Assembly: GCF_964204865.1 (NCBI RefSeq)
Contig: NW_027556556.1
Location: 1-64,000 of the forward strand
Length of the DNA: 64,000 nt
Source of the DNA: Styela clava
Lineage: Eukaryota; Chordata; Ascidiacea; Stolidobranchia; Styelidae
Reading direction: 5' to 3'
In this document: piece by piece, positions 1-64,000 of the stretch
Layout of the letters: each line of letters starts with the position of its first letter
Numbering within the stretch: the stretch's first letter is position 1
Made by a program: the position numbers and the translations under genes
Notes under the pieces: generated by a model
What the model was told of the DNA's origin: nothing
The model's input: the letters and a program-made list of their open reading frames with translations, nothing else
Database searches by the model: none

Positions 1-924
1 CAAAGCTGCAATGTTAATCATATGTGAGTTTCCAACAACTGTACAAATAGGCCCTGTTCCGTCGGGTTTATATTCAGACGCAATCAATAATCATTTCGAT
101 AAATCAACAGCTTTTGTTGAGTCAGAAACGTAGACATTGTCTGCAATATTTCTTCCTAAGAAGTGATGGACTTGGGCAGAGTATTTGTAGATTTGCGATC
201 CACCTTCACGTTTCATGTAGAAGTTAGGGTTGAATGCGCTTGCCGTAGCGGCAGTGATCAAAAGATTTTCGAACACAGGCGAAATAACAATTTTAATGTC
301 TTCTGTACGTGTTTTTCCGTAACTGTCCACGTAGTGTTCAAGTTTAATCAAGTGTTGTGTTACCAAACGAATAAACTTCGTTGCTGCGTCTTTCGAATTG
401 ATTTCGATAGTTGCTGCGTCAAGAACCAAAACTGTATCTGGTGCTCCACTTGAAGTATCTTTTAAGATATCTGCTGCTTTAACAAATCATGATAAGTCGA
501 TTGATAATAAGTAAGTATCATAGAATGTACTTGCTGATCATAAGACTAAATCTGCTGTTCCTTTAAATCGTTTTTCGTCGAACATTTCACTTGTTACACC
601 GTTTTCGTAGTGTTGATCTAATCCAACGATAAGTGTTGCATATGCGACATGGTTCAATTTGATACCACGTGTTGCGTCCCTGTAAGATGCTCGGCTTGTT
701 TCAACCGTATATTTACGAGGGATCATTCTTTGTCCAGCGACAAAACGGAAAGATCCGGCCACTGTTTCATTTTTGAAAGTATAAAAACCTAATTGACTTA
801 ACTTAGTGATACCAAGCATTGGTAATCAACGACGTCATTCCGTTAAAGTAGATGGAACATCATAAGCGCTTCCAGCACCTTTAACAGTTAATAAGGATTC
901 TAAACTAGTATTAACTTTTGCCAT
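1..924 (-). CDS. Major capsid protein (C-terminus cut by window edge)
   Basis: This is the same gene as 45235-46257, lacking its last 33 codons because the window starts inside it. The start ATG at 924 follows a strong AGGAGG site. It sits directly after the scaffold candidate (991-1599), a usual head-gene order. UGA is read as Trp in the EWRRWLP segment near residue 30. The call rests on position, expression signals and a capsid-like overall look, not on a diagnostic motif. See the complete copy for the full description. Confidence 0.7.
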
Positions 925-990
925 AATTTTTTTTCCTCCTATAATATGTTAAATATTTATGACTCGATTACGGAGGTTACGAGCGAAAAA

Positions 991-1599
991 CTATTTTTCT
1001 GATGGTGGAGGCCCGAGAAAATCTTCTAGAGTTTGCACTTTGTTTCCTTCGTCATTTAATAGAGTATCCGAAGTAACATTACGTCTTCCTTCGGCTCCTG
1101 TTGGTTGGAAACCTGGTGCAGGTGCTGCGGCTACGTGTGCTAGTGGTTCAACTATCGGTTGTTCTGTTTCTTTAGGTTTAAAAATAGACCCGGCGTACTT
1201 ATCTTGGTATCGTCCTCAGTCTTCTTCCTTAAGTTCAACCCCGTTAGTTAAACGTTTGAAGTCATCAAATTCTTCAATTTTTCCGCCTTTCGAAACAAAC
1301 TCATTTTGCAATCTCATTGAACCAAGTTGACCTGATAAGTCGTCATTGGTTTTTTGCAATTGCTCGATTTGTATATCTTGTTCGCTGCGGCTATCTTTGG
1401 CTCGGTTGATGATTTCCAAATGTTCAGCCTTGATTCTTTCGAGATTCTTGATTTCAGTGATTTTGTTTTTCAACGTTTCCTGTAATCTTTCGTTTTCAAG
1501 TGTAAGAACATCTAAACTCTTTTTGCCAACTGTTGCGTTAACAGTTCCAGTGTCTTTTTCATTAGACCCTGCATTATTGTTTGTATTGATATTTTCCAT
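991..1599 (-). CDS. Putative capsid scaffolding protein, 202 aa
   Basis: The protein starts MENINTNN, has a highly charged heptad-rich stretch at about residues 28-105 that looks like a coiled coil, and ends in a Pro/Ala-rich then acidic tail (FLGPPPSEK). Reading UGA as Trp at residue 128 is needed to reach the TAG stop at 991. A small coiled-coil protein directly upstream of the capsid gene, separated by only 66 bases, is the classical scaffold arrangement; the function is inferred from this. The start ATG at 1599 has a poor local ribosome site (AAAGGAG is 24 bases upstream). Copy 2 differs at a few residues (T/N, G/S, H/Q). Confidence 0.55.
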
Positions 1600-1726
1600 A
1601 ATATTATATTAGGTTTTTCAATTCTCCTTTACTTATTTTGACGCCTAAAAATTCTTCCGAACTTAACCGTGGGCATCGCCAAACTGGCGGTTTGTTCTAT
1701 AATTAAATATAACTGTTTCTGTAAAA

Positions 1727-1803
1727 TGGGGTAAGCGGTGGGAGTCGAACCCACTCGTACCGGACCCACAATCCGGAGCGTTAACCGATTCGCCACACTC
1801 ACC
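1727..1803 (-). tRNA. tRNA-His (GTG)
   Basis: Cloverleaf on the minus strand with an 8-bp acceptor including the extra G-1 typical of tRNA-His, a CCGGA/TCCGG anticodon stem with loop TTGTGGG, a T arm with GTTCGAC and an encoded CCA end. It lies between the structured RNA at 1809-1962 and the head genes, on their strand, so it is likely cotranscribed with them and released by processing. Confidence 0.93.
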
Positions 1804-1808
1804 ATAAA

Positions 1809-1962
1809 ATAGCCCGTCCGTTTTACGCCGGAGCGGACTACGCTAAAAACGTCCGAGACATTAATAGCACCGTGGTCAGGGCTACATACGTAGACCAATT
1901 ATGCTCCCTTGATAAACAAGGGATCGGTAAGGTACGTTGGCGCGTAAACACCAACCCTCCTC
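1809..1962 (-). ncRNA. Structured RNA upstream of tRNA-His (unknown family)
   Basis: A TATACT -10 box lies at 1968-1973 on the minus strand. Downstream are successive hairpins: GTTGGTG/CGCCAAC, CCCTTG/CAAGGG, and CTAC-GTAT-GTAG nested in GGTC/GACC. A 77-nt segment (1809-1885) can close by GTAGCCC/GGGCTAT like a tRNA but lacks a normal T loop. The first 2 kb around it are nearly identical in copy 2 while the adjoining 2.03-7 kb diverges, which suggests function. I do not recognise an RNA family; a degenerate tRNA pair or a leader RNA are both possible. Confidence 0.45.
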
Positions 1963-2030
1963 AAGATAGTATACTGGTTAAAAAATCAAATAGTGTTTAT
2001 TTTTTTATTTTTTTTTTCGCTACGCCACGA

Positions 2031-2530
2031 AGTGGCCAAAAGTAGGGGCCCGGCCAAACAGGAACACGAAAAAATATAGGGGGGGGGGCGTCGATAGGGG
2101 CGGCGCTGCACAGAAACGAGAAAAAACTTAGGGGGGGGCACGCAACGAAAAGCGAAAAAGCGAAAAGCAAAAAATGGGCGCGGGTAAAAAATGATATAAC
2201 AAGGAATGAAAAAATAAAATCCGGGTTGTCACCCTCCCCCTCCCTGTTTTCCCTTTGCCCCTCCATACCCTCATTTTGTGACCTCGTACCCTCATTTTGT
2301 GCCCACTTCGCGCCACTTCGTGCCCTGTTTATGCCGTTTAGCCCCATTTTGCCCCACTTTGCGCCTGTTTTCTCCACCCCTTCAACCCGTTAGCTCCTCC
2401 CTTCTCCCTTCCTCTTCTGTTTGACCCCTTAAATGTATCATTTTGGCCAGCCTAAGAGATAGCCAAGCCAATTTTGGGGCCTCATTTTGGAATTTTCCGC
2501 CCCTTTTTAAAATAAAATAAAATAAATAAA
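2031..2530. other. Non-coding stretch with G-runs and short dispersed repeats
   Basis: No supportable gene. It contains two long G runs (about 10 and 8 G) in an otherwise AT-rich genome, and a loose repeat built on CCCTCATTTTGTG and related CCACTTCGTGCC units at about 2265-2365. The G runs are each one base shorter and the repeat block is partly deleted in copy 2 (47370-47690), so this is a hypervariable spacer. Confidence 0.7.
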
Positions 2531-2538
2531 AAAAACCC

Positions 2539-2566
2539 TTGACTTTTTAATTTTTAATGTTATAAT
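2539..2566 (+). promoter_or_regulatory. Sigma70-type promoter reading into the non-coding iteron region
   Basis: TTGACT at 2539-2544, 16-base spacer, TATAAT at 2561-2566. No gene begins downstream for about 1 kb; the transcript would cross the iteron array. In copy 2 the promoter block is duplicated (about 47836-47953). It could give a regulatory or primer RNA. Confidence 0.65.
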
Positions 2567-2709
2567 AGAGGGGGGACCTTTCAAAATATTTTTAGCCTCT
2601 TTTTGAGGAAGAGCGAAAAAATGCCCTATTTTAGCCAATAAGTGGAGCAATCGGGTTTTTGCCCAGTCATAGAGCCAAAAAACGGCCTTTTTAAGGGGTG
2701 GAATCGTTC

Positions 2710-3007
2710 AACTCTTAAACTATTAAACTATTTGGCAACAACTTTTAAACTATTAAACCGCCAGTTTTGCCACTGTTCAAGCCATTTTAGAGCGAAAAAG
2801 TGGGAAAGTTTAAAAGTTTAAGAGTTTTTCAAAAAGTCTTATATATTTATATATATATTTTATTTTTTAAAATGGAAGAAGTTTTGCGAAAACTCTTAAA
2901 CTCTTAAACTTTTGCCGTCGGCGTGCTTAAATCCTTGTTGTGGTGCCACTTTTTCGCTGTTTAAAAGTTTAAAAGTTGTTAAAAAATAGTTTAAAAGTTT
3001 AAGAGTT
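2710..3007. repeat. Iteron array around AT-rich tract, candidate replication origin
   Basis: About a dozen 8-bp units of the type GTTTAAAA/GTTTAAGA (reverse CTCTTAAA/CTTTTAAA) occur in short direct runs and in both orientations, for example at 2710-2720, 2808-2826, 2891-2912, 2959-2980 and 2989-3007. Between them, at about 2838-2872, is a nearly pure A/T tract. The array sits at the divergence point of the two gene arms. Iterons flanking an easily melted tract fit a replication origin or a repressor-binding array; no initiator protein is identified. Confidence 0.55.
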
Positions 3008-3532
3008 GGAAAATTTTAGCCCTTTTTTGGTCTCTTTTTCGCTCCTTTTCCCTGTGTTAATGCCATTTTGAACCCGTCGCCCCTCTTGCGGTGTCCCTCT
3101 CTTTGATTGATCCGGTCCCTCTTGGCCTGTAATTGTGTACGTTTGAGGTACCAAACAGAGCCGGAAGCAACCCGGGAGGTGTTAGACTTCGGAGCTCTTG
3201 CGTTTCGTTCGTGTTTTTCCGTTTACTTCTTTTTTTGGTTTTTTGGGGTAGTTTCTGCCGTCATTTATTGGCTTAAACACTGGGAAAAGTCGACCTAACC
3301 CCGTTTTATTGGCTTAAACACTGGCGAAAATGAGTTTTGGGCCTTTTTGATGTCACGGATTGGCTTAAAAAGGGGCTTTTTTGATTTTTCAATTTCATTT
3401 TTTGAAAAGCTGAAAAATTTTAGCAAAAAAAACACAAGAAAAAACCAAAAAAAACCAAAAAAATTTTAAAATATTTCAGCGATTGGCTACAGCAGGGCGA
3501 AAAGTAGCCCAAAAAAAAAATAAAAAAAACTA
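3008..3532. other. Non-coding spacer with repeated GGCTTAAA segments
   Basis: No supportable gene. Several copies of a short phrase (ATTGGCTTAAACACTGG, GGCTTAAAAAGGGGCTTTTT) occur at 3270-3380 and recur at 6961-6990, so this is dispersed repeat material. Copy 2 carries a diverged version at 48390-48910. Confidence 0.6.
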
Positions 3533-3560
3533 TTGACAAAATAAAAAAAAGGTTTATAAT
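3533..3560 (+). promoter_or_regulatory. Strong sigma70-type promoter of the early arm
   Basis: TTGACA at 3533-3538, 16-base spacer, TATAAT at 3555-3560, followed by an A/G-rich leader and the AAAAGGAG site of the first gene. Copy 2 keeps both boxes (48913-48918, 48936-48941) with a 17-base spacer and changed surrounding bases. Confidence 0.85.
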
Positions 3561-3637
3561 ATAATTAGAGAAAGAGGGAAAGAAAAAAGCAAATTAAATT
3601 TTAATAAAAGAAAAGAAAAAAAAAGGAGATTTTAAAA

Positions 3638-3862
3638 ATGGAAAACAAAACACAATTTAAAAATGAATTAAAGGAATTATTAGAATTGGACCACTACCAA
3701 TTAATTATTGGAGAGGTTGACGGATTGAATGAAGCCGAAGCCTTTAAAGTTTTAAAAAATGCTAAATTTGATTGCGACGAAGAAGCCGACAGCTTCGAAA
3801 GTCAAGCGATCCAGTTTTTTAGCGACAAGGTGGCGGATTTCGTGGCAAAGTGGGAACAATAA
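3638..3862 (+). CDS. Small acidic protein, 74 aa
   Basis: First gene of the early arm, with AAAAGGAG before the ATG and a strong promoter upstream. The protein is acidic and predicted mostly helical, ending in ADFVAKWEQ. That ending resembles the EEFAKKWDD end of the 4979 gene, suggesting a local family of acidic paralogues. No function recognised. Copy 2 has 73 residues with a few acidic substitutions, so it is conserved but fast-changing. Acidic early phage proteins sometimes inhibit host defence or DNA-binding proteins; that is only a guess here. Confidence 0.8.
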   Translation: MENKTQFKNELKELLELDHYQLIIGEVDGLNEAEAFKVLKNAKFDCDEEADSFESQAIQFFSDKVADFVAKWEQ

Positions 3863-3959
3863 CCCCACACGGGGGAGGGAGAGCCTCCCCAAGTATTAAA
3901 AAGCAAGTAAATAAATAAATAAAGATAGGGCAGAAAGCCCGGAAAGGAGAAAAAAAGAC

Positions 3960-4532
3960 ATGGAAAAAAAAGAAATTCAAGAATATTTAGCCGATAAAAT
4001 GCCGGTTGAATGTGCCGAAAATTTAAGCACTTACAGCATTACGCAAAATTTGCGAGGTTTGGACTGTAGGGACGAGGAGGACGAAAAAAACCGATTATTA
4101 AAAATTATTAATAAATTTGGCCACCAATGCGCAAGCGGTGACCGCGAACAATGCGAAGAAATCCGCGACTTTTTGGCCGATTTCGTAATTTGTTGGCCTT
4201 ATTCAATTTTTAGCGAAGAAGAGCAAAAACAAATTGATTTTGACAATCGCAATTTAAATTTTTTAGATAATTTTTTTAATTTAAATTATCCGGATTTTTT
4301 CGATATTGTTTTAAATGGTTTAAAATTCGAATTTGCCGAAGTGTTGCGGGAAAATTATACGGTTGATTTTTTGGACGCTGAACAATGGGAGGAATTAAAA
4401 CAATGAATTTTTGCAAGTTGTCGAATTGTTGCGGAAGAATGCCGAGCCAATCCAACGCCGAAATTTCAAAAATATTTAAAAGAAATTGAAGAGTTTACGA
4501 AAAGATGAGACAAGGAGGCAAAAAATGAATAA
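3960..4532 (+). CDS. Acidic hypothetical protein, 190 aa
   Basis: ATG after AAAGGAG. UGA at 4404 is read as Trp; the frame continues through WIFASC to TAA at 4530-4532. Rich in Asp, Glu, Asn and Phe, with seven or more Cys. The end overlaps the start of the next gene by 8 bases, pointing to translational coupling. It shares the acidic helical style of its neighbours but I recognise no domain. Copy 2 (49341-49913) has scattered substitutions but the same length. Confidence 0.8.
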
Positions 4533-4920
4533 ATTAGCACGCCAAAACCAAACGAAATTTTGCGATATCTTACAAAACAAGATTTTAAAGAATTGAGGGG
4601 GTGGAGAAGTAAAAAAGCGTTTCGATTATTTTTTAGGTTTAAAATCGATTTATTCCGACCATAAAAAAAATATATTTAAAAAATTAATTGATAAAAAAAT
4701 TAAAGCCGATAACCTCACCCCTTCAACTTTTAACGCCTTCAAATTTGAAATTTTGGCAATTTGTAAAGGATTAAGCGACGAAGCCAACACGTCAACCAAA
4801 AAGCGATTGGCAAAAAAAGACGTTGAAAATGCGAAAAAATTAATTGATTTTTCAATTAGATTGAACGAGCTTTTAGATTTCGAGCCTGAAAAAATGGATT
4901 TCGAACCGTTTAAAAGATAA
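4525..4920 (+). CDS. Hypothetical protein, 131 aa
   Basis: ATG preceded by AAGGAGG at 7 bases, overlapping the preceding gene. UGA is Trp at about residue 23. Unlike its acidic neighbours it is Lys-rich in the middle (DHKKNIFKKLIDKKI) with an acidic tail. No recognised domain. Conserved in copy 2 with clustered substitutions near residues 60-70 and 110-120. Confidence 0.8.
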
Positions 4921-4978
4921 AAAAAACAAACAAATTAAATTAAAATATGATATAATTAAAAAAAGGAGATTTTAGAAA

Positions 4979-5338
4979 ATGACAAACAAAAAAAAGATTT
5001 GAGAACTTGACGAATTACAAGAATTTAAAAACGAATTCGAAAGCCTAGACAACCCGGACATTGCCGACATTGTCAGCGAAAACATGGCGGAACAATTAGG
5101 CGAAGAATTAGCCCAAAAATGGGAAAATTGAGAATACGACGAGACCGAGCCCGACAGCGAAGACAACCCGACACCTTCCGAAATTGAAGAGATAACAAGA
5201 ATTATTTTTTCGGCGTGCTATTCTTGCGCCGAAATTTTGGGAAATTCTGAAGCAGAGGCCACAAATGGACGGGTAGCAATGGAATTTTGCGAGTGACGCG
5301 AAGAATTGGAAGAATTCGCGAAGAAATGGGACGATTAA
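4979..5338 (+). CDS. Strongly acidic hypothetical protein, 119 aa
   Basis: Starts after AAAAGGAG; a TATAAT at 4951-4956 may give it its own promoter. Three UGA codons are Trp. Very Asp/Glu-rich (for example DETEPDSED near residue 60), then a Cys-containing helical part (SACYSCAE), ending EEFAKKWDD. The composition would fit a DNA-mimic type anti-defence protein, but nothing beyond composition supports this. In copy 2 (50378-50737) the length is unchanged. Confidence 0.75.
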
Positions 5339-5351
5339 GGAGATCGAAAAA

Positions 5352-5740
5352 ATGGAAAACATTAGACAAAAAAAATTAAAATTGTTGCGCGAAATAAAAA
5401 AAGATCTTAAAAAATCGTATTATTTTGATATTATCGACCGCGTGCGTTTACTAGTACCGCAGGAAATACGCAAAAAAAAATAAACGATTTAACCAATGCC
5501 AATTTGGATTTAATTTTAAATTGAATTTTTGCGGAATGCGACAGAAGACACGGCAACGCAAAAAGGGAGGAGATCCGCCAATTGGAATTTTTCGGCGATA
5601 ATGGAGAATATGAAGCCCAATTTTTGCGAGAGATGCGCGGAGAGCTTCGAGGCTTAAGAAATTGGGGCCAAAATATTTTTGACGACATAAAAGAATTAGA
5701 AAAAAAACAAAAAAAGGAGATTTTAACAAATGGAAAATAA
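5352..5740 (+). pseudogene. Acidic hypothetical gene broken by a homopolymer frameshift
   Basis: ATG at 5352 after AAGGAG. After 43 codons the frame meets TAA at 5481 because the run of A at 5472-5480 has nine bases. Copy 2 has ten A at the same place and reads on without a stop to give 132 aa (50752-51150). Downstream of the run the copy 1 sequence still encodes the matching C-terminal part, through UGA=Trp to TAA at 5738-5740. Either this allele is truncated, a sequencing indel exists, or slippage on the A run restores the frame. Confidence 0.8.
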
Positions 5741-6131
5741 CAACAAAGAAAATTTTTTTGAGTTCAAAAGAAGGGGGCAAATCGATTTAATAATATTTAT
5801 TAAAGAATTTAAAGCATTGAACGACGCCGAGGGTCACGATCTCCGCGAATTCGTCCGCGATTTCGTGATTGAAAGACTCGAAGAGGTGGCCGAGAACCTC
5901 GAAAAGTTGGCGCGTTTTGATCTTTTCGCCGTAATTTTGGGGGGATGTCGTGACTACGTCAATTTTTTACGCGAGGAAATCGACAGATTAGCCGGGAAAT
6001 CTGACCCCGAAGATATCGACGAATCGGCGCAATTAATGAAATTATGCGCGAACGTTTTAAAGTTTATTTTTAAATGAGAGGCCGAAAATGTCGACGGCGA
6101 CGACGAAGACACCCCGAGCGTATACATTTAG
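5730..6131 (+). CDS. Acidic hypothetical protein, 133 aa
   Basis: ATG after AAAAAGGAG; overlaps the tail of the broken gene before it. UGA at 6075 is Trp and the frame ends at TAG 6129-6131. Acidic and helical, with a central AVILGGCRDYVN segment like the SACYSCAEI segment of the 4979 protein, supporting a paralogous family. Followed by a good terminator, so it closes the first early operon. Confidence 0.8.
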
Positions 6132-6165
6132 ACCCACCAACAGCACCACCGCGACAAGCAGAAGG

Positions 6166-6190
6166 GCCCGGAGTTTTCCGGGCTTTTTTT
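6166..6190 (+). terminator. Rho-independent terminator
   Basis: Perfect GCCCGG/CCGGGC stem with a six-base loop followed by seven T. Copy 2 keeps the stem with a shorter loop (51640-51662), a compensated change that supports function. Confidence 0.92.
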
Positions 6191-6594
6191 GTATATTTGG
6201 GCACTATGAAAATTAACCCCGAAAATTTTTTTTGCGTGGTTTATGTCGTAAATTTTTTTTACGGGCTTAATTTTACACCTTCGAAATTGAACAACGCGAA
6301 ACAGGCCCGCAATTTAAAAAAACGACCTAAACCATTGAACGCAAAAAAAAAGGGCCTAAATTTAACAATCGAAAAAAACCAAAAAAATACTTGACAAATA
6401 AAAAAAAAGGTATAAAATAAATATAAGAAAAAGCAAAAAAAAAATTAGCAAAAGGGAAAAAATGGCATTATCAGAAGGAAAAACAAGCCAAAAAAAAATC
6501 AAAAAAAATTAAAAAAAACCCTTGACAAATAAAAAAAATTGGTTTATAATAAAATTAGAAAAGAAGAAGAAAAAAAAAAGGAGAAAAAAAAGAC
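6191..6594 (+). promoter_or_regulatory. Spacer with two early-type promoters
   Basis: Non-coding apart from a doubtful 16-codon frame at 6462. Promoter 1: TTGACA 6391-6396 with TAAAAT 6413-6418. Promoter 2: TTGACA 6522-6527, 17-base spacer, TATAAT 6545-6550. These resemble the 3533 promoter in their A-rich context and look like copies of one cassette. Confidence 0.7.
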
Positions 6595-6804
6595 ATGGAA
6601 AAAAAAGAATTTCAAGAATTGGAAAAGTTGACAAAAAAAATTAATCGTGATTTTTTAATTTTGATTTTAAAATATTTGATTTTTAAAAAGATTCAAAAAA
6701 TAAATAATTGAATTTTAAAAAGTTGGTTTTTGTGTTTTGTTACTTTGCCACTTTTTCAATTTGTAATTTGTTGCGTTGTTTTATTCGTGGCAATTTGTAA
6801 ATAA
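6595..6804 (+). CDS. Small membrane protein, 69 aa, present only in copy 1
   Basis: ATG after AAAAGGAG and downstream of a strong promoter. The N-terminal third is charged; the C-terminal half (FLCFVTLPLFQFVICCVVLFVAICK) is one long hydrophobic segment, so a C-tail-anchored membrane protein. One UGA is Trp. In copy 2 the corresponding place holds an octamer repeat and no such gene, so it is an accessory gene. Possible exclusion or lysis role is untested. Confidence 0.6.
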
Positions 6805-6823
6805 CGAAAAAAGGAGCTAAAAA

Positions 6824-7378
<555 letters not shown>

Positions 7379-7380
7379 TT

Positions 7381-7518
7381 ATGAAAAATATGAACAAACA
7401 TTTATTAATTTTTTTTGCCGTTAATTTTTTCGCTGTGGCAGAGGTGTTTTTATACATTCACAGCAATTATTATTTTATTTTGACAGAATTATTAATAAAG
7501 TATGGTACAATAATTTAA
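7381..7518 (+). CDS. Short hydrophobic peptide, 45 aa (doubtful)
   Basis: ATG at 7381 gives a hydrophobic 45-residue frame (MKNMNKHLLIFFAVNFFAVAE) identical in both copies. There is no ribosome site and the ATG nearly abuts the TATAAT at 7374-7379, so translation from that promoter is unlikely. It may instead be leader sequence of the next gene; a second promoter-like TGGTACAAT occurs at its end. Confidence 0.3.
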   Translation: MKNMNKHLLIFFAVNFFAVAEVFLYIHSNYYFILTELLIKYGTII

Positions 7519-7535
7519 AAGGAGGTCGAAAAGAC

Positions 7536-7934
7536 ATGAAAGACAAAACTATAGGGTGATTGGCAGTAATTACGTACTTTGGAATATTGGGCTTTTGTAT
7601 TTGAAACATATACGAGGGCTCAGGATTCAATACGACGTTGGACTACGTGCGATTTATTTTATCCGTGACGTGAATAGTGGCAATGTTTATTGGTATGTTC
7701 TTGATAGACGTTATTGATAATTTCTGACCAATAACTAGAAAAGAAGTATTTAATTTTTTAGGTGTGGTTATAGTGGCTATTTATCTTACGCATTTAAACA
7801 TGTGTATAGTATTGGCATTAACAATAGATATTACTTCGGTTGATAATTTAGGTTTATTGTTTGTATTTAACCCAGCATTAGCATTTTTTACTGTAATTTG
7901 CCTGGATAACATAGGTTGATTTGGACATGAATAA
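7536..7934 (+). CDS. Polytopic membrane protein, 132 aa
   Basis: Strong AAAGGAGG site before the ATG. Four hydrophobic segments at roughly residues 7-24, 37-58, 72-92 and 103-120; four UGA codons are Trp, two of them in membrane segments. First clearly translated gene after the AAT repeat, so it is the main candidate for control by repeat length. Function unknown; overlaps the next membrane gene by 8 bases, suggesting they act together. Identical in copy 2. Confidence 0.8.
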
Positions 7935-8181
7935 ACAAACACTAACCATATTGTTTAATCTGGTGTGGTTGTTGTTGCTTACAACTGTAATCGCACTCAC
8001 TATTATATTTATATATATGGGCGTAATATATGTACTATATATTTATGGTATTACAGTATCGAATGTACGCGAGGTAGGTGATTGGTTGGGCCGTATTTTG
8101 TTAGGGCTTGCCGTCGTGATTCCGGTGGCTTTGTATTGAATTGAAAAATTAGAAACAAAAATAAAAAAAAGTATGTTATAA
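7927..8181 (+). CDS. Small membrane protein, 84 aa
   Basis: Start taken at ATG 7927, inside the end of the previous gene; a TTG at 7921 is also in frame. Two hydrophobic segments (residues 6-36 and 55-70) and a basic tail after UGA=Trp. Size and topology fit a holin-type or exclusion protein but no family is recognised. TAA at 8179 overlaps a TATAAT (8177-8182) that probably starts the synthetase transcript. Confidence 0.75.
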
Positions 8182-8211
8182 TAAAAATATAGGAGAAAAG
8201 AAAAAAACAAA

Positions 8212-9447
8212 ATGAATAAAACAGAATTAATAGAAAAATGAAGTCAGTTTTGAACTTCAAAGAAACATTTTAAAATAGAAAACAAATCGATAATTAACAA
8301 AGAAGGTTCATTATTATTTGTAAATTCAGGCGTTTCAGCGTTGAGACCTTATTTTTTAGGAGAAAAAACACCACCGCATTCACGACTTTTTAATGTACAA
8401 GATGTAATACGTACAAACGACATCTCTTTAATAGGTAAAACTAATCGACATTTAACGTTTTTTCGCATGTTAGGTAACTTTTCATTTAATGATTATCAAA
8501 AAAAAGAATCGTTAACGTGAGCATTAGAATTTTTAACATCGCCAAAATGATTGAATTTGGACATTCAAAAATTGTATATTACGTATTTGTTTTCGGACGA
8601 TGAAACTAAACAAATATTGTTAAATATAGGTGTTGAAGAAGACCATTTGATTTCAGGAGATAAAACAACTAATTTTTGAGATTTAGGAGTTGGTCCATGT
8701 GGAACAAATGTTGAATTTTTTTATGATTTGGGACAGCAGTTGGATAAGGAAAATAAAGGAATTGAATTATTAAAAGAAAATATTGATAATGACAGATATT
8801 TAGAAATATGAAACGTTGTATTTTCTTATATGATAAATGACGGTGAAGGTAATTACACTATGTCAAACAAAAAAAATATAGATACTGGAGCCGGATTGGA
8901 AAGATTGTTGATTGTTGTTAACAACTTTAAAACACCTTTCCAGTTGAAAGAATACACAGATATTGCTGACAAAATTGAAAAGAAAACTACAAATGATATC
9001 AATGTTAAAATTATTTGTGATCATGTATTAGCGATAAAATATTGTTTGAAAGACTTGATTAAAGAAAAATATATTGATTTCAAAAAACGTCACGGTTCGG
9101 TTGTACGACATTTAATTCGAAATGCTTCAATGCGTGGTTACTTCTTAAATTATCGAGGACCATTTTTATTTAAACTTTTCGAAAAAGAATATGATACAAT
9201 AGTAATGAAAGAAGAAAAGGTTTTTTGAAAAATAATGACAACAAAAACAGTAAGTGATTTATTAAACATACAAAAAGGTTATGTTTTAAAAGGAGAAAAA
9301 ATATTTGATTTGGTTACATCAAAAGGAGTACCTTTATTATTGATTAAATTAATAAGTAAGAAAAATAGTTTCAAATTAGACATGATTAAATTTAAAAAAT
9401 TATGAGAAAAACATTTGATTATTTCAAAAGGAGGAAAAGAAAAATAA
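8212..9447 (+). CDS. alaS-like: Minimal alanyl-tRNA synthetase (catalytic core only), 411 aa
   Basis: Class II synthetase of the AlaRS type: motif 1 region LLFVNSG at 34-40, motif 2 TFFRMLGNFSF at 82-92, GPCGTNVEF at 161-169, RYLEIWN at 195-201 and motif 3 DTGAGLER at 224-231. A region like the AlaRS tRNA-binding middle domain follows (RHGSVVRHLIRNA), then the protein ends. The editing domain and C-Ala domain of the usual 850-900 residues are absent; what remains resembles in extent the N-terminal E. coli fragment known to aminoacylate. UGA gives conserved Trp at 156 and 200, fixing the genetic code. Copy 2 differs by about 13 bases, about 11 synonymous, so it is under selection. Its likely substrate includes the phage tmRNA at 14065. 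Confidence 0.95.
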
Positions 9448-9836
9448 TGTACAAAAAAGTAGAAAACTACGTGGATAACGTAATAAAAAAATACGAAAGT
9501 TTAAAGTTTTATAAACAATTGCTTATGTGAGCAATAATTCAAAAAATGAAGGAAAAAGATGGTGAAAACCAACCAGTAAAAAAAAAGACAGTAGAAGAAT
9601 ATATATATGAGATTGAAAATAGCATTGTCCCATGGGGTCTCGATTTAAACTTATTGAGAGAACATTTAGCGAATAGTAGCAGACTTTACGATGAATGTGA
9701 AGAAAGAATACAAAAAGAAATGGATATGCAAGAGCAGTATAAAAATATGATTATAGCATTTAAACATTGTATAGATAATTATGAAGATATTATCGCAACA
9801 AGAAGAGGACCTCCCTGAGAGTGAGGAAAAAAATAA
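9447..9836 (+). CDS. Hypothetical protein, 129 aa
   Basis: ATG overlaps the synthetase stop by one base (TAATG), with GGAGG upstream, so the two are translationally coupled. Predicted largely helical and charged; no Cys cluster or known motif. UGA at residues near 28, 124 and 126 is Trp (final WEWGKK). Coupling to the synthetase makes a helper role conceivable, for example in RNA binding, but nothing in the sequence proves it. Identical in copy 2. Confidence 0.75.
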
Positions 9837-9921
9837 TGAAAGAAAAAAAATAATGTGATATAATAAAAATATAGAAATAAAGAAGAAAACAGATAAGATC
9901 ACTTCTAAGGAGAAAAAAGAA

Positions 9922-10251
9922 ATGTTACAAGAAAAAACAAAAAAGTTCATCGAAGAACTAATAAAGGTTAACGGGGAAGACGGTTATGATTATCGTGAAT
10001 GAGTTCTAAGCGATATTAAGGAAGCAATAGCAAAAGAAGATGTTTATTTGGAAGAATTGATTAATTTAGATTGATTAAAAATAATTTTAAAATCAAGTCG
10101 TAATTATTTGGATGCTTTAATAACAGAAGCAGAACGATTAGAAGAGAGCGAAGATGACGACGACGTGGACGAAGCTTATAAATTATTCGATCTCGCTGAT
10201 AACGTTGAAGAATTTATAGGAAAATGAGAAGATGAAGGAGGAAAAGAATAA
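9922..10251 (+). CDS. Acidic hypothetical protein, 109 aa, replaced in copy 2
   Basis: Preceded by a TATAAT and AAGGAG. Very acidic (EESEDDDDVDE near residue 75) and ends EFIGKWEDEGGKE, like the acidic proteins at 3.6-6.1 kb. Three UGA are Trp. Copy 2 has at exactly this place an unrelated 45-aa gene (55269), with flanks identical apart from the join, so this is a swap locus for small accessory genes. Confidence 0.8.
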
Positions 10252-10466
10252 TGACAGAAAATGAAACTATTATTCAATTATTGAAAAATTTTGAAAAGAT
10301 GATTAAAGCAAATCATGAAGACATTAAAAAGTTAGGTGAATGCCTTAATCATAATTCAGAAAGTAGTATTGAACAAGAAAAAGATATTAAAAAATTATTT
10401 GAAAAAACAAAACAATTGACAAAGTTAATTGAAAATAAAGGAGGAAAAAATAATGACAAAAAATAA
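10251..10466 (+). CDS. Coiled-coil protein, 71 aa
   Basis: Overlaps the previous stop (TAATG). Highly charged with heptad-like spacing of I/L over most of its length (IIQLLKNFEKMIKANHEDIKKL). No further domain. Followed by a 14-base overlap with the next gene. Similar in style to the 45-aa protein found upstream of it in copy 2, so it may be one of a set of short coiled-coil partners. Confidence 0.75.
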   Translation: MTENETIIQLLKNFEKMIKANHEDIKKLGECLNHNSESSIEQEKDIKKLFEKTKQLTKLIENKGGKNNDKK

Positions 10467-11049
10467 AGAAACAACACTAAAACACAACGCGGATCATATT
10501 TGAGAATGACAATTGACAAAAGAACAAGTGGCTTTCATCAAAAAAGGTGTTCCACTTTACGATTCTAAAAAAAAATATAAAAAATTAGATATGTTTATAT
10601 ACAACAATAAATTATATGTTGTTAGATTATATAGCTTACACAAAACAGGTGTTTATATGTCAGCCACACCACTATTAACAAACGGTAACTGTATTATAAA
10701 AAATAAAGATGAAGATTTTTATGAATTGAATGGATATGCTAATTTATTACCTAAACCTTTTAACTTAAAAGACGCATACTTGAGTTTAAAATACATTAAT
10801 AGCGTGTGAGAAAGCTGTACTAGTACAGTAAGGGATGATGATAAATACACGTATGAACATAACAAATGATGAAACAAAAATGAAAAATATAGATTTCCCA
10901 ATTTACCGGCTTTTAAGACCATGAAGAGATTAATTCAAATGGCGGTACCTCACCCAACAAGTAGCGGTGCAATTACAGAAGAACGATTATTAGAGGTTGA
11001 AAAAAAAATAGATTATATTATTAAATATCTAAAAGGAGGAAAAGAATAA
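10453..11049 (+). CDS. Early protein with a stand-alone copy of the fibre repeat module, 198 aa
   Basis: Start ATG after GGAGG. Residues about 16-118 match the repeated module of the giant structural protein: WxxQLTxEQVxFI, a KxLDxFIYNNKLYVV segment, then PFNLKDAYLSLKYINSVW, against QLTDDQIDFI, DLFVQDDELYIIAN and PFNTDGANLSMKYVNSVY. The C-terminus carries PHPTSSGAIT and a short coiled coil, not seen in the repeats. It lies among early genes on the opposite strand from the structural genes. It may be a soluble decoy, chaperone or host-surface binder; its function is unknown. Confidence 0.8.
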
Positions 11050-11828
11050 TGTCAAATTTTTCGGATGGAAATGGAAAATATAAAAAAATATCTTACGACG
11101 AATTAAAACAATTAGAAAAAAAAATGGAAAATACACTTATTAGTGCTGTTGAAAAAATGAATTGTGGTATGGTTTATTGTGATTGAATGAGCTGGGATGA
11201 GTCACCACATGAACCTTTGAGAGGTCGTTTTGTCGTCACTATTGAGTCTATGGGTCATAGATTTGACTTTGTAAACTTTAATATTCATATTTTAGAAAAA
11301 AAACCTAGACGATGATATCATTTAGAAGATAGTGATAATAACAAAATCGAAGTTTATTTAATACTTGAGGATTTTGAAAAATTAGATGATTATCTTGAAG
11401 AATTTAAAAAAACTATTAGAAAAGAAATGAGTTCAATTATACTAGCTAAAAATTGAAATAGATTATATAGTTATGATTTTGAAAATATTCGTATGAAAAA
11501 AGTTTGAAAAATTTCACAAAAATATTTTAACAAAGACTATAATGAAGCCGATGAATCAACAAATAATTACCCATCTTACATGAAAAATAAAGTTTCACGT
11601 AGCGCTTTCAATAGATGTCGAAAAAATCTTGTTAACTTAGCAAAAACAAAACTTTCAACTTGAAAAAAAGGCGATAATCCCAAAATATTTATTGGTGTAT
11701 ATGCTGTTCTTGATTGAGAAAAAGAAAACGTTGAAAAAATAAAGACAATTAATAGAATTAGAAAAGAAATAGCTAATCAAAAATTCACGAAAAAAAGAGG
11801 ATCGTATAAATATAAAGGAGAAGAATAA
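11049..11828 (+). CDS. Hypothetical protein, 259 aa
   Basis: Overlaps the previous stop by one base. Seven UGA codons are Trp. Acidic/aromatic N-terminal half, strongly basic C-terminal 90 residues (NRCRKNLVNLAKTKL, KFTKKRGSYKYKG), possibly nucleic-acid binding. No family recognised. Some resemblance in size and Trp pattern to the 15346 protein. Identical in copy 2. Confidence 0.8.
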
Positions 11829-12238
11829 TGAAATATATGACAAAAAAACAAGTAGAAAAATTTAATTCAAAAATGAATCAGAGAAATTTGAAGTTTCATG
11901 ATTATTTTGAAAAAATCAGTAAGGAAATTACAAAAAAACATCGAAAATGAATATACACAAACACCAGTTGAGATGATAACGACAGTAAAAGAGTTGTGTT
12001 CTTCATGAATTTCGAACAACGTAAAGACGAGGATAAATCATTTGACCTTAAGGTTATGGTAAGTTGCGACACTAAAAAACTATGCCGGTTGAATGTTGTT
12101 TTCGCTGAATGACGAGAAGACATGCCTGAAAAAAAGTTTGATAAAGAATTTGGATATGATTTTCTACATCAAATGATATTTAAGGACATGCTCAAAAAGT
12201 TTGAAAAGGAAATTACAAAACAAGAAAAAAAAAGATAA
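11828..12238 (+). CDS. Hypothetical protein, 136 aa
   Basis: Overlaps the previous stop (TAATG) after AAAGGAG. Lys/Glu-rich helical N- and C-termini around a central beta-rich part (RVVFFMNFEQ, DLKVMVSCD, CRLNVVFAEW). Three UGA are Trp. Last gene of this operon; followed by the structured intergenic region. No function recognised. Confidence 0.75.
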
Positions 12239-12298
12239 AAAAAAGATGCAAAAAGGAAACACAATTTATTTTTTTTACCATGTATATTATTGTGAAGA

Positions 12299-12442
12299 GG
12301 CAGTGACAACTAGCTTAAGCGACAATTTCCTTTCCTTTATCTTTTTATTTTCAAAGTCACTGTTTCATTCACCTTAACCGGTCATATTACGGCCGGTTTT
12401 ATGACGAGGTCTTGGTAAACGTCAAGGCTTCGTCTCTCTGCC
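12299..12442 (+). ncRNA. Candidate structured RNA or leader upstream of thymidine kinase
   Basis: Three paired elements lie in order: CAGTGAC/GTCACTG (12301-12362), AACCGG/CCGGTT (12376-12398) and a 12-bp hairpin GACGAGGTCTTG/CAAGGCTTCGTC (12403-12434, two G-U pairs). GGCAG at 12299-12303 can pair with CTGCC at 12438-12442, closing a multi-branch fold that competes with the first stem. The gap is 253 bases, unusual in this compact arm. It may be a 5' leader with alternative folds, or a free RNA. AACCGG/CCGGTT followed by TTT could also act as a weak terminator. Confidence 0.45.
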
Positions 12443-12491
12443 AGCAAACAAAAAAAATAAAAAAAAAAGGAACACAGGAGGAAAAAAAACA

Positions 12492-13046
12492 ATGTTCAAA
12501 CAAGAGTTATTGAATAAAGGGCTCATTATTTCAATCGAAGGAATCATGAGAGCAGGAAAGACGACAAAGTTAAAAAAGCTTATCGCAGAATGAGGTATTG
12601 AAGAACCACAAATTTTTCAATTAGAAGGAACAACAAGAGAAACACGTCAAATTAGACCAGTTATCACTTTTCGTGATCATATCGATTTGACAAATAAAAT
12701 TGAAGATGCCATAGCTAAAGGACACAATGTTCTATTTTTTGATGAATTTCACTTTTATCCATATGAGTTTCTACAACAAATTCCAAACTTACAACGCCGT
12801 CGTATTACTCTTGTATTTTGTCTATTGACATTATATAAGACAGATCCACGATATTTTTTTCAAGAATACGTTGGAAGATTTGCTGACGTTCGTTACCAAT
12901 TAGACGAAGCTCGTTGTTTCGAATGCGATGAAAAAGCATATTCTAATTACATTTTACACAACGACAGTAATAATTTGGTTGGAGACGCTGATAAATATCA
13001 AGTATTATGTATTAAACATTATATAGAAAAGACTAAATATAAATAA
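12492..13046 (+). CDS. tdk: Thymidine kinase (type II), 184 aa
   Basis: P-loop EGIMRAGKTT at 16-25, Walker B-like FFDEFHF at 82-88 where the family has DE.QF, a zinc-type RCFECDEKA at about 139-147, and a C-terminal GDADKYQVLC. Length fits the family. Makes dTMP from thymidine and ATP, feeding the dTMP kinase at 18210. Strong AGGAGG before the ATG. The second Cys pair of the usual zinc site is incomplete (C..H), a deviation. Identical in copy 2. Confidence 0.9.
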
Positions 13047-13050
13047 AACT

Positions 13051-14052
13051 ATGAAAAATAAAAAACAAATAAATCAATTAACATACGAGGAAAGAATGTT
13101 TTACTACACACACAAACATAAAGGAATAACAAGTAAACAAGTGTGAGTTAACTACTGAGACTCGAAAGATACCAAATCGGGAATATTAACTACTTTTGAG
13201 GAACATTTTTCGGTTTATTGATGATTCTTGAATAGAATGAAGAAAGCAGGAGCCAAATGATACATGAATAAAGAAGGTTGTCCTGTGTTTTACAATATTA
13301 AATCACTTAATATATACAATAAATGCTTTGATCCAAAATCAGCATTAGTGAGTGCTTCTATTTTGGCGAAAAAGATTATCGAAACAGGAGAAGAATTTGG
13401 ATATTTAAAGTTTCTTGAAAAGTTCAAATACGAAATCAGTATATTTAAAAACACAACTATATATCTTCAAGAAAAAGATATAAAAGCTATTTGTCAAAAA
13501 TTAGAAATCAAGAAACACAATTTGTGAAAACTAAATGAAGAACAAATCGAACTATGTAAAGACATTAAATTTCAAAGTCCTTTTTTTAAAAAACATAGAT
13601 TAACTAAATGATCGCTATATCGAATAAAAAGAATGCGATTTAGTACAATAGAGGTTGACAACTTATACTTAGACAACAAATATAAAAAAAGTACGAAAAC
13701 ACATACTAAAATTAAAGATATTATCGAAGAATATGTTATCGAGAATGACATTAAAATTAAAAAAGATAAAACAAATCATCTTTTATTGTCTGTTTTTCGT
13801 AAATTGTGAATTTGAAACGATTACATTTTTTCGCTCGATGAAACACCTAAAAACATTAAAGATAAAGGTTTTGAGGTTGTTGGTAAACACTATAACATTT
13901 ATGGAGAGAATAAAATATTCACCAGTAGATGACCAGCATTGCATCGTTTCGCAAGAGTTTATAGGAAACTCGAACCTAAAACAACAATAGAAAAGAAAGA
14001 AACATTTTTACAATATTTAAAAAGAAAATTATTTGGAGGAGGAAAAGTGTAG
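13051..14052 (+). CDS. Hypothetical protein, 333 aa
   Basis: Starts 4 bases after the kinase stop; no strong ribosome site. Nine or more UGA are Trp. The N-terminus (YEERMFYYTHKHKGITSKQ) could be a winged-helix-type DNA-binding region, and the C-terminus is basic (FLQYLKRKLFGGGK). TAG at 14050 overlaps the -10 box of the tmRNA promoter. A replication-initiation or regulatory role is possible but not shown. Confidence 0.7.
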
Positions 14053-14058
14053 TATAAT
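14053..14058 (+). promoter_or_regulatory. -10 box of the tmRNA-tRNA operon
   Basis: TATAAT seven bases before the mature tmRNA 5' end, so transcription could start almost exactly at the mature end. No clear -35 box; TTGGAG at 14033 is a poor one with 14-base spacing. Confidence 0.65.
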
Positions 14059-14064
14059 ATATTC

Positions 14065-14353
14065 GGGGATGTATAGGTTCGATTGGCGTAGTTTCTTTTT
14101 TTAACAAATGCAAAAACAACTACAAACAACCTTTCAATGTTGATGAATGAATCCTCATTGGTATCTAATAACACGTTTCAGTTTTCACCGTCATATTAGA
14201 GAATATAATAACAAAAAAACCCCTTAATTGTCAGTTGCGGGACAATTTCGTAAATAGCAACTAAGTTTCGTTTGAATGATCATATAAAGCGAAATTAAAC
14301 AATCATGATCAAATTGCGTCAAGAAGTGGGTGCAAATCCCGCCATCTCCACCA
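14065..14353 (+). ncRNA. ssrA: tmRNA (transfer-messenger RNA)
   Basis: The 5' end GGGGATGTATAGGTTCGA and the 3' end with a T arm (GTGGG-TGCAAAT-CCCGC), CATCTCC, A and encoded CCA are the tmRNA signature. The acceptor stem pairs GGGGATG with CATCTCC and has the G3-U70 wobble that marks alanine acceptance. Length 289 nt. The tag frame is uncertain: starting at GCA 14110 it gives AKTTTNNLSM and ends at TAG 14197; the +2 frame gives KNNYKQPFNVDEWILIGI, a hydrophobic end followed by TAATAA. Downstream palindromes fit pseudoknots (for example TTGTC...GGGACAA). It rescues stalled ribosomes together with SmpB; no SmpB is seen here. Confidence 0.93.
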
Positions 14354-14356
14354 TTT

Positions 14357-14432
14357 GGATCTGTGGTGTAATGGATGACATGCCTCTCTGTCTAAGAGGA
14401 GATAGCGAGTTCGATTCTCGTCAGGTCCGCCA
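14357..14432 (+). tRNA. tRNA-Asp (GTC)
   Basis: Acceptor GGATCTG/CAGGTCC, anticodon stem CCTCT/AGAGG with loop CTGTCTA, T arm with GTTCGATTC, encoded CCA. Three bases after the tmRNA. Confidence 0.93.
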
Positions 14433-14433
14433 C

Positions 14434-14519
14434 GGAGGAGTAGCGAAGTGGTTAAACGCGTCTGACTGTAAATCAGATTCTTTTTAGATACGGGAGTTCG
14501 AATCTCTCCTCCTCCACCA
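14434..14519 (+). tRNA. tRNA-Tyr (GTA)
   Basis: Acceptor GGAGGAG/CTCCTCC, anticodon loop CTGTAAA, a long variable arm as in bacterial tRNA-Tyr, T arm GTTCGAATC, encoded CCA. Confidence 0.93.
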
Positions 14520-14522
14520 TTT

Positions 14523-14599
14523 GCTGGTTTAGCTTAATGTGGCAAAGCACCCGTCTTGTAAACGGACGAGTACAGGTTCGAGGCCTGTAACCAGCACCA
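14523..14599 (+). tRNA. tRNA-Thr (TGT)
   Basis: Acceptor GCTGGTT/AACCAGC, anticodon loop CTTGTAA, T arm GTTCGAGGC, encoded CCA. Confidence 0.92.
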
Positions 14600-14602
14600 T
14601 TA

Positions 14603-14676
14603 GCAGATGTAGTTTAATGGTAGAACTTCAGATTTCCAATCTGACTATGGAGGTTCGATTCCTCTCATCTGCTCCA
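14603..14676 (+). tRNA. tRNA-Gly (TCC)
   Basis: Acceptor GCAGATG/CATCTGC, stem TCAGA/TCTGA with loop TTTCCAA, T arm GTTCGATTC, encoded CCA. Confidence 0.93.
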
Positions 14677-14679
14677 TAT

Positions 14680-14755
14680 AGAGCCATAGCTTAGTGGTTA
14701 TAGCGCTCGCTTTATAAGCGTGAGGTCTTGGGTTCGATCCCCAATGGCTCTACCA
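14680..14755 (+). tRNA. tRNA-Ile (TAT)
   Basis: Acceptor AGAGCCA/TGGCTCT, anticodon stem CTCGC/GCGTG (one mismatch), loop TTTATAA giving anticodon TAT, T arm GTTCGATCC, encoded CCA. Reads AUA directly; most bacteria use a lysidine-modified CAT tRNA instead. Confidence 0.9.
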
Positions 14756-14756
14756 T

Positions 14757-14832
14757 CGGAAAGTAGCTTAGATGGAAAAGCACTCGGTTTGGGTCCGAGA
14801 GATCATAGGTTCAAGTCCTCTCTTTCCGACCA
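14757..14832 (+). tRNA. tRNA-Pro (TGG)
   Basis: Acceptor CGGAAAG/CTTTCCG, stem CTCGG/CCGAG with loop TTTGGGT, T arm GTTCAAGTC, encoded CCA. Confidence 0.93.
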
Positions 14833-14836
14833 TTTA

Positions 14837-14913
14837 GCCCACGTAGCTCAATTGATTAGAGTAAGGGTGTTCTAAGCCCTAGGTTGGAGGTTTGAATCCT
14901 CCCGTGGGTACCA
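14837..14913 (+). tRNA. tRNA-Arg (TCT)
   Basis: Acceptor GCCCACG/CGTGGGT, stem AGGGT/GCCCT with loop GTTCTAA, T arm GTTTGAATC, encoded CCA. Last of the array; reads AGA/AGG, the common Arg codons of AT-rich genomes. Confidence 0.93.
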
Positions 14914-14937
14914 TATAAGGAAAGGAGGAAAAAAAAT

Positions 14938-15198
14938 ATGGAAAATAGAATAGATAAAATTAAACGAATGTTTGCTGTTGACGATGAAGTGTCACGTTGC
15001 GAATCAAAATTGCGAGCCGATCTCAAATCAAAAAAAGTTGATGTACAACGACTTATGACAGCACATTTGGATATTAATTCGATCCCTAAAGACATTACAA
15101 AAAAACAACAGGCGCGTCGAAAAAAAGTGTACAAAAGTATAAATAGCATGATAAAATATTACATAAAGGAATTAAATAAAATAGGAGGTCAAAAATAA
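14938..15198 (+). CDS. Basic hypothetical protein, 86 aa
   Basis: Follows the tRNA array directly; AAAGGAGG before the ATG. Lys/Arg-rich and helical throughout (KKQQARRKKVYKSINSMIKYYIKEL), probably nucleic-acid binding or dimeric. No recognised family. Overlaps the next start (TAATG). Confidence 0.8.
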   Translation: MENRIDKIKRMFAVDDEVSRCESKLRADLKSKKVDVQRLMTAHLDINSIPKDITKKQQARRKKVYKSINSMIKYYIKELNKIGGQK

Positions 15199-15329
15199 TG
15201 ACAAATAGAGAAAATAGATTAGAAAAATTAAGAGAAATATTACGTAGTATGGTAGATAGTAATAACCCAAAAAGAAAACCAATGAGTTTCAGAAAAAAAC
15301 ACGCGGGTCCAATCGCTACGGATGTTTAG
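15198..15329 (+). CDS. Very small basic protein, 43 aa
   Basis: ATG overlaps the preceding stop after AGGAGG; ends at TAG 15327. Basic (RKPMSFRKKHAGPIATDV tail). Shares its MTN(R/K)EN start with the next gene, suggesting a duplicated leader. Too short for a functional call; translation is supported by the ribosome site and perfect conservation in copy 2. Confidence 0.6.
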   Translation: MTNRENRLEKLREILRSMVDSNNPKRKPMSFRKKHAGPIATDV

Positions 15330-15345
15330 GAGGAAAAGAATAATA

Positions 15346-16035
15346 ATGACAAATAAAGAAAATAGAAAATTGTTTTGAGACAAATATAAAAAATTTCAAT
15401 CACATCAAGATTTGTGAGTATATAGTGATTTAACGGATAGAATAATGTTTGGTCCAAACATTAAAGATGCTAGTATTGAAAAAAGAATATTGGATGTAAT
15501 ATGAGATAATTCAAAAATTGAAGATTTAAATGATAACGATTTTCATAAATTAAAAGAAGAAGTTCTAATCGATATTTCTGAAATGATTAAATGTAATGAT
15601 AAAATTTTAAATTCACAATTAAAATTTTTAAACAGACAAAAAGATACTTTGAAGTCATTAATATTTTTTAAAAAACAACAATGAGGAGAATATAGATTTT
15701 ATTTAGAAGAAATAATAACAAATGTAAACAAACAAAATCATTCTTTCAAAGATAAACATGTATATCTTAACTATATAATTAATAATTCGAATAGTGATAA
15801 TGTTACTTTTCGATATACTATAGGTTTGGATAATAAAAAAAAACATGGTATTTGAGAATTTGATATAACTATTTATCCCGCGAGTGGACAGTTAAACGTA
15901 GAACATAATGGTTACAATATGAGAGTTTCTGGACCATATTATAATGTGTTTAAAGAAAAAACAGATATTATTAATCGAATTAATGAAGCAATAACGGCAT
16001 ATATAAGCCATAATAAAATAGGAGGTCAAAAATAA
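15346..16035 (+). CDS. Hypothetical protein, 229 aa
   Basis: ATG after AGGAGG. Five UGA are Trp. Helical N-terminal two thirds, then a beta-rich C-terminal part (YTIGLDNKKKHGIWEFDITIYP). Resembles the 11049 protein in size, Trp use and operon position but no alignment was made. Overlaps the next gene (TAATG). Function unknown. Confidence 0.78.
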
Positions 16036-16916
16036 TGACAAAAAATAAACAAACAAAAGAAGTTTTAAGCTTCTTACAAAAAAACAGGTTAGACAGTATC
16101 GTTTTAGGAGTTGGCGCATTAAGTTTAATTGGTGCCATCACTGGAATTGTGTTACATAGTATCACATTGAGCAAAAGCGTACCCACAAAAGTAACAATCT
16201 ATGATGAATTAGTAATTAAACGAGACGCAGATTTTGAAGCTCAAAAAACAGCATCTATTACTAAATATGGAATAATTGAAGATGCTACTATAGAAATTAC
16301 AACCAAGTTAAAATATGAAATTGGAATTGGAAAAAAAACACCCATTACATTTAAAGAATTATTAGCGGAATCAATCAAACAAGATTATAAATTAAATAGT
16401 CAATTTTTCATTGAAGCATTAGACGAAAAAATCATACTTATTGAAAAAGCTATTGCTAATAAAACAAAGGAAATTGAAGATAGAGGATGACTAAGAAAAT
16501 CATATAGAGAAGATTCTGTAGCTTCCGATGAAAGTACCGCTGATGTAATGGAAAAACAAGACTTAACACCTTTAAGAGAAAAAGAAACAGACGCCGAATT
16601 TGAATTGAAAGTATTAAAATCAACACTAAAAAAATATGAATCAGCTAAAGAAAAATGAGGATCATATGGGTTAAATTTTCCTAACAATGATATTAAAGAA
16701 GACGCAATTAAAGAATTGTCAGAACCATATAAAACATTTGATAAAGCGTTATTGCTTTCAGAAAATGATACACAATACGGATATCACGCAGATCGTGTAG
16801 TAAATAATAGCATTGGGCTTGGATTAGCAGGTGTTGCTTTCATCGTTTTAAGCTTAGTTTTAACAAGCACAGCATTTAAATTGTGAAAAAAATTAAGAGG
16901 AGGAACAAAAAAATAA
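16035..16916 (+). CDS. Two-pass membrane protein, 293 aa
   Basis: Hydrophobic segments at residues about 23-45 (LGVGALSLIGAITGIVLHSI) and 263-285 (GLGLAGVAFIVLSLVL), with a long charged, partly coiled-coil region between and a short basic tail. This puts about 220 residues on one side of the membrane. Three UGA are Trp. Could be a superinfection or host-surface protein; no family recognised. Confidence 0.8.
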
Positions 16917-17197
16917 TGAATAAAATATTTGAACCAAATAATAAAGATATACTCAACAACATTTATGAATGCGATTATTGTACCATTCACTGCCTAGACG
17001 AATCATCACATCTATTATTTACACCATGTTTTGAGCATAAATATATTGGTTTAGAACTAATTAATGATGTTTTAAACCTTGGTGCTTTGTGTACTGACGC
17101 AGAAGCCATTGCTAAAATATTCAAAATCTCGCTAAAAGAAGCGTATGAAAAAGTAAGAGAGATAAACGCAATTAAAAAAGGATATATCACAAAATAA
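16916..17197 (+). CDS. Hypothetical protein, 93 aa
   Basis: ATG overlaps the previous stop after AGGAGGA. Has C/H residues (CDYCTIHC near 20-27, plus CFEH) that could bind a metal, then an HTH-like stretch (TDAEAIAKIFKISLKEAYEKV). A small zinc-containing regulator is possible, with low certainty. Confidence 0.7.
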   Translation: MNKIFEPNNKDILNNIYECDYCTIHCLDESSHLLFTPCFEHKYIGLELINDVLNLGALCTDAEAIAKIFKISLKEAYEKVREINAIKKGYITK

Positions 17198-17554
17198 ATG
17201 AATCATTGAGACAAATTAGAACATGAAAAATATTTCTACAAGGAGAGAAAAAGTGAAATATATTTTTCCTACAGATTTTTTGATGGGAACGAAAATTCAG
17301 AATATAGAATAATCGAAGACACGATAATATATAAAATATATACTAAAAAAATAAATGTTAAAGGTCTCAAAAGTTTATTTAAAAAATATAGCGAGTTGGA
17401 TATCAAAATAAGAGAAACATATATAGATACTTCACAACATATATTATTAGAAGATATAGAAGAATCAATTAGTTATATTTTACATTGTGAAATGATGAAG
17501 CGATTATTGAGTTTTCATATTATCAAACTAGAAGAATTGCAAAATGATAAATAA
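17198..17554 (+). CDS. Hypothetical protein, 118 aa
   Basis: Starts directly after the previous stop. One UGA is Trp at residue 4. Mixed helix and strand, charged, Ile- and Tyr-rich; no recognised motif. Overlaps the ligase-like gene by 11 bases. Confidence 0.65.
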
Positions 17555-18206
17555 TAAAACGTTAAAAAAATTTTGAAACTTAGAAGACATTTTATTTAAA
17601 TTGGCACCACACGCTAAAACAATAGTGGTGAGTCCAAAACTTGATGGGGTGGGAGCATTTTATGATGCTTCTACCAATAAGTTAATTGTTTGCCGTTCTT
17701 GATCAGAAATAACAACTTTTTCCATAGAAGGAATATTGGAAGTCGGCTGGGGCGAACTTGTTATGAAAAAAGAAAATGGGACACGAAGAGACGTTGTTGG
17801 TCTTCTTAATAGGAAGCAAAAAGTGGAACGACATAATTTAATTGATTTCATTAATTATAAAAATGTTGAAAAAACAATAAAAATTGATGAGTTAAATGAT
17901 TACATCGAACAACAAAAACAAATTGATTATCCTATTGACGGTATTATTATCGAGCGTAAATACGCGTTCAAATTACCAGGACCGACGGCGTGTGCAACAA
18001 TCAAAAAAATAACTACACAATTTGGAAAAAAAACTGGTAAAATAAGTTATATAGCATGATTAAACCACCCTGTTAAGTTGAATGAAATTTTCGCTAAGAA
18101 AGTTAATTTATCAACAAATAAACAAGGATACAAGGTTGGAGACCACATTGTTATTGAACTGAAAGGACAAGCAGTACCAATAGTGATACGAAAGGAGAAC
18201 ATGTAA
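17544..18206 (+). CDS. Short NAD-dependent DNA ligase-like protein, 220 aa
   Basis: SPKLDG at 30-35 is the ligase KxDG adenylation site. GWGELVM followed by a basic stretch and N resembles the family RGE motif region, and YPIDGIII near residue 132 resembles motif IV (lDGvVvK). The end (YKVGDHIVIELKG) looks like the start of an OB fold. Bacterial LigA is about 670 residues; the Ia, zinc, HhH and BRCT parts are missing. It may be a compact phage ligase or a nucleotidyltransferase. UGA=Trp is needed at residues 11, 53 and about 172. Confidence 0.7.
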
Positions 18207-18209
18207 AAA

Positions 18210-18869
18210 ATGAAAAAAGGAAAATTTATTGTTGTCGAAGGAATTGATTATTCTGGTAAAACAACATATATTAAAAAATTAAAAAAAGAATTAAAAAAAG
18301 AAGGATTGAAAGTACTTACAACATGCGAACCAAAAGGTATAAAATTTGGACGCATTATGGCAAATAAAATCTTTTTCAATGATAAACTAGATATTAGTTC
18401 ACGAACTAAAGCAGTTTTGTTTATCGGAATTGGATGAGAATTATTTATGAAATATATCAAACCACAATTGAAAAAATACGATGTTGTTATTTGTGATCGA
18501 TACATTTTTAGTACTTATGCTTATCAAGTTTTCGGTGGAGACAAAACAATTAATGAACACGAATTATTAGGATTATATAACGAAACTATTTTAGATGATT
18601 ATTTCCCTGATGAAATTCATTTTCTCGATTGTCCTACGACTGAAATAATGCGTCGAGCAACAATTCGAAAACCAACAAACAATTACGACGAAAAATGCCT
18701 TGATAAAAAGTACGTTAATCTAATACGTTCTGCGTTTCGAAAAACATTCGATTTTTTCAACGCTAAAGGTGGTTACGCCGTTAAACAACAAATAGAAAAA
18801 GTTACAATATATAGGAAAACAACCCAAGATAAGGAGCTTTGAGGAGAAATATGAAAAAAAGTAATATAA
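18210..18869 (+). CDS. tmk: Thymidylate kinase, 219 aa
   Basis: P-loop EGIDYSGKTT at 10-19 preceded by FIVV, the family start; CDRY with the DR motif at 96-97 and a following YAYQ. Phosphorylates dTMP to dTDP, downstream of the thymidine kinase at 12492. Length fits. AAAGGAG before the ATG. UGA=Trp within the helix after VLFIGIG. The 3' end overlaps the next gene by 19 bases. Confidence 0.93.
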
Positions 18870-19627
18870 TTAAATGAAACCGAAATGATGATCGGAAATG
18901 ATTTGATTTCGAAGAAGACGCAGTACGTTTCGAAACTGGATTAATGTTTGGTGTTTTCGGAGCAATGAAAACAGGAAAAACCACAAATGTTAAGAAATGA
19001 CTGGATAGTTTTCTAAAACCTGATGAAATACTGTATGTGGTGCCGGAAGAATCAATTCGACCAACAGACAATTACGATAAATACAATGTGTGCAAATTAA
19101 GTACATCATTATTAAGCCACGAAGAGTTTTCAAAAATTGAAAAAAATTGTTTCTTGTGAGATATGGGACAATCATTATCTGTTTCAAATAAATCTTTATT
19201 TTTCGAATTTGGAAGCGAATACGATTGAATCACGAAATTCATTAAAAAACCCAAAAATATAAAAATGGTTGTTTTTGAAGAATTAGGTTTTTTCAACCAT
19301 TTAATGGATGACGTGTTAATGATTTTTCGTTTTTTACTTTCGATAGGAGTATCAATTACGTATATTATGATCAACAAATATAGCTGTATTTTTCGAGATG
19401 AAACAGCAATTATTGATTTTTTAAAAGAAAGAAGTCATTATTTCACTGACATTCCGTACAACAAATGCAAATGTGGAAACAATCTTGATGCTGAACACAC
19501 GGAAGATAAAAACCTCGAAAATACAGAATTAAAAACACCTGAAAGTTTTACAGGTAGAAAAAGATACAATTTATATTGTTATCAGTGTATAATAAATAAA
19601 AGAACGGAGAACAAAAAAAATGCTTAA
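18851..19627 (+). CDS. Second thymidine-kinase-like P-loop protein, 258 aa
   Basis: GVFGAMKTGKTT near 36-47 is a P-loop of the type II thymidine kinase kind, MVVFEELGF is a Walker B with E in place of D, and CKCG plus CYQC near 205 and 245 are the paired zinc-ribbon cysteines missing from the 12492 protein. It may be a divergent kinase or a regulatory paralogue. It directly follows dTMP kinase with overlap. Confidence 0.75.
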
Positions 19628-20102
19628 TATAAAAAAAACAATGAAGGTAGTATTAGCAATTAACTATGTAATACTGTTAATAACTACTTTTTCGATAGTG
19701 GTTTGTTCTTTGCTGTTAGCCAAACATGGAAAATCCGAATTTGTTAAAGTGTTTGGAGATATAACTTACGAGAAAGGACTCAATAGGTATTACATGTTAG
19801 GGTTTGCGATGGGAGCATTTGCTTTCTTAGCAACAAATATTTCGTTTTTCTTTTCGGGATTAAATATCGAAAGAAAGTGAAAAGATTTGAAATCATTTGG
19901 TTTAGTAGAATCGGGATTCATATTCACAGTTAGTGGCTTAATACCACTTTATACGGGGTGAACAGGTTTTTTATTATCACTAGGCGGATGATGTATGGTA
20001 GGTGGTGCAATAGTATTATTACTATTCATCGCACAAATTATTTTAGGATATTATTTTATAGTTAGAACAAATAAAGGAGGACCAAAAAATGGCCAAAAAT
20101 AA
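19620..20102 (+). CDS. Four-pass membrane protein, 160 aa
   Basis: Overlaps the previous gene by 8 bases. Hydrophobic segments at about residues 10-33, 58-80, 93-113 and 116-144; UGA=Trp at the membrane borders. No family recognised. The last bases contain the ribosome site of the next gene. Confidence 0.78.
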
Positions 20103-20412
20103 CAAAAACATAGGAGAAAAAACAATGAAAACACAAAAAGAAAACGCTATTGATTTAGCACAATTTGAATACGACAGATTACAATTAATGTCAAAAATTG
20201 AATCGCTTGGAAAAAAATTAAAAGCTGAATTCAAAAAAAACAAAAAAGACAAAGAAGCAAGTATTAAATTTAGAGCACTGCATGAAGATATTTTACAAAC
20301 ATCTTTTGATTATTCAAAATTATCAGCTGTCGTAGAACATCACACAAAAAAATACATGGAAGAAAAAGAAAAAGCAGAACAAACAAAATACAAAGCAAAT
20401 AATAAAAAATAA
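20089..20412 (+). CDS. Charged coiled-coil protein, 107 aa
   Basis: First ATG at 20089 follows AAAGGAGGA; an internal ATG at 20125 after TAGGAG is an alternative start giving 95 aa. Lys/Glu-rich and helical, ending in a basic Lys/Asn tail. Precedes replication genes. Function unknown. Confidence 0.75.
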   Translation: MAKNNKNIGEKTMKTQKENAIDLAQFEYDRLQLMSKIESLGKKLKAEFKKNKKDKEASIKFRALHEDILQTSFDYSKLSAVVEHHTKKYMEEKEKAEQTKYKANNKK

Positions 20413-20423
20413 GGAGAAAAACA

Positions 20424-20813
20424 ATGGAAACAAACAAAACACTAATGTTAAAGAAAAATAAAGAAGTATTAGAAGTAATTTCAGCTCAAGATTTGGTCGT
20501 TTTAGACGGTTTTATCACAGCAAAAAAAGAAGAAGCGTGTATTAAAGAAAAAGTTAAATTACACAAAGAAGCAATGATTAATTACATGTCACAAAACGAA
20601 GTGACTAAAATTATCGGAAAAGACAACTCTTTTTCAGTAACGATGAAACAACCAGTTTCTATGCGAAAAATTAATTATGTTAAGGTAGTTAAAGATATCG
20701 AACTAGAATTCGGCATCCCACCAGCTAAGTTGGAAAAAATTATCAACAAACATACAAAAATCACAGAAGCAAAACAAACCATTATGGCCAAAATAAACGT
20801 GCCAAAACAATAA
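20424..20813 (+). CDS. Hypothetical protein in replication cluster, 129 aa
   Basis: AAGGAG before the ATG. Basic, with a helical N-terminal half and strand-rich middle (SFSVTMKQPVSM). Starts METNKT like the next gene (METNNT), so the two leaders may share an origin. It stands between coiled-coil and candidate ssDNA-binding genes; a replication accessory role is possible. Confidence 0.75.
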   Translation: METNKTLMLKKNKEVLEVISAQDLVVLDGFITAKKEEACIKEKVKLHKEAMINYMSQNEVTKIIGKDNSFSVTMKQPVSMRKINYVKVVKDIELEFGIPPAKLEKIINKHTKITEAKQTIMAKINVPKQ

Positions 20814-20824
20814 GGAGAAAAAAA

Positions 20825-21577
20825 ATGGAAACAAACAACACAACAACAAACACAACAACAAACACAACAACAAACCCTGCAACAAAAAAAACTGAAGTAC
20901 AATACGCACCTGATTTTAAATTGCAAAACACAACAACAACTACGCCAGAATCTGTAAAAGATAATGTGGTAGTTAATGAACCTGCAAAAAAAGAAAGTGG
21001 AGTGGAATTTGTCACTGCGGGAGAAAAAAAACGAGCATTCGAAAGAGCACAAATGGTAATCGGATCAGTCATCAAAGCGACGCACGGGATTATTCAAAAT
21101 AGTAAAAACGCTAAATTGAATGGAGATTCATATATTCGACTACAAATCATCGCATATTCAATCGAAAAGCAAAAATACATCAAAATTTTTATTAGCATTA
21201 TTAGACAATTTTTCGATGAAAAAGATGTTTTCGATTTTGCTGTAAAACTAATCAAAGAAGACAAAATGAATGGTGTATATCTTAAAGTTAGAGGATTAAC
21301 TTATCGTCAACCTTTCTTAATGCAAGATATGGAAAAAAAGACACCTTACTTAAATGAAGACGGAACTTTGAGAAAATGAAACAAAATTTCAATGGCACCA
21401 AAATTCCAAAACTCATTAGTCTTTTTAGCTGATAAATTCGGTGAATGAAAAGAACGTGATGAAGCAATTGCTCCATTAACTCGAAATAGCTACAACTCAA
21501 TCGTATATGACAAACCCGAAATCAATTCAAAAAAAATTGAAGTTAAAGGAGACGCTTCGGGTTGAGACGCGAGCTAG
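20825..21577 (+). CDS. Thr/Asn-rich leader plus compact domain, 250 aa; possible ssDNA-binding protein
   Basis: Begins with a low-complexity Asn-Thr repeat (residues 4-17), then a domain at about 65-190. Position directly before helicase and polymerase is where phages often keep a single-strand binding protein, but no clear OB-fold motif is visible and the call is tentative. UGA=Trp at 186, 208 and near the end; stop TAG at 21575. Confidence 0.6.
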
Positions 21578-23127
21578 ACCTCATCCCCAATACACAATCG
21601 GAAAAAACAAAAGTGGTCAAAAAGCTATTCAATAATAGTAATTTTAACTACAGTGAACATCGATTATTGGTTCCAGACTGACCACCAAGTTTTTTTCTCA
21701 ACAATTGTGGGTTGAAAGACGGAAAAGTTGCCTTTATATGTATGTATATAAGGGCAACGCTCCCTATTTTTCACATTGATTCGATTGGACTTTATTTATT
21801 TTATAAAGAAAAATGAATCAAATGAGACGATTTTGATTTGTTAGAGTTTTTCACAAAAAAAAGTATTGGACATATCAACTTGATCAAAAACGTTCGAGAA
21901 GATTTTCCACAATATTTTAGTACGGACAGAGATAGCAGTTTTGAATATCAAAAAAAAATGGCAGGATTCATTCAAAACAGAAAAGGGTTTTTTTTCGCCA
22001 ACAAAGGATTATACCGAGTTGCCGACAACGGAATTACCGAATGAGAATTACCTGACATGATATTAAAAAATAAAGAGGAGATGACAGAGGAACACAAAAA
22101 ACCATGATTTATACCAAATGAGACTTTTTTCGATTATGAACTTTTTACTAAATATTTAAATAACGAAATTGATTTCCGCAATGATAAAGAATACGAATTT
22201 GTTGCGGATTTCGCTAAAAAAGACGAAGAATTAACAAAGACATTATTCACAATATTAGCTAAGGTCAATCTCTACAGAGCAAAAATGGGAAGTATAGTAG
22301 TAATTAATGGTGGAGGAAACAATGGTAAATCTGAGTTTTTACGATTAATAAAGAAAACAAACGAGGACGGCATTCAAAATGAAGCATCAATCAAAATGCT
22401 AGATGCCGGACACAAAATGATATATACAACTCTAATTAACCGAGTTGCTGTTTTATTCGACGAGGAATACAAATTAAATAAAAGCAGAATAGCATTGTTG
22501 AAGGATTTTACAGACAAAAATTGCGTTAAATCTTTCGAAGAAAAATACAAAACAAGCTTTTCAAAAGTAATTCCTCCTCAAAATTATATTTTTTCGACTA
22601 ATGAAGTATACCATATCAATTCGGAAATCAATGGACGAGAGGCTTTACGAAGACGTTTTTGCTTTATAGAACTAAAAAACAATTTTGGTAAATACAAGGC
22701 AAGACATGATCCAGAGTCGATTATGTACAACAAGAAAAGTTTGACAAAGATTATGACAATCGCATTTTATTATTTTGTGAAATCGAAATGTAAAATATAT
22801 CAAACAAAAGAAATGAAAGAATTGTACGCAAAAAGAACAAGACCAAAATTAGAACAATTTTTGGACAATTTATTCGAAGAAGTTATCGATATAACCTTGG
22901 AAAAAAATGGTAAAATAATATACGAAGAATACAAGTCTTTTTGTAAAGATAATAGATGAGAAAATGAAGGAAAAATTCGTTTTAACAAATTACTTGAGAA
23001 TACTGATTTTGATACTTACGATGTTGAAAAAGTAAGATTAAAAAGAGAAAATGAATTTTCAGGTAAAATGGTTAACGGGTGATGATTTATAATTAGCAAA
23101 AAATATAAGGAAGGAAACATAAAATAA
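21562..23127 (+). CDS. SF3 (D5/P4-like) replicative helicase, 521 aa
   Basis: Walker A NGGGNNGKSEF at about 249-259, Walker B AVLFDEE at 296-301, SF3 motif C YIFSTNE at 342-348 and an arginine finger RRRF at 363-366. This is the phage/plasmid D5 N-like helicase pattern. Start is uncertain: TTG at 21562 with AAGGAG ten bases before it is the furthest supported site, inside the end of the previous gene. The N-terminal 230 residues may hold a primase-like part but no primase motif is clear. Ends TAATG onto the polymerase. Confidence 0.88.
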
Positions 23128-25574
23128 TGAAAAAATTAATTATCGATACAGAATTATACAAAGGCAAAAATTTTGAAGAATGATATTTTATTGTGGGGGA
23201 AATGGACGTTGATACGAAAGAAATTACGATTCGAGAGTTTAGCAATCACGATGCAGGTATAAAAAAATACATGCCGAATTGTGACAAAATAATTGGTTTC
23301 AATTTCTTTCGATATGACGTTTTAATGATAACCTACTTCAACAACGGAAATAACTTAAATGAATACAACGGTTATATTATTAATAATGGTTATAAACAAG
23401 TAGCGAAGTTTTACAAGAAAAATAATACTTTTTATTCATGACTTTATGCTTACGAGTGACCACAAATTTACGATTTGGCGGATAACCAATTTGATTTATA
23501 TAAGTCGATTGGACCGTCATTAAAAAATAAATACTTCAAAGAATTTGGAGAAGATATTTGAAAGGGCGAAAAAGGTGATAAGAGACAATTCGAAGAATGA
23601 GATTATTACAAAAACAACAAAGAAAAATGTATTGCGTATTTGAAAAATGACTTGGAAGCTACATACAAATTATACAAAAACCACGACAGACACCCGTATT
23701 TAAACATTAAACAATTGATGACAAATCAAAGTTTGTTGGCTGTTCGTAAATTGGATTGAGCTCTTTTCAATAAAAAAATTACATACGTTTTACCATATTT
23801 GTTTAAGTTTAACCCAGAAACCATTATTATCGATCCGTATACGATTATGAATTTTGGGATAAGCAAGGATAATCCTGAGTTTTGAAATCATATTAAAGAA
23901 AATGATTTTAACCCAATAAATTTACCAGCGCACAATAAGAATTGTCTTAATAACGGAAATAATTATAACGGAGGAGTCCACAATGTCGTTTTTAGAAAGT
24001 TTTTTAAGGCTAGCGAAACAGAAGGTAAAATTTATTCAATGGACTTTACAAGTCTTTACCCAAACATTTTGGTACTTGGACAGCAGTCTAAATTGTTTAA
24101 ATTGTTTACTGAGGCTAGTTTTAACCGATATTGCGAATTAAAACATCAAACAACAGTTCTTAAATACGGAACAAAAGAGGACAAAGTAAAACGTGAAGCG
24201 ATGAAACTATTGTTGAATTCGACGTTTGGTTTTCTTCCCTATTTTTTCAAAAAGAACTCTTTGAACAACGAGGCTGGATTTGCCACGCAAAACTGAATTT
24301 GCAGACAAGGACGAGTTTTAATTTGATTGTTAATAAGCAATATTTTATTGCAGGATCCCGAGGCTGTAATAATCAACATTAATACGGACGGTGTTTTCGT
24401 TCAAAGTAAAAAAGATTTGACAGGTGTACCTAAAAAAGTAATGGATAAAAGTGGTTTCGAAGTAACTATTTCAGAACTAGATTGATTTTTAAGTCGAGAT
24501 GTGAACAACCACTGCTATAAAATTAAGGAAACGAAAAAGATAGTGGCAAAAGGAATATACAAACCATCAAAACAAAGTGCGTTGTTGGTTAATAACAAAA
24601 AACTATCATTGTACCCATATGAAGAAAGATTGTCGTGATTGAAATTATTCGAGGAAGATCGAATGAAAGAATTGCCTCACGAATTCGTTGGATTTGCTTT
24701 TGAAGAGAGTTATCGAAAAAAGTTATTTGAAGACAATATGGATATGGTTGAAAAAATCAAAAGGCTCGGAATCGAATTAGATAAAATACAATGAACACTA
24801 TCGTATGTTGGTGAAAATAATAATTCCGAACGTTTTGTTATCAATAGGAAAAAGGAATATGCCGTAGACACACAAAAAATTAGTTTGGTAGATATGGTTA
24901 ACCCTTTCACTTCTGGAAACAACATACAAAGGTTTCAACAATTTAATTCATTAGCTATTAAACCAGCACAGGAATACGTTGTTTTCGATGACGATGACAC
25001 TGTACAAAAACATCCTTTGTTGTTAAAATACAAAGATAAAACATTGTCAATAACTTCTAAGTGAGGGAAAGAAAAAGGGAAATACAAATTGGTTTTTAAA
25101 AATCCTAGCAAGAAATTATGAAAATTAAAATGAAAAATTGCTTCGAAATATGACATTGAAGTTAAGCCATATAGCTATATGATGATGATAGATAAGAATG
25201 ATTACTATTATAATAACAACAATGTAAAACCAATAGACATACCAAAAGAAGTAGAGAATATGCTTGAAGAGTGTGCTGTTTATGAAAAAGGGATTAAAAC
25301 AGAAGGTAGAGTACAGAACTTGGTTCAAATGCTAAAAGATAAGGGATATAGCGTTAGACGTTGCATGACACAGGAAAATATTATAGGGTTTGTACCTAAA
25401 TGTCACCTTAATAAGATCCATCATGATACAGTCAAACGAACATACAAAGGTTTTTTAATGGTGTTCAAAGAAAGAACAATCATTAAATGCTTTTGTGGAG
25501 ATACGAAATGTATAGATTATTTCAAACAAGATGTAACATGGGAGGAACAAAATAACAATGAAACATCATATTAA
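23127..25574 (+). CDS. Family B DNA polymerase with proofreading domain, 815 aa
   Basis: Exonuclease motifs: IIDTE (Exo I, residue 7), GFNFFRYD (Exo II, about 58-64) and YLKNDLEATY (Exo III). Polymerase motifs: A, DFTSLYP at 306-312; B, KLLLNSTFG at 360-368; C, NTDGV with catalytic Asp 421; then a KKxVAKGIYK element. Motif C has NTDG in place of the usual DTD, keeping one Asp, a variant seen in some families. The last 250 residues are long and basic. Many UGA=Trp codons, no TAA/TAG inside. It is the phage replicase and is coupled to the helicase by a one-base overlap. Confidence 0.93.
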
Positions 25575-26181
25575 TTATAAAAAATATTTATTGAAACACT
25601 TGGACGATTCAAGGTTTCAAAAACGAAGTCAATATTTGGAATTCGATGAAAAAAAACACAAATATACATATAACAAAAAGTCAATGAATGGCGTAACCTC
25701 AGTATTTGGTTATGCCCAACATTATTACGATAAGACAATGACAATGGATCCTGAATATAAGGATATGATTTTGCGAAAAGCATCAAAGAGAGGAATTGAA
25801 ATCCATAAGCACATGGAAGAATTGGTAAAAAACGATAAATGTACAATTCTACCTAAGTATATGAAAGTTTGTTTAATAGAACAAAAACTTATGGATCCAG
25901 AGGCTTATCTTTGTGGAACTGTCGATGTTATTGGTTACAACACAAAAACACGTAAGTTTTTCGTATTAGACTGAAAAACAAGTAAAAGATCAACAAACAA
26001 TTTGGAAAGATTCAAATATGGATGTCAATTATGAGCATACGCAAGACTTTTCTCAACTAATTTTTTACCGAAAAAAGCTGGGTTAAAAGTAAATGAAATC
26101 GAAAAATATATTGTTTACATCGATAAAAACACAGGAGAAACATCTAATTTGAGTTTAAATAAAGAAATATGAACAATTTAA
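25558..26181 (+). CDS. PD-(D/E)XK exonuclease (RecB/Cas4-type), 207 aa
   Basis: GIEIHKHME near 80, then GTVDVIG with Asp 123, FFVLDWKTSK with Asp 138 and Lys 140 (Trp 139 is UGA), and QLWAYARLF: the full H, GxxD, DxK, QxxxY pattern of RecB-type nucleases. The start overlaps the polymerase end by 17 bases, consistent with a recombination or replication role. Confidence 0.88.
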
Positions 26182-26687
26182 TCGCATGAGATGTTGGGAA
26201 GAAATCTGGTTATTACGCTTTAATAGAAGGTAAATACTATTATGATCAGGGTAATTTCTACGACATTCTTGAGAATTATACGCGAATAATTCGAGATATA
26301 AACGGTACTACTAACTTGGTTTTCTATGACGACATGTATGGTTATTTGAAGATTATTAAATCTCTTAGTTTCAAAAAAGGAGTTGTGTACGAAAGAACAC
26401 GAATGAACATCCGCGGAGAACTAAAATCATTTTATCACAATGAGACAAAAGTGAGTAAAGAAGTTTTGAACGAAGCTTTGAAACGAGAATTCAAAAAAAA
26501 GAAGTCTGTAGAATTTTTCGTTAAAGAACACGGTAAAGGTTTTGAAGTCGAAAAGAACACGAAAAAAAATTCTGTGGAATATCGAATCAAACAAGTCGCC
26601 AGAAGCACAATAGTTAAATTTTTTTCTGATGATCTTGCAGAAGCCTATGTTTTATTCGTTTATGCGAAAAAAGACCTAAAAATATAG
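26169..26687 (+). CDS. RuvC-like RNase H-fold nuclease, 172 aa
   Basis: N-terminal LIAWDVGKKSGYYAL with Asp 8 matches the RuvC first strand (DPG..TG); the C-terminus has FFSDDLAEAYVL with Asp 154/155 and Glu 158, like the final RuvC acidic pair (DAADAL). Probable Holliday-junction or branch resolvase before packaging. Overlaps the exonuclease gene by 13 bases; UGA is Trp at residue 7. Last gene of the + arm. Confidence 0.75.
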
Positions 26688-26758
26688 GTCCAAAAAGGAC
26701 AACCTAACGTACTTTACTATGGAAAGGTAAAATTAGAGGCCTGTTTTCTCTCTTATTT
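26675..26758. terminator. Convergent gene border, candidate bidirectional terminator
   Basis: GACCTA/TAGGTC (26675-26692) and GTCC/GGAC stems overlap the end of the + arm, and a weak AGAG/CTCT stem followed by TATTTTT precedes the end of the terminase gene. No perfect hairpin with a T run; the location between converging arms is the main argument. Confidence 0.4.
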
Positions 26759-28279
26759 TTAAGAAGAAGTCACGGGTTTTTCGTTAATCATTTCTTTAGA
26801 AACTTCCTCGGTGGGTTGTCCTAATGTTCTTCTGGCAATTTCGTCAGAGAACGCATAACATAGTGCGTCGTATTGGTCGTCACCGCTACCACTACTTTCG
26901 TCTTCAACAAAACCTTTTTTATCAGGTCTCAAAACGATAGATTGCATAGAAGCAATTAATTTTTTGTTGTTTTCATTCCGAAACATGTAAAAGCAACGAT
27001 TTCCTAAAGCTAGCATTCAAGCCATAAGACGTTCGCTTCTTCTAAATCTTTTAGAATTTTTTTTAACACCCGAAAAAGAAAGATAATCAATATTTCTTTT
27101 ATCAGCTAATGATTGGAGATCTCACACGAGTCGCATATCACTAGTATCGCAATTAACGTAAACAGTTTCGTTTTTGTCTAGTTCAAAAAGATTCATATTA
27201 TATACAATAAATCCTAAAATACGAGTTGTCAATTCCGGCGTGTGAATTGCTCTTTCGTGATGTTCAATTGTTAAGGTGTCGAGTACCAATATTCGAGATC
27301 CTTCAAAATTCGATATCCCGAAAACAACTGCTGTTGGATTACGAGTTTGTCCGAAGTCGATCCCTACACGAATCAAAAAATCATTATATGGAATAAGAGA
27401 CGGCTCATCACCTTCTCCTCCAACATAGATAATTTTCGATGTGTCGAATGTTTGGTTTTCGGCAATCATTGGCTTTCCATATAATATGGTTGGTGCTTCG
27501 AGTTTGTTTTTATGAGCCCGTTCGTACATCTTTTTAATACGATTTGGCGAAACAATATCGTCCTGAACCGTTTTAACAATGCATGTTCAATGATAGAGAG
27601 TTCTGTTTTTCTTGTCGAAATAATAATCCTCTCCTTTACTCATCATTACTTTTTCGTTTCACGGCAATACATTTTGAAAGTCTTGAAAATATGCACAACT
27701 TGGGTTTCATGGGTTGCTGGCTTTGAAAATCAAAATCTTTGAATTTTTCGATCCTCCGGTAGCGTTGAATACACGGTCAAAATCACGAGCATTAAACTCG
27801 TATGCTTCTTCGTAGAAGATTATAATATAGTCCGCATTTGTCCGGGGAAGACCTAATTGTGCTTGGTATGCTGTTTTTTGTCCAGTGATTCCCAAAACGT
27901 TTAATTCGAAATTATAACCTTTCATCGAATTATAAGTTATGTTGGTCGTAATACCCATTGCTTTTGAGAATCATTTAGGCATTACTTTATTGATTTGTTC
28001 AAACATGTTTCTTTTATTAGTCAAAACTTTACGAATGAAATAAAAGTGAAATGTTTTGTCCAAGTTGTATAGGCTTGCCAACAAACAGAAAGTAATAATA
28101 TTTCAAGTTTTTCCAGCTTGACGTCCTCCCGCTAAGTTGACTTCGTCGATCGAAAAAGGTTTGTTGTGTTTTATTTGATCTAACAAGTCGTATAAATAAG
28201 AATATGTATCTGAAATTCTCAAATTACTTAATGTTAAATTGTTGTCTGGATTATTCTTCTTTGTCGTTTCTTGTGTCAT
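26759..28279 (-). CDS. terL: Terminase large subunit, 506 aa
   Basis: Walker A GGRQAGKT at about 50-57, Walker B YIIIFYEEA at 151-159, and a C-terminal RNase H-type nuclease with GIDFG (Asp 308), NCDTSD and GSGDDQYDAL. It is the DNA packaging motor with headful or end cleavage. Five or more UGA=Trp. It is the last gene of the structural arm, the reverse of the usual order in which terminase comes first. Overlaps the upstream 121-aa gene. Confidence 0.93.
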
Positions 28280-28616
28280 TTATGTCAATAGAACTTTTGT
28301 TCTCTCCTACTAAAACAATTTTTGGTTTTGATGATTGAACTTTTGCGTTTAGATCTGCGTAATATTTTTCAAGACGAATCATATCTGATCGTGATGCTGT
28401 TACCATTAATTTTTGACGCAAGTATGTTCATTCTGGGCTTTCAGAACAAAAACCCATTCCTAATCATGTTTTATATTCTTTTTTGATTTGCTTTTCTTGT
28501 CATCAACGTAATACATATATCATATCTATTTTATATTTATAATATAGGTAATCCATGAAGCATCGACAAGGTGCTCCAGTGTGTACTTTTATTTTTTTAA
28601 TTTCTGAATTTTCCAT
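28251..28616 (-). CDS. Hypothetical protein before terminase, 121 aa
   Basis: The ATG overlaps the previous stop (TAATG), and the 3' end overlaps the terminase start by 29 bases. Basic, with several Trp from UGA (RWWQEKQ). Position directly before terL and small size would fit a small terminase subunit, but no helix-turn-helix is evident. Confidence 0.65.
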
Positions 28617-29764
28617 TATATTCCGCTATATCTTCCTCGTCGTAATTTTAACATTTTTCTTGTTTTTCTTCTTGGCCGTTTTTTCATGGCATGGTTTCTT
28701 CCAATTGATTTTCTTACAGCCTTGTACGATTTGAATTCTTTTGTGCGTCCTAATCCTTTTCATTGATTACGTGTTTGCATGATTGCTATGTCAGGTGGAC
28801 CTCTTCATAATAAGGTCCCTACTCCTCCAATTGAGCTAGCAACGAAAGGTTGTCCACTTTTTAGAACCCGAACCAACCTTAAATAAGCCTCACACGAAAA
28901 ATTGGGTCATGTGTATCATTTTCCGGGACGAGCTCTTGGAGCGAAAAAAGTTGCTAACATGAAGGAATCCGGGTTGTAGTGGAGTTTTTTCACTCATGTT
29001 GACACAGATGAAGTGTCTATAATACCAGCATATTTTTCGGCAATAATATCGCAAGCATCCTTTTTTTTGTCGTCTGCCTCGGAATCAGGTTTTGATTCTT
29101 GTTCACTTGCCTTGCTTTCTTTTTCTGCTTTACTTGTCTTTTTTTCGCTAGAAGTACCTTTACTTGTATTGTCCCCTGATAAATCCAATTCTTCATTAGC
29201 TGTTTTACCAAGATTTGTAGGGTCCTCTGCAACACTTTCCAAATATCTAATAAAATCAGCTATGCTTTTGAATCCTTTTTGATAAATCAATCTTGCTATT
29301 TCGGGTGTTTGTAACAAAGCTATTAATTCACTGTTTGTTAAATTTCGAATATCATCTAAGATTGGTGTTGTTTCAAATAACAACTCTAGTACGTCCCTTC
29401 TTAAATTTCGTAAATGTTGAGTTAAATCGGAATCATTGATAATATCTTTAATGTTTTGGCCTTTCAACATTTCGATTCCATCACTAGCTAAGACGTTATT
29501 CAACGTCATTTCATTTAATGTATCTAATTTGTATTGAAAATCACTAGGTGGTATATCACCAATTTCTCTAAGAGCATCATCAAATGCCTTTCTTGTTAAT
29601 TTATCTTTTTCCTTATCTCGTTCATTACTAGGTGTCAAAAGTGCAGCGGCCGTAATACCTAGAAATACACGAGCAGTCCCTTCAGCTACTTCACCTAACC
29701 CTTTAATTGCTCTTGCTCATCTGTAATCTGTTCTATTTGGTTTACTATTTATGAAACGTGCCAT
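28616..29764 (-). CDS. Structural-region protein with basic tail, 382 aa
   Basis: Short basic N-terminus with an Ala-rich segment, a helical middle, a Ser/Lys/Glu-rich linker (about residues 205-235), then a globular C-terminal part ending in KKRPRRKTRKMLKLRRGR. The strongly basic end suggests DNA contact; the GWY/Trp-rich C-terminal part includes a VASSIGGVGT segment. Could be an internal or connector protein. ATG starts 2 bases before the stop of the tail gene upstream. Confidence 0.7.
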
Positions 29765-29765
29765 T

Positions 29766-32700
29766 TTACACCTTTAATTTTATGTTGTTTATTGATATTT
29801 CGTTAGGTAAAATAGATGAAGTTATGTCGCTTCTTCTTTTTCCTAATCAATAAAGTAATGATCATTTGGAAAAACTCATAGATAGACCTGTTGAAGATTT
29901 AGTTAAAACAAAATAAATGTCTTGTCCGAAAGTGTCGTTTTCCTGGTAAACAGTCTTATAATTCTTTCATTGATAAGCACCATCTGAATTTAATTCAACA
30001 TTACTTATTCAGAAGCTTTTAGATTCACCATCGTTTAAAGTTTGCAGATCAATTGTTACATTTATACGTAATGTTTCAGGATAAGGATCTGTAAAATAAG
30101 AAGCCAAGGAGTTTATACCTACTGTAAAAAATATTAAGGTATCTACGGTATATGTTCACTCAAAATCGTATCGAAGCTCAAAAGACAATGTCTTTCATTC
30201 GGGTTGTATAGTTGAAGAATAAGGTAACTTAATTTCTCATCTTTTTTTTAATATGTTAGATCAATAAATATAATAACCCGTATGGTAGTAAACATTTGAT
30301 CCGCTACCACCAGATCAGTTATTCGAAAGTCTATGAAAGTCAGACGCGTTATTTAAAGCATCATAATAAGATGTTGTATAGTCAAAAGTATCCCCTGGTG
30401 TTCTATCGTAATTTGAATTTAAATAAGGGACAGTAAATGTACCACTTGAACCAACATGTAGTATTTTTGATGGTGTTGTTTCAATATTGGGGTCGGAAGA
30501 AGACGACTTGTTTGGAAAACGAAGAGTAGTTATTGTTTTCAATAATTCTGTTCTATGGTGTAATAACTTTTCTTTTAACGCAGTATTCAAAGGGTCTCCT
30601 TTTTGAAGAGTTAAATTAGTAATATTACCGTTAATTTCATTAACTATTGTAAAAAATTTAGTTCTATTGGTATTATATAAATCGAAAAGAGATGGGGAAA
30701 TTATATCTTTTATTTGTTCTAAAGTAAATGTTTGTGGATCGTCACCTACGGTACTAATAATATGTCCTTTGTTGTAATTATAATTATGAATTGTAATTCA
30801 AAATTGATCTGTCGACATAAACATTGCTGATATATATGCACGAGGTGTATTAAAACCAACATTTGTAGATGTGTCAGTTGTTACTTCTCAGTTAAATTGA
30901 GGGGTATCATCAATAAAATTTTGTAATCTTGTATCGCCATCTTTACCATTGTACTCTCCTCGAAAATCAATAGTTGTTGAATGACGTTTATCAGGAGCGA
31001 CATAATCTTTTAAAGTGTCGTAAATAGTAGCAATATCGGTGTTGGATAGGTATTTTTCAACTTTTTCGAATGAGAAATACTTATAAAGAGTAAATGGAGT
31101 TTTATTAATAAATATATTATTGTTATCATATAGATCATTAAAACTAGATCATGTTTCTTCAGGGATGTTGAATACTTGAGATAGGAATTGTTTTTGGTGA
31201 TCTGTAGGGATTTCGTCTAATTTCAACCCTGTTGGGTTAGTGTCAGCATCATAAGGTTCCAAGGTAACGTCAACGTGAGAATCAAATAATGTTTGTGTTT
31301 TTAATGATAATATGTTATTTGCTTGGAAAGAAGACAATGTTGTAATCGCGTTATCAATATTAACAGTGGTTTTATCACCGCTTAAAAAGTCAGCATCGAT
31401 ATCTGTAGCAACCAATTTCAATGTTTCTAGTTTATCCGCTGAAAAAGAGTTGTAATTTTCGTCGACGTCTAATTGCAAAATGCTTCTTATATAACCATCA
31501 GTATTAAATGATTGAATATTTTCTGATGATTCATATTTGTTTATAAAATCTTGTAATTGATAATTCAATGTTGAAACCAAAGATGAAACGTACGCTTGTT
31601 GTATATCTGATATTTTATCAGCAATAATTTCTTTTAATCTTGTTTTATCTGAGTCATCCAAAACAGTATCTCCATCAATCGTATTGCTCAAAATTGTTAA
31701 GTCACCTTCAGTGTTGGTAGCTATAATTTGACTAGCAAAATCGTTATATGCTTTAATCTTGGCTGCTTTATCCACTTCACCAGCAGCCTCAGCTCTTTCT
31801 TTAGCTATAATGTTATTGTTTTCCTGAAAAGAATTGATTTTTTCGAATAATTGTTCTTTTAACGAGGCATGTAATATGACCGTTGAAGTTATTTCTTTTC
31901 TTTTCATTTCTAGAAGAGTAGAAGAATTGTAGTAAAGTTCTATGTATCTTTTGAAGTTTTCGAAAATTATAAAACTATAATGTTCTTCTAAAGTGTCTAT
32001 TTTATTTAGCAAAATTGTTTTTTGACCATTTCAATAATCAATAGCGTTATCGGGAACATTTTTTTCAATGGCATAAGCGAAAATTTCATTTTTAATCACA
32101 TTGAAATTAACTTTGAAATGTTTTTTTTCTTCTTCTTTTATTTTTTCTTCGAATATAAGAACATCGTTATCTATAAAACCATATAGTTCCTTAAGTGCGG
32201 CCGCATTTGCCGTAGCAGATACCGCTTCAATTGGCGTTAAGTCCAAAGGTTGAAGATTAATCAATGTGTCGAGATAAGCATCCACAGAAGAGTAATTGTC
32301 ATTTCGTGTATTCAATATAATATTGGTTGTTATCTCTCTAATATTACCTCCGAATAATGCCGAATTCTGTAAATGGAAAAAACCAACAATTTCATCTTCA
32401 TTATCATAGAATGTCAATCTTATTTGTCTTTTTCCCAACATTTTTATAACTATTCAATCAATTTCAAACTCATAAGGGTCATCTTCGGATTGTGGGAGAG
32501 CTAGCAATTTAGCACCTATTTTAAATTTTCCATTCAATAACTCTTTAGTGTCGTGTGTTTCATTTAATTTATCGACCTTTTCTTGTTCAGTGAGTTCTGA
32601 TAAATTTAATGGTTCTGTTTTAAATTTGTCTGTTAATTTCAATTTATAAATATCGTTAAATTGAGAAGAATCCATAACCGAAGTTATAGGGTTGTCTGAT

Positions 32701-34742
32701 GTCGAAAATAACACCATGGGAATACCATGTAATAATTGATTCGCAACACTTAGATTTGAATGAATCATGGCAAGTGCGTCGGAACTAATTAAAAATGGGA
32801 AAGAACGTCGATTTGAATTATACATTTTTCTTTTAATAAACATTTCTTCGTTCGCGTTGGCTGCATAATCATAAATTTTTCGAACAACGTTTCCCAATTG
32901 ACTACCAATTCACGCTCCAGCAGTGGCAAAGAATTTACCACCTTTACTTTTTTTTGATATGGCCGTCCCAACACCGAAACCTATTAAGGCACCTACTAAA
33001 GTGGAACCTTGTTGGATAATATCTCCTCAAAAAGATTTTCAGTTTGTTATTTGAACAACATTCGGTGATAGAAACATTAAATCTGAATTAATAATACTAA
33101 TGAAATTAAGATAATTACAAATAGATAAATAATCCAATGTTAAATCATTGTTTTTTCCAGAGTTTTCAGCAACATCGCCCACATCATATATTGTTTCTGT
33201 TTGATTTTCACCAATATTACGTTCTTTTTTAGACGCATAAATTTCCTTGTTTTCAAATAAAGGTGATACTGATGTTCGTGTTTTACCATTAACAAAAGTA
33301 ACTCTTTTTTGTAAAACAACATTTGCGAAATCGTTAACATAATTTAATTTTGAATAATCCAAAGAGGATTTATTGTTAACCATAATAGAACCCATATTTT
33401 TTCTATCCATACGGGGATCATATTCTACACCCAATTCTTGAAGCAAATCCGCAGCATAATTATTTAACATGAAATAAGCATTTGGAATAATTTCGTGAGA
33501 TGATTCGTATTGATATGTTAAAGACAAGGGATCAGGTGTTGGTTCCGATAAACTAGAAAACATCAATTTTTTTATATCTGCTGAAATATACAAAGGATCA
33601 TCTAGTTTTTTTCTTCCGTACACCTCAATACCCATTATACCACTCATGCCGTTAAGTGCTAGTTGCATGGTATCTATTCCAGGTACTATTTTTCATCCAG
33701 CACTTCTTCTGTCTGGCGTACCAACAAGTTCGATTTCATTAATTTTTTCCAACGCTTTTGTTTCGGCATCAGATATCATGGTTGCAATTTCGGTTGTTAG
33801 TTCTGTTTTTCGTTCGTCAGTAGTGTCTTCAGCATTAAGTTCTGTTTTTTTGTTTTCTAATAATGTGTTGTCTAATTCTCCAAAACCTATTAAATCACCA
33901 TTTATTAATCATTCTTTATTGTAATATCCGCAAGCATGTTTGGGAACGGTTATTTTGGTTTGCGAAAAAGAACCATCACTTAATATTTTATTTACAACTC
34001 TTTCTGCTTTAGAACCCACAACATATGGTAAAAAGAAACTAGATCCTGGATGAGAGAACAAAATTGATTGTCCAAGCATTCGTCCAGCCTCTTCAAGTTT
34101 TTCATTAAGCGAAACAAATACTATGGAATGATAAACATACTTTCCTGATTCATTAACATACACTGTAATAGTTTCTATGTCCAAAATATTATTTTCATTA
34201 AGTTCTGGACACATGAACATTAAGTTTGCAAAATTTTTCTTTATAATATTATGTTCGAAATCTCATATTATGTTTAATCTGTCGTTTTCATCTTCTTTAA
34301 AGACTGCTTCAATCCGAGAGTCTATTTTTTTTTCTACGAACCCCAATTTACTTGTTCGATAATTTTGTGTAAATGTGGGAGCAGAAACAATCTTACCAAC
34401 GAAAAAAATACCTGGAGTGATATTGCGTTTTCCAACAAGATCTTTACCCTCCAAGTTATCTTTTGTTATTTCAGAGGCTGGGATTTCGGATATTGTACCA
34501 TCATTTTCCACATGGTGCAAAGTAACATCTGCTTCTCACCCCAAAGGTTTAATAATAACTGATTTTCTTCCAGTATAAATATATCTTTTATTGACAGAAT
34601 TGAATGTTAATTTATCATCAACTCCAGTATGCCCGGAAGAAACAACCATTGGGAAAAAATAAATATCTTTGGTTGTATCGATAACAGGATAGGCTGTTCC
34701 GTTTTTATATGTTTTGAATATTATATTTGATCTTTGTTTCAT
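29766..34742 (-). CDS. Large tail protein, 1658 aa
   Basis: One frame of 1659 codons when UGA is Trp. At residues about 569-615 there is a Gly-rich hydrophobic stretch (TLVGALIGFGVGTAIS, then FFATAGAWIGSQLG), reminiscent of membrane-inserting loops of podovirus distal tail proteins. The N-terminal third looks beta-rich; a long helical region follows at 910-1160. Around 1164 (DADTNPTGLK) and 1219 (YKYFSFEKVEKY) it matches segments of the 2597-aa fibre protein, so the two share a module. Lies next to the portal, supporting a tail tube or knob role. Confidence 0.75.
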
Positions 34743-34752
34743 AATATGTTAT

Positions 34753-36351
34753 TTAGTTTCGATGAACTTCTTTTCTTCGACGAACACCACCTTTCTTTCC
34801 TCCTTCATTTGATGATTTAGCTATTCTTTGTTTAGTATCTAACGGTTCAATGACTTCTCGTTTAGAATCGTTTCTAGGACGTCCAGCACCTTTCGGTTGT
34901 TGTTCAACTACTGAGCCATTTTCACCGCTTCTTTGTTTAGACAAAGGACCTTCTTCTTCTCCCGTTGTCATTTCTCGAAACTCTCTGTTGGCTTCTCAGT
35001 CGAGTTTTCTTTTTTCGTTAATAGCATCCAATTTTTCTTGTGCTCTGTGGATAGGCATGTTGAAAATTTTAGCAATAGCATCAACATCACTAATTCAATT
35101 GTAATTAGATAATTGTTGCATTATTGAAACTAAAACTTCGTCAATAATTACTGAATTACTATCATGGAGTTCGAATGTAAATTGCGGGTCTTGAAAACCG
35201 GCAGCTTGAAACATCAAATCCAAGAAAATATTCAAGTTTTGATCCAAGGCTGTTTTTTTCTTTTGAATTGTCGAACCTTGGTTTGAATAATTATAACGAG
35301 CTTCTGTAGCAGTACTTGTATCTTTTTGACTAGGTCAACTGAATCCCATCAAACTTCAAATTAAGCTTAATGTTGAATCAATACTTTCGTCGAATTCCTT
35401 TCAGTTTTTTTGTGGTTGGAAAGATTCCAAAACCGGAGCTGAATCTGACGCGGCGTTCCCACCTGTGTTTACTATAATATGGTTTTTTAATTCCCCGTTG
35501 GCTTCCAAATCTTTCTTGATTTGATCATGAGCTTTATTCTTGTCCAAATTAATACTAATAATTGTTTTACATGTTTTAAGTTCTTTTTTATAAAAATCCA
35601 TTTTATCACAATAAAGGTCAATTAAACCTTTAGCAAGTAATCATGGAGGTTTAGGATTAGCATGTCAGAGCGAAAAATCAACAAATGGGATGATATAATC
35701 GCCATGATTGTCTTTGAACGGGTTTTCTTTGGATTCTCATGCTTCGTTTTTTCCAAGGGCCTCTTGGAGTTCTCCAACTTGTCTGACCTGTATGGCTCGA
35801 ACGTAAGATGTTCCGTCTTTGTTTTTACCAATTTTTGTATTGTGGCTACCAGCTTGTAACATGTCTCCTGATCCGAAGAATTGTCGACGAACTTGTCCGT
35901 CACTGTTTCATGATTCACGAATGAAAATCTCACGAAGAGAGTCGGTCATTCTTTCACTGGTAAATCAAATGGCTTTAAGTGTTTGATATTCTCAAACAAT
36001 TTGTGTTAAGAAACGTGGTTTGTTGGTGAAAATTCGAAAACCTTTGCATTTTTCATGTTCTTTATTTTCGAGTTTTGTGAACCCAAGAACAGTACTTCCA
36101 TACAATGCCATTTTACGAATTAACCCTTCTACGACGATTTGAAAACGAGTTTGTTCCACGAAATCATTTCATCATTCACGTAGTTTTTCGTCTTCCGTTG
36201 AGAATGAAAAAGATTTACCAAACAATAATTTAACGTGCAAATCGGCAATAACCGCAGGGAAATCAATGTAACGATATAAATTGTCCTCGTTTTTGTTTCT
36301 TTTGTTTAAATAATGATGGTATGTATTTAGAAGTAATTGTTCTGTATTCAT
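34753..36351 (-). CDS. Portal protein, 532 aa
   Basis: About 530 residues, usual for phage portals. Has a central conserved-looking part ending in SLMGFSWPSQKDTSTATEA, a segment typical of portals just before the wing and stem helix, and a C-terminal highly charged tail (GGKKGGVRRRKEVHRN). Two consecutive UGA=Trp at residues about 61-62. The function rests on overall pattern and its place in the head-tail cluster; no single catalytic motif exists for portals. Confidence 0.75.
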
Positions 36352-36356
36352 TGCGT

Positions 36357-36542
36357 TTACGCTCCTTTATTTTTCTTGGTTTTTGTTACTGGTTTTATGC
36401 AACCACACGAAATCTTTTTACAGATATCGTTTTTTTGAGTTTTTGTAGCGTATTTATTAATAATATAAATTGCCACTTCGTCGATTTGTGATTTCGCAAA
36501 ACTCATTACGAAACTAATTATCATTTTTAATGTTTTGTTCAT
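36357..36542 (-). CDS. Small protein with N-terminal hydrophobic helix, 61 aa
   Basis: ATG at 36542 has AAAGGAG at nine bases; a longer in-frame start at 36572 is possible. Hydrophobic helix at residues 5-15, then a basic Lys-rich end with three Cys. Overlaps the upstream membrane gene. Possible lysis or tail-related function, unproven. Confidence 0.6.
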   Translation of the reverse strand: MNKTLKMIISFVMSFAKSQIDEVAIYIINKYATKTQKNDICKKISCGCIKPVTKTKKNKGA

Positions 36543-36882
36543 TGTTGTCATCTCCTTTGTGATATTCGTCAATAGTTTTTATAATACGATCTATTTTACC
36601 GTTAACTCGTTTGTCTATATATTCTTTCAATTCTTGTGTTTGTTTGTCGTTAGCTTTTTCTATTGTCAAGTCTTTTGTTGAATATTTTCGATCGAAAACA
36701 AAAGCAAAAGTTAACAAACAAGCAAAAACACATCAAGCAAAAGCAGGGATGCCAATAATAATAAGTAATTGTCATCACAAGTCAAAATCCTTAATATGTA
36801 ACAATTGAGTTGCGCCGAAAACAGCTGTGCCTCCTGCTAAAAATTTTCAATATAATTTATCTCAATTCATAATACTATTCAT
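36514..36882 (-). CDS. Holin-like two-pass membrane protein, 122 aa
   Basis: Start taken at ATG 36882 (36870 is also in frame). Two hydrophobic segments (WKFLAGGTAVFGATQLL and QLLIIIGIPAFAWCVFACLLTFAFVF) followed by a charged coiled-coil tail rich in Asp/Lys/Asn. This topology is common in phage holins. No endolysin is seen, which is expected for a wall-less host, so membrane disruption alone could release phage. Confidence 0.6.
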
Positions 36883-36892
36883 TTCTTTTCAT

Positions 36893-39800
36893 CTAATGTC
36901 CGCTCTCTCTTCTAACTGTTAAGTTAAATTTTGTTGGTTTAGCTAAATTATAATTACCATTAGCGTTAAATGTTCATTTTATATCTCTTAGAGCAACATT
37001 GTCTCTCATATGGTAGTAAACGTAAAAAGGATGACGTCAAACGTCGTTGTTTACTAATCATCAGATATCTCCTCAGTATAATAAGTCGCCAGTTGCCTTT
37101 GTTCATTTAAGATTCCCTTTAATATTAACCCCCGTTTTTGTTGCGAAATAGTGATTGAAAAGATTTGAGTTGAGTTGTCATGGACTCGCTGATTTTAAAG
37201 TAGAGTGGAAATATGTTTTTGATATTGAACCATTTGGGTTAATATTGTCAGATGTTGATAAATATTGAAAAGTTTTGTTTGTTGTGTCGCTAGTTTGTCT
37301 TGGTACTAAAAATGAATGTCATCTAACATTAGCCTTATTAAGAGGAGGTTCGATATGGATATCAAAAGAATACAATCCATCTTTAAATTCTTTAGAACTA
37401 CCAGTATTTAAGCTAACAAAAAACGAGTTACTAAAGTATTTTAATTGAGTTCCTACTCTGTCAGTGATTGCGAAACTTGTTTTTTGTCCTATTTGACCGT
37501 AGTAAGTGTCTGCTTCAATATTGTTTGATGCATCCATTTTTGTAATTGCTGAACCCGTACCTAAAACTTCTACTCATGGATGAGGGGTGTGTAACATTTC
37601 AAGACGACTACGTGCTGTGTCGAATATTTCGGTGTTACCTAGACCTTTAAAGTAGTCATCTGTTATATTGTCGTTACCGATATTTTCGATTAGTGTTTGA
37701 CCTTCCACTTTTGCTTCATATTGTGTAATTAAATGTCTGAATTGTGGTTCTGTAAGACCATGTCGTTTAGAATAACTTTGCGGTGAGTTTTCGCCATGTG
37801 TTGAATCATAATCATCGGCTCCTTTAGTTCATTGAAAGTCAACGTTAGCTAAAACAGTTTCAATTTCTGATGAACTAATTGGTCTATATCTACCATAACT
37901 GCTAGAAGATCCACCTATATTACGAAGAGAATTAACATGGGCTATTCTTTGTAATATAGTTTTTGTTTCTTTGTAATTTAATCCAGAAGAGTATTTTTCG
38001 ACTTTTTCAAATGGTAAATACTTATATATTGTTAAAGGTTGGCTATTACTTATAAAATAAACATTACTTGTGTAATTAAAACGTGCCGAATAAGTTGCAG
38101 GTGCTTTTAATATGTTAACCAATTTATCTTTTTGTGAACCTGTTGGTCTGTCAGTTCATCTCAAACCTTCAGCATTATTATTCTCATCAAAAGGTTCTAA
38201 TTCTAGATCAACAACTTTTGTTTCTAATGGTGACAATCGGTTCTCTAATAATGTATCTACTTGGTGTTTTGTATAATTAGCTCCAATTAGAACGAAGAAA
38301 TTCTTCAAATAATCGTAACCATCAACACCAAAAAATTTTCCTTTTTGATTAGTGAAAACAGGTATTGTTGGGAAGTTTGATCTTGATGGGTCTAGATAAG
38401 TGAAACGATTTTCTCATGATTGAGCAATTTCATCTTGTGGATCGGGATTCGAAATGACGTGATTTTGATAGTCTTCAACGAATGAGTACACAGAATTAAC
38501 ATATTTCATGCTAAGATTAGCACCGTCTGTATTGAAAGGTTCTTCTACGAATTGACCGTGAGATCCAATTAAATCTGAACTTCCATCTTTGCTAAATTTT
38601 ATAACAGCATAGTTTCTTAGTAAATTAATACAGTACAAACTAGGATCAACAATATTAGCAATAATATATAATTCGTCATCTTGAACAAACAAGTCATAAA
38701 CCTTGTATGTATCGAACTTAGTCATGTCAAGAACAGGTACTTCTGCTCTTATGAAATCAATTTGATCATCTGTCAACTGTTCGTTTCAACCATGAAATGA
38801 CTCAATTGACGCGTTGTTAACAGCCTTAACGTTTAGAGATTTGTCAGCTAATAAGTCATAGAATTCATCTTCTGTTAAGTGATTCAATGCTGAATATTTT
38901 TCGGGAGTGCTTGCTATATTTTGTACTTCAGTTGATCGAGTTGGATCAGCATCTCTAAATTCTGTATAGATTTTCCCTAAGTCAGATCTTTTAACATGTA
39001 TAATATGGCTTAATACATCTGTACTTCCATCTTTTTTAATATAGTTACTTAATGTATAGCTTGAACCACATAGATTATTAATTCAAGTCAATAAAGCTAA
39101 ATGTCTTTGATAATCTGTTAAATCATCTCAGTCCGAAGGTCCTCTGTAATATTGTCAAACATCACGAATTACACAACTTTCTTCTTTGAAATTACAGATT
39201 TGATAGATATCTACCTTGTCAGTTACATTAAGAGAAAGAGGTTGCGAAATTACGTTACTTCCATAACCTTCTTGAACAAGACTATAATACTCGGCTTCTG
39301 TATTCAAAACAGTAACTAAAGTTTGAAGTTTTTCAGCATTTGGGATTGTAGTTCAAGGAATAGTGTCTCTGTTTAATATTAAATCTTCAGTTCGTAGAAT
39401 TCCATCAAATTTTGCGTCGATTTGAGGTTTGTTGTAAACGTCTTTAATTTTAGCATATAATTTGTGATTAATTTCGTCTGGTAAGTTAGTAACTAGATCT
39501 GCTTTATATTGTTTGATAAGATTGAAAAATTCATCTTGAGTTAGATGATTAGGTTCAGAATATCATCGTGGCGAAACGTAATATGATACTGATTCATAAG
39601 TGGGTGTGGCTTTATAAAGTCGTCCACTATCAATCAATTTTTGAATATCGCCAGTTCTTCAATAAACCGAAGAATGTGGAGATGTATAATTAGTCCCTAA
39701 GATTTCATTAACTCGAGCAATTCTTAATTCAGGAGTATTCAACTCATCTAATACATCATATATTTCACTGTTTTTTGTAAAAGGTATAACTTTCTCAATT

Positions 39801-42800
39801 CTTGTGTCCCCTACATCTATAGAAGATCGCGATGGATTGTATGTTCAACGAGATCCTCATCATTCACTTTCAATACCTAACAATTTTAATAATTTTCCAC
39901 GTTGAGATCCTGTCGGTACTTCGTTTCATTTTAACCCTGTTGGGTTTGTGTCAGCGTCGTAAGGTAATAATTCATTATCAACGATTAGAGTTTCTATTTC
40001 AGACAAACGATTATCTAACTGTGCGTCTACTTGTTGACGAGTATATACGTTATCTTTTTCAGCAAAATATTCTTTAATAAAATTATGAGCATCAACTCCA
40101 AACATTTTTCCTTTACTATTAGTGAAAATAGGTATAGTTGGGAAGTTTGAAGAATCAGGCGTTATATAATCATAACGATTTTGTCAACGATTGTGGAATT
40201 GATTACTTAAATCAGGATTGGATATTACGTGACTTTGATGGTCTTCAACGAAAGAATAAATAGAATTAATATAAAGTAAATTCAAGTTAGCAGAATCGGT
40301 ATTGTAAGGTGCTTCGATTGTAGTACTAAAACTTCCTCCAGCAACAATAGCCACATCGCCTATACCAAATTCTAAGACATTTCCATTTCGTAATAAACTA
40401 ACTGCTTCGAACAAATGTTTATCGTTATGCTTGTTGGCTACAATGTAAAGATTGTTGTTATAATTAAATAAATCAAATGGTTTATATTCGCTAAATTTGC
40501 TTTCATCATAATTATCAACTTCTTCACGAATATAATTAATTTGTGAATCTGTAAGTTGTTCTTTTCATCCGTGGAAAGATTCAATCGTAGTATGTGATTT
40601 CACGTCTGTTTTTAAAGCAAAAAACTTTTTTAAATAATTATATGATTTAACACCAAAAATCTTACCTTGTCTGTTTGTAAACACAGGTAGTGTAGGGAAG
40701 TTTGAGTACTCTGGAGTTGTATATGATAATCGAGAGTCTCAATCACCAAATACTGAACTTCCGGGTACGGGGTTTGAAATGGCTGAATTATCGTGATCTT
40801 CAATTCATGAATATAATGAGTTAATATATTTTAAACTTAAGTTTGCTAAATTTGTATTAAATGGTGCTGGGATTGTTGTTACGGCTGCATCGTGAAAAGC
40901 TACTAGATCTATAGTTTTATTAAATGTTACGATTCCTTGATTTCTCAATAAATTCATAGCAAAGATATTAGTTCCTAAAATACGAGAACAAATGTAAACT
41001 TGATTATTATAAGTAAATAAATCGAATATTTTGTAATCGTCGAATTTAGCTTGATCTCAAGCATGAATGTCTTCTTTGATAAAATCAATTTGAGCATCTG
41101 TAAGTTGTGTTTCTCAATCAACGAAAGAATCAATTGACACTTTGGTTAAGTTTTCAATCTTTCCTCTGAGTAAGTTGTAGAAATCTTCTTTTTGTAAATG
41201 ATTTTTTTCACTATAAAGTTTTGGTGTTTTAACAATACCATCTACTTCGCTTACATCACTATCGTTATCCGTTTCGAAATGATTGAAAAGTAAACCTAAG
41301 TCACTTCGTTTAATATGTACAATATGACTTAACTCTTCGACTTCACCATCTGGTTTTGTGTAATTACTCAACACGTAAGTTGAACTACATATATCATTAA
41401 TTCAAGCTAATAAAGTTGCTCGTTTTTGATATTCAGTCAAATCGTCTCAATCACCGGGTCCTTTGTATAAACTTCATGCATCTTTGATAACATGAGTTTT
41501 TTCGCCAAAGTTAAGGATTTTATAGATATTTATTTTGTCTCCAACATTTAAACTCAAAGGTTGTGTTGCGTAGTCGCCTCCATACCCTTCTTCTTCTAAA
41601 GCATAATAAGTTTCAGGAATTTTAAGAGTTGATAATAAGGCTGTTTTTTGAGCTTCACTTGGTGTTGATTCTCAGAATAATCTTAGTTCTGATAATAAAG
41701 GGTTTGTAGTTCTGAAAATAGAATCAATTTTTGTATCAATTTGAGGTCTAGTATAAGTGTCTTTTTTTGTAGCATAAACGGTTTCGCCTGTTTCGATTTG
41801 ATGTAATTTAGCAAAAGTCTCGTTTAAATAACCTAGAGCATTTACACCATATATTGTTCCGTCGTCAGTAGTGAAAATAGGAAATGTTGGTAAATGACCT
41901 TCAAGGAATGTAAATCTTTTGTGATAACTTTCGTTGATTTGTTGAGGTGTTGCGTCAGAAATCGGATGTTCTTGAACGTGTTTGATTCACGAAATAATCG
42001 AACAAACGTATTGTAAATTCAAATTTGCCCCACTCGAATTATATGGACTAGGTAATGTATTATCGTATTCCGTAATAAGTACTTTGTCACCATTTGCTCT
42101 TATTTCGATAGGTCCTATATTCTTAAATAAAGATATAATAATTCAGTTCGAATCATCTGCCGATCGAGTTACAACAGCATATACTTCGTTGTCATAAACA
42201 AATTTATCAAGGGGTTTGTATGTGTCATATTTAGTCGTATCGAAAGAAACTACACCTTCTTTAATATGGTCGATTTGCGCGTCACTTAACGGTGTTTTTC
42301 ATTCTAAAAATGATTCTAATGATACATCAATACCTTTGGTATTAACAATATTATTAATATGTTCTGTAATAATTGTGTTTTTAACAAAATGATTATAGAA
42401 TTGTTCTTTTGTAAAGCCATATTCGTCAGATCATTTTTGCGGTGTGCTGAAATTAGACTCAAATGGGAAAACTGGAGGATTTTGTGAAAGAACAAAATAT
42501 TCGTAAAGCTTTCCTAAATCGCTTCTTTTAATTGGACTAATATGATCTAATTTTGAAACAGTACCTCCAATGTGTTCAAAGTCACTTCTTTTGTAACTCG
42601 AACCACATATTTTATTTACAAATTTTAAGGCCGCATCGTGTTTTTGATCTTCAGTTAATTCTAATCAATTTGAAGGAAATTCAGCGGTATCTTTTTTTCA
42701 TAAACTTCAAATGTCTTCAATTAAAGTTTGAGGTGTTCCAAAGTTATTAAATTTATAAAGATAAACTTTTTCTTCTGTACGAAGTGATAAAGGATTGTAA

Positions 42801-44686
42801 GCTCAATCGCTTCCTCATTTTCCAACGTTTAATCCATAAAATGTTTTAGGAACTTTAAAAACAGCAGTTAATGTTGTTCTTTGACTTTCTGTTGGAACTT
42901 GTGTTCAAGGTAAAGTAGTTTCGTTTAATAATAAATCATCTAATCGTAGTATACCATCAAGTTTACTATCGATTTCAGCTTTGTTATAAGTGTCTCTTAT
43001 GGGTGCAAAACTTGTGTTGTTATGTAAAATAGAATGTACAGTGTTAAGTCCTGATTCAGACAATAATAATTGTTCGATGTCACCCTTAACTTGTTTCATG
43101 TACATTTTGCCATTTTTTTCGAAATAATAAAGAGACTTTAAGAATTCCGATGTTCTATCTGTTGAAGATAATTTTTCGATTAAAGGATGATGCAACAGTG
43201 TTCCATTGTCATCAGCACTTTTTATTTTAGGATCGATTAACACGATTCCTGTTTCAAGAGCTCCTGTTTTATGTCCGACAAATGTTTTATTGGCCGTATA
43301 AAATGGAATAAACCCGTCTTCGATTTCATCTCTGTCATAAACTTCTGTTAATAAGGTTGACTCGTAGTTAACAAGAGTAGGAGCCGAAGCATTATTATTA
43401 TTTTTAATATAATCAATAGCCAAAGTTGTTTGTTTAATAGTTAAAATTACTTTTGTTCCATTAAGATTTTCTGACTGAGTGTTTATATCGTGTCTTCAAA
43501 TTTCACGTTTGTATTTGTTTATTAAATAAATAGATGTTGTGTTTTTTGCAAACATCATGTATATTTCGTCGTTATATGAAATAAGAGTAAGAGGTTCAAT
43601 ATCATCCAATGTAGATGAGTCGTTATGATCGTATTCAGTAGCCAATTCTTTATCCAATGTTATTAAATGAGAAACGATATCCTCTGTCATGTCCCCTTTA
43701 ATAAAATTAACACTGTGTTTAGTCATAAGTGTTGAAACAGCTTCGTCAACCTCTTCGTTAGTTGGATGACGTTTTTCAATTTCTTTCAAAACAAATATTT
43801 CGGTTGCCAAATTTCAGTGAGAAATCAAGTCTTCTCTTTTTACAGCTAAGAAATGATGTCCACCTTCTGTGGCACTATGAATATAATCGACTAACACTTT
43901 AGATTCATAAACAGGATCTGTAGTGTATTTTATTGAGTCAAGATATTTGAATTGTTGCGAAACAAAATCTTCTGTTGCTAGATTAAGATCATTAATAAGT
44001 TCTCCATTCAAACTATATTTGGGTGTGTTTGTTGATTCATCAAAATCTGTTAAAATTTTGGTGATTGTTTCGTTTAATGGAATTGGTGCTTTAACATGTC
44101 ATGACATATCAGTACCATTTAAAGTATTATGTAAACGAACACCTATTTCTTCTTGAAGTGTCGTTTTCATTGTGTCGACTAATTTTACAGCGTCATCACG
44201 AGTAATGAAAGCATCGAAAAAATCAACAACATTGTTGGCATCTACGTCTGTAGAACATTCCCCAATGGAACTGTCCAAAGTGACAAAAGGAGTATACAAT
44301 TCACTATATTCGATTAATTGACGAACAATTCTTGGAACATATTCGACTTCATAGATGTTATTTGAACTGGCGCTAATTTGACCGAAAGAAAAAGAATTAT
44401 GTGATCCTTGGTCGTAAATACCTATGTCCAAAAAGTAATCCGCTAACCGTCCAATAGCTTCCTTGAAAAAGTCCCGTTTAATAGGGTCAGGTTGGGCCTC
44501 GTTCAAACTTTCTTGACTGATAGCCTTTGCTCCTACAAACATGTTTAGTTTTGTGAAAGCTAATTGGATAACCGCTTGGATTTCCGCGTCGCTTGGTTCA
44601 TACTTATATTCTCTAGCGTAAAATTTTTTAAAATCCGCTACTGAAATATAAGGTGCTTCCGTTAATTCGTATACTCGTGTTGCCAT
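36893..44686 (-). CDS. Giant modular fibre or adhesin-like structural protein, 2597 aa
   Basis: A single 2598-codon frame with no TAA/TAG over 7.8 kb but dozens of UGA=Trp. Two module types repeat. Module Y (WxxQLTDxQIDFI ... PFNTxxANLSLKYINSIYSW ... FPTIPVFTNxxGKxFGV) lies at residues about 791-959, 1187-1357, 1369-1542 and 1962-2134. Module X (PxSQ...YYxLxxxGYG, PLSL, KRSDLG) lies at about 590-732, 995-1137 and 1774-1912. The N-terminal 450 residues are unique; the C-terminal 400 look beta-rich. Large size, repeats and location between head genes and portal suggest a fibre or host-binding protein. One module Y also occurs alone in the early gene at 10453. Confidence 0.85.
38285..38800 (-). 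repeat. Module Y, repeat 4 of the giant protein
   Basis: Encodes SFHGW, QLTDDQIDFI, EPFNTDGANLSMKYVNSVYSF, FPTIPVFTNQKGKFFGV. Followed by the GLRW and YKYLPFEKVEKY segment shared with the 1658-aa tail protein. Confidence 0.85.
38950..39365 (-). repeat. Module X, repeat 3 of the giant protein
   Basis: Encodes IPWTTIPNAEKLQTL, YYSLVQEGYGSN, SQPLSLNVTDKVDIYQICNF, RGPSDWDDLTDYQR and VKRSDLGKIY, matching repeats 1 and 2. Confidence 0.8.
40060..40579 (-). repeat. Module Y, repeat 3 of the giant protein
   Basis: Encodes SFHGWKEQLTDSQINYI, APYNTDSANLNLLYINSIYSF and FPTIPIFTNSKGKMFGVDAH. Directly adjacent to repeat 2, the only Y-Y tandem. Confidence 0.85.
40615..41127 (-). repeat. Module Y, repeat 2 of the giant protein
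   Basis: Encodes SFVDWETQLTDAQIDFI, APFNTNLANLSLKYINSLYSW and FPTLPVFTNRQGKIFGV. Confidence 0.85.
41275..41700 (-). repeat. Module X, repeat 2 of the giant protein
   Basis: Encodes FWESTPSEAQKTALL, YYALEEEGYGGD, TQPLSLNVGDKINIYKILNF and IKRSDLGLLF. Confidence 0.8.
41808..42313 (-). repeat. Module Y, repeat 1 of the giant protein
   Basis: Encodes SFLEWKTPLSDAQIDHI, SPYNSSGANLNLQYVCSIISW and FPIFTTDDGTIYGV; the most diverged of the four. Confidence 0.8.
42490..42915 (-). repeat. Module X, repeat 1 of the giant protein
   Basis: Encodes LPWTQVPTESQRTTL, FYGLNVGKWGSD, YNPLSLRTEEKVYLYKFNNF and IKRSDLGKLY. Confidence 0.8.
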
Positions 44687-44692
44687 TTTTCT

Positions 44693-45154
44693 CTACTCCT
44701 TTTTTTTATTCTCTTTTTTTTCGAGAATCGTTTCTTCTATTTTTGTAATAATATTCAATTGATAATTGTCATTACCTACTGTTTGAAGGTGTGAATCAAC
44801 AACTCTTTTGATATCATTAAGTGTTTGTTCTTTATCCAATTGTAATATGTTCAATCCAAATCATTCAGTCGCGTAATTTATTTCTGATACAGGAATTGAT
44901 TTTTCTTTCCCTCGTACACGGATGATTTTTGATTGCATATAATAAATATGTAAACGAACACTAACTTCTTTGAAATTATCAGCTTTTGGTTTTACAAGTT
45001 CAATTTCAAAAAATGAATAGTCAGGAAGTTTAATATAAACGCCCTTACCTTTGCCATTGGCATTTATCGGATGCATAAAACCATCAACGATATCGTATAA
45101 TGATTCTTTTCCGAATAAAATGTCATCTGGTCTTAAATTAACTTTTGTACTCAT
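44693..45154 (-). CDS. Head-region hypothetical protein, 153 aa
   Basis: Directly downstream of the capsid gene. AGGAG lies 17 bases before the ATG. Beta-rich N-terminal part (GVYIKLPDYSFFEIELVKP) and a charged helical C-terminus after UGA=Trp at residue 98; TAG at 44693. Possibly a head decoration or connector protein, from position only. Confidence 0.7.
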
Positions 45155-45234
45155 ATTTTATGTATTTTTTCTCCTATAGGTGGGTTGTTTTTTTCGTTAG
45201 TGACAACCCTGAACACTAGTGTTGTGAAACCTGA

Positions 45235-46257
45235 TTAGGCAGTACGGATTCCGTACATTCTTGGTTTCAAGGCGTCGAAAATTTCCATACCATAACTGGC
45301 TTTGAATGTAATCGCTCTGTTTTGATTAGCTTCCAAAGCTGCAATGTTAATCATATGTGAGTTTCCAACAACTGTACAAATAGGCCCTGTTCCGTCGGGT
45401 TTATATTCAGACGCAATCAATAATCATTTCGATAAATCAACAGCTTTTGTTGAGTCAGAAACGTAGACATTGTCTGCAATATTTCTTCCTAAGAAGTGAT
45501 GGACTTGGGCAGAGTATTTGTAGATTTGCGATCCACCTTCACGTTTCATGTAGAAGTTAGGGTTGAATGCGCTTGCCGTAGCGGCAGTGATCAAAAGATT
45601 TTCGAACACAGGCGAAATAACAATTTTAATGTCTTCTGTACGTGTTTTTCCGTAACTGTCCACGTAGTGTTCAAGTTTAATCAAGTGTTGTGTTACCAAA
45701 CGAATAAACTTCGTTGCTGCGTCTTTCGAATTGATTTCGATAGTTGCTGCGTCAAGAACCAAAACTGTATCTGGTGCTCCACTTGAAGTATCTTTTAAGA
45801 TATCTGCTGCTTTAACAAATCATGATAAGTCGATTGATAATAAGTAAGTATCATAGAATGTACTTGCTGATCATAAGACTAAATCTGCTGTTCCTTTAAA
45901 TCGTTTTTCGTCGAACATTTCACTTGTTACACCGTTTTCGTAGTGTTGATCTAATCCAACGATAAGTGTTGCATATGCGACATGGTTCAATTTGATACCA
46001 CGTGTTGCGTCCCTGTAAGATGCTCGGCTTGTTTCAACCGTATATTTACGAGGGATCATTCTTTGTCCAGCGACAAAACGGAAAGATCCGGCCACTGTTT
46101 CATTTTTGAAAGTATAAAAACCTAATTGACTTAACTTAGTGATACCAAGCATTGGTAATCAACGACGTCATTCCGTTAAAGTAGATGGAACATCATAAGC
46201 GCTTCCAGCACCTTTAACAGTTAATAAGGATTCTAAACTAGTATTAACTTTTGCCAT
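45235..46257 (-). CDS. Major capsid protein, 340 aa (complete)
   Basis: Complete frame with AGGAGG before the ATG. Helical and strand segments typical of a coat protein, several UGA=Trp (EWRRWLP, LWSASTFYD, LSWFVKAAD). C-terminus GMEIFDALKPRMYGIRTA. Preceded by the scaffold gene. Its 5' 924 bases match the first copy at 1-924. No sequence-level motif is diagnostic, so the call is by context and expected abundance signals. Confidence 0.72.
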
Positions 46258-46323
46258 AATTTTTTTTCCTCCTATAATATGTTAAATATTTATGACTCGA
46301 TTACGGAGGTTACGAGCGAAAAA

Positions 46324-46932
46324 CTATTTTTCTGATGGTGGAGGCCCGAGAAAATCTTCTAGAGTTTGCACTTTGTTTCCTTCGTCATTTAATAAGGTGT
46401 CCGAAGTGACATTACGTCTTCCTTCGGCTCCTGTTGGTTGGAAACCTGGTGCAGGTGCTGCGGCTACTTGTGCTAGTGGTTCAACTATCGGTTGTTCTGT
46501 TTCTTTAGGTTTAAAAATAGACCCGGCGTACTTATCTTGGTATCGTCCTCAGTCTTCTTCCTTAAGTTCAACCCCGTTAGTTAAACGTTTGAAGTCATCA
46601 AATTCTTCAATTTTTCCGCCTTTCGAAACAAACTCATTTTGCAATCTCATTGAACTAAGTTGACCTGATAAGTCATCATTGTTTTTTTGCAATTGCTCGA
46701 TTTGTATATCTTGTTCGCTGCGGCTATCTTTGGCTCGGTTGATGATTTCCAAATGTTCAGCCTTGATTCTTTCGAGATTCTTGATTTCAGTGATTTTGTT
46801 TTTCAACGTTTCCTGTAATCTTTCGTTTTCAAGTGTAAGAACATCTAAACTCTTTTTGCCAACTGTTGCGTTAACAGTTCCAGTGTCTTTTTCATTAGAC
46901 CCTGCATTATTGTTTGTATTGATATTTTCCAT
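46324..46932 (-). CDS. Putative scaffolding protein, second copy, 202 aa
   Basis: Same length and layout as 991-1599. Differs by a few residues: N for T near 88, S for G near 95, Q for H near 149. The coiled coil is intact, so it should be functional in both versions. Confidence 0.55.
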
Positions 46933-47059
46933 AATATTATATTAGGTTTTTCAATTCTCCTTTACTTATTTTGACGCCTAAAAATTCTTCCGAACTTAAC
47001 CGTGGGCATCGCCAAACTGGCGGTTTGTTCTATAATTAAATATAACTGTTTCTGTAAAA

Positions 47060-47136
47060 TGGGGTAAGCGGTGGGAGTCGAACCCACTCGTACCGGACCC
47101 ACAATCCGGAGCGTTAACCGATTCGCCACACTCACC
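47060..47136 (-). tRNA. tRNA-His (GTG), second copy
   Basis: Identical to 1727-1803, including G-1 and encoded CCA. Confidence 0.93.
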
Positions 47137-47141
47137 ATAAA

Positions 47142-47295
47142 ATAGCCCGTCCGTTTTACGCCGGAGCGGACTACGCTAAAAACGTCCGAGACATTAATAG
47201 CACCGTGGTCAGGGCTACATACGTAGACCAATTATGCTCCCTTGATAAACAAGGGATCGGTAAGGTACGTTGGCGCGTAAACACCAACCCTCCTC
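47142..47295 (-). ncRNA. Structured RNA upstream of tRNA-His, second copy
   Basis: Same hairpins and TATACT box as 1809-1973; I see no difference from copy 1, in contrast to the variable spacer that follows. Confidence 0.45.
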
Positions 47296-47363
47296 AAGAT
47301 AGTATACTGGTTAAAAAATCAAATAGTGTTTATTTTTTTATTTTTTTTTTCGCTATGCCACGA

Positions 47364-48088
47364 AGTGGCCAAAAGTAGGGGCCCGGCCAAACAGGAACAC
47401 GAAAAAATATAGGGGGGGGGCGTCGATAGGGGCGGCGCTGCACAGAAACGAGAAAAAACTTAGGGGGGGCACGCAACGAAAAGCGAAAAAGCGAAAAGCG
47501 AAAATAGGGCGCGGGTAAAAAATGATATAACAAGGAATGAAAAAATAAAATCCGGGTTGTCACCCTCCCCCTCCCTATCCTCATTTTGTGACCTCGTACC
47601 CTCATTTTGTGCCCTGTTTATGCCATTTTATAGCCTTTGCCCTCATTTCGTGCCATTTTGCCCCACTTCGTGCCCTCTTCCACCCGTTAGCTCCTCCCCT
47701 TCTCCTTTCGTCTCTGTTTGACCCCTTAAATGTATCATTTTGGCCACCCTAAGAGATAGCCAAGCCAATTTTGGGGCCTCATTTTGGAATTTTCCGCCCC
47801 TTTTTAAAATAAAATAAAATAAATAAAAAAAACCCTTGACTTTTTAATTTTTAATGTTACAATATACGGGGAGCCTTTCAAAATATTTTTAACCTAAAAA
47901 ATAAAAACAAAAATATTTTACAATTTAATTTTTTTATGTTATAATAAAGGGGGGACCTTTCAAAATATTTTTAGCCTCTTTTTGAGGAAGAGCGAAAAAA
48001 TGCCCTATTTTAGCCAATAAGTGGAGCAATCGGGTTTTTGCCCAGTCATAGAGCCAAAAAACGGCCTTTTTAAGGGGTGGAATCGTTC
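47364..48088. other. Variable non-coding spacer, second copy
   Basis: No gene seen. G runs are one base shorter than in copy 1, part of the CCCTCATTTTGTG repeat block is missing, and the TTGAC/TATAAT promoter block at about 47836-47953 is duplicated with divergence. Confidence 0.65.
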
Positions 48089-48388
48089 AACTCTTAAACT
48101 CTTACCCCTTTTTTTGGCAACTCTTAAACTTTTAAACCGCCATTTTTGCCCCTCGTGTAGCCATTTTAGAGCGAAAAGGTGGGGAAGTTTAAAAGTTTAA
48201 GAGTTTTTCAAAAAGTCTTATAATATTTATATATATATATTATTTTTTTAAAATGGAAGAAGTTTTGCGAAAACTCTTAAACTCTTAAACTTTTGCCGTC
48301 GGCGTGCTTAAATCCTTGTTGTGGTGCCACTTTTTCGCTGTTTAAAAGTTTAAAAGTTGTTCGCAAAAGGTTTAAAAGTTTAAGAGTT
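48089..48388. repeat. Iteron array, candidate origin, second copy
   Basis: Keeps the 8-bp GTTTAA(A/G)A units in both orientations and the AT-rich centre (about 48218-48252). Single units are altered (CTCTTACCCC in place of a unit near 48100), so most but not all iterons are conserved. Confidence 0.55.
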
Positions 48389-48912
48389 GCCAAATTTAAC
48401 CCCTTTTTTGGGCTTCTTTTCGCTCCTTTTCCCTGTCATAGCGCCATTTTATCCCGTCGCCCCTCTTTGTTGGCTCCCTCTCTTTGGTGGATCTGGCCCC
48501 TCTTGGCCTGAATTGTGTACGTTAAACATGCCAAACAGAAGAGGAAGCAACCCGGGAGGTGTTAGGTGTTGGAGCTCGTCCCTTTCGTTCGTGTTTTTCC
48601 GTTTACTTCTTTTTTTGTTTTTTTGGTCGAGTTTCTGAAGCCACGGAATGGCTTAAACACTGGAGAAAGTCGACCCAACCCCGTTTTATTGGCTTAAACA
48701 CAGGCGAAAATGAGTTTTGGGCCTTTTTGATGTCACCGATTGGCTTAACTAGGGCGTTTTTTGATTTTTCAATTTCATTTTTTGAAAACTTGAAAAAATT
48801 TAGCAAAAAAAACACAATAAAAAACGAAAAAAAACCAAAAAAAATTTAAAATATTTCAGCGATTGGCTACAGCAGGGCGAAAAGTAGCCCAAAAAAAAAT
48901 AAAAAAAAGGTA

Positions 48913-48941
48913 TTGACAAAATAAAATTAATACGTTATAAT
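48913..48941 (+). promoter_or_regulatory. Early-arm promoter, second copy
   Basis: TTGACA 48913-48918, 17-base spacer, TATAAT 48936-48941. Surrounding bases differ from copy 1 but the boxes are kept. The 500 bases before it are non-coding. Confidence 0.85.
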
Positions 48942-49017
48942 TATTATAGACAAGAGCGGAAAGAAAAAAGCAAATTAAATTTTAATAAAAGAAAAGAAAA
49001 AAAAGGAGATCGAAGAA

Positions 49018-49239
49018 ATGGAAAACAAAACACAATTTAAAAATGAATTAAAGGAATTATTAGAATTGGACCACTACCAATTAATTATTGGAGAGGTTGA
49101 CGGATTGAATGAAGCCGAAGCCTTCAAGGTTTTAAAAAATGCTAAATTTGATTGCGAAGAAGACGCCGAAAGCTACGAAAGTCAAGCGATCCAGTTTTTT
49201 AGCGACAAGGTGGCGGATTTCGTGGCAAAGTGGGAATAA
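49018..49239 (+). CDS. Small acidic protein, second copy, 73 aa
   Basis: Homologue of 3638-3862 with changes clustered at residues 49-54 and one residue less at the end. Ribosome site AAAAGGAG kept. Confidence 0.8.
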   Translation: MENKTQFKNELKELLELDHYQLIIGEVDGLNEAEAFKVLKNAKFDCEEDAESYESQAIQFFSDKVADFVAKWE

Positions 49240-49340
49240 CCCCCCCCACGCGGGGAGGGAGAGCCTCCCCAAGTATTAAGCAAGCAAGCAAATAAATAAA
49301 TAAAGATAGGGCAGAAAGCCCGGAAAGGAGAAAAAAAGAC

Positions 49341-49913
49341 ATGGAAAAAAAAGAAATTCAAGAATATTTAGCCGATAAAATGCCGGTTGAATGTGCCGAA
49401 AATTTAAGCACTTACAGCATTACGCAAAATTTGCGAGGTTTAGACTCGAGAGACGAAGACGACGAAAAAAACCGATTATTAAAAATTATTAATAAATTTG
49501 GCCACCAATGCGCAAGCGGTGACCGCGAACAATGCGAAGAAATCCGCGACTTTTTGGCCGATTTCGTAATTTGTTGGCCTTATTCTGTTTTTGACGAAGA
49601 AGAGCAAAAACAAATTGATTTTGACAATACCAATTTAAATTTTTTAGATAATTTTTTTGATTTGAACTATCCGGATTTTTTCGAAATCGTTTTGAATGGT
49701 TTAAAATTTGAATTTGCGGAAGTGTTGCGGGAAAATTTTACGGTGGATTATTTGGACGCGAAAGAATGGGACGAGTTGAGGCAATGAATTTTTGCAAGTT
49801 GTCGAATTGTTGCGGAAGAATGCCGAGCCAATCCAACGCCGAAATTTCAAAAATATTTAAAAGAAATTGAAGAGTTTACGAAAAGATGAGACAAGGAGGC
49901 AAAAAATGAATAA
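49341..49913 (+). CDS. Acidic hypothetical protein, second copy, 190 aa
   Basis: Homologue of 3960-4532, same length, with about a dozen substitutions, mostly among acidic or aromatic residues. UGA=Trp is needed, as in copy 1; the overlap with the next gene is kept. Confidence 0.8.
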
Positions 49914-50301
49914 GTTACACCGTCAAAACCAAACGAAATTTTGCGATATCTTACAAAACAAGATTTTAAAGAATTGAGGGGGTGGAGAAGTAAAAAAGCG
50001 TTTCGATTATTTTTTAGGTTTAAAATCGATTTATTCCGACCATAAAAAAAATATATTTAAAAAATTAATTGATAAAAAAATTAAGCCGAACAGTTTAACA
50101 CCTTCAACATTTGAAGCCTTTAAATTTGAAATATTGGCAATTTGTAAAGGATTAAGCGACGAAGCCAACACGTCAACCAAAAAGCGATTGGCAAAAAAAG
50201 ACGTTGAAAATGCGAAAAAATTAATCGATTTTGTTTTAAGAATTAACGAAATTTTAGATTTTGAACCCGAAAAAATGGAGTTTGAACCGTTTAAAAGATA
50301 A
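49906..50301 (+). CDS. Hypothetical protein, second copy, 131 aa
   Basis: Homologue of 4525-4920; differs near residues 5-6, 61-70 and 110-125. Same start, overlap and stop. Confidence 0.8.
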
Positions 50302-50377
50302 AAAAAACAAAACAAATTAAATTAAAATATGATATAATTAATTAGGAGGCCAACGAGCCCAAAGGAGAAAAAAAATA

Positions 50378-50737
50378 ATGACAAACAAAAAAAAGATTTG
50401 AGAACTTGACGAATTACAAGAATTTAAAAACGAATTCGAAAGCCTCGACAATCCCGACATTTGCGACATTGTCAGCGAAAACATGGCGGAACAATTGGGG
50501 AAAGAATTAGCCGAAAAATGGGAAAATTGAGAATTTGACGAATGCGACCCACACAATGAGAACGACCCGACGCCTGAAGAAATCGAAGAAATTACGCGAA
50601 TTATTTTTTCGGCTTGTTACAGTTGCGCCGAAATCTTGGGAAATTCCGAAGCCGAGGCAACCAATGGGCGCGTAGCAATGGAATTTTGCGAGTGAAGGGA
50701 AGAGCTCGAAGAATTCGCGAAGAAATGGGACGACTAA
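50378..50737 (+). CDS. Strongly acidic protein, second copy, 119 aa
   Basis: Homologue of 4979-5338. The leader is different (an extra AGGAGGCC phrase before AAAGGAG), and the acidic middle has many changes (EFDECDPHNEND against EYDETEPDSED) at constant length. Confidence 0.75.
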
Positions 50738-50751
50738 AGGAGATCGAAAAA

Positions 50752-51150
50752 ATGGAAAACATGGAAAACATTAGGCAACAAAAATTAAAATTGTTGCGAA
50801 CATTAAAAAAAGATATTAAAGAATTATTTTTTTTTGAGATTATCGAGCGCGTCCGCGAATTAGTACCGCAAGAAGTGCGCAAAAAAAAAATAAACGATTT
50901 GAGCAATTCCAATTTGGATTTAATTTTAAATTGAATTTTTGCCGAATGCGACAGAAGACACGGCAACGCGAAACGCGAAGAGATCCGACAATTGGAATTT
51001 TTCGGCGAAGAGGGAGAAGATGAAGCCGATTTTTTGCGAGAAATGCGCGGAGAGCTTAGAGGCTTAAGAAATTGGGGCCAAAATGTTTTTGACAGCATAA
51101 AAAAATTAGAACGAAAAACAAAAAAGGAGTTAAAAAAAAATGGAAAATAA
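50752..51150 (+). CDS. Acidic hypothetical protein, intact version, 132 aa
   Basis: Intact counterpart of the broken gene at 5352. A run of ten A at 50881-50890 keeps the frame (RKKKIND), and the protein continues through UGA=Trp to TAA at 51148. N-terminus has a three-codon duplication (MENMENIRQ). Acidic and helical, like its neighbours. Confidence 0.8.
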
Positions 51151-51202
51151 CAAAACAGATTTTAGCAAATGAACGATAAAAACAAAAAAGGAAATTTTAG
51201 AA

Positions 51203-51607
51203 ATGGAAAAAAACAAAAAAGACAAAAAAGAAAATTTTTTTGAGTTCAAAAGAAGGGGGCAAATCGATTTAATAATTTTTATTAAAGAATTTAAGGCCTT
51301 GAACGACTCCGAGGGTCACGATCTCCGCGAATTCGTCCGCGATTTCGTAATTGAAAAGCTCGAGGAGGGGGCCGAGGACCTCGAAAAGTTGGCGCGTTTC
51401 GACCTTTTCGCTGTAATTTTGGGAGGGTGTCGCGATTATGTTAACACGTTACGCGAAGAAATCGACCGATTAGCTGGGAAATCTGACCCGGAGGATTTGG
51501 ACGAATCGGCGCACTTAATGAAATTATGCGCGAACGTCTTAAATTTCGTTTTTAGATGAGAGGCCGAAAATGTCGACGGAGACGACGAAGACACCGCCAA
51601 CATTTAG
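51203..51607 (+). CDS. Acidic hypothetical protein, second copy, 134 aa
   Basis: Homologue of 5730-6131 with a different N-terminal five residues and leader; ends at TAG after DEDTANI. Terminator follows. Confidence 0.8.
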
Positions 51608-51639
51608 ACCCAGCACCAACCACCCGCGACAACAGAAAG

Positions 51640-51662
51640 GCCCGGATTTCCGGGCTTTTTTT
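51640..51662 (+). terminator. Rho-independent terminator, second copy
   Basis: GCCCGG/CCGGGC stem, four-base loop, seven T. Confidence 0.92.
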
Positions 51663-52133
51663 GCGTATTTGGGCACTGTGAAAATTAGGCCCGAAAAAAT
51701 AAAATACGTAATTTATCCCGGCGGAAAAAAAAACGGGCTTAATTTTACACCTTCGAAATTGAACAACGCAAAACAGGCCCGCAATTAAAAAAAACGACCT
51801 AAACCATTGAACGCAAAAAAAAAGGGCCTAAATTTAACAATCGAAAAAAACCAAAAAAATACTTGACAAAATAAAAAAAAGGTATAAAATAAATATAAGA
51901 AAAAGCAAAAAAAAAATTCACAAAAGGGAAAAAATGGCATTATTACAGGAAAAAACAAGCCAAAAAAAAATCAAAAAAAAATAAAAAAAACTATTGACAA
52001 ATTAAAAAAAAGGTTTATAATATAATTAGAAAAGAAGAAACAGAAGAAACAAGAAAACGAGAAAACAAGAAAACGAGAAAACGAGAAAACGAGAAAACGA
52101 GAAAACGAGAAAACGAAAAAAGGAAGCCAAAAA
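51663..52133 (+). promoter_or_regulatory. Spacer with promoters; membrane gene absent
   Basis: Contains TTGACA/TATAAAAT at about 51863-51890 and TTGACA 51994-51999 with TATAAT 52016-52021. The membrane gene found at 6595-6804 in copy 1 is missing; in its place is the octamer repeat at 52053-52116. Confidence 0.7.
52053..52116 (+). repeat. Octamer tandem repeat GAAAACGA, 8 units
   Basis: Eight consecutive 8-base units, one with A for G, just downstream of a strong promoter and ending 18 bases before an ATG. Not present in copy 1. Confidence 0.95.
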
Positions 52134-52724
<591 letters not shown>

Positions 52725-52726
52725 TT

Positions 52727-52864
52727 ATGAAAAATATGAACAAACATTTATTAATTTTTTTTGCCGTTAATTTTTTCGCTGTGGCAGAGGTGTTTTTATA
52801 CATTCACAGCAATTATTATTTTATTTTGACAGAATTATTAATAAAGTATGGTACAATAATTTAA
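52727..52864 (+). CDS. Short hydrophobic peptide, second copy (doubtful)
   Basis: Same as 7381-7518; no ribosome site. Confidence 0.3.
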   Translation: MKNMNKHLLIFFAVNFFAVAEVFLYIHSNYYFILTELLIKYGTII

Positions 52865-52881
52865 AAGGAGGTCGAAAAGAC

Positions 52882-53280
52882 ATGAAAGACAAAACTATAG
52901 GGTGATTGGCAGTAATTACGTACTTTGGAATATTGGGCTTTTGTATTTGAAACATATACGAGGGCTCAGGATTCAATACGACGTTGGACTACGTGCGATT
53001 TATTTTATCCGTGACGTGAATAGTGGCAATGTTTATTGGTATGTTCTTGATAGACGTTATTGATAATTTCTGACCAATAACTAGAAAAGAAGTATTTAAT
53101 TTTTTAGGTGTGGTTATAGTGGCTATTTATCTTACGCATTTAAACATGTGTATAGTATTGGCATTAACAATAGATATTACTTCGGTTGATAATTTAGGTT
53201 TATTGTTTGTATTTAACCCAGCATTAGCATTTTTTACTGTAATTTGCCTGGATAACATAGGTTGATTTGGACATGAATAA
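52882..53280 (+). CDS. Polytopic membrane protein, second copy, 132 aa
   Basis: Same as 7536-7934, including the AAAGGAGG site and four UGA=Trp codons. Confidence 0.8.
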
Positions 53281-53527
53281 ACAAACACTAACCATATTGT
53301 TTAATCTGGTGTGGTTGTTGTTGCTTACAACTGTAATCGCACTCACTATTATATTTATATATATGGGCGTAATATATGTACTATATATTTATGGTATTAC
53401 AGTATCGAATGTACGCGAGGTAGGTGATTGGTTGGGCCGTATTTTGTTAGGGCTTGCCGTCGTGATTCCGGTGGCTTTGTATTGAATTGAAAAATTAGAA
53501 ACAAAAATAAAAAAAAGTATGTTATAA
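53273..53527 (+). CDS. Small membrane protein, second copy, 84 aa
   Basis: Same as 7927-8181; overlaps the previous gene by 8 bases. Confidence 0.75.
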
Positions 53528-53557
53528 TAAAAATATAGGAGAAAAGAAAAAAACAAA

Positions 53558-54793
53558 ATGAATAAAACAGAATTAATAGAAAAATGAAGTCAGTTTTGAA
53601 CTTCAAAGAAACATTTTAAAATAGAAAACAAATCGATAATTAACAAAGAAGGTTCATTATTATTTGTAAATTCAGGCGTTTCAGCGTTGAGACCTTATTT
53701 TTTAGGAGAAAAAACACCACCGCATTCACGACTTTTTAACGTACAAGATGTAATACGAACAAACGACATCTCTTTAATAGGTAAAACTAATCGACATTTA
53801 ACGTTTTTTCGCATGTTAGGTAACTTTTCATTTAATGATTATCAAAAAAAAGAATCGTTAACGTGAGCATTAGAATTTTTAACATCGCCAAAATGATTGA
53901 ATTTGGACATTCAAAAATTGTACATTACGTATTTGTTTTCGGACGATGAAACTAAACAAATATTGTTAAATATAGGTGTTGAAGAAGACCATTTGATTTC
54001 AGGAGATAAAACAACTAATTTTTGAGATTTAGGAGTTGGCCCATGTGGAACAAATGTTGAATTTTTTTATGATTTGGGACAGCAGTTAGATAAAGAAAAC
54101 AAAGGAATTGATTTATTGAAAGAAAATATTGATAATGACAGATATTTAGAAATATGAAACGTTGTATTTTCTTATATGTTAAATGATGGTGAAGGTAATT
54201 ATACTATGTCAAACAAAAAAAATATAGATACTGGAGCCGGATTGGAAAGATTGTTGATTGTTGTTAACAACTTTAAAACACCTTTCCAGTTGAAAGAATA
54301 CACTGATATTGCTGACAAAATTGAAAAGAAAACTACAAATGATATCAATGTTAAAATTATTTGTGATCATGTATTAGCGATAAAATATTGTTTGAAAGAC
54401 TTGATTAAAGAAAAATATATTGATTTCAAAAAACGTCACGGTTCGGTTGTACGACATTTAATTCGAAATGCTTCAATGCGTGGTTACTTCTTAAATTATC
54501 GAGGACCATTTTTATTTAAACTTTTCGAAAAAGAATATGATACAATAGTAATGAAAGAAGAAAAGGTTTTTTGAAAAATAATGACAACAAAAACAGTAAG
54601 TGATTTATTAAACATACAAAAAGGTTATGTTTTAAAAGGAGAAAAAATATTTGATTTGGTTACATCAAAAGGAGTACCTTTATTATTGATTAAATTAATA
54701 AGTAAGAAAAATAGTTTCAAATTAGACATGATTAAATTTAAAAAATTATGAGAAAAACATTTGATTATTTCAAAAGGAGGAAAAGAAAAATAA
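53558..54793 (+). CDS. alaS-like: Minimal alanyl-tRNA synthetase, second copy, 411 aa
   Basis: Same length and motifs as 8212-9447. I count about 13 base differences, clustered in 53740-54310, of which about 11 are synonymous and two conservative (Glu to Asp, Ile to Leu). All UGA=Trp positions are kept. This pattern shows selection to keep the enzyme. Confidence 0.95.
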
Positions 54794-55182
54794 TGTACAA
54801 AAAAGTAGAAAACTACGTGGATAACGTAATAAAAAAATACGAAAGTTTAAAGTTTTATAAACAATTGCTTATGTGAGCAATAATTCAAAAAATGAAGGAA
54901 AAAGATGGTGAAAACCAACCAGTAAAAAAAAAGACAGTAGAAGAATATATATATGAGATTGAAAATAGCATTGTCCCATGGGGTCTCGATTTAAACTTAT
55001 TGAGAGAACATTTAGCGAATAGTAGCAGACTTTACGATGAATGTGAAGAAAGAATACAAAAAGAAATGGATATGCAAGAGCAGTATAAAAATATGATTAT
55101 AGCATTTAAACATTGTATAGATAATTATGAAGATATTATCGCAACAAGAAGAGGACCTCCCTGAGAGTGAGGAAAAAAATAA
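54793..55182 (+). CDS. Hypothetical protein coupled to the synthetase, second copy, 129 aa
   Basis: Same as 9447-9836, with the one-base overlap. Confidence 0.75.
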
Positions 55183-55268
55183 TGAAAGAAAAAAAATAAT
55201 GTGATATAATAAAAATATAGAAATAAAGAAGAAAACAGATAAGATCACTTCTAAGGAGAAAAAAACCA

Positions 55269-55406
55269 ATGGAAAATAATATAACAAAACAAATCGAATT
55301 GATGAATTCGAAAATCGAAGCGCTCATCAAAAATCAAAATGACATGGCAAAGCTTCAAGGTAGAATTATAGAATTTATAAAACCAAACAAAGGAGGACAG
55401 AAATAA
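55269..55406 (+). CDS. Small coiled-coil protein, 45 aa, replaces the 109-aa gene of copy 1
   Basis: ATG after AAGGAG; protein has regular I/L spacing (KQIELMNSKIEALIKNQNDM) and ends FIKPNKGGQK. It sits exactly where copy 1 has the acidic 109-aa gene; sequence is shared up to about 55264 and from 55403 on. Similar in style to the following 71-aa coiled-coil protein. Confidence 0.75.
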   Translation: MENNITKQIELMNSKIEALIKNQNDMAKLQGRIIEFIKPNKGGQK

Positions 55407-55621
55407 TGACAGAAAATGAAACTATTATTCAATTATTGAAAAATTTTGAAAAGATGATTAAAGCAAATCATGAAGACATTAAAAAGTTAGGTGAATGCCT
55501 TAATCATAATTCAGAAAGTAGTATTGAACAAGAAAAAGATATTAAAAAATTATTTGAAAAAACAAAACAATTGACAAAGTTAATTGAAAATAAAGGAGGA
55601 AAAAATAATGACAAAAAATAA
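55406..55621 (+). CDS. Coiled-coil protein, second copy, 71 aa
   Basis: Same protein as 10251-10466. Confidence 0.75.
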   Translation: MTENETIIQLLKNFEKMIKANHEDIKKLGECLNHNSESSIEQEKDIKKLFEKTKQLTKLIENKGGKNNDKK

Positions 55622-56204
55622 AGAAACAACACTAAAACACAACGCGGATCATATTTGAGAATGACAATTGACAAAAGAACAAGTGGCTTTCATCAAAAAA
55701 GGTGTTCCACTTTACGATTCTAAAAAAAAATATAAAAAATTAGATATGTTTATATACAACAATAAATTATATGTTGTTAGATTATATAGCTTACACAAAA
55801 CAGGTGTTTATATGTCAGCCACACCACTATTAACAAACGGTAACTGTATTATAAAAAATAAAGATGAAGATTTTTATGAATTGAATGGATATGCTAATTT
55901 ATTACCTAAACCTTTTAACTTAAAAGACGCATACTTGAGTTTAAAATACATTAATAGCGTGTGAGAAAGCTGTACTAGTACAGTAAGGGATGATGATAAA
56001 TACACGTATGAACATAACAAATGATGAAACAAAAATGAAAAATATAGATTTCCCAATTTACCGGCTTTTAAGACCATGAAGAGATTAATTCAAATGGCGG
56101 TACCTCACCCAACAAGTAGCGGTGCAATTACAGAAGAACGATTATTAGAGGTTGAAAAAAAAATAGATTATATTATTAAATATCTAAAAGGAGGAAAAGA
56201 ATAA
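55608..56204 (+). CDS. Stand-alone fibre-module protein, second copy, 198 aa
   Basis: Same protein as 10453-11049; carries one module Y. Confidence 0.8.
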
Positions 56205-56983
56205 TGTCAAATTTTTCGGATGGAAATGGAAAATATAAAAAAATATCTTACGACGAATTAAAACAATTAGAAAAAAAAATGGAAAATACACTTATTAGTG
56301 CTGTTGAAAAAATGAATTGTGGTATGGTTTATTGTGATTGAATGAGCTGGGATGAGTCACCACATGAACCTTTGAGAGGTCGTTTTGTCGTCACTATTGA
56401 GTCTATGGGTCATAGATTTGACTTTGTAAACTTTAATATTCATATTTTAGAAAAAAAACCTAGACGATGATATCATTTAGAAGATAGTGATAATAACAAA
56501 ATCGAAGTTTATTTAATACTTGAGGATTTTGAAAAATTAGATGATTATCTTGAAGAATTTAAAAAAACTATTAGAAAAGAAATGAGTTCAATTATACTAG
56601 CTAAAAATTGAAATAGATTATATAGTTATGATTTTGAAAATATTCGTATGAAAAAAGTTTGAAAAATTTCACAAAAATATTTTAACAAAGACTATAATGA
56701 AGCCGATGAATCAACAAATAATTACCCATCTTACATGAAAAATAAAGTTTCACGTAGCGCTTTCAATAGATGTCGAAAAAATCTTGTTAACTTAGCAAAA
56801 ACAAAACTTTCAACTTGAAAAAAAGGCGATAATCCCAAAATATTTATTGGTGTATATGCTGTTCTTGATTGAGAAAAAGAAAACGTTGAAAAAATAAAGA
56901 CAATTAATAGAATTAGAAAAGAAATAGCTAATCAAAAATTCACGAAAAAAAGAGGATCGTATAAATATAAAGGAGAAGAATAA
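56204..56983 (+). CDS. Hypothetical protein, second copy, 259 aa
   Basis: Same protein as 11049-11828. Confidence 0.8.
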
Positions 56984-57393
56984 TGAAATATATGACAAAA
57001 AAACAAGTAGAAAAATTTAATTCAAAAATGAATCAGAGAAATTTGAAGTTTCATGATTATTTTGAAAAAATCAGTAAGGAAATTACAAAAAAACATCGAA
57101 AATGAATATACACAAACACCAGTTGAGATGATAACGACAGTAAAAGAGTTGTGTTCTTCATGAATTTCGAACAACGTAAAGACGAGGATAAATCATTTGA
57201 CCTTAAGGTTATGGTAAGTTGCGACACTAAAAAACTATGCCGGTTGAATGTTGTTTTCGCTGAATGACGAGAAGACATGCCTGAAAAAAAGTTTGATAAA
57301 GAATTTGGATATGATTTTCTACATCAAATGATATTTAAGGACATGCTCAAAAAGTTTGAAAAGGAAATTACAAAACAAGAAAAAAAAAGATAA
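56983..57393 (+). CDS. Hypothetical protein, second copy, 136 aa
   Basis: Same protein as 11828-12238. Confidence 0.75.
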
Positions 57394-57453
57394 AAAAAAG
57401 ATGCAAAAAGGAAACACAATTTATTTTTTTTACCATGTATATTATTGTGAAGA

Positions 57454-57597
57454 GGCAGTGACAACTAGCTTAAGCGACAATTTCCTTTCCTTTATCTTTT
57501 TATTTTCAAAGTCACTGTTTCATTCACCTTAACCGGTCATATTACGGCCGGTTTTATGACGAGGTCTTGGTAAACGTCAAGGCTTCGTCTCTCTGCC
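57454..57597 (+). ncRNA. Candidate structured RNA before thymidine kinase, second copy
   Basis: Same stems as 12299-12442; no base changes seen, so no covariation information. Confidence 0.45.
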
Positions 57598-57646
57598 AGC
57601 AAACAAAAAAAATAAAAAAAAAAGGAACACAGGAGGAAAAAAAACA

Positions 57647-58201
57647 ATGTTCAAACAAGAGTTATTGAATAAAGGGCTCATTATTTCAATCGAAGGAATC
57701 ATGAGAGCAGGAAAGACGACAAAGTTAAAAAAGCTTATCGCAGAATGAGGTATTGAAGAACCACAAATTTTTCAATTAGAAGGAACAACAAGAGAAACAC
57801 GTCAAATTAGACCAGTTATCACTTTTCGTGATCATATCGATTTGACAAATAAAATTGAAGATGCCATAGCTAAAGGACACAATGTTCTATTTTTTGATGA
57901 ATTTCACTTTTATCCATATGAGTTTCTACAACAAATTCCAAACTTACAACGCCGTCGTATTACTCTTGTATTTTGTCTATTGACATTATATAAGACAGAT
58001 CCACGATATTTTTTTCAAGAATACGTTGGAAGATTTGCTGACGTTCGTTACCAATTAGACGAAGCTCGTTGTTTCGAATGCGATGAAAAAGCATATTCTA
58101 ATTACATTTTACACAACGACAGTAATAATTTGGTTGGAGACGCTGATAAATATCAAGTATTATGTATTAAACATTATATAGAAAAGACTAAATATAAATA
58201 A
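57647..58201 (+). CDS. tdk: Thymidine kinase, second copy, 184 aa
   Basis: Same protein as 12492-13046. Confidence 0.9.
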
Positions 58202-58205
58202 AACT

Positions 58206-59207
58206 ATGAAAAATAAAAAACAAATAAATCAATTAACATACGAGGAAAGAATGTTTTACTACACACACAAACATAAAGGAATAACAAGTAAACAAGTGTG
58301 AGTTAACTACTGAGACTCGAAAGATACCAAATCGGGAATATTAACTACTTTTGAGGAACATTTTTCGGTTTATTGATGATTCTTGAATAGAATGAAGAAA
58401 GCAGGAGCCAAATGATACATGAATAAAGAAGGTTGTCCTGTGTTTTACAATATTAAATCACTTAATATATACAATAAATGCTTTGATCCAAAATCAGCAT
58501 TAGTGAGTGCTTCTATTTTGGCGAAAAAGATTATCGAAACAGGAGAAGAATTTGGATATTTAAAGTTTCTTGAAAAGTTCAAATACGAAATCAGTATATT
58601 TAAAAACACAACTATATATCTTCAAGAAAAAGATATAAAAGCTATTTGTCAAAAATTAGAAATCAAGAAACACAATTTGTGAAAACTAAATGAAGAACAA
58701 ATCGAACTATGTAAAGACATTAAATTTCAAAGTCCTTTTTTTAAAAAACATAGATTAACTAAATGATCGCTATATCGAATAAAAAGAATGCGATTTAGTA
58801 CAATAGAGGTTGACAACTTATACTTAGACAACAAATATAAAAAAAGTACGAAAACACATACTAAAATTAAAGATATTATCGAAGAATATGTTATCGAGAA
58901 TGACATTAAAATTAAAAAAGATAAAACAAATCATCTTTTATTGTCTGTTTTTCGTAAATTGTGAATTTGAAACGATTACATTTTTTCGCTCGATGAAACA
59001 CCTAAAAACATTAAAGATAAAGGTTTTGAGGTTGTTGGTAAACACTATAACATTTATGGAGAGAATAAAATATTCACCAGTAGATGACCAGCATTGCATC
59101 GTTTCGCAAGAGTTTATAGGAAACTCGAACCTAAAACAACAATAGAAAAGAAAGAAACATTTTTACAATATTTAAAAAGAAAATTATTTGGAGGAGGAAA
59201 AGTGTAG
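58206..59207 (+). CDS. Hypothetical protein, second copy, 333 aa
   Basis: Same as 13051-14052; TAG stop overlaps the tmRNA promoter. Confidence 0.7.
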
Positions 59208-59219
59208 TATAATATATTC

Positions 59220-59508
59220 GGGGATGTATAGGTTCGATTGGCGTAGTTTCTTTTTTTAACAAATGCAAAAACAACTACAAACAACCTTTCAATGTTGATG
59301 AATGAATCCTCATTGGTATCTAATAACACGTTTCAGTTTTCACCGTCATATTAGAGAATATAATAACAAAAAAACCCCTTAATTGTCAGTTGCGGGACAA
59401 TTTCGTAAATAGCAACTAAGTTTCGTTTGAATGATCATATAAAGCGAAATTAAACAATCATGATCAAATTGCGTCAAGAAGTGGGTGCAAATCCCGCCAT
59501 CTCCACCA
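59220..59508 (+). ncRNA. ssrA: tmRNA, second copy
   Basis: Same as 14065-14353, with the G3-U70 pair and encoded CCA. Confidence 0.93.
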
Positions 59509-59511
59509 TTT

Positions 59512-59587
59512 GGATCTGTGGTGTAATGGATGACATGCCTCTCTGTCTAAGAGGAGATAGCGAGTTCGATTCTCGTCAGGTCCGCCA
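59512..59587 (+). tRNA. tRNA-Asp (GTC), second copy
   Basis: Same as 14357-14432. Confidence 0.93.
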
Positions 59588-59588
59588 C

Positions 59589-59674
59589 GGAGGAGTAGCG
59601 AAGTGGTTAAACGCGTCTGACTGTAAATCAGATTCTTTTTAGATACGGGAGTTCGAATCTCTCCTCCTCCACCA
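59589..59674 (+). tRNA. tRNA-Tyr (GTA), second copy
   Basis: Same as 14434-14519, with long variable arm. Confidence 0.93.
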
Positions 59675-59677
59675 TTT

Positions 59678-59754
59678 GCTGGTTTAGCTTAATGTGGCAA
59701 AGCACCCGTCTTGTAAACGGACGAGTACAGGTTCGAGGCCTGTAACCAGCACCA
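59678..59754 (+). tRNA. tRNA-Thr (TGT), second copy
   Basis: Same as 14523-14599. Confidence 0.92.
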
Positions 59755-59757
59755 TTA

Positions 59758-59831
59758 GCAGATGTAGTTTAATGGTAGAACTTCAGATTTCCAATCTGAC
59801 TATGGAGGTTCGATTCCTCTCATCTGCTCCA
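59758..59831 (+). tRNA. tRNA-Gly (TCC), second copy
   Basis: Same as 14603-14676. Confidence 0.93.
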
Positions 59832-59834
59832 TAT

Positions 59835-59910
59835 AGAGCCATAGCTTAGTGGTTATAGCGCTCGCTTTATAAGCGTGAGGTCTTGGGTTCGATCCCCAAT
59901 GGCTCTACCA
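59835..59910 (+). tRNA. tRNA-Ile (TAT), second copy
   Basis: Same as 14680-14755. Confidence 0.9.
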
Positions 59911-59911
59911 T

Positions 59912-59987
59912 CGGAAAGTAGCTTAGATGGAAAAGCACTCGGTTTGGGTCCGAGAGATCATAGGTTCAAGTCCTCTCTTTCCGACCA
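59912..59987 (+). tRNA. tRNA-Pro (TGG), second copy
   Basis: Same as 14757-14832. Confidence 0.93.
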
Positions 59988-59991
59988 TTTA

Positions 59992-60068
59992 GCCCACGTA
60001 GCTCAATTGATTAGAGTAAGGGTGTTCTAAGCCCTAGGTTGGAGGTTTGAATCCTCCCGTGGGTACCA
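59992..60068 (+). tRNA. tRNA-Arg (TCT), second copy
   Basis: Same as 14837-14913. Confidence 0.93.
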
Positions 60069-60092
60069 TATAAGGAAAGGAGGAAAAAAAAT

Positions 60093-60353
60093 ATGGAAAA
60101 TAGAATAGATAAAATTAAACGAATGTTTGCTGTTGACGATGAAGTGTCACGTTGCGAATCAAAATTGCGAGCCGATCTCAAATCAAAAAAAGTTGATGTA
60201 CAACGACTTATGACAGCACATTTGGATATTAATTCGATCCCTAAAGACATTACAAAAAAACAACAGGCGCGTCGAAAAAAAGTGTACAAAAGTATAAATA
60301 GCATGATAAAATATTACATAAAGGAATTAAATAAAATAGGAGGTCAAAAATAA
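60093..60353 (+). CDS. Basic hypothetical protein, second copy, 86 aa
   Basis: Same protein as 14938-15198. Confidence 0.8.
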   Translation: MENRIDKIKRMFAVDDEVSRCESKLRADLKSKKVDVQRLMTAHLDINSIPKDITKKQQARRKKVYKSINSMIKYYIKELNKIGGQK

Positions 60354-60484
60354 TGACAAATAGAGAAAATAGATTAGAAAAATTAAGAGAAATATTACGT
60401 AGTATGGTAGATAGTAATAACCCAAAAAGAAAACCAATGAGTTTCAGAAAAAAACACGCGGGTCCAATCGCTACGGATGTTTAG
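60353..60484 (+). CDS. Very small basic protein, second copy, 43 aa
   Basis: Same as 15198-15329. Confidence 0.6.
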   Translation: MTNRENRLEKLREILRSMVDSNNPKRKPMSFRKKHAGPIATDV

Positions 60485-60500
60485 GAGGAAAAGAATAATA

Positions 60501-61190
60501 ATGACAAATAAAGAAAATAGAAAATTGTTTTGAGACAAATATAAAAAATTTCAATCACATCAAGATTTGTGAGTATATAGTGATTTAACGGATAGAATAA
60601 TGTTTGGTCCAAACATTAAAGATGCTAGTATTGAAAAAAGAATATTGGATGTAATATGAGATAATTCAAAAATTGAAGATTTAAATGATAACGATTTTCA
60701 TAAATTAAAAGAAGAAGTTCTAATCGATATTTCTGAAATGATTAAATGTAATGATAAAATTTTAAATTCACAATTAAAATTTTTAAACAGACAAAAAGAT
60801 ACTTTGAAGTCATTAATATTTTTTAAAAAACAACAATGAGGAGAATATAGATTTTATTTAGAAGAAATAATAACAAATGTAAACAAACAAAATCATTCTT
60901 TCAAAGATAAACATGTATATCTTAACTATATAATTAATAATTCGAATAGTGATAATGTTACTTTTCGATATACTATAGGTTTGGATAATAAAAAAAAACA
61001 TGGTATTTGAGAATTTGATATAACTATTTATCCCGCGAGTGGACAGTTAAACGTAGAACATAATGGTTACAATATGAGAGTTTCTGGACCATATTATAAT
61101 GTGTTTAAAGAAAAAACAGATATTATTAATCGAATTAATGAAGCAATAACGGCATATATAAGCCATAATAAAATAGGAGGTCAAAAATAA
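60501..61190 (+). CDS. Hypothetical protein, second copy, 229 aa
   Basis: Same as 15346-16035. Confidence 0.78.
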
Positions 61191-62071
61191 TGACAAAAAA
61201 TAAACAAACAAAAGAAGTTTTAAGCTTCTTACAAAAAAACAGGTTAGACAGTATCGTTTTAGGAGTTGGCGCATTAAGTTTAATTGGTGCCATCACTGGA
61301 ATTGTGTTACATAGTATCACATTGAGCAAAAGCGTACCCACAAAAGTAACAATCTATGATGAATTAGTAATTAAACGAGACGCAGATTTTGAAGCTCAAA
61401 AAACAGCATCTATTACTAAATATGGAATAATTGAAGATGCTACTATAGAAATTACAACCAAGTTAAAATATGAAATTGGAATTGGAAAAAAAACACCCAT
61501 TACATTTAAAGAATTATTAGCGGAATCAATCAAACAAGATTATAAATTAAATAGTCAATTTTTCATTGAAGCATTAGACGAAAAAATCATACTTATTGAA
61601 AAAGCTATTGCTAATAAAACAAAGGAAATTGAAGATAGAGGATGACTAAGAAAATCATATAGAGAAGATTCTGTAGCTTCCGATGAAAGTACCGCTGATG
61701 TAATGGAAAAACAAGACTTAACACCTTTAAGAGAAAAAGAAACAGACGCCGAATTTGAATTGAAAGTATTAAAATCAACACTAAAAAAATATGAATCAGC
61801 TAAAGAAAAATGAGGATCATATGGGTTAAATTTTCCTAACAATGATATTAAAGAAGACGCAATTAAAGAATTGTCAGAACCATATAAAACATTTGATAAA
61901 GCGTTATTGCTTTCAGAAAATGATACACAATACGGATATCACGCAGATCGTGTAGTAAATAATAGCATTGGGCTTGGATTAGCAGGTGTTGCTTTCATCG
62001 TTTTAAGCTTAGTTTTAACAAGCACAGCATTTAAATTGTGAAAAAAATTAAGAGGAGGAACAAAAAAATAA
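61190..62071 (+). CDS. Two-pass membrane protein, second copy, 293 aa
   Basis: Same as 16035-16916. Confidence 0.8.
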
Positions 62072-62352
62072 TGAATAAAATATTTGAACCAAATAATAAA
62101 GATATACTCAACAACATTTATGAATGCGATTATTGTACCATTCACTGCCTAGACGAATCATCACATCTATTATTTACACCATGTTTTGAGCATAAATATA
62201 TTGGTTTAGAACTAATTAATGATGTTTTAAACCTTGGTGCTTTGTGTACTGACGCAGAAGCCATTGCTAAAATATTCAAAATCTCGCTAAAAGAAGCGTA
62301 TGAAAAAGTAAGAGAGATAAACGCAATTAAAAAAGGATATATCACAAAATAA
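62071..62352 (+). CDS. Hypothetical protein, second copy, 93 aa
   Basis: Same as 16916-17197. Confidence 0.7.
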   Translation: MNKIFEPNNKDILNNIYECDYCTIHCLDESSHLLFTPCFEHKYIGLELINDVLNLGALCTDAEAIAKIFKISLKEAYEKVREINAIKKGYITK

Positions 62353-62709
62353 ATGAATCATTGAGACAAATTAGAACATGAAAAATATTTCTACAAGGAG
62401 AGAAAAAGTGAAATATATTTTTCCTACAGATTTTTTGATGGGAACGAAAATTCAGAATATAGAATAATCGAAGACACGATAATATATAAAATATATACTA
62501 AAAAAATAAATGTTAAAGGTCTCAAAAGTTTATTTAAAAAATATAGCGAGTTGGATATCAAAATAAGAGAAACATATATAGATACTTCACAACATATATT
62601 ATTAGAAGATATAGAAGAATCAATTAGTTATATTTTACATTGTGAAATGATGAAGCGATTATTGAGTTTTCATATTATCAAACTAGAAGAATTGCAAAAT
62701 GATAAATAA
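62353..62709 (+). CDS. Hypothetical protein, second copy, 118 aa
   Basis: Same as 17198-17554. Confidence 0.65.
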
Positions 62710-63361
62710 TAAAACGTTAAAAAAATTTTGAAACTTAGAAGACATTTTATTTAAATTGGCACCACACGCTAAAACAATAGTGGTGAGTCCAAAACTTGAT
62801 GGGGTGGGAGCATTTTATGATGCTTCTACCAATAAGTTAATTGTTTGCCGTTCTTGATCAGAAATAACAACTTTTTCCATAGAAGGAATATTGGAAGTCG
62901 GCTGGGGCGAACTTGTTATGAAAAAAGAAAATGGGACACGAAGAGACGTTGTTGGTCTTCTTAATAGGAAGCAAAAAGTGGAACGACATAATTTAATTGA
63001 TTTCATTAATTATAAAAATGTTGAAAAAACAATAAAAATTGATGAGTTAAATGATTACATCGAACAACAAAAACAAATTGATTATCCTATTGACGGTATT
63101 ATTATCGAGCGTAAATACGCGTTCAAATTACCAGGACCGACGGCGTGTGCAACAATCAAAAAAATAACTACACAATTTGGAAAAAAAACTGGTAAAATAA
63201 GTTATATAGCATGATTAAACCACCCTGTTAAGTTGAATGAAATTTTCGCTAAGAAAGTTAATTTATCAACAAATAAACAAGGATACAAGGTTGGAGACCA
63301 CATTGTTATTGAACTGAAAGGACAAGCAGTACCAATAGTGATACGAAAGGAGAACATGTAA
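62699..63361 (+). CDS. Short NAD-dependent DNA ligase-like protein, second copy, 220 aa
   Basis: Same as 17544-18206, with the KLDG site. Confidence 0.7.
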
Positions 63362-63364
63362 AAA

Positions 63365-64000
63365 ATGAAAAAAGGAAAATTTATTGTTGTCGAAGGAATT
63401 GATTATTCTGGTAAAACAACATATATTAAAAAATTAAAAAAAGAATTAAAAAAAGAAGGATTGAAAGTACTTACAACATGCGAACCAAAAGGTATAAAAT
63501 TTGGACGCATTATGGCAAATAAAATCTTTTTCAATGATAAACTAGATATTAGTTCACGAACTAAAGCAGTTTTGTTTATCGGAATTGGATGAGAATTATT
63601 TATGAAATATATCAAACCACAATTGAAAAAATACGATGTTGTTATTTGTGATCGATACATTTTTAGTACTTATGCTTATCAAGTTTTCGGTGGAGACAAA
63701 ACAATTAATGAACACGAATTATTAGGATTATATAACGAAACTATTTTAGATGATTATTTCCCTGATGAAATTCATTTTCTCGATTGTCCTACGACTGAAA
63801 TAATGCGTCGAGCAACAATTCGAAAACCAACAAACAATTACGACGAAAAATGCCTTGATAAAAAGTACGTTAATCTAATACGTTCTGCGTTTCGAAAAAC
63901 ATTCGATTTTTTCAACGCTAAAGGTGGTTACGCCGTTAAACAACAAATAGAAAAAGTTACAATATATAGGAAAACAACCCAAGATAAGGAGCTTTGAGGA
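63365..64000 (+). CDS. tmk: Thymidylate kinase, second copy, cut by window end
   Basis: Same as 18210-18869 up to the window edge; the last eight codons, including the stop, are outside. Confidence 0.9.

Follow-up and report, generated by a model that had tools for sequence, protein, structure and literature searches.

A core-only alanyl-tRNA synthetase and a tmRNA lacking PK1 in a tailed phage from the Styela clava assembly

The window analysed here, a stretch of 64,000 nucleotides from the Styela clava assembly (contig NW_027556556.1), comprises 1.4 tandem units of a tailed phage of ~45 kb that encodes both a minimal alanyl-tRNA synthetase (AlaRS) and a tmRNA with G3-U70 in its acceptor stem. 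Which RNA does such a phage synthetase serve? The first-pass annotation took the two genes for a dedicated pair, a charging enzyme and a rescue RNA brought along by the phage; we weigh this proposal against a broader use of the enzyme on host RNAs.

The phage unit and its host

Units of this phage, located via AlaRS, number 24 and are spread over 17 small contigs of the assembly; outside this count stand a 34-residue AlaRS piece on C49, the 25th match in the assembly, and three AlaRS matches on C2 and C4, taken as the eukaryote's own. The terminase (PF04466, 2.6e-5; phrog_2, 3.9e-15) and the portal protein (phrog_533, 2.7e-10) identify the phage of the window as tailed. In scans that reach close relatives only, 5.8 billion proteins yielded 4828 candidates for scoring but no terminase relative, and neither the polymerase-like protein nor the capsid candidate had a relative in the phage collection or IMG/VR. 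We infer that the host probably belongs to a bacterial group that reads UGA as tryptophan; tmRNA and SmpB were reported in 39/39 mollicute genomes surveyed (PMC4014445). A 16S search of the assembly itself scored five places, on C2 and C14, which were taken for nuclear 18S. Pfam recognized no SmpB, no integrase and no second aminoacyl-tRNA synthetase (aaRS) among the 39 ORFs scanned (116 ORFs of at least 75 aa overlap the unit). Among 10,604 phage residues alanine accounts for only 4.3%, which gives no sign of a strong demand for this amino acid.

The synthetase and the tmRNA

The mini-AlaRS gene (8212..9447, + strand) encodes 411 residues in a frame that is open only under translation table 4, with eight in-frame TGA codons read as Trp. 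Its copy in the second tandem unit (53558..54793, +) differs from the first at dS 0.048 and dN 0.002. The PF01411 (class II) profile covers the catalytic and tRNA-recognition parts, and the protein stops at residue 411 and has neither an editing nor a C-Ala domain, the layout of a mini-AlaRS. The AlaRS fold is kept, as are the class II active-site residues R67, M86, W156, D224, G226 and R231; W156 occurs in 56 of 57 homologues and the other five in all 57. These homologues were hand-picked at a query coverage of at least 91%, not as every row at that coverage, among the 120 listed of 3367 found, in a search that admits no protein longer than 1.75 times the query; the AlaRS tree was built from 33 rows. 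As judged from dN/dS values of 0.04-0.14 in the compared pairs that differ, the gene is under purifying selection. Between lineages dS is 0.206 and dN 0.028, and the two C318 copies differ at dS 0.066 and dN 0.004. Used as the sole query, AlaRS had no match in IMG/VR, in a scan that reaches close relatives only.

The tmRNA of the window, type A, occupies 14065..14353 (+) and recurs, identical, at 59220..59508 (+). It is 289 nt long and matches RF00023 over model positions 1-374 (E 9.3e-14), with 38.1 bits, below the cut-off of 47; ARAGORN misses it. Its helices and pseudoknots point to the same identity. The 5' strand of acceptor stem P1 (GGGGATG, 14065..14071) pairs with 14343-14349 and includes the G3-U70 wobble, and the 5' strand of P2 (14084..14094) forms 11 pairs with 14311-14321. 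They enclose hairpin P5 (14137..14164, 10 pairs), PK2 (14164..14220, 7 + 5 pairs, its first base shared with P5), PK3 (14226..14262, 7 + 6 pairs) and PK4 (14264..14311, 10 + 7 pairs, its last base shared with P2), all on the + strand, which together supply the P2, hp5 and PK2-PK4 of a tmRNA. Among 300 shuffles, the summed score of the best three pseudoknots was reached by 2, that of the best two by 17 and that of the best one by 28. The tRNA-like domain has G3-U70, a T arm and an encoded CCA, and its T loop reads UGCAAAU, with G at the place where U55 is usual. PK1 before the tag is absent, as merely 15 bases (14095-14109) lead from P2 to the first GCA; single-stranded RNA can stand in for PK1, as reported in PMC4236655. 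The tag has two candidate frames, AKTTTNNLSMLMNESSLVSNNTFQFSPSY and a stop, read from GCA, or ..KNNYKQPFNVDE-W-ILIGI and two stops, with TGA as Trp. Type A is identical in 19 places, its helices intact.

Six nucleotides upstream of tmRNA base 1 lies TATAAT (14053..14058, +), which the promoter scan does not list and which is a possible -10 element, lacking a convincing -35; in units with the second tmRNA type, type B, the same box sits ~30 nt further upstream of the tmRNA. In IMG/VR, the 5' end of type A had no match, and the single match to the 3' end was set aside, as the phage it comes from is unrelated and its tmRNA permuted.

Downstream of the tmRNA runs an array of tRNAs for Asp, Tyr, Thr, Gly, Ile(UAU), Pro and Arg(UCU) at 14357..14913 (+), repeated at 59512..60068 (+), with G3-U70 in none. 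The window phage carries no tRNA-Ala. Among 22 distinct phage tRNA sequences, G3-U70 occurs only in tRNA-His(GUG) (1727..1802, -; identical in the second unit at 47060..47135, -), which has an encoded G-1 and C73 and is without A73, G2-C71 and G4-C69. The first-pass annotation had described the AlaRS core, the G3-U70 tmRNA and the array without tRNA-Ala, and all three hold.

Co-occurrence of the two genes

Were the enzyme dedicated to the phage tmRNA, perhaps to keep phage translation going once the host system is damaged, or to add a phage-specific tag, the two genes should travel together, and in 21 of the 24 AlaRS-bearing units they do. The acceptor of type A also bears A73, G2-C71 and G4-C69, which with G3-U70 are among the bacterial alanine signals (PMC9976931), and no phage tRNA offers this combination. 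Charging of the phage tmRNA by the phage AlaRS is plausible. A further point in favour comes from comparing a unit with tmRNA (C154a) and one in which none was found (C216), where the tRNA-recognition half of AlaRS has dN 0.060 and the catalytic half 0.005, as if the former were tuned to a different RNA; dS is higher in the recognition half too (0.333 against 0.130), and part of the gap may therefore reflect mosaic exchange.

The partnership is nevertheless not a fixed one: a related lineage in which a whole unit shows AlaRS but no tmRNA is a case that the first-pass annotation itself had named as counting against the pair. The genes lie 4.6 kb apart, and nearly identical AlaRS proteins accompany two very different tmRNA types. 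In the sister lineage of C216 and C318, AlaRS is conserved; positions 11800-61799 of C318 hold one whole unit of 45.26 kb, in which patterns and Rfam found no tmRNA and a single tRNA, tRNA-Gly (A3-U70), was found, so that the enzyme there has no findable phage G3-U70 RNA. When two type A loci were added to the C318 pieces for an Rfam run, both type A copies were recovered at E 5.6e-12 and nothing in C318. Since ARAGORN cannot see type A, the negative for C318 and C216 rests on patterns and Rfam; the whole-genome RF00023 search was not counted for them, because the window's own tmRNA is unlisted there, and genome searches with RF00023 were counted only above the cut-off, because matches to it at E <= 0.001 also arose in 14/14 controls, archaea included. 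The tmRNA reading covered 20 of 55.9 kb in C216 and, in the second C318 unit, 51.8-61.8 and 61.9-64.9 kb. Host tmRNA, moreover, would also be a substrate. A dedicated pair is, on balance, unlikely.

Among phages at large, tmRNA was reported in 402 of 18,146 genomes (PMC9004378), while AlaRS matched 27 of 50,697 phage records. These 27 matches, 20 of them listed, were set aside as possibly bacterial DNA, many being short contigs without annotation that bear the names of Listeria, Enterococcus or Salmonella, and one a Salmonella record of 691 kb.

The first-pass annotation knew of no described phage with both genes. We found none in print, but both genes are present in two IMG/VR phage records that lack a description, G001 (411 kb; terminase match to phrog_2, E 1.5e-29, a family that also matches in 11/14 control genomes) and G003 (90 kb), with a mini-AlaRS (445 aa at locus L084) and a G3-U70 tmRNA in one record. 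They differ from the window phage in that the tmRNA measures 354 nt and has the tag ANTYAMAA, that four genes for tRNA-Ala lie no more than 2 kb from AlaRS, and that the AlaRS retains the N and D discussed below, is open under the standard code and falls in another clade of the tree. Among 23 IMG/VR loci with AlaRS, L084-L086 (nearly one stretch), L087 and L090 are mini by stop-to-stop length; the remaining 18 are longer, short or cut. Melnitz and the 402 phage genomes likewise have tmRNA inside the phage genome, where the roles already proposed for it are maintenance of the translational apparatus or the tagging of host proteins; the Melnitz tmRNA is in two pieces with a glutamine riboswitch (PMC9004378), whereas that of the window phage is in one piece, without PK1, and accompanied by a phage AlaRS.

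Reading of the alanine signal

In E. coli AlaRS, N303 and D400 contact G3-U70 (PMC10036535). The phage enzyme has neither, with K291 in place of N and T369 in place of D. Across the 57 homologues the first site is N in 56 and Q in 1, and the second D in 50, E in 5, T in 1 and K in 1. The phage R85 stands where 55 of 57 have E, and at R85, H294 and S296 between 55 and 57 of the homologues agree on a different residue. C154a, C216 and C318a, the three AlaRS sequences compared, share K291, T369 and R85. The closest relative among the matches listed, P0001, is also core-only (463 aa, 45% identity), shows Q and T in place of the contacting N and D, and joins the phage AlaRS in a clade with support 100/100, both on long branches; it lies on an NCBI contig of 280,592 bases, ~6 times the phage unit, and as IMG/VR query it found one relative at 34%.

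These altered contact and near-invariant residues, with a tRNA-His that bears G3-U70, could mean that the enzyme charges another RNA, mischarges, or acts outside charging. We consider this doubtful, as tRNA-His lacks the other three signals and a precedent exists. The Tupanvirus mini-AlaRS, also virus-encoded and reduced to the catalytic and tRNA-recognition domains, has P and T at the two sites (T at the D site is common to both enzymes) and still charges tRNA-Ala and microhelices specifically via G3-U70 (PMC10036535). Loss of N and D is therefore not decisive, although activity of the phage enzyme on G3-U70 is not assured either, given the deviating K291, T369, R85, H294 and S296. Tupanvirus is a giant virus of amoebae with a 461-aa enzyme, 20 aaRSs and its own tRNA-Ala (PMC10036535), whereas the window phage has a 411-aa enzyme and neither a tRNA-Ala nor, in the 39 ORFs scanned, a further aaRS.

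A phage-owned alanine route, in which a mini-AlaRS with a new reading of the acceptor stem is tuned to the PK1-less tmRNA and its strain-swapped tag, making rescue and marking independent of host AlaRS and tmRNA, seems quite improbable. That both genes are unused pieces captured from the host, as when imprecise excision at tmRNA genes, known prophage sites, picks up fragments (PMC9004378), is very improbable in view of the selection on AlaRS, the unvarying type A tmRNA with its intact helices and the lack of an integrase among the ORFs scanned.

We give about an even chance to a mini-AlaRS that alanylates host tRNA-Ala and, where present, tmRNA during infection. As a catalytic core alone, the enzyme would read only the acceptor stem and could load alanine, inside the infected cell, on any RNA whose stem offers a suitable G3-U70 pair. 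Host tRNA-Ala would be its main substrate and tmRNA a further one, the phage's own if present and otherwise the host's, and the presumed benefit would be that the supply of Ala-RNA is kept up during infection. Within the tRNA cassette, the phage tmRNA would be an element of its own, open to exchange, which frees stalled ribosomes together with SmpB, presumably the host's.

A 45-kb phage in which no other synthetase was found thus keeps a 411-residue AlaRS core without the textbook contacts to the alanine signal. It would be the second case after Tupanvirus, and one from a bacterial virus, of G3·U70 being read without Asn and Asp, by an enzyme that is very small and lends itself to assays. Because natural units carry one of two tmRNA types or none, the question of which RNA a phage synthetase serves becomes directly testable.

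Tandem phage units, their genetic code and their proposed host

The window opens contig C154 of a eukaryote-sized assembly (377 Mb in 379 contigs) and contains an internal tandem repeat, in which 1–18.8 kb recurs at 45.3–64 kb. Its terminase, portal and primase-like proteins indicate a tailed phage. Positions 10235–18800 and 55390–63955 differ by 3 mismatches in 8566 bases; 2519–6587 and 47898–52057, also in adjacent units, are merely 87–90% alike (10–13% different), and such divergence beside a near-identical segment may reflect either mosaic units or mixed phages merged in assembly. At an equivalent site, each tandem unit has an uninterrupted (ATA) microsatellite, with 93 repeats in the first (7065–7342) and 104 in the second (52378–52688), and the terminase/portal block includes minus-strand ORFs of 1658 aa (29766–34742) and 2597 aa (36893–44686), the latter with internal repeats apparent by eye.

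The 411-aa mini-AlaRS ORF (8212–9447 and 53558–54793, plus strand) has 24 copies in the assembly, across 17 contigs of 24.8–137.9 kb, several of them about 45 kb, or one unit. Its first copy matches PHROG family phrog_28604 (‘unknown function’; profile length 897; E 1.2e-42), which by this similarity is probably an AlaRS family.

Trp is encoded by TGA 177 times and by TGG 3 times in 21 phage ORFs, so the infected cell must decode UGA as Trp. Mycoplasmas are among the named close AlaRS matches, among the matches listed. Code and matches together suggest a mollicute host; the searches made did not find the host of the phage itself. In the AlaRS tree, the phage enzyme and its closest sequence, P0001, form one clade with long branches, outside the named mycoplasmas. 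A tRNA-Trp(UCA)-like gene that would read UGA (ARAGORN label SeC, tca) was seen in sister-unit loci L139 (C137), L140 (C54) and L112 (C98); it is absent from the tRNAs found in the window unit, though TGA is used there too.

Fold of the type A tmRNA

The type A tmRNA (14065–14353 and 59220–59508, plus strand) was missed by ARAGORN. Rfam model RF00023 aligns 14065–14353 end to end at 38.1 bits, below the cut-off of 47, with E-values of 9.3e-14 (601-base scan) and 5.6e-12 (scan of 36 kb from loci bearing this RNA). Examined by hand, P1 forms 7/7 pairs, G3·U70 included, P2 11/11 and P5 10/10; the T stem forms 5/5, with loop UGCAAAU. The two-piece (permuted) tmRNA of L169, an IMG/VR phage contig, likewise has T loop UGCAAAU. 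A 12-pair stem between the P2 stretches was matched in 4 of 2000 single-base shuffles. PK2, PK3 and PK4 are present, in order; among 300 dinucleotide shuffles, the sum of the best three pseudoknots was reached by 2, of the best two by 17 and of the best one by 28 (6, 7 and 14 for the type B tmRNA of other units). The unknotted fold is unremarkable (z −1.21). The RNA lacks PK1; tagging still works in a tmRNA whose PK1 is replaced by single strand (PMC4236655). Of two candidate tag frames, one starts at GCA and runs 29 residues across hp5 into PK2; the other ends ..DE-Trp(TGA)-ILIGI, with TAA TAA just past hp5.

Co-occurrence of AlaRS and tmRNA

The identical type A tmRNA occurs in 19 of the 24 AlaRS units (both window units and 17 of 20 extracted loci). 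Two others (C137, C98) carry type B, of 350 nt (Rfam 70 bits; ARAGORN tag ANISIPLENYAYSYAV), and their tRNA array adds tRNA-Val, tRNA-Gln and the UGA-reading tRNA-Trp(UCA)-like gene. No tmRNA was found in the remaining three, one on C216 and two on C318, sister-lineage contigs whose AlaRS is 92–93% identical in the AlaRS search of the assembly. Five pieces of C318, which together span 50 kb and so exceed one 45.26-kb unit, yielded only one tRNA-Gly and no tmRNA by patterns, Rfam and ARAGORN; a control Rfam scan of three C318 pieces and two type A loci recovered both type A tmRNAs and none in C318. The C216 negative covers 20 of 55.9 kb (10.9 kb of it downstream of AlaRS), and that for the second C318 unit 51.8–61.8 and 61.9–64.9 kb. 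AlaRS is thus kept under selection where these scans detected no phage G3·U70 RNA. The AlaRS–tmRNA pairing proposed by the first-pass annotation is seen in 21 of 24 units, but not in these three: a dedicated pair is possible where a tmRNA is present, but is not general.

The annotation also knew of no described phage with both genes. Literature searches, which reached few subscription journals, found no paper on phage AlaRS plus tmRNA, but two IMG/VR phage records, G001 (411,059 bases; mini-AlaRS of 445 aa) and G003 (89,798), each hold a mini-AlaRS and a tmRNA of 133.5 bits, so the combination is not unique to the window phage. Their tmRNAs are identical, so they look like a single phage population. 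Among the five mini-AlaRS records searched, tmRNA exceeded the cut-off in these two; G002 gave weak, tRNA-like matches only. G001 also matches terminase family phrog_2, which scores in 11 of 14 controls.

Possible substrates of the phage AlaRS

In G001/G003, unlike the window phage, both genes sit amid many tRNAs, and the enzyme retains the Asn and Asp that contact G3·U70 in other AlaRSs (K291 and T369 in the window phage); four tRNA-Ala genes lie close to AlaRS. In huge phages, as many as 15 synthetases occur, along with tmRNA and SmpB (PMC7162821), and the Tupanvirus mini-AlaRS, which has P and T in place of N and D and is without C-Ala, is still G3·U70-specific (PMC10036535). The 22 distinct phage tRNA sequences show G3·U70 in tRNA-His(GUG) alone (1727–1802 and 47060–47135, minus strand; encoded G-1, C73; GC 60% vs ~31% for the phage). 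The window is where this tRNA was observed, and the majority of the remaining stretches are not long enough to contain it. Charging, tagging and benefit to the phage are predicted roles that go beyond the sequence. The most economical account, and the one preferred here, is that the phage AlaRS would read the acceptor stem only, serving G3·U70 RNAs in general, with tmRNA as one client in the units that have it.
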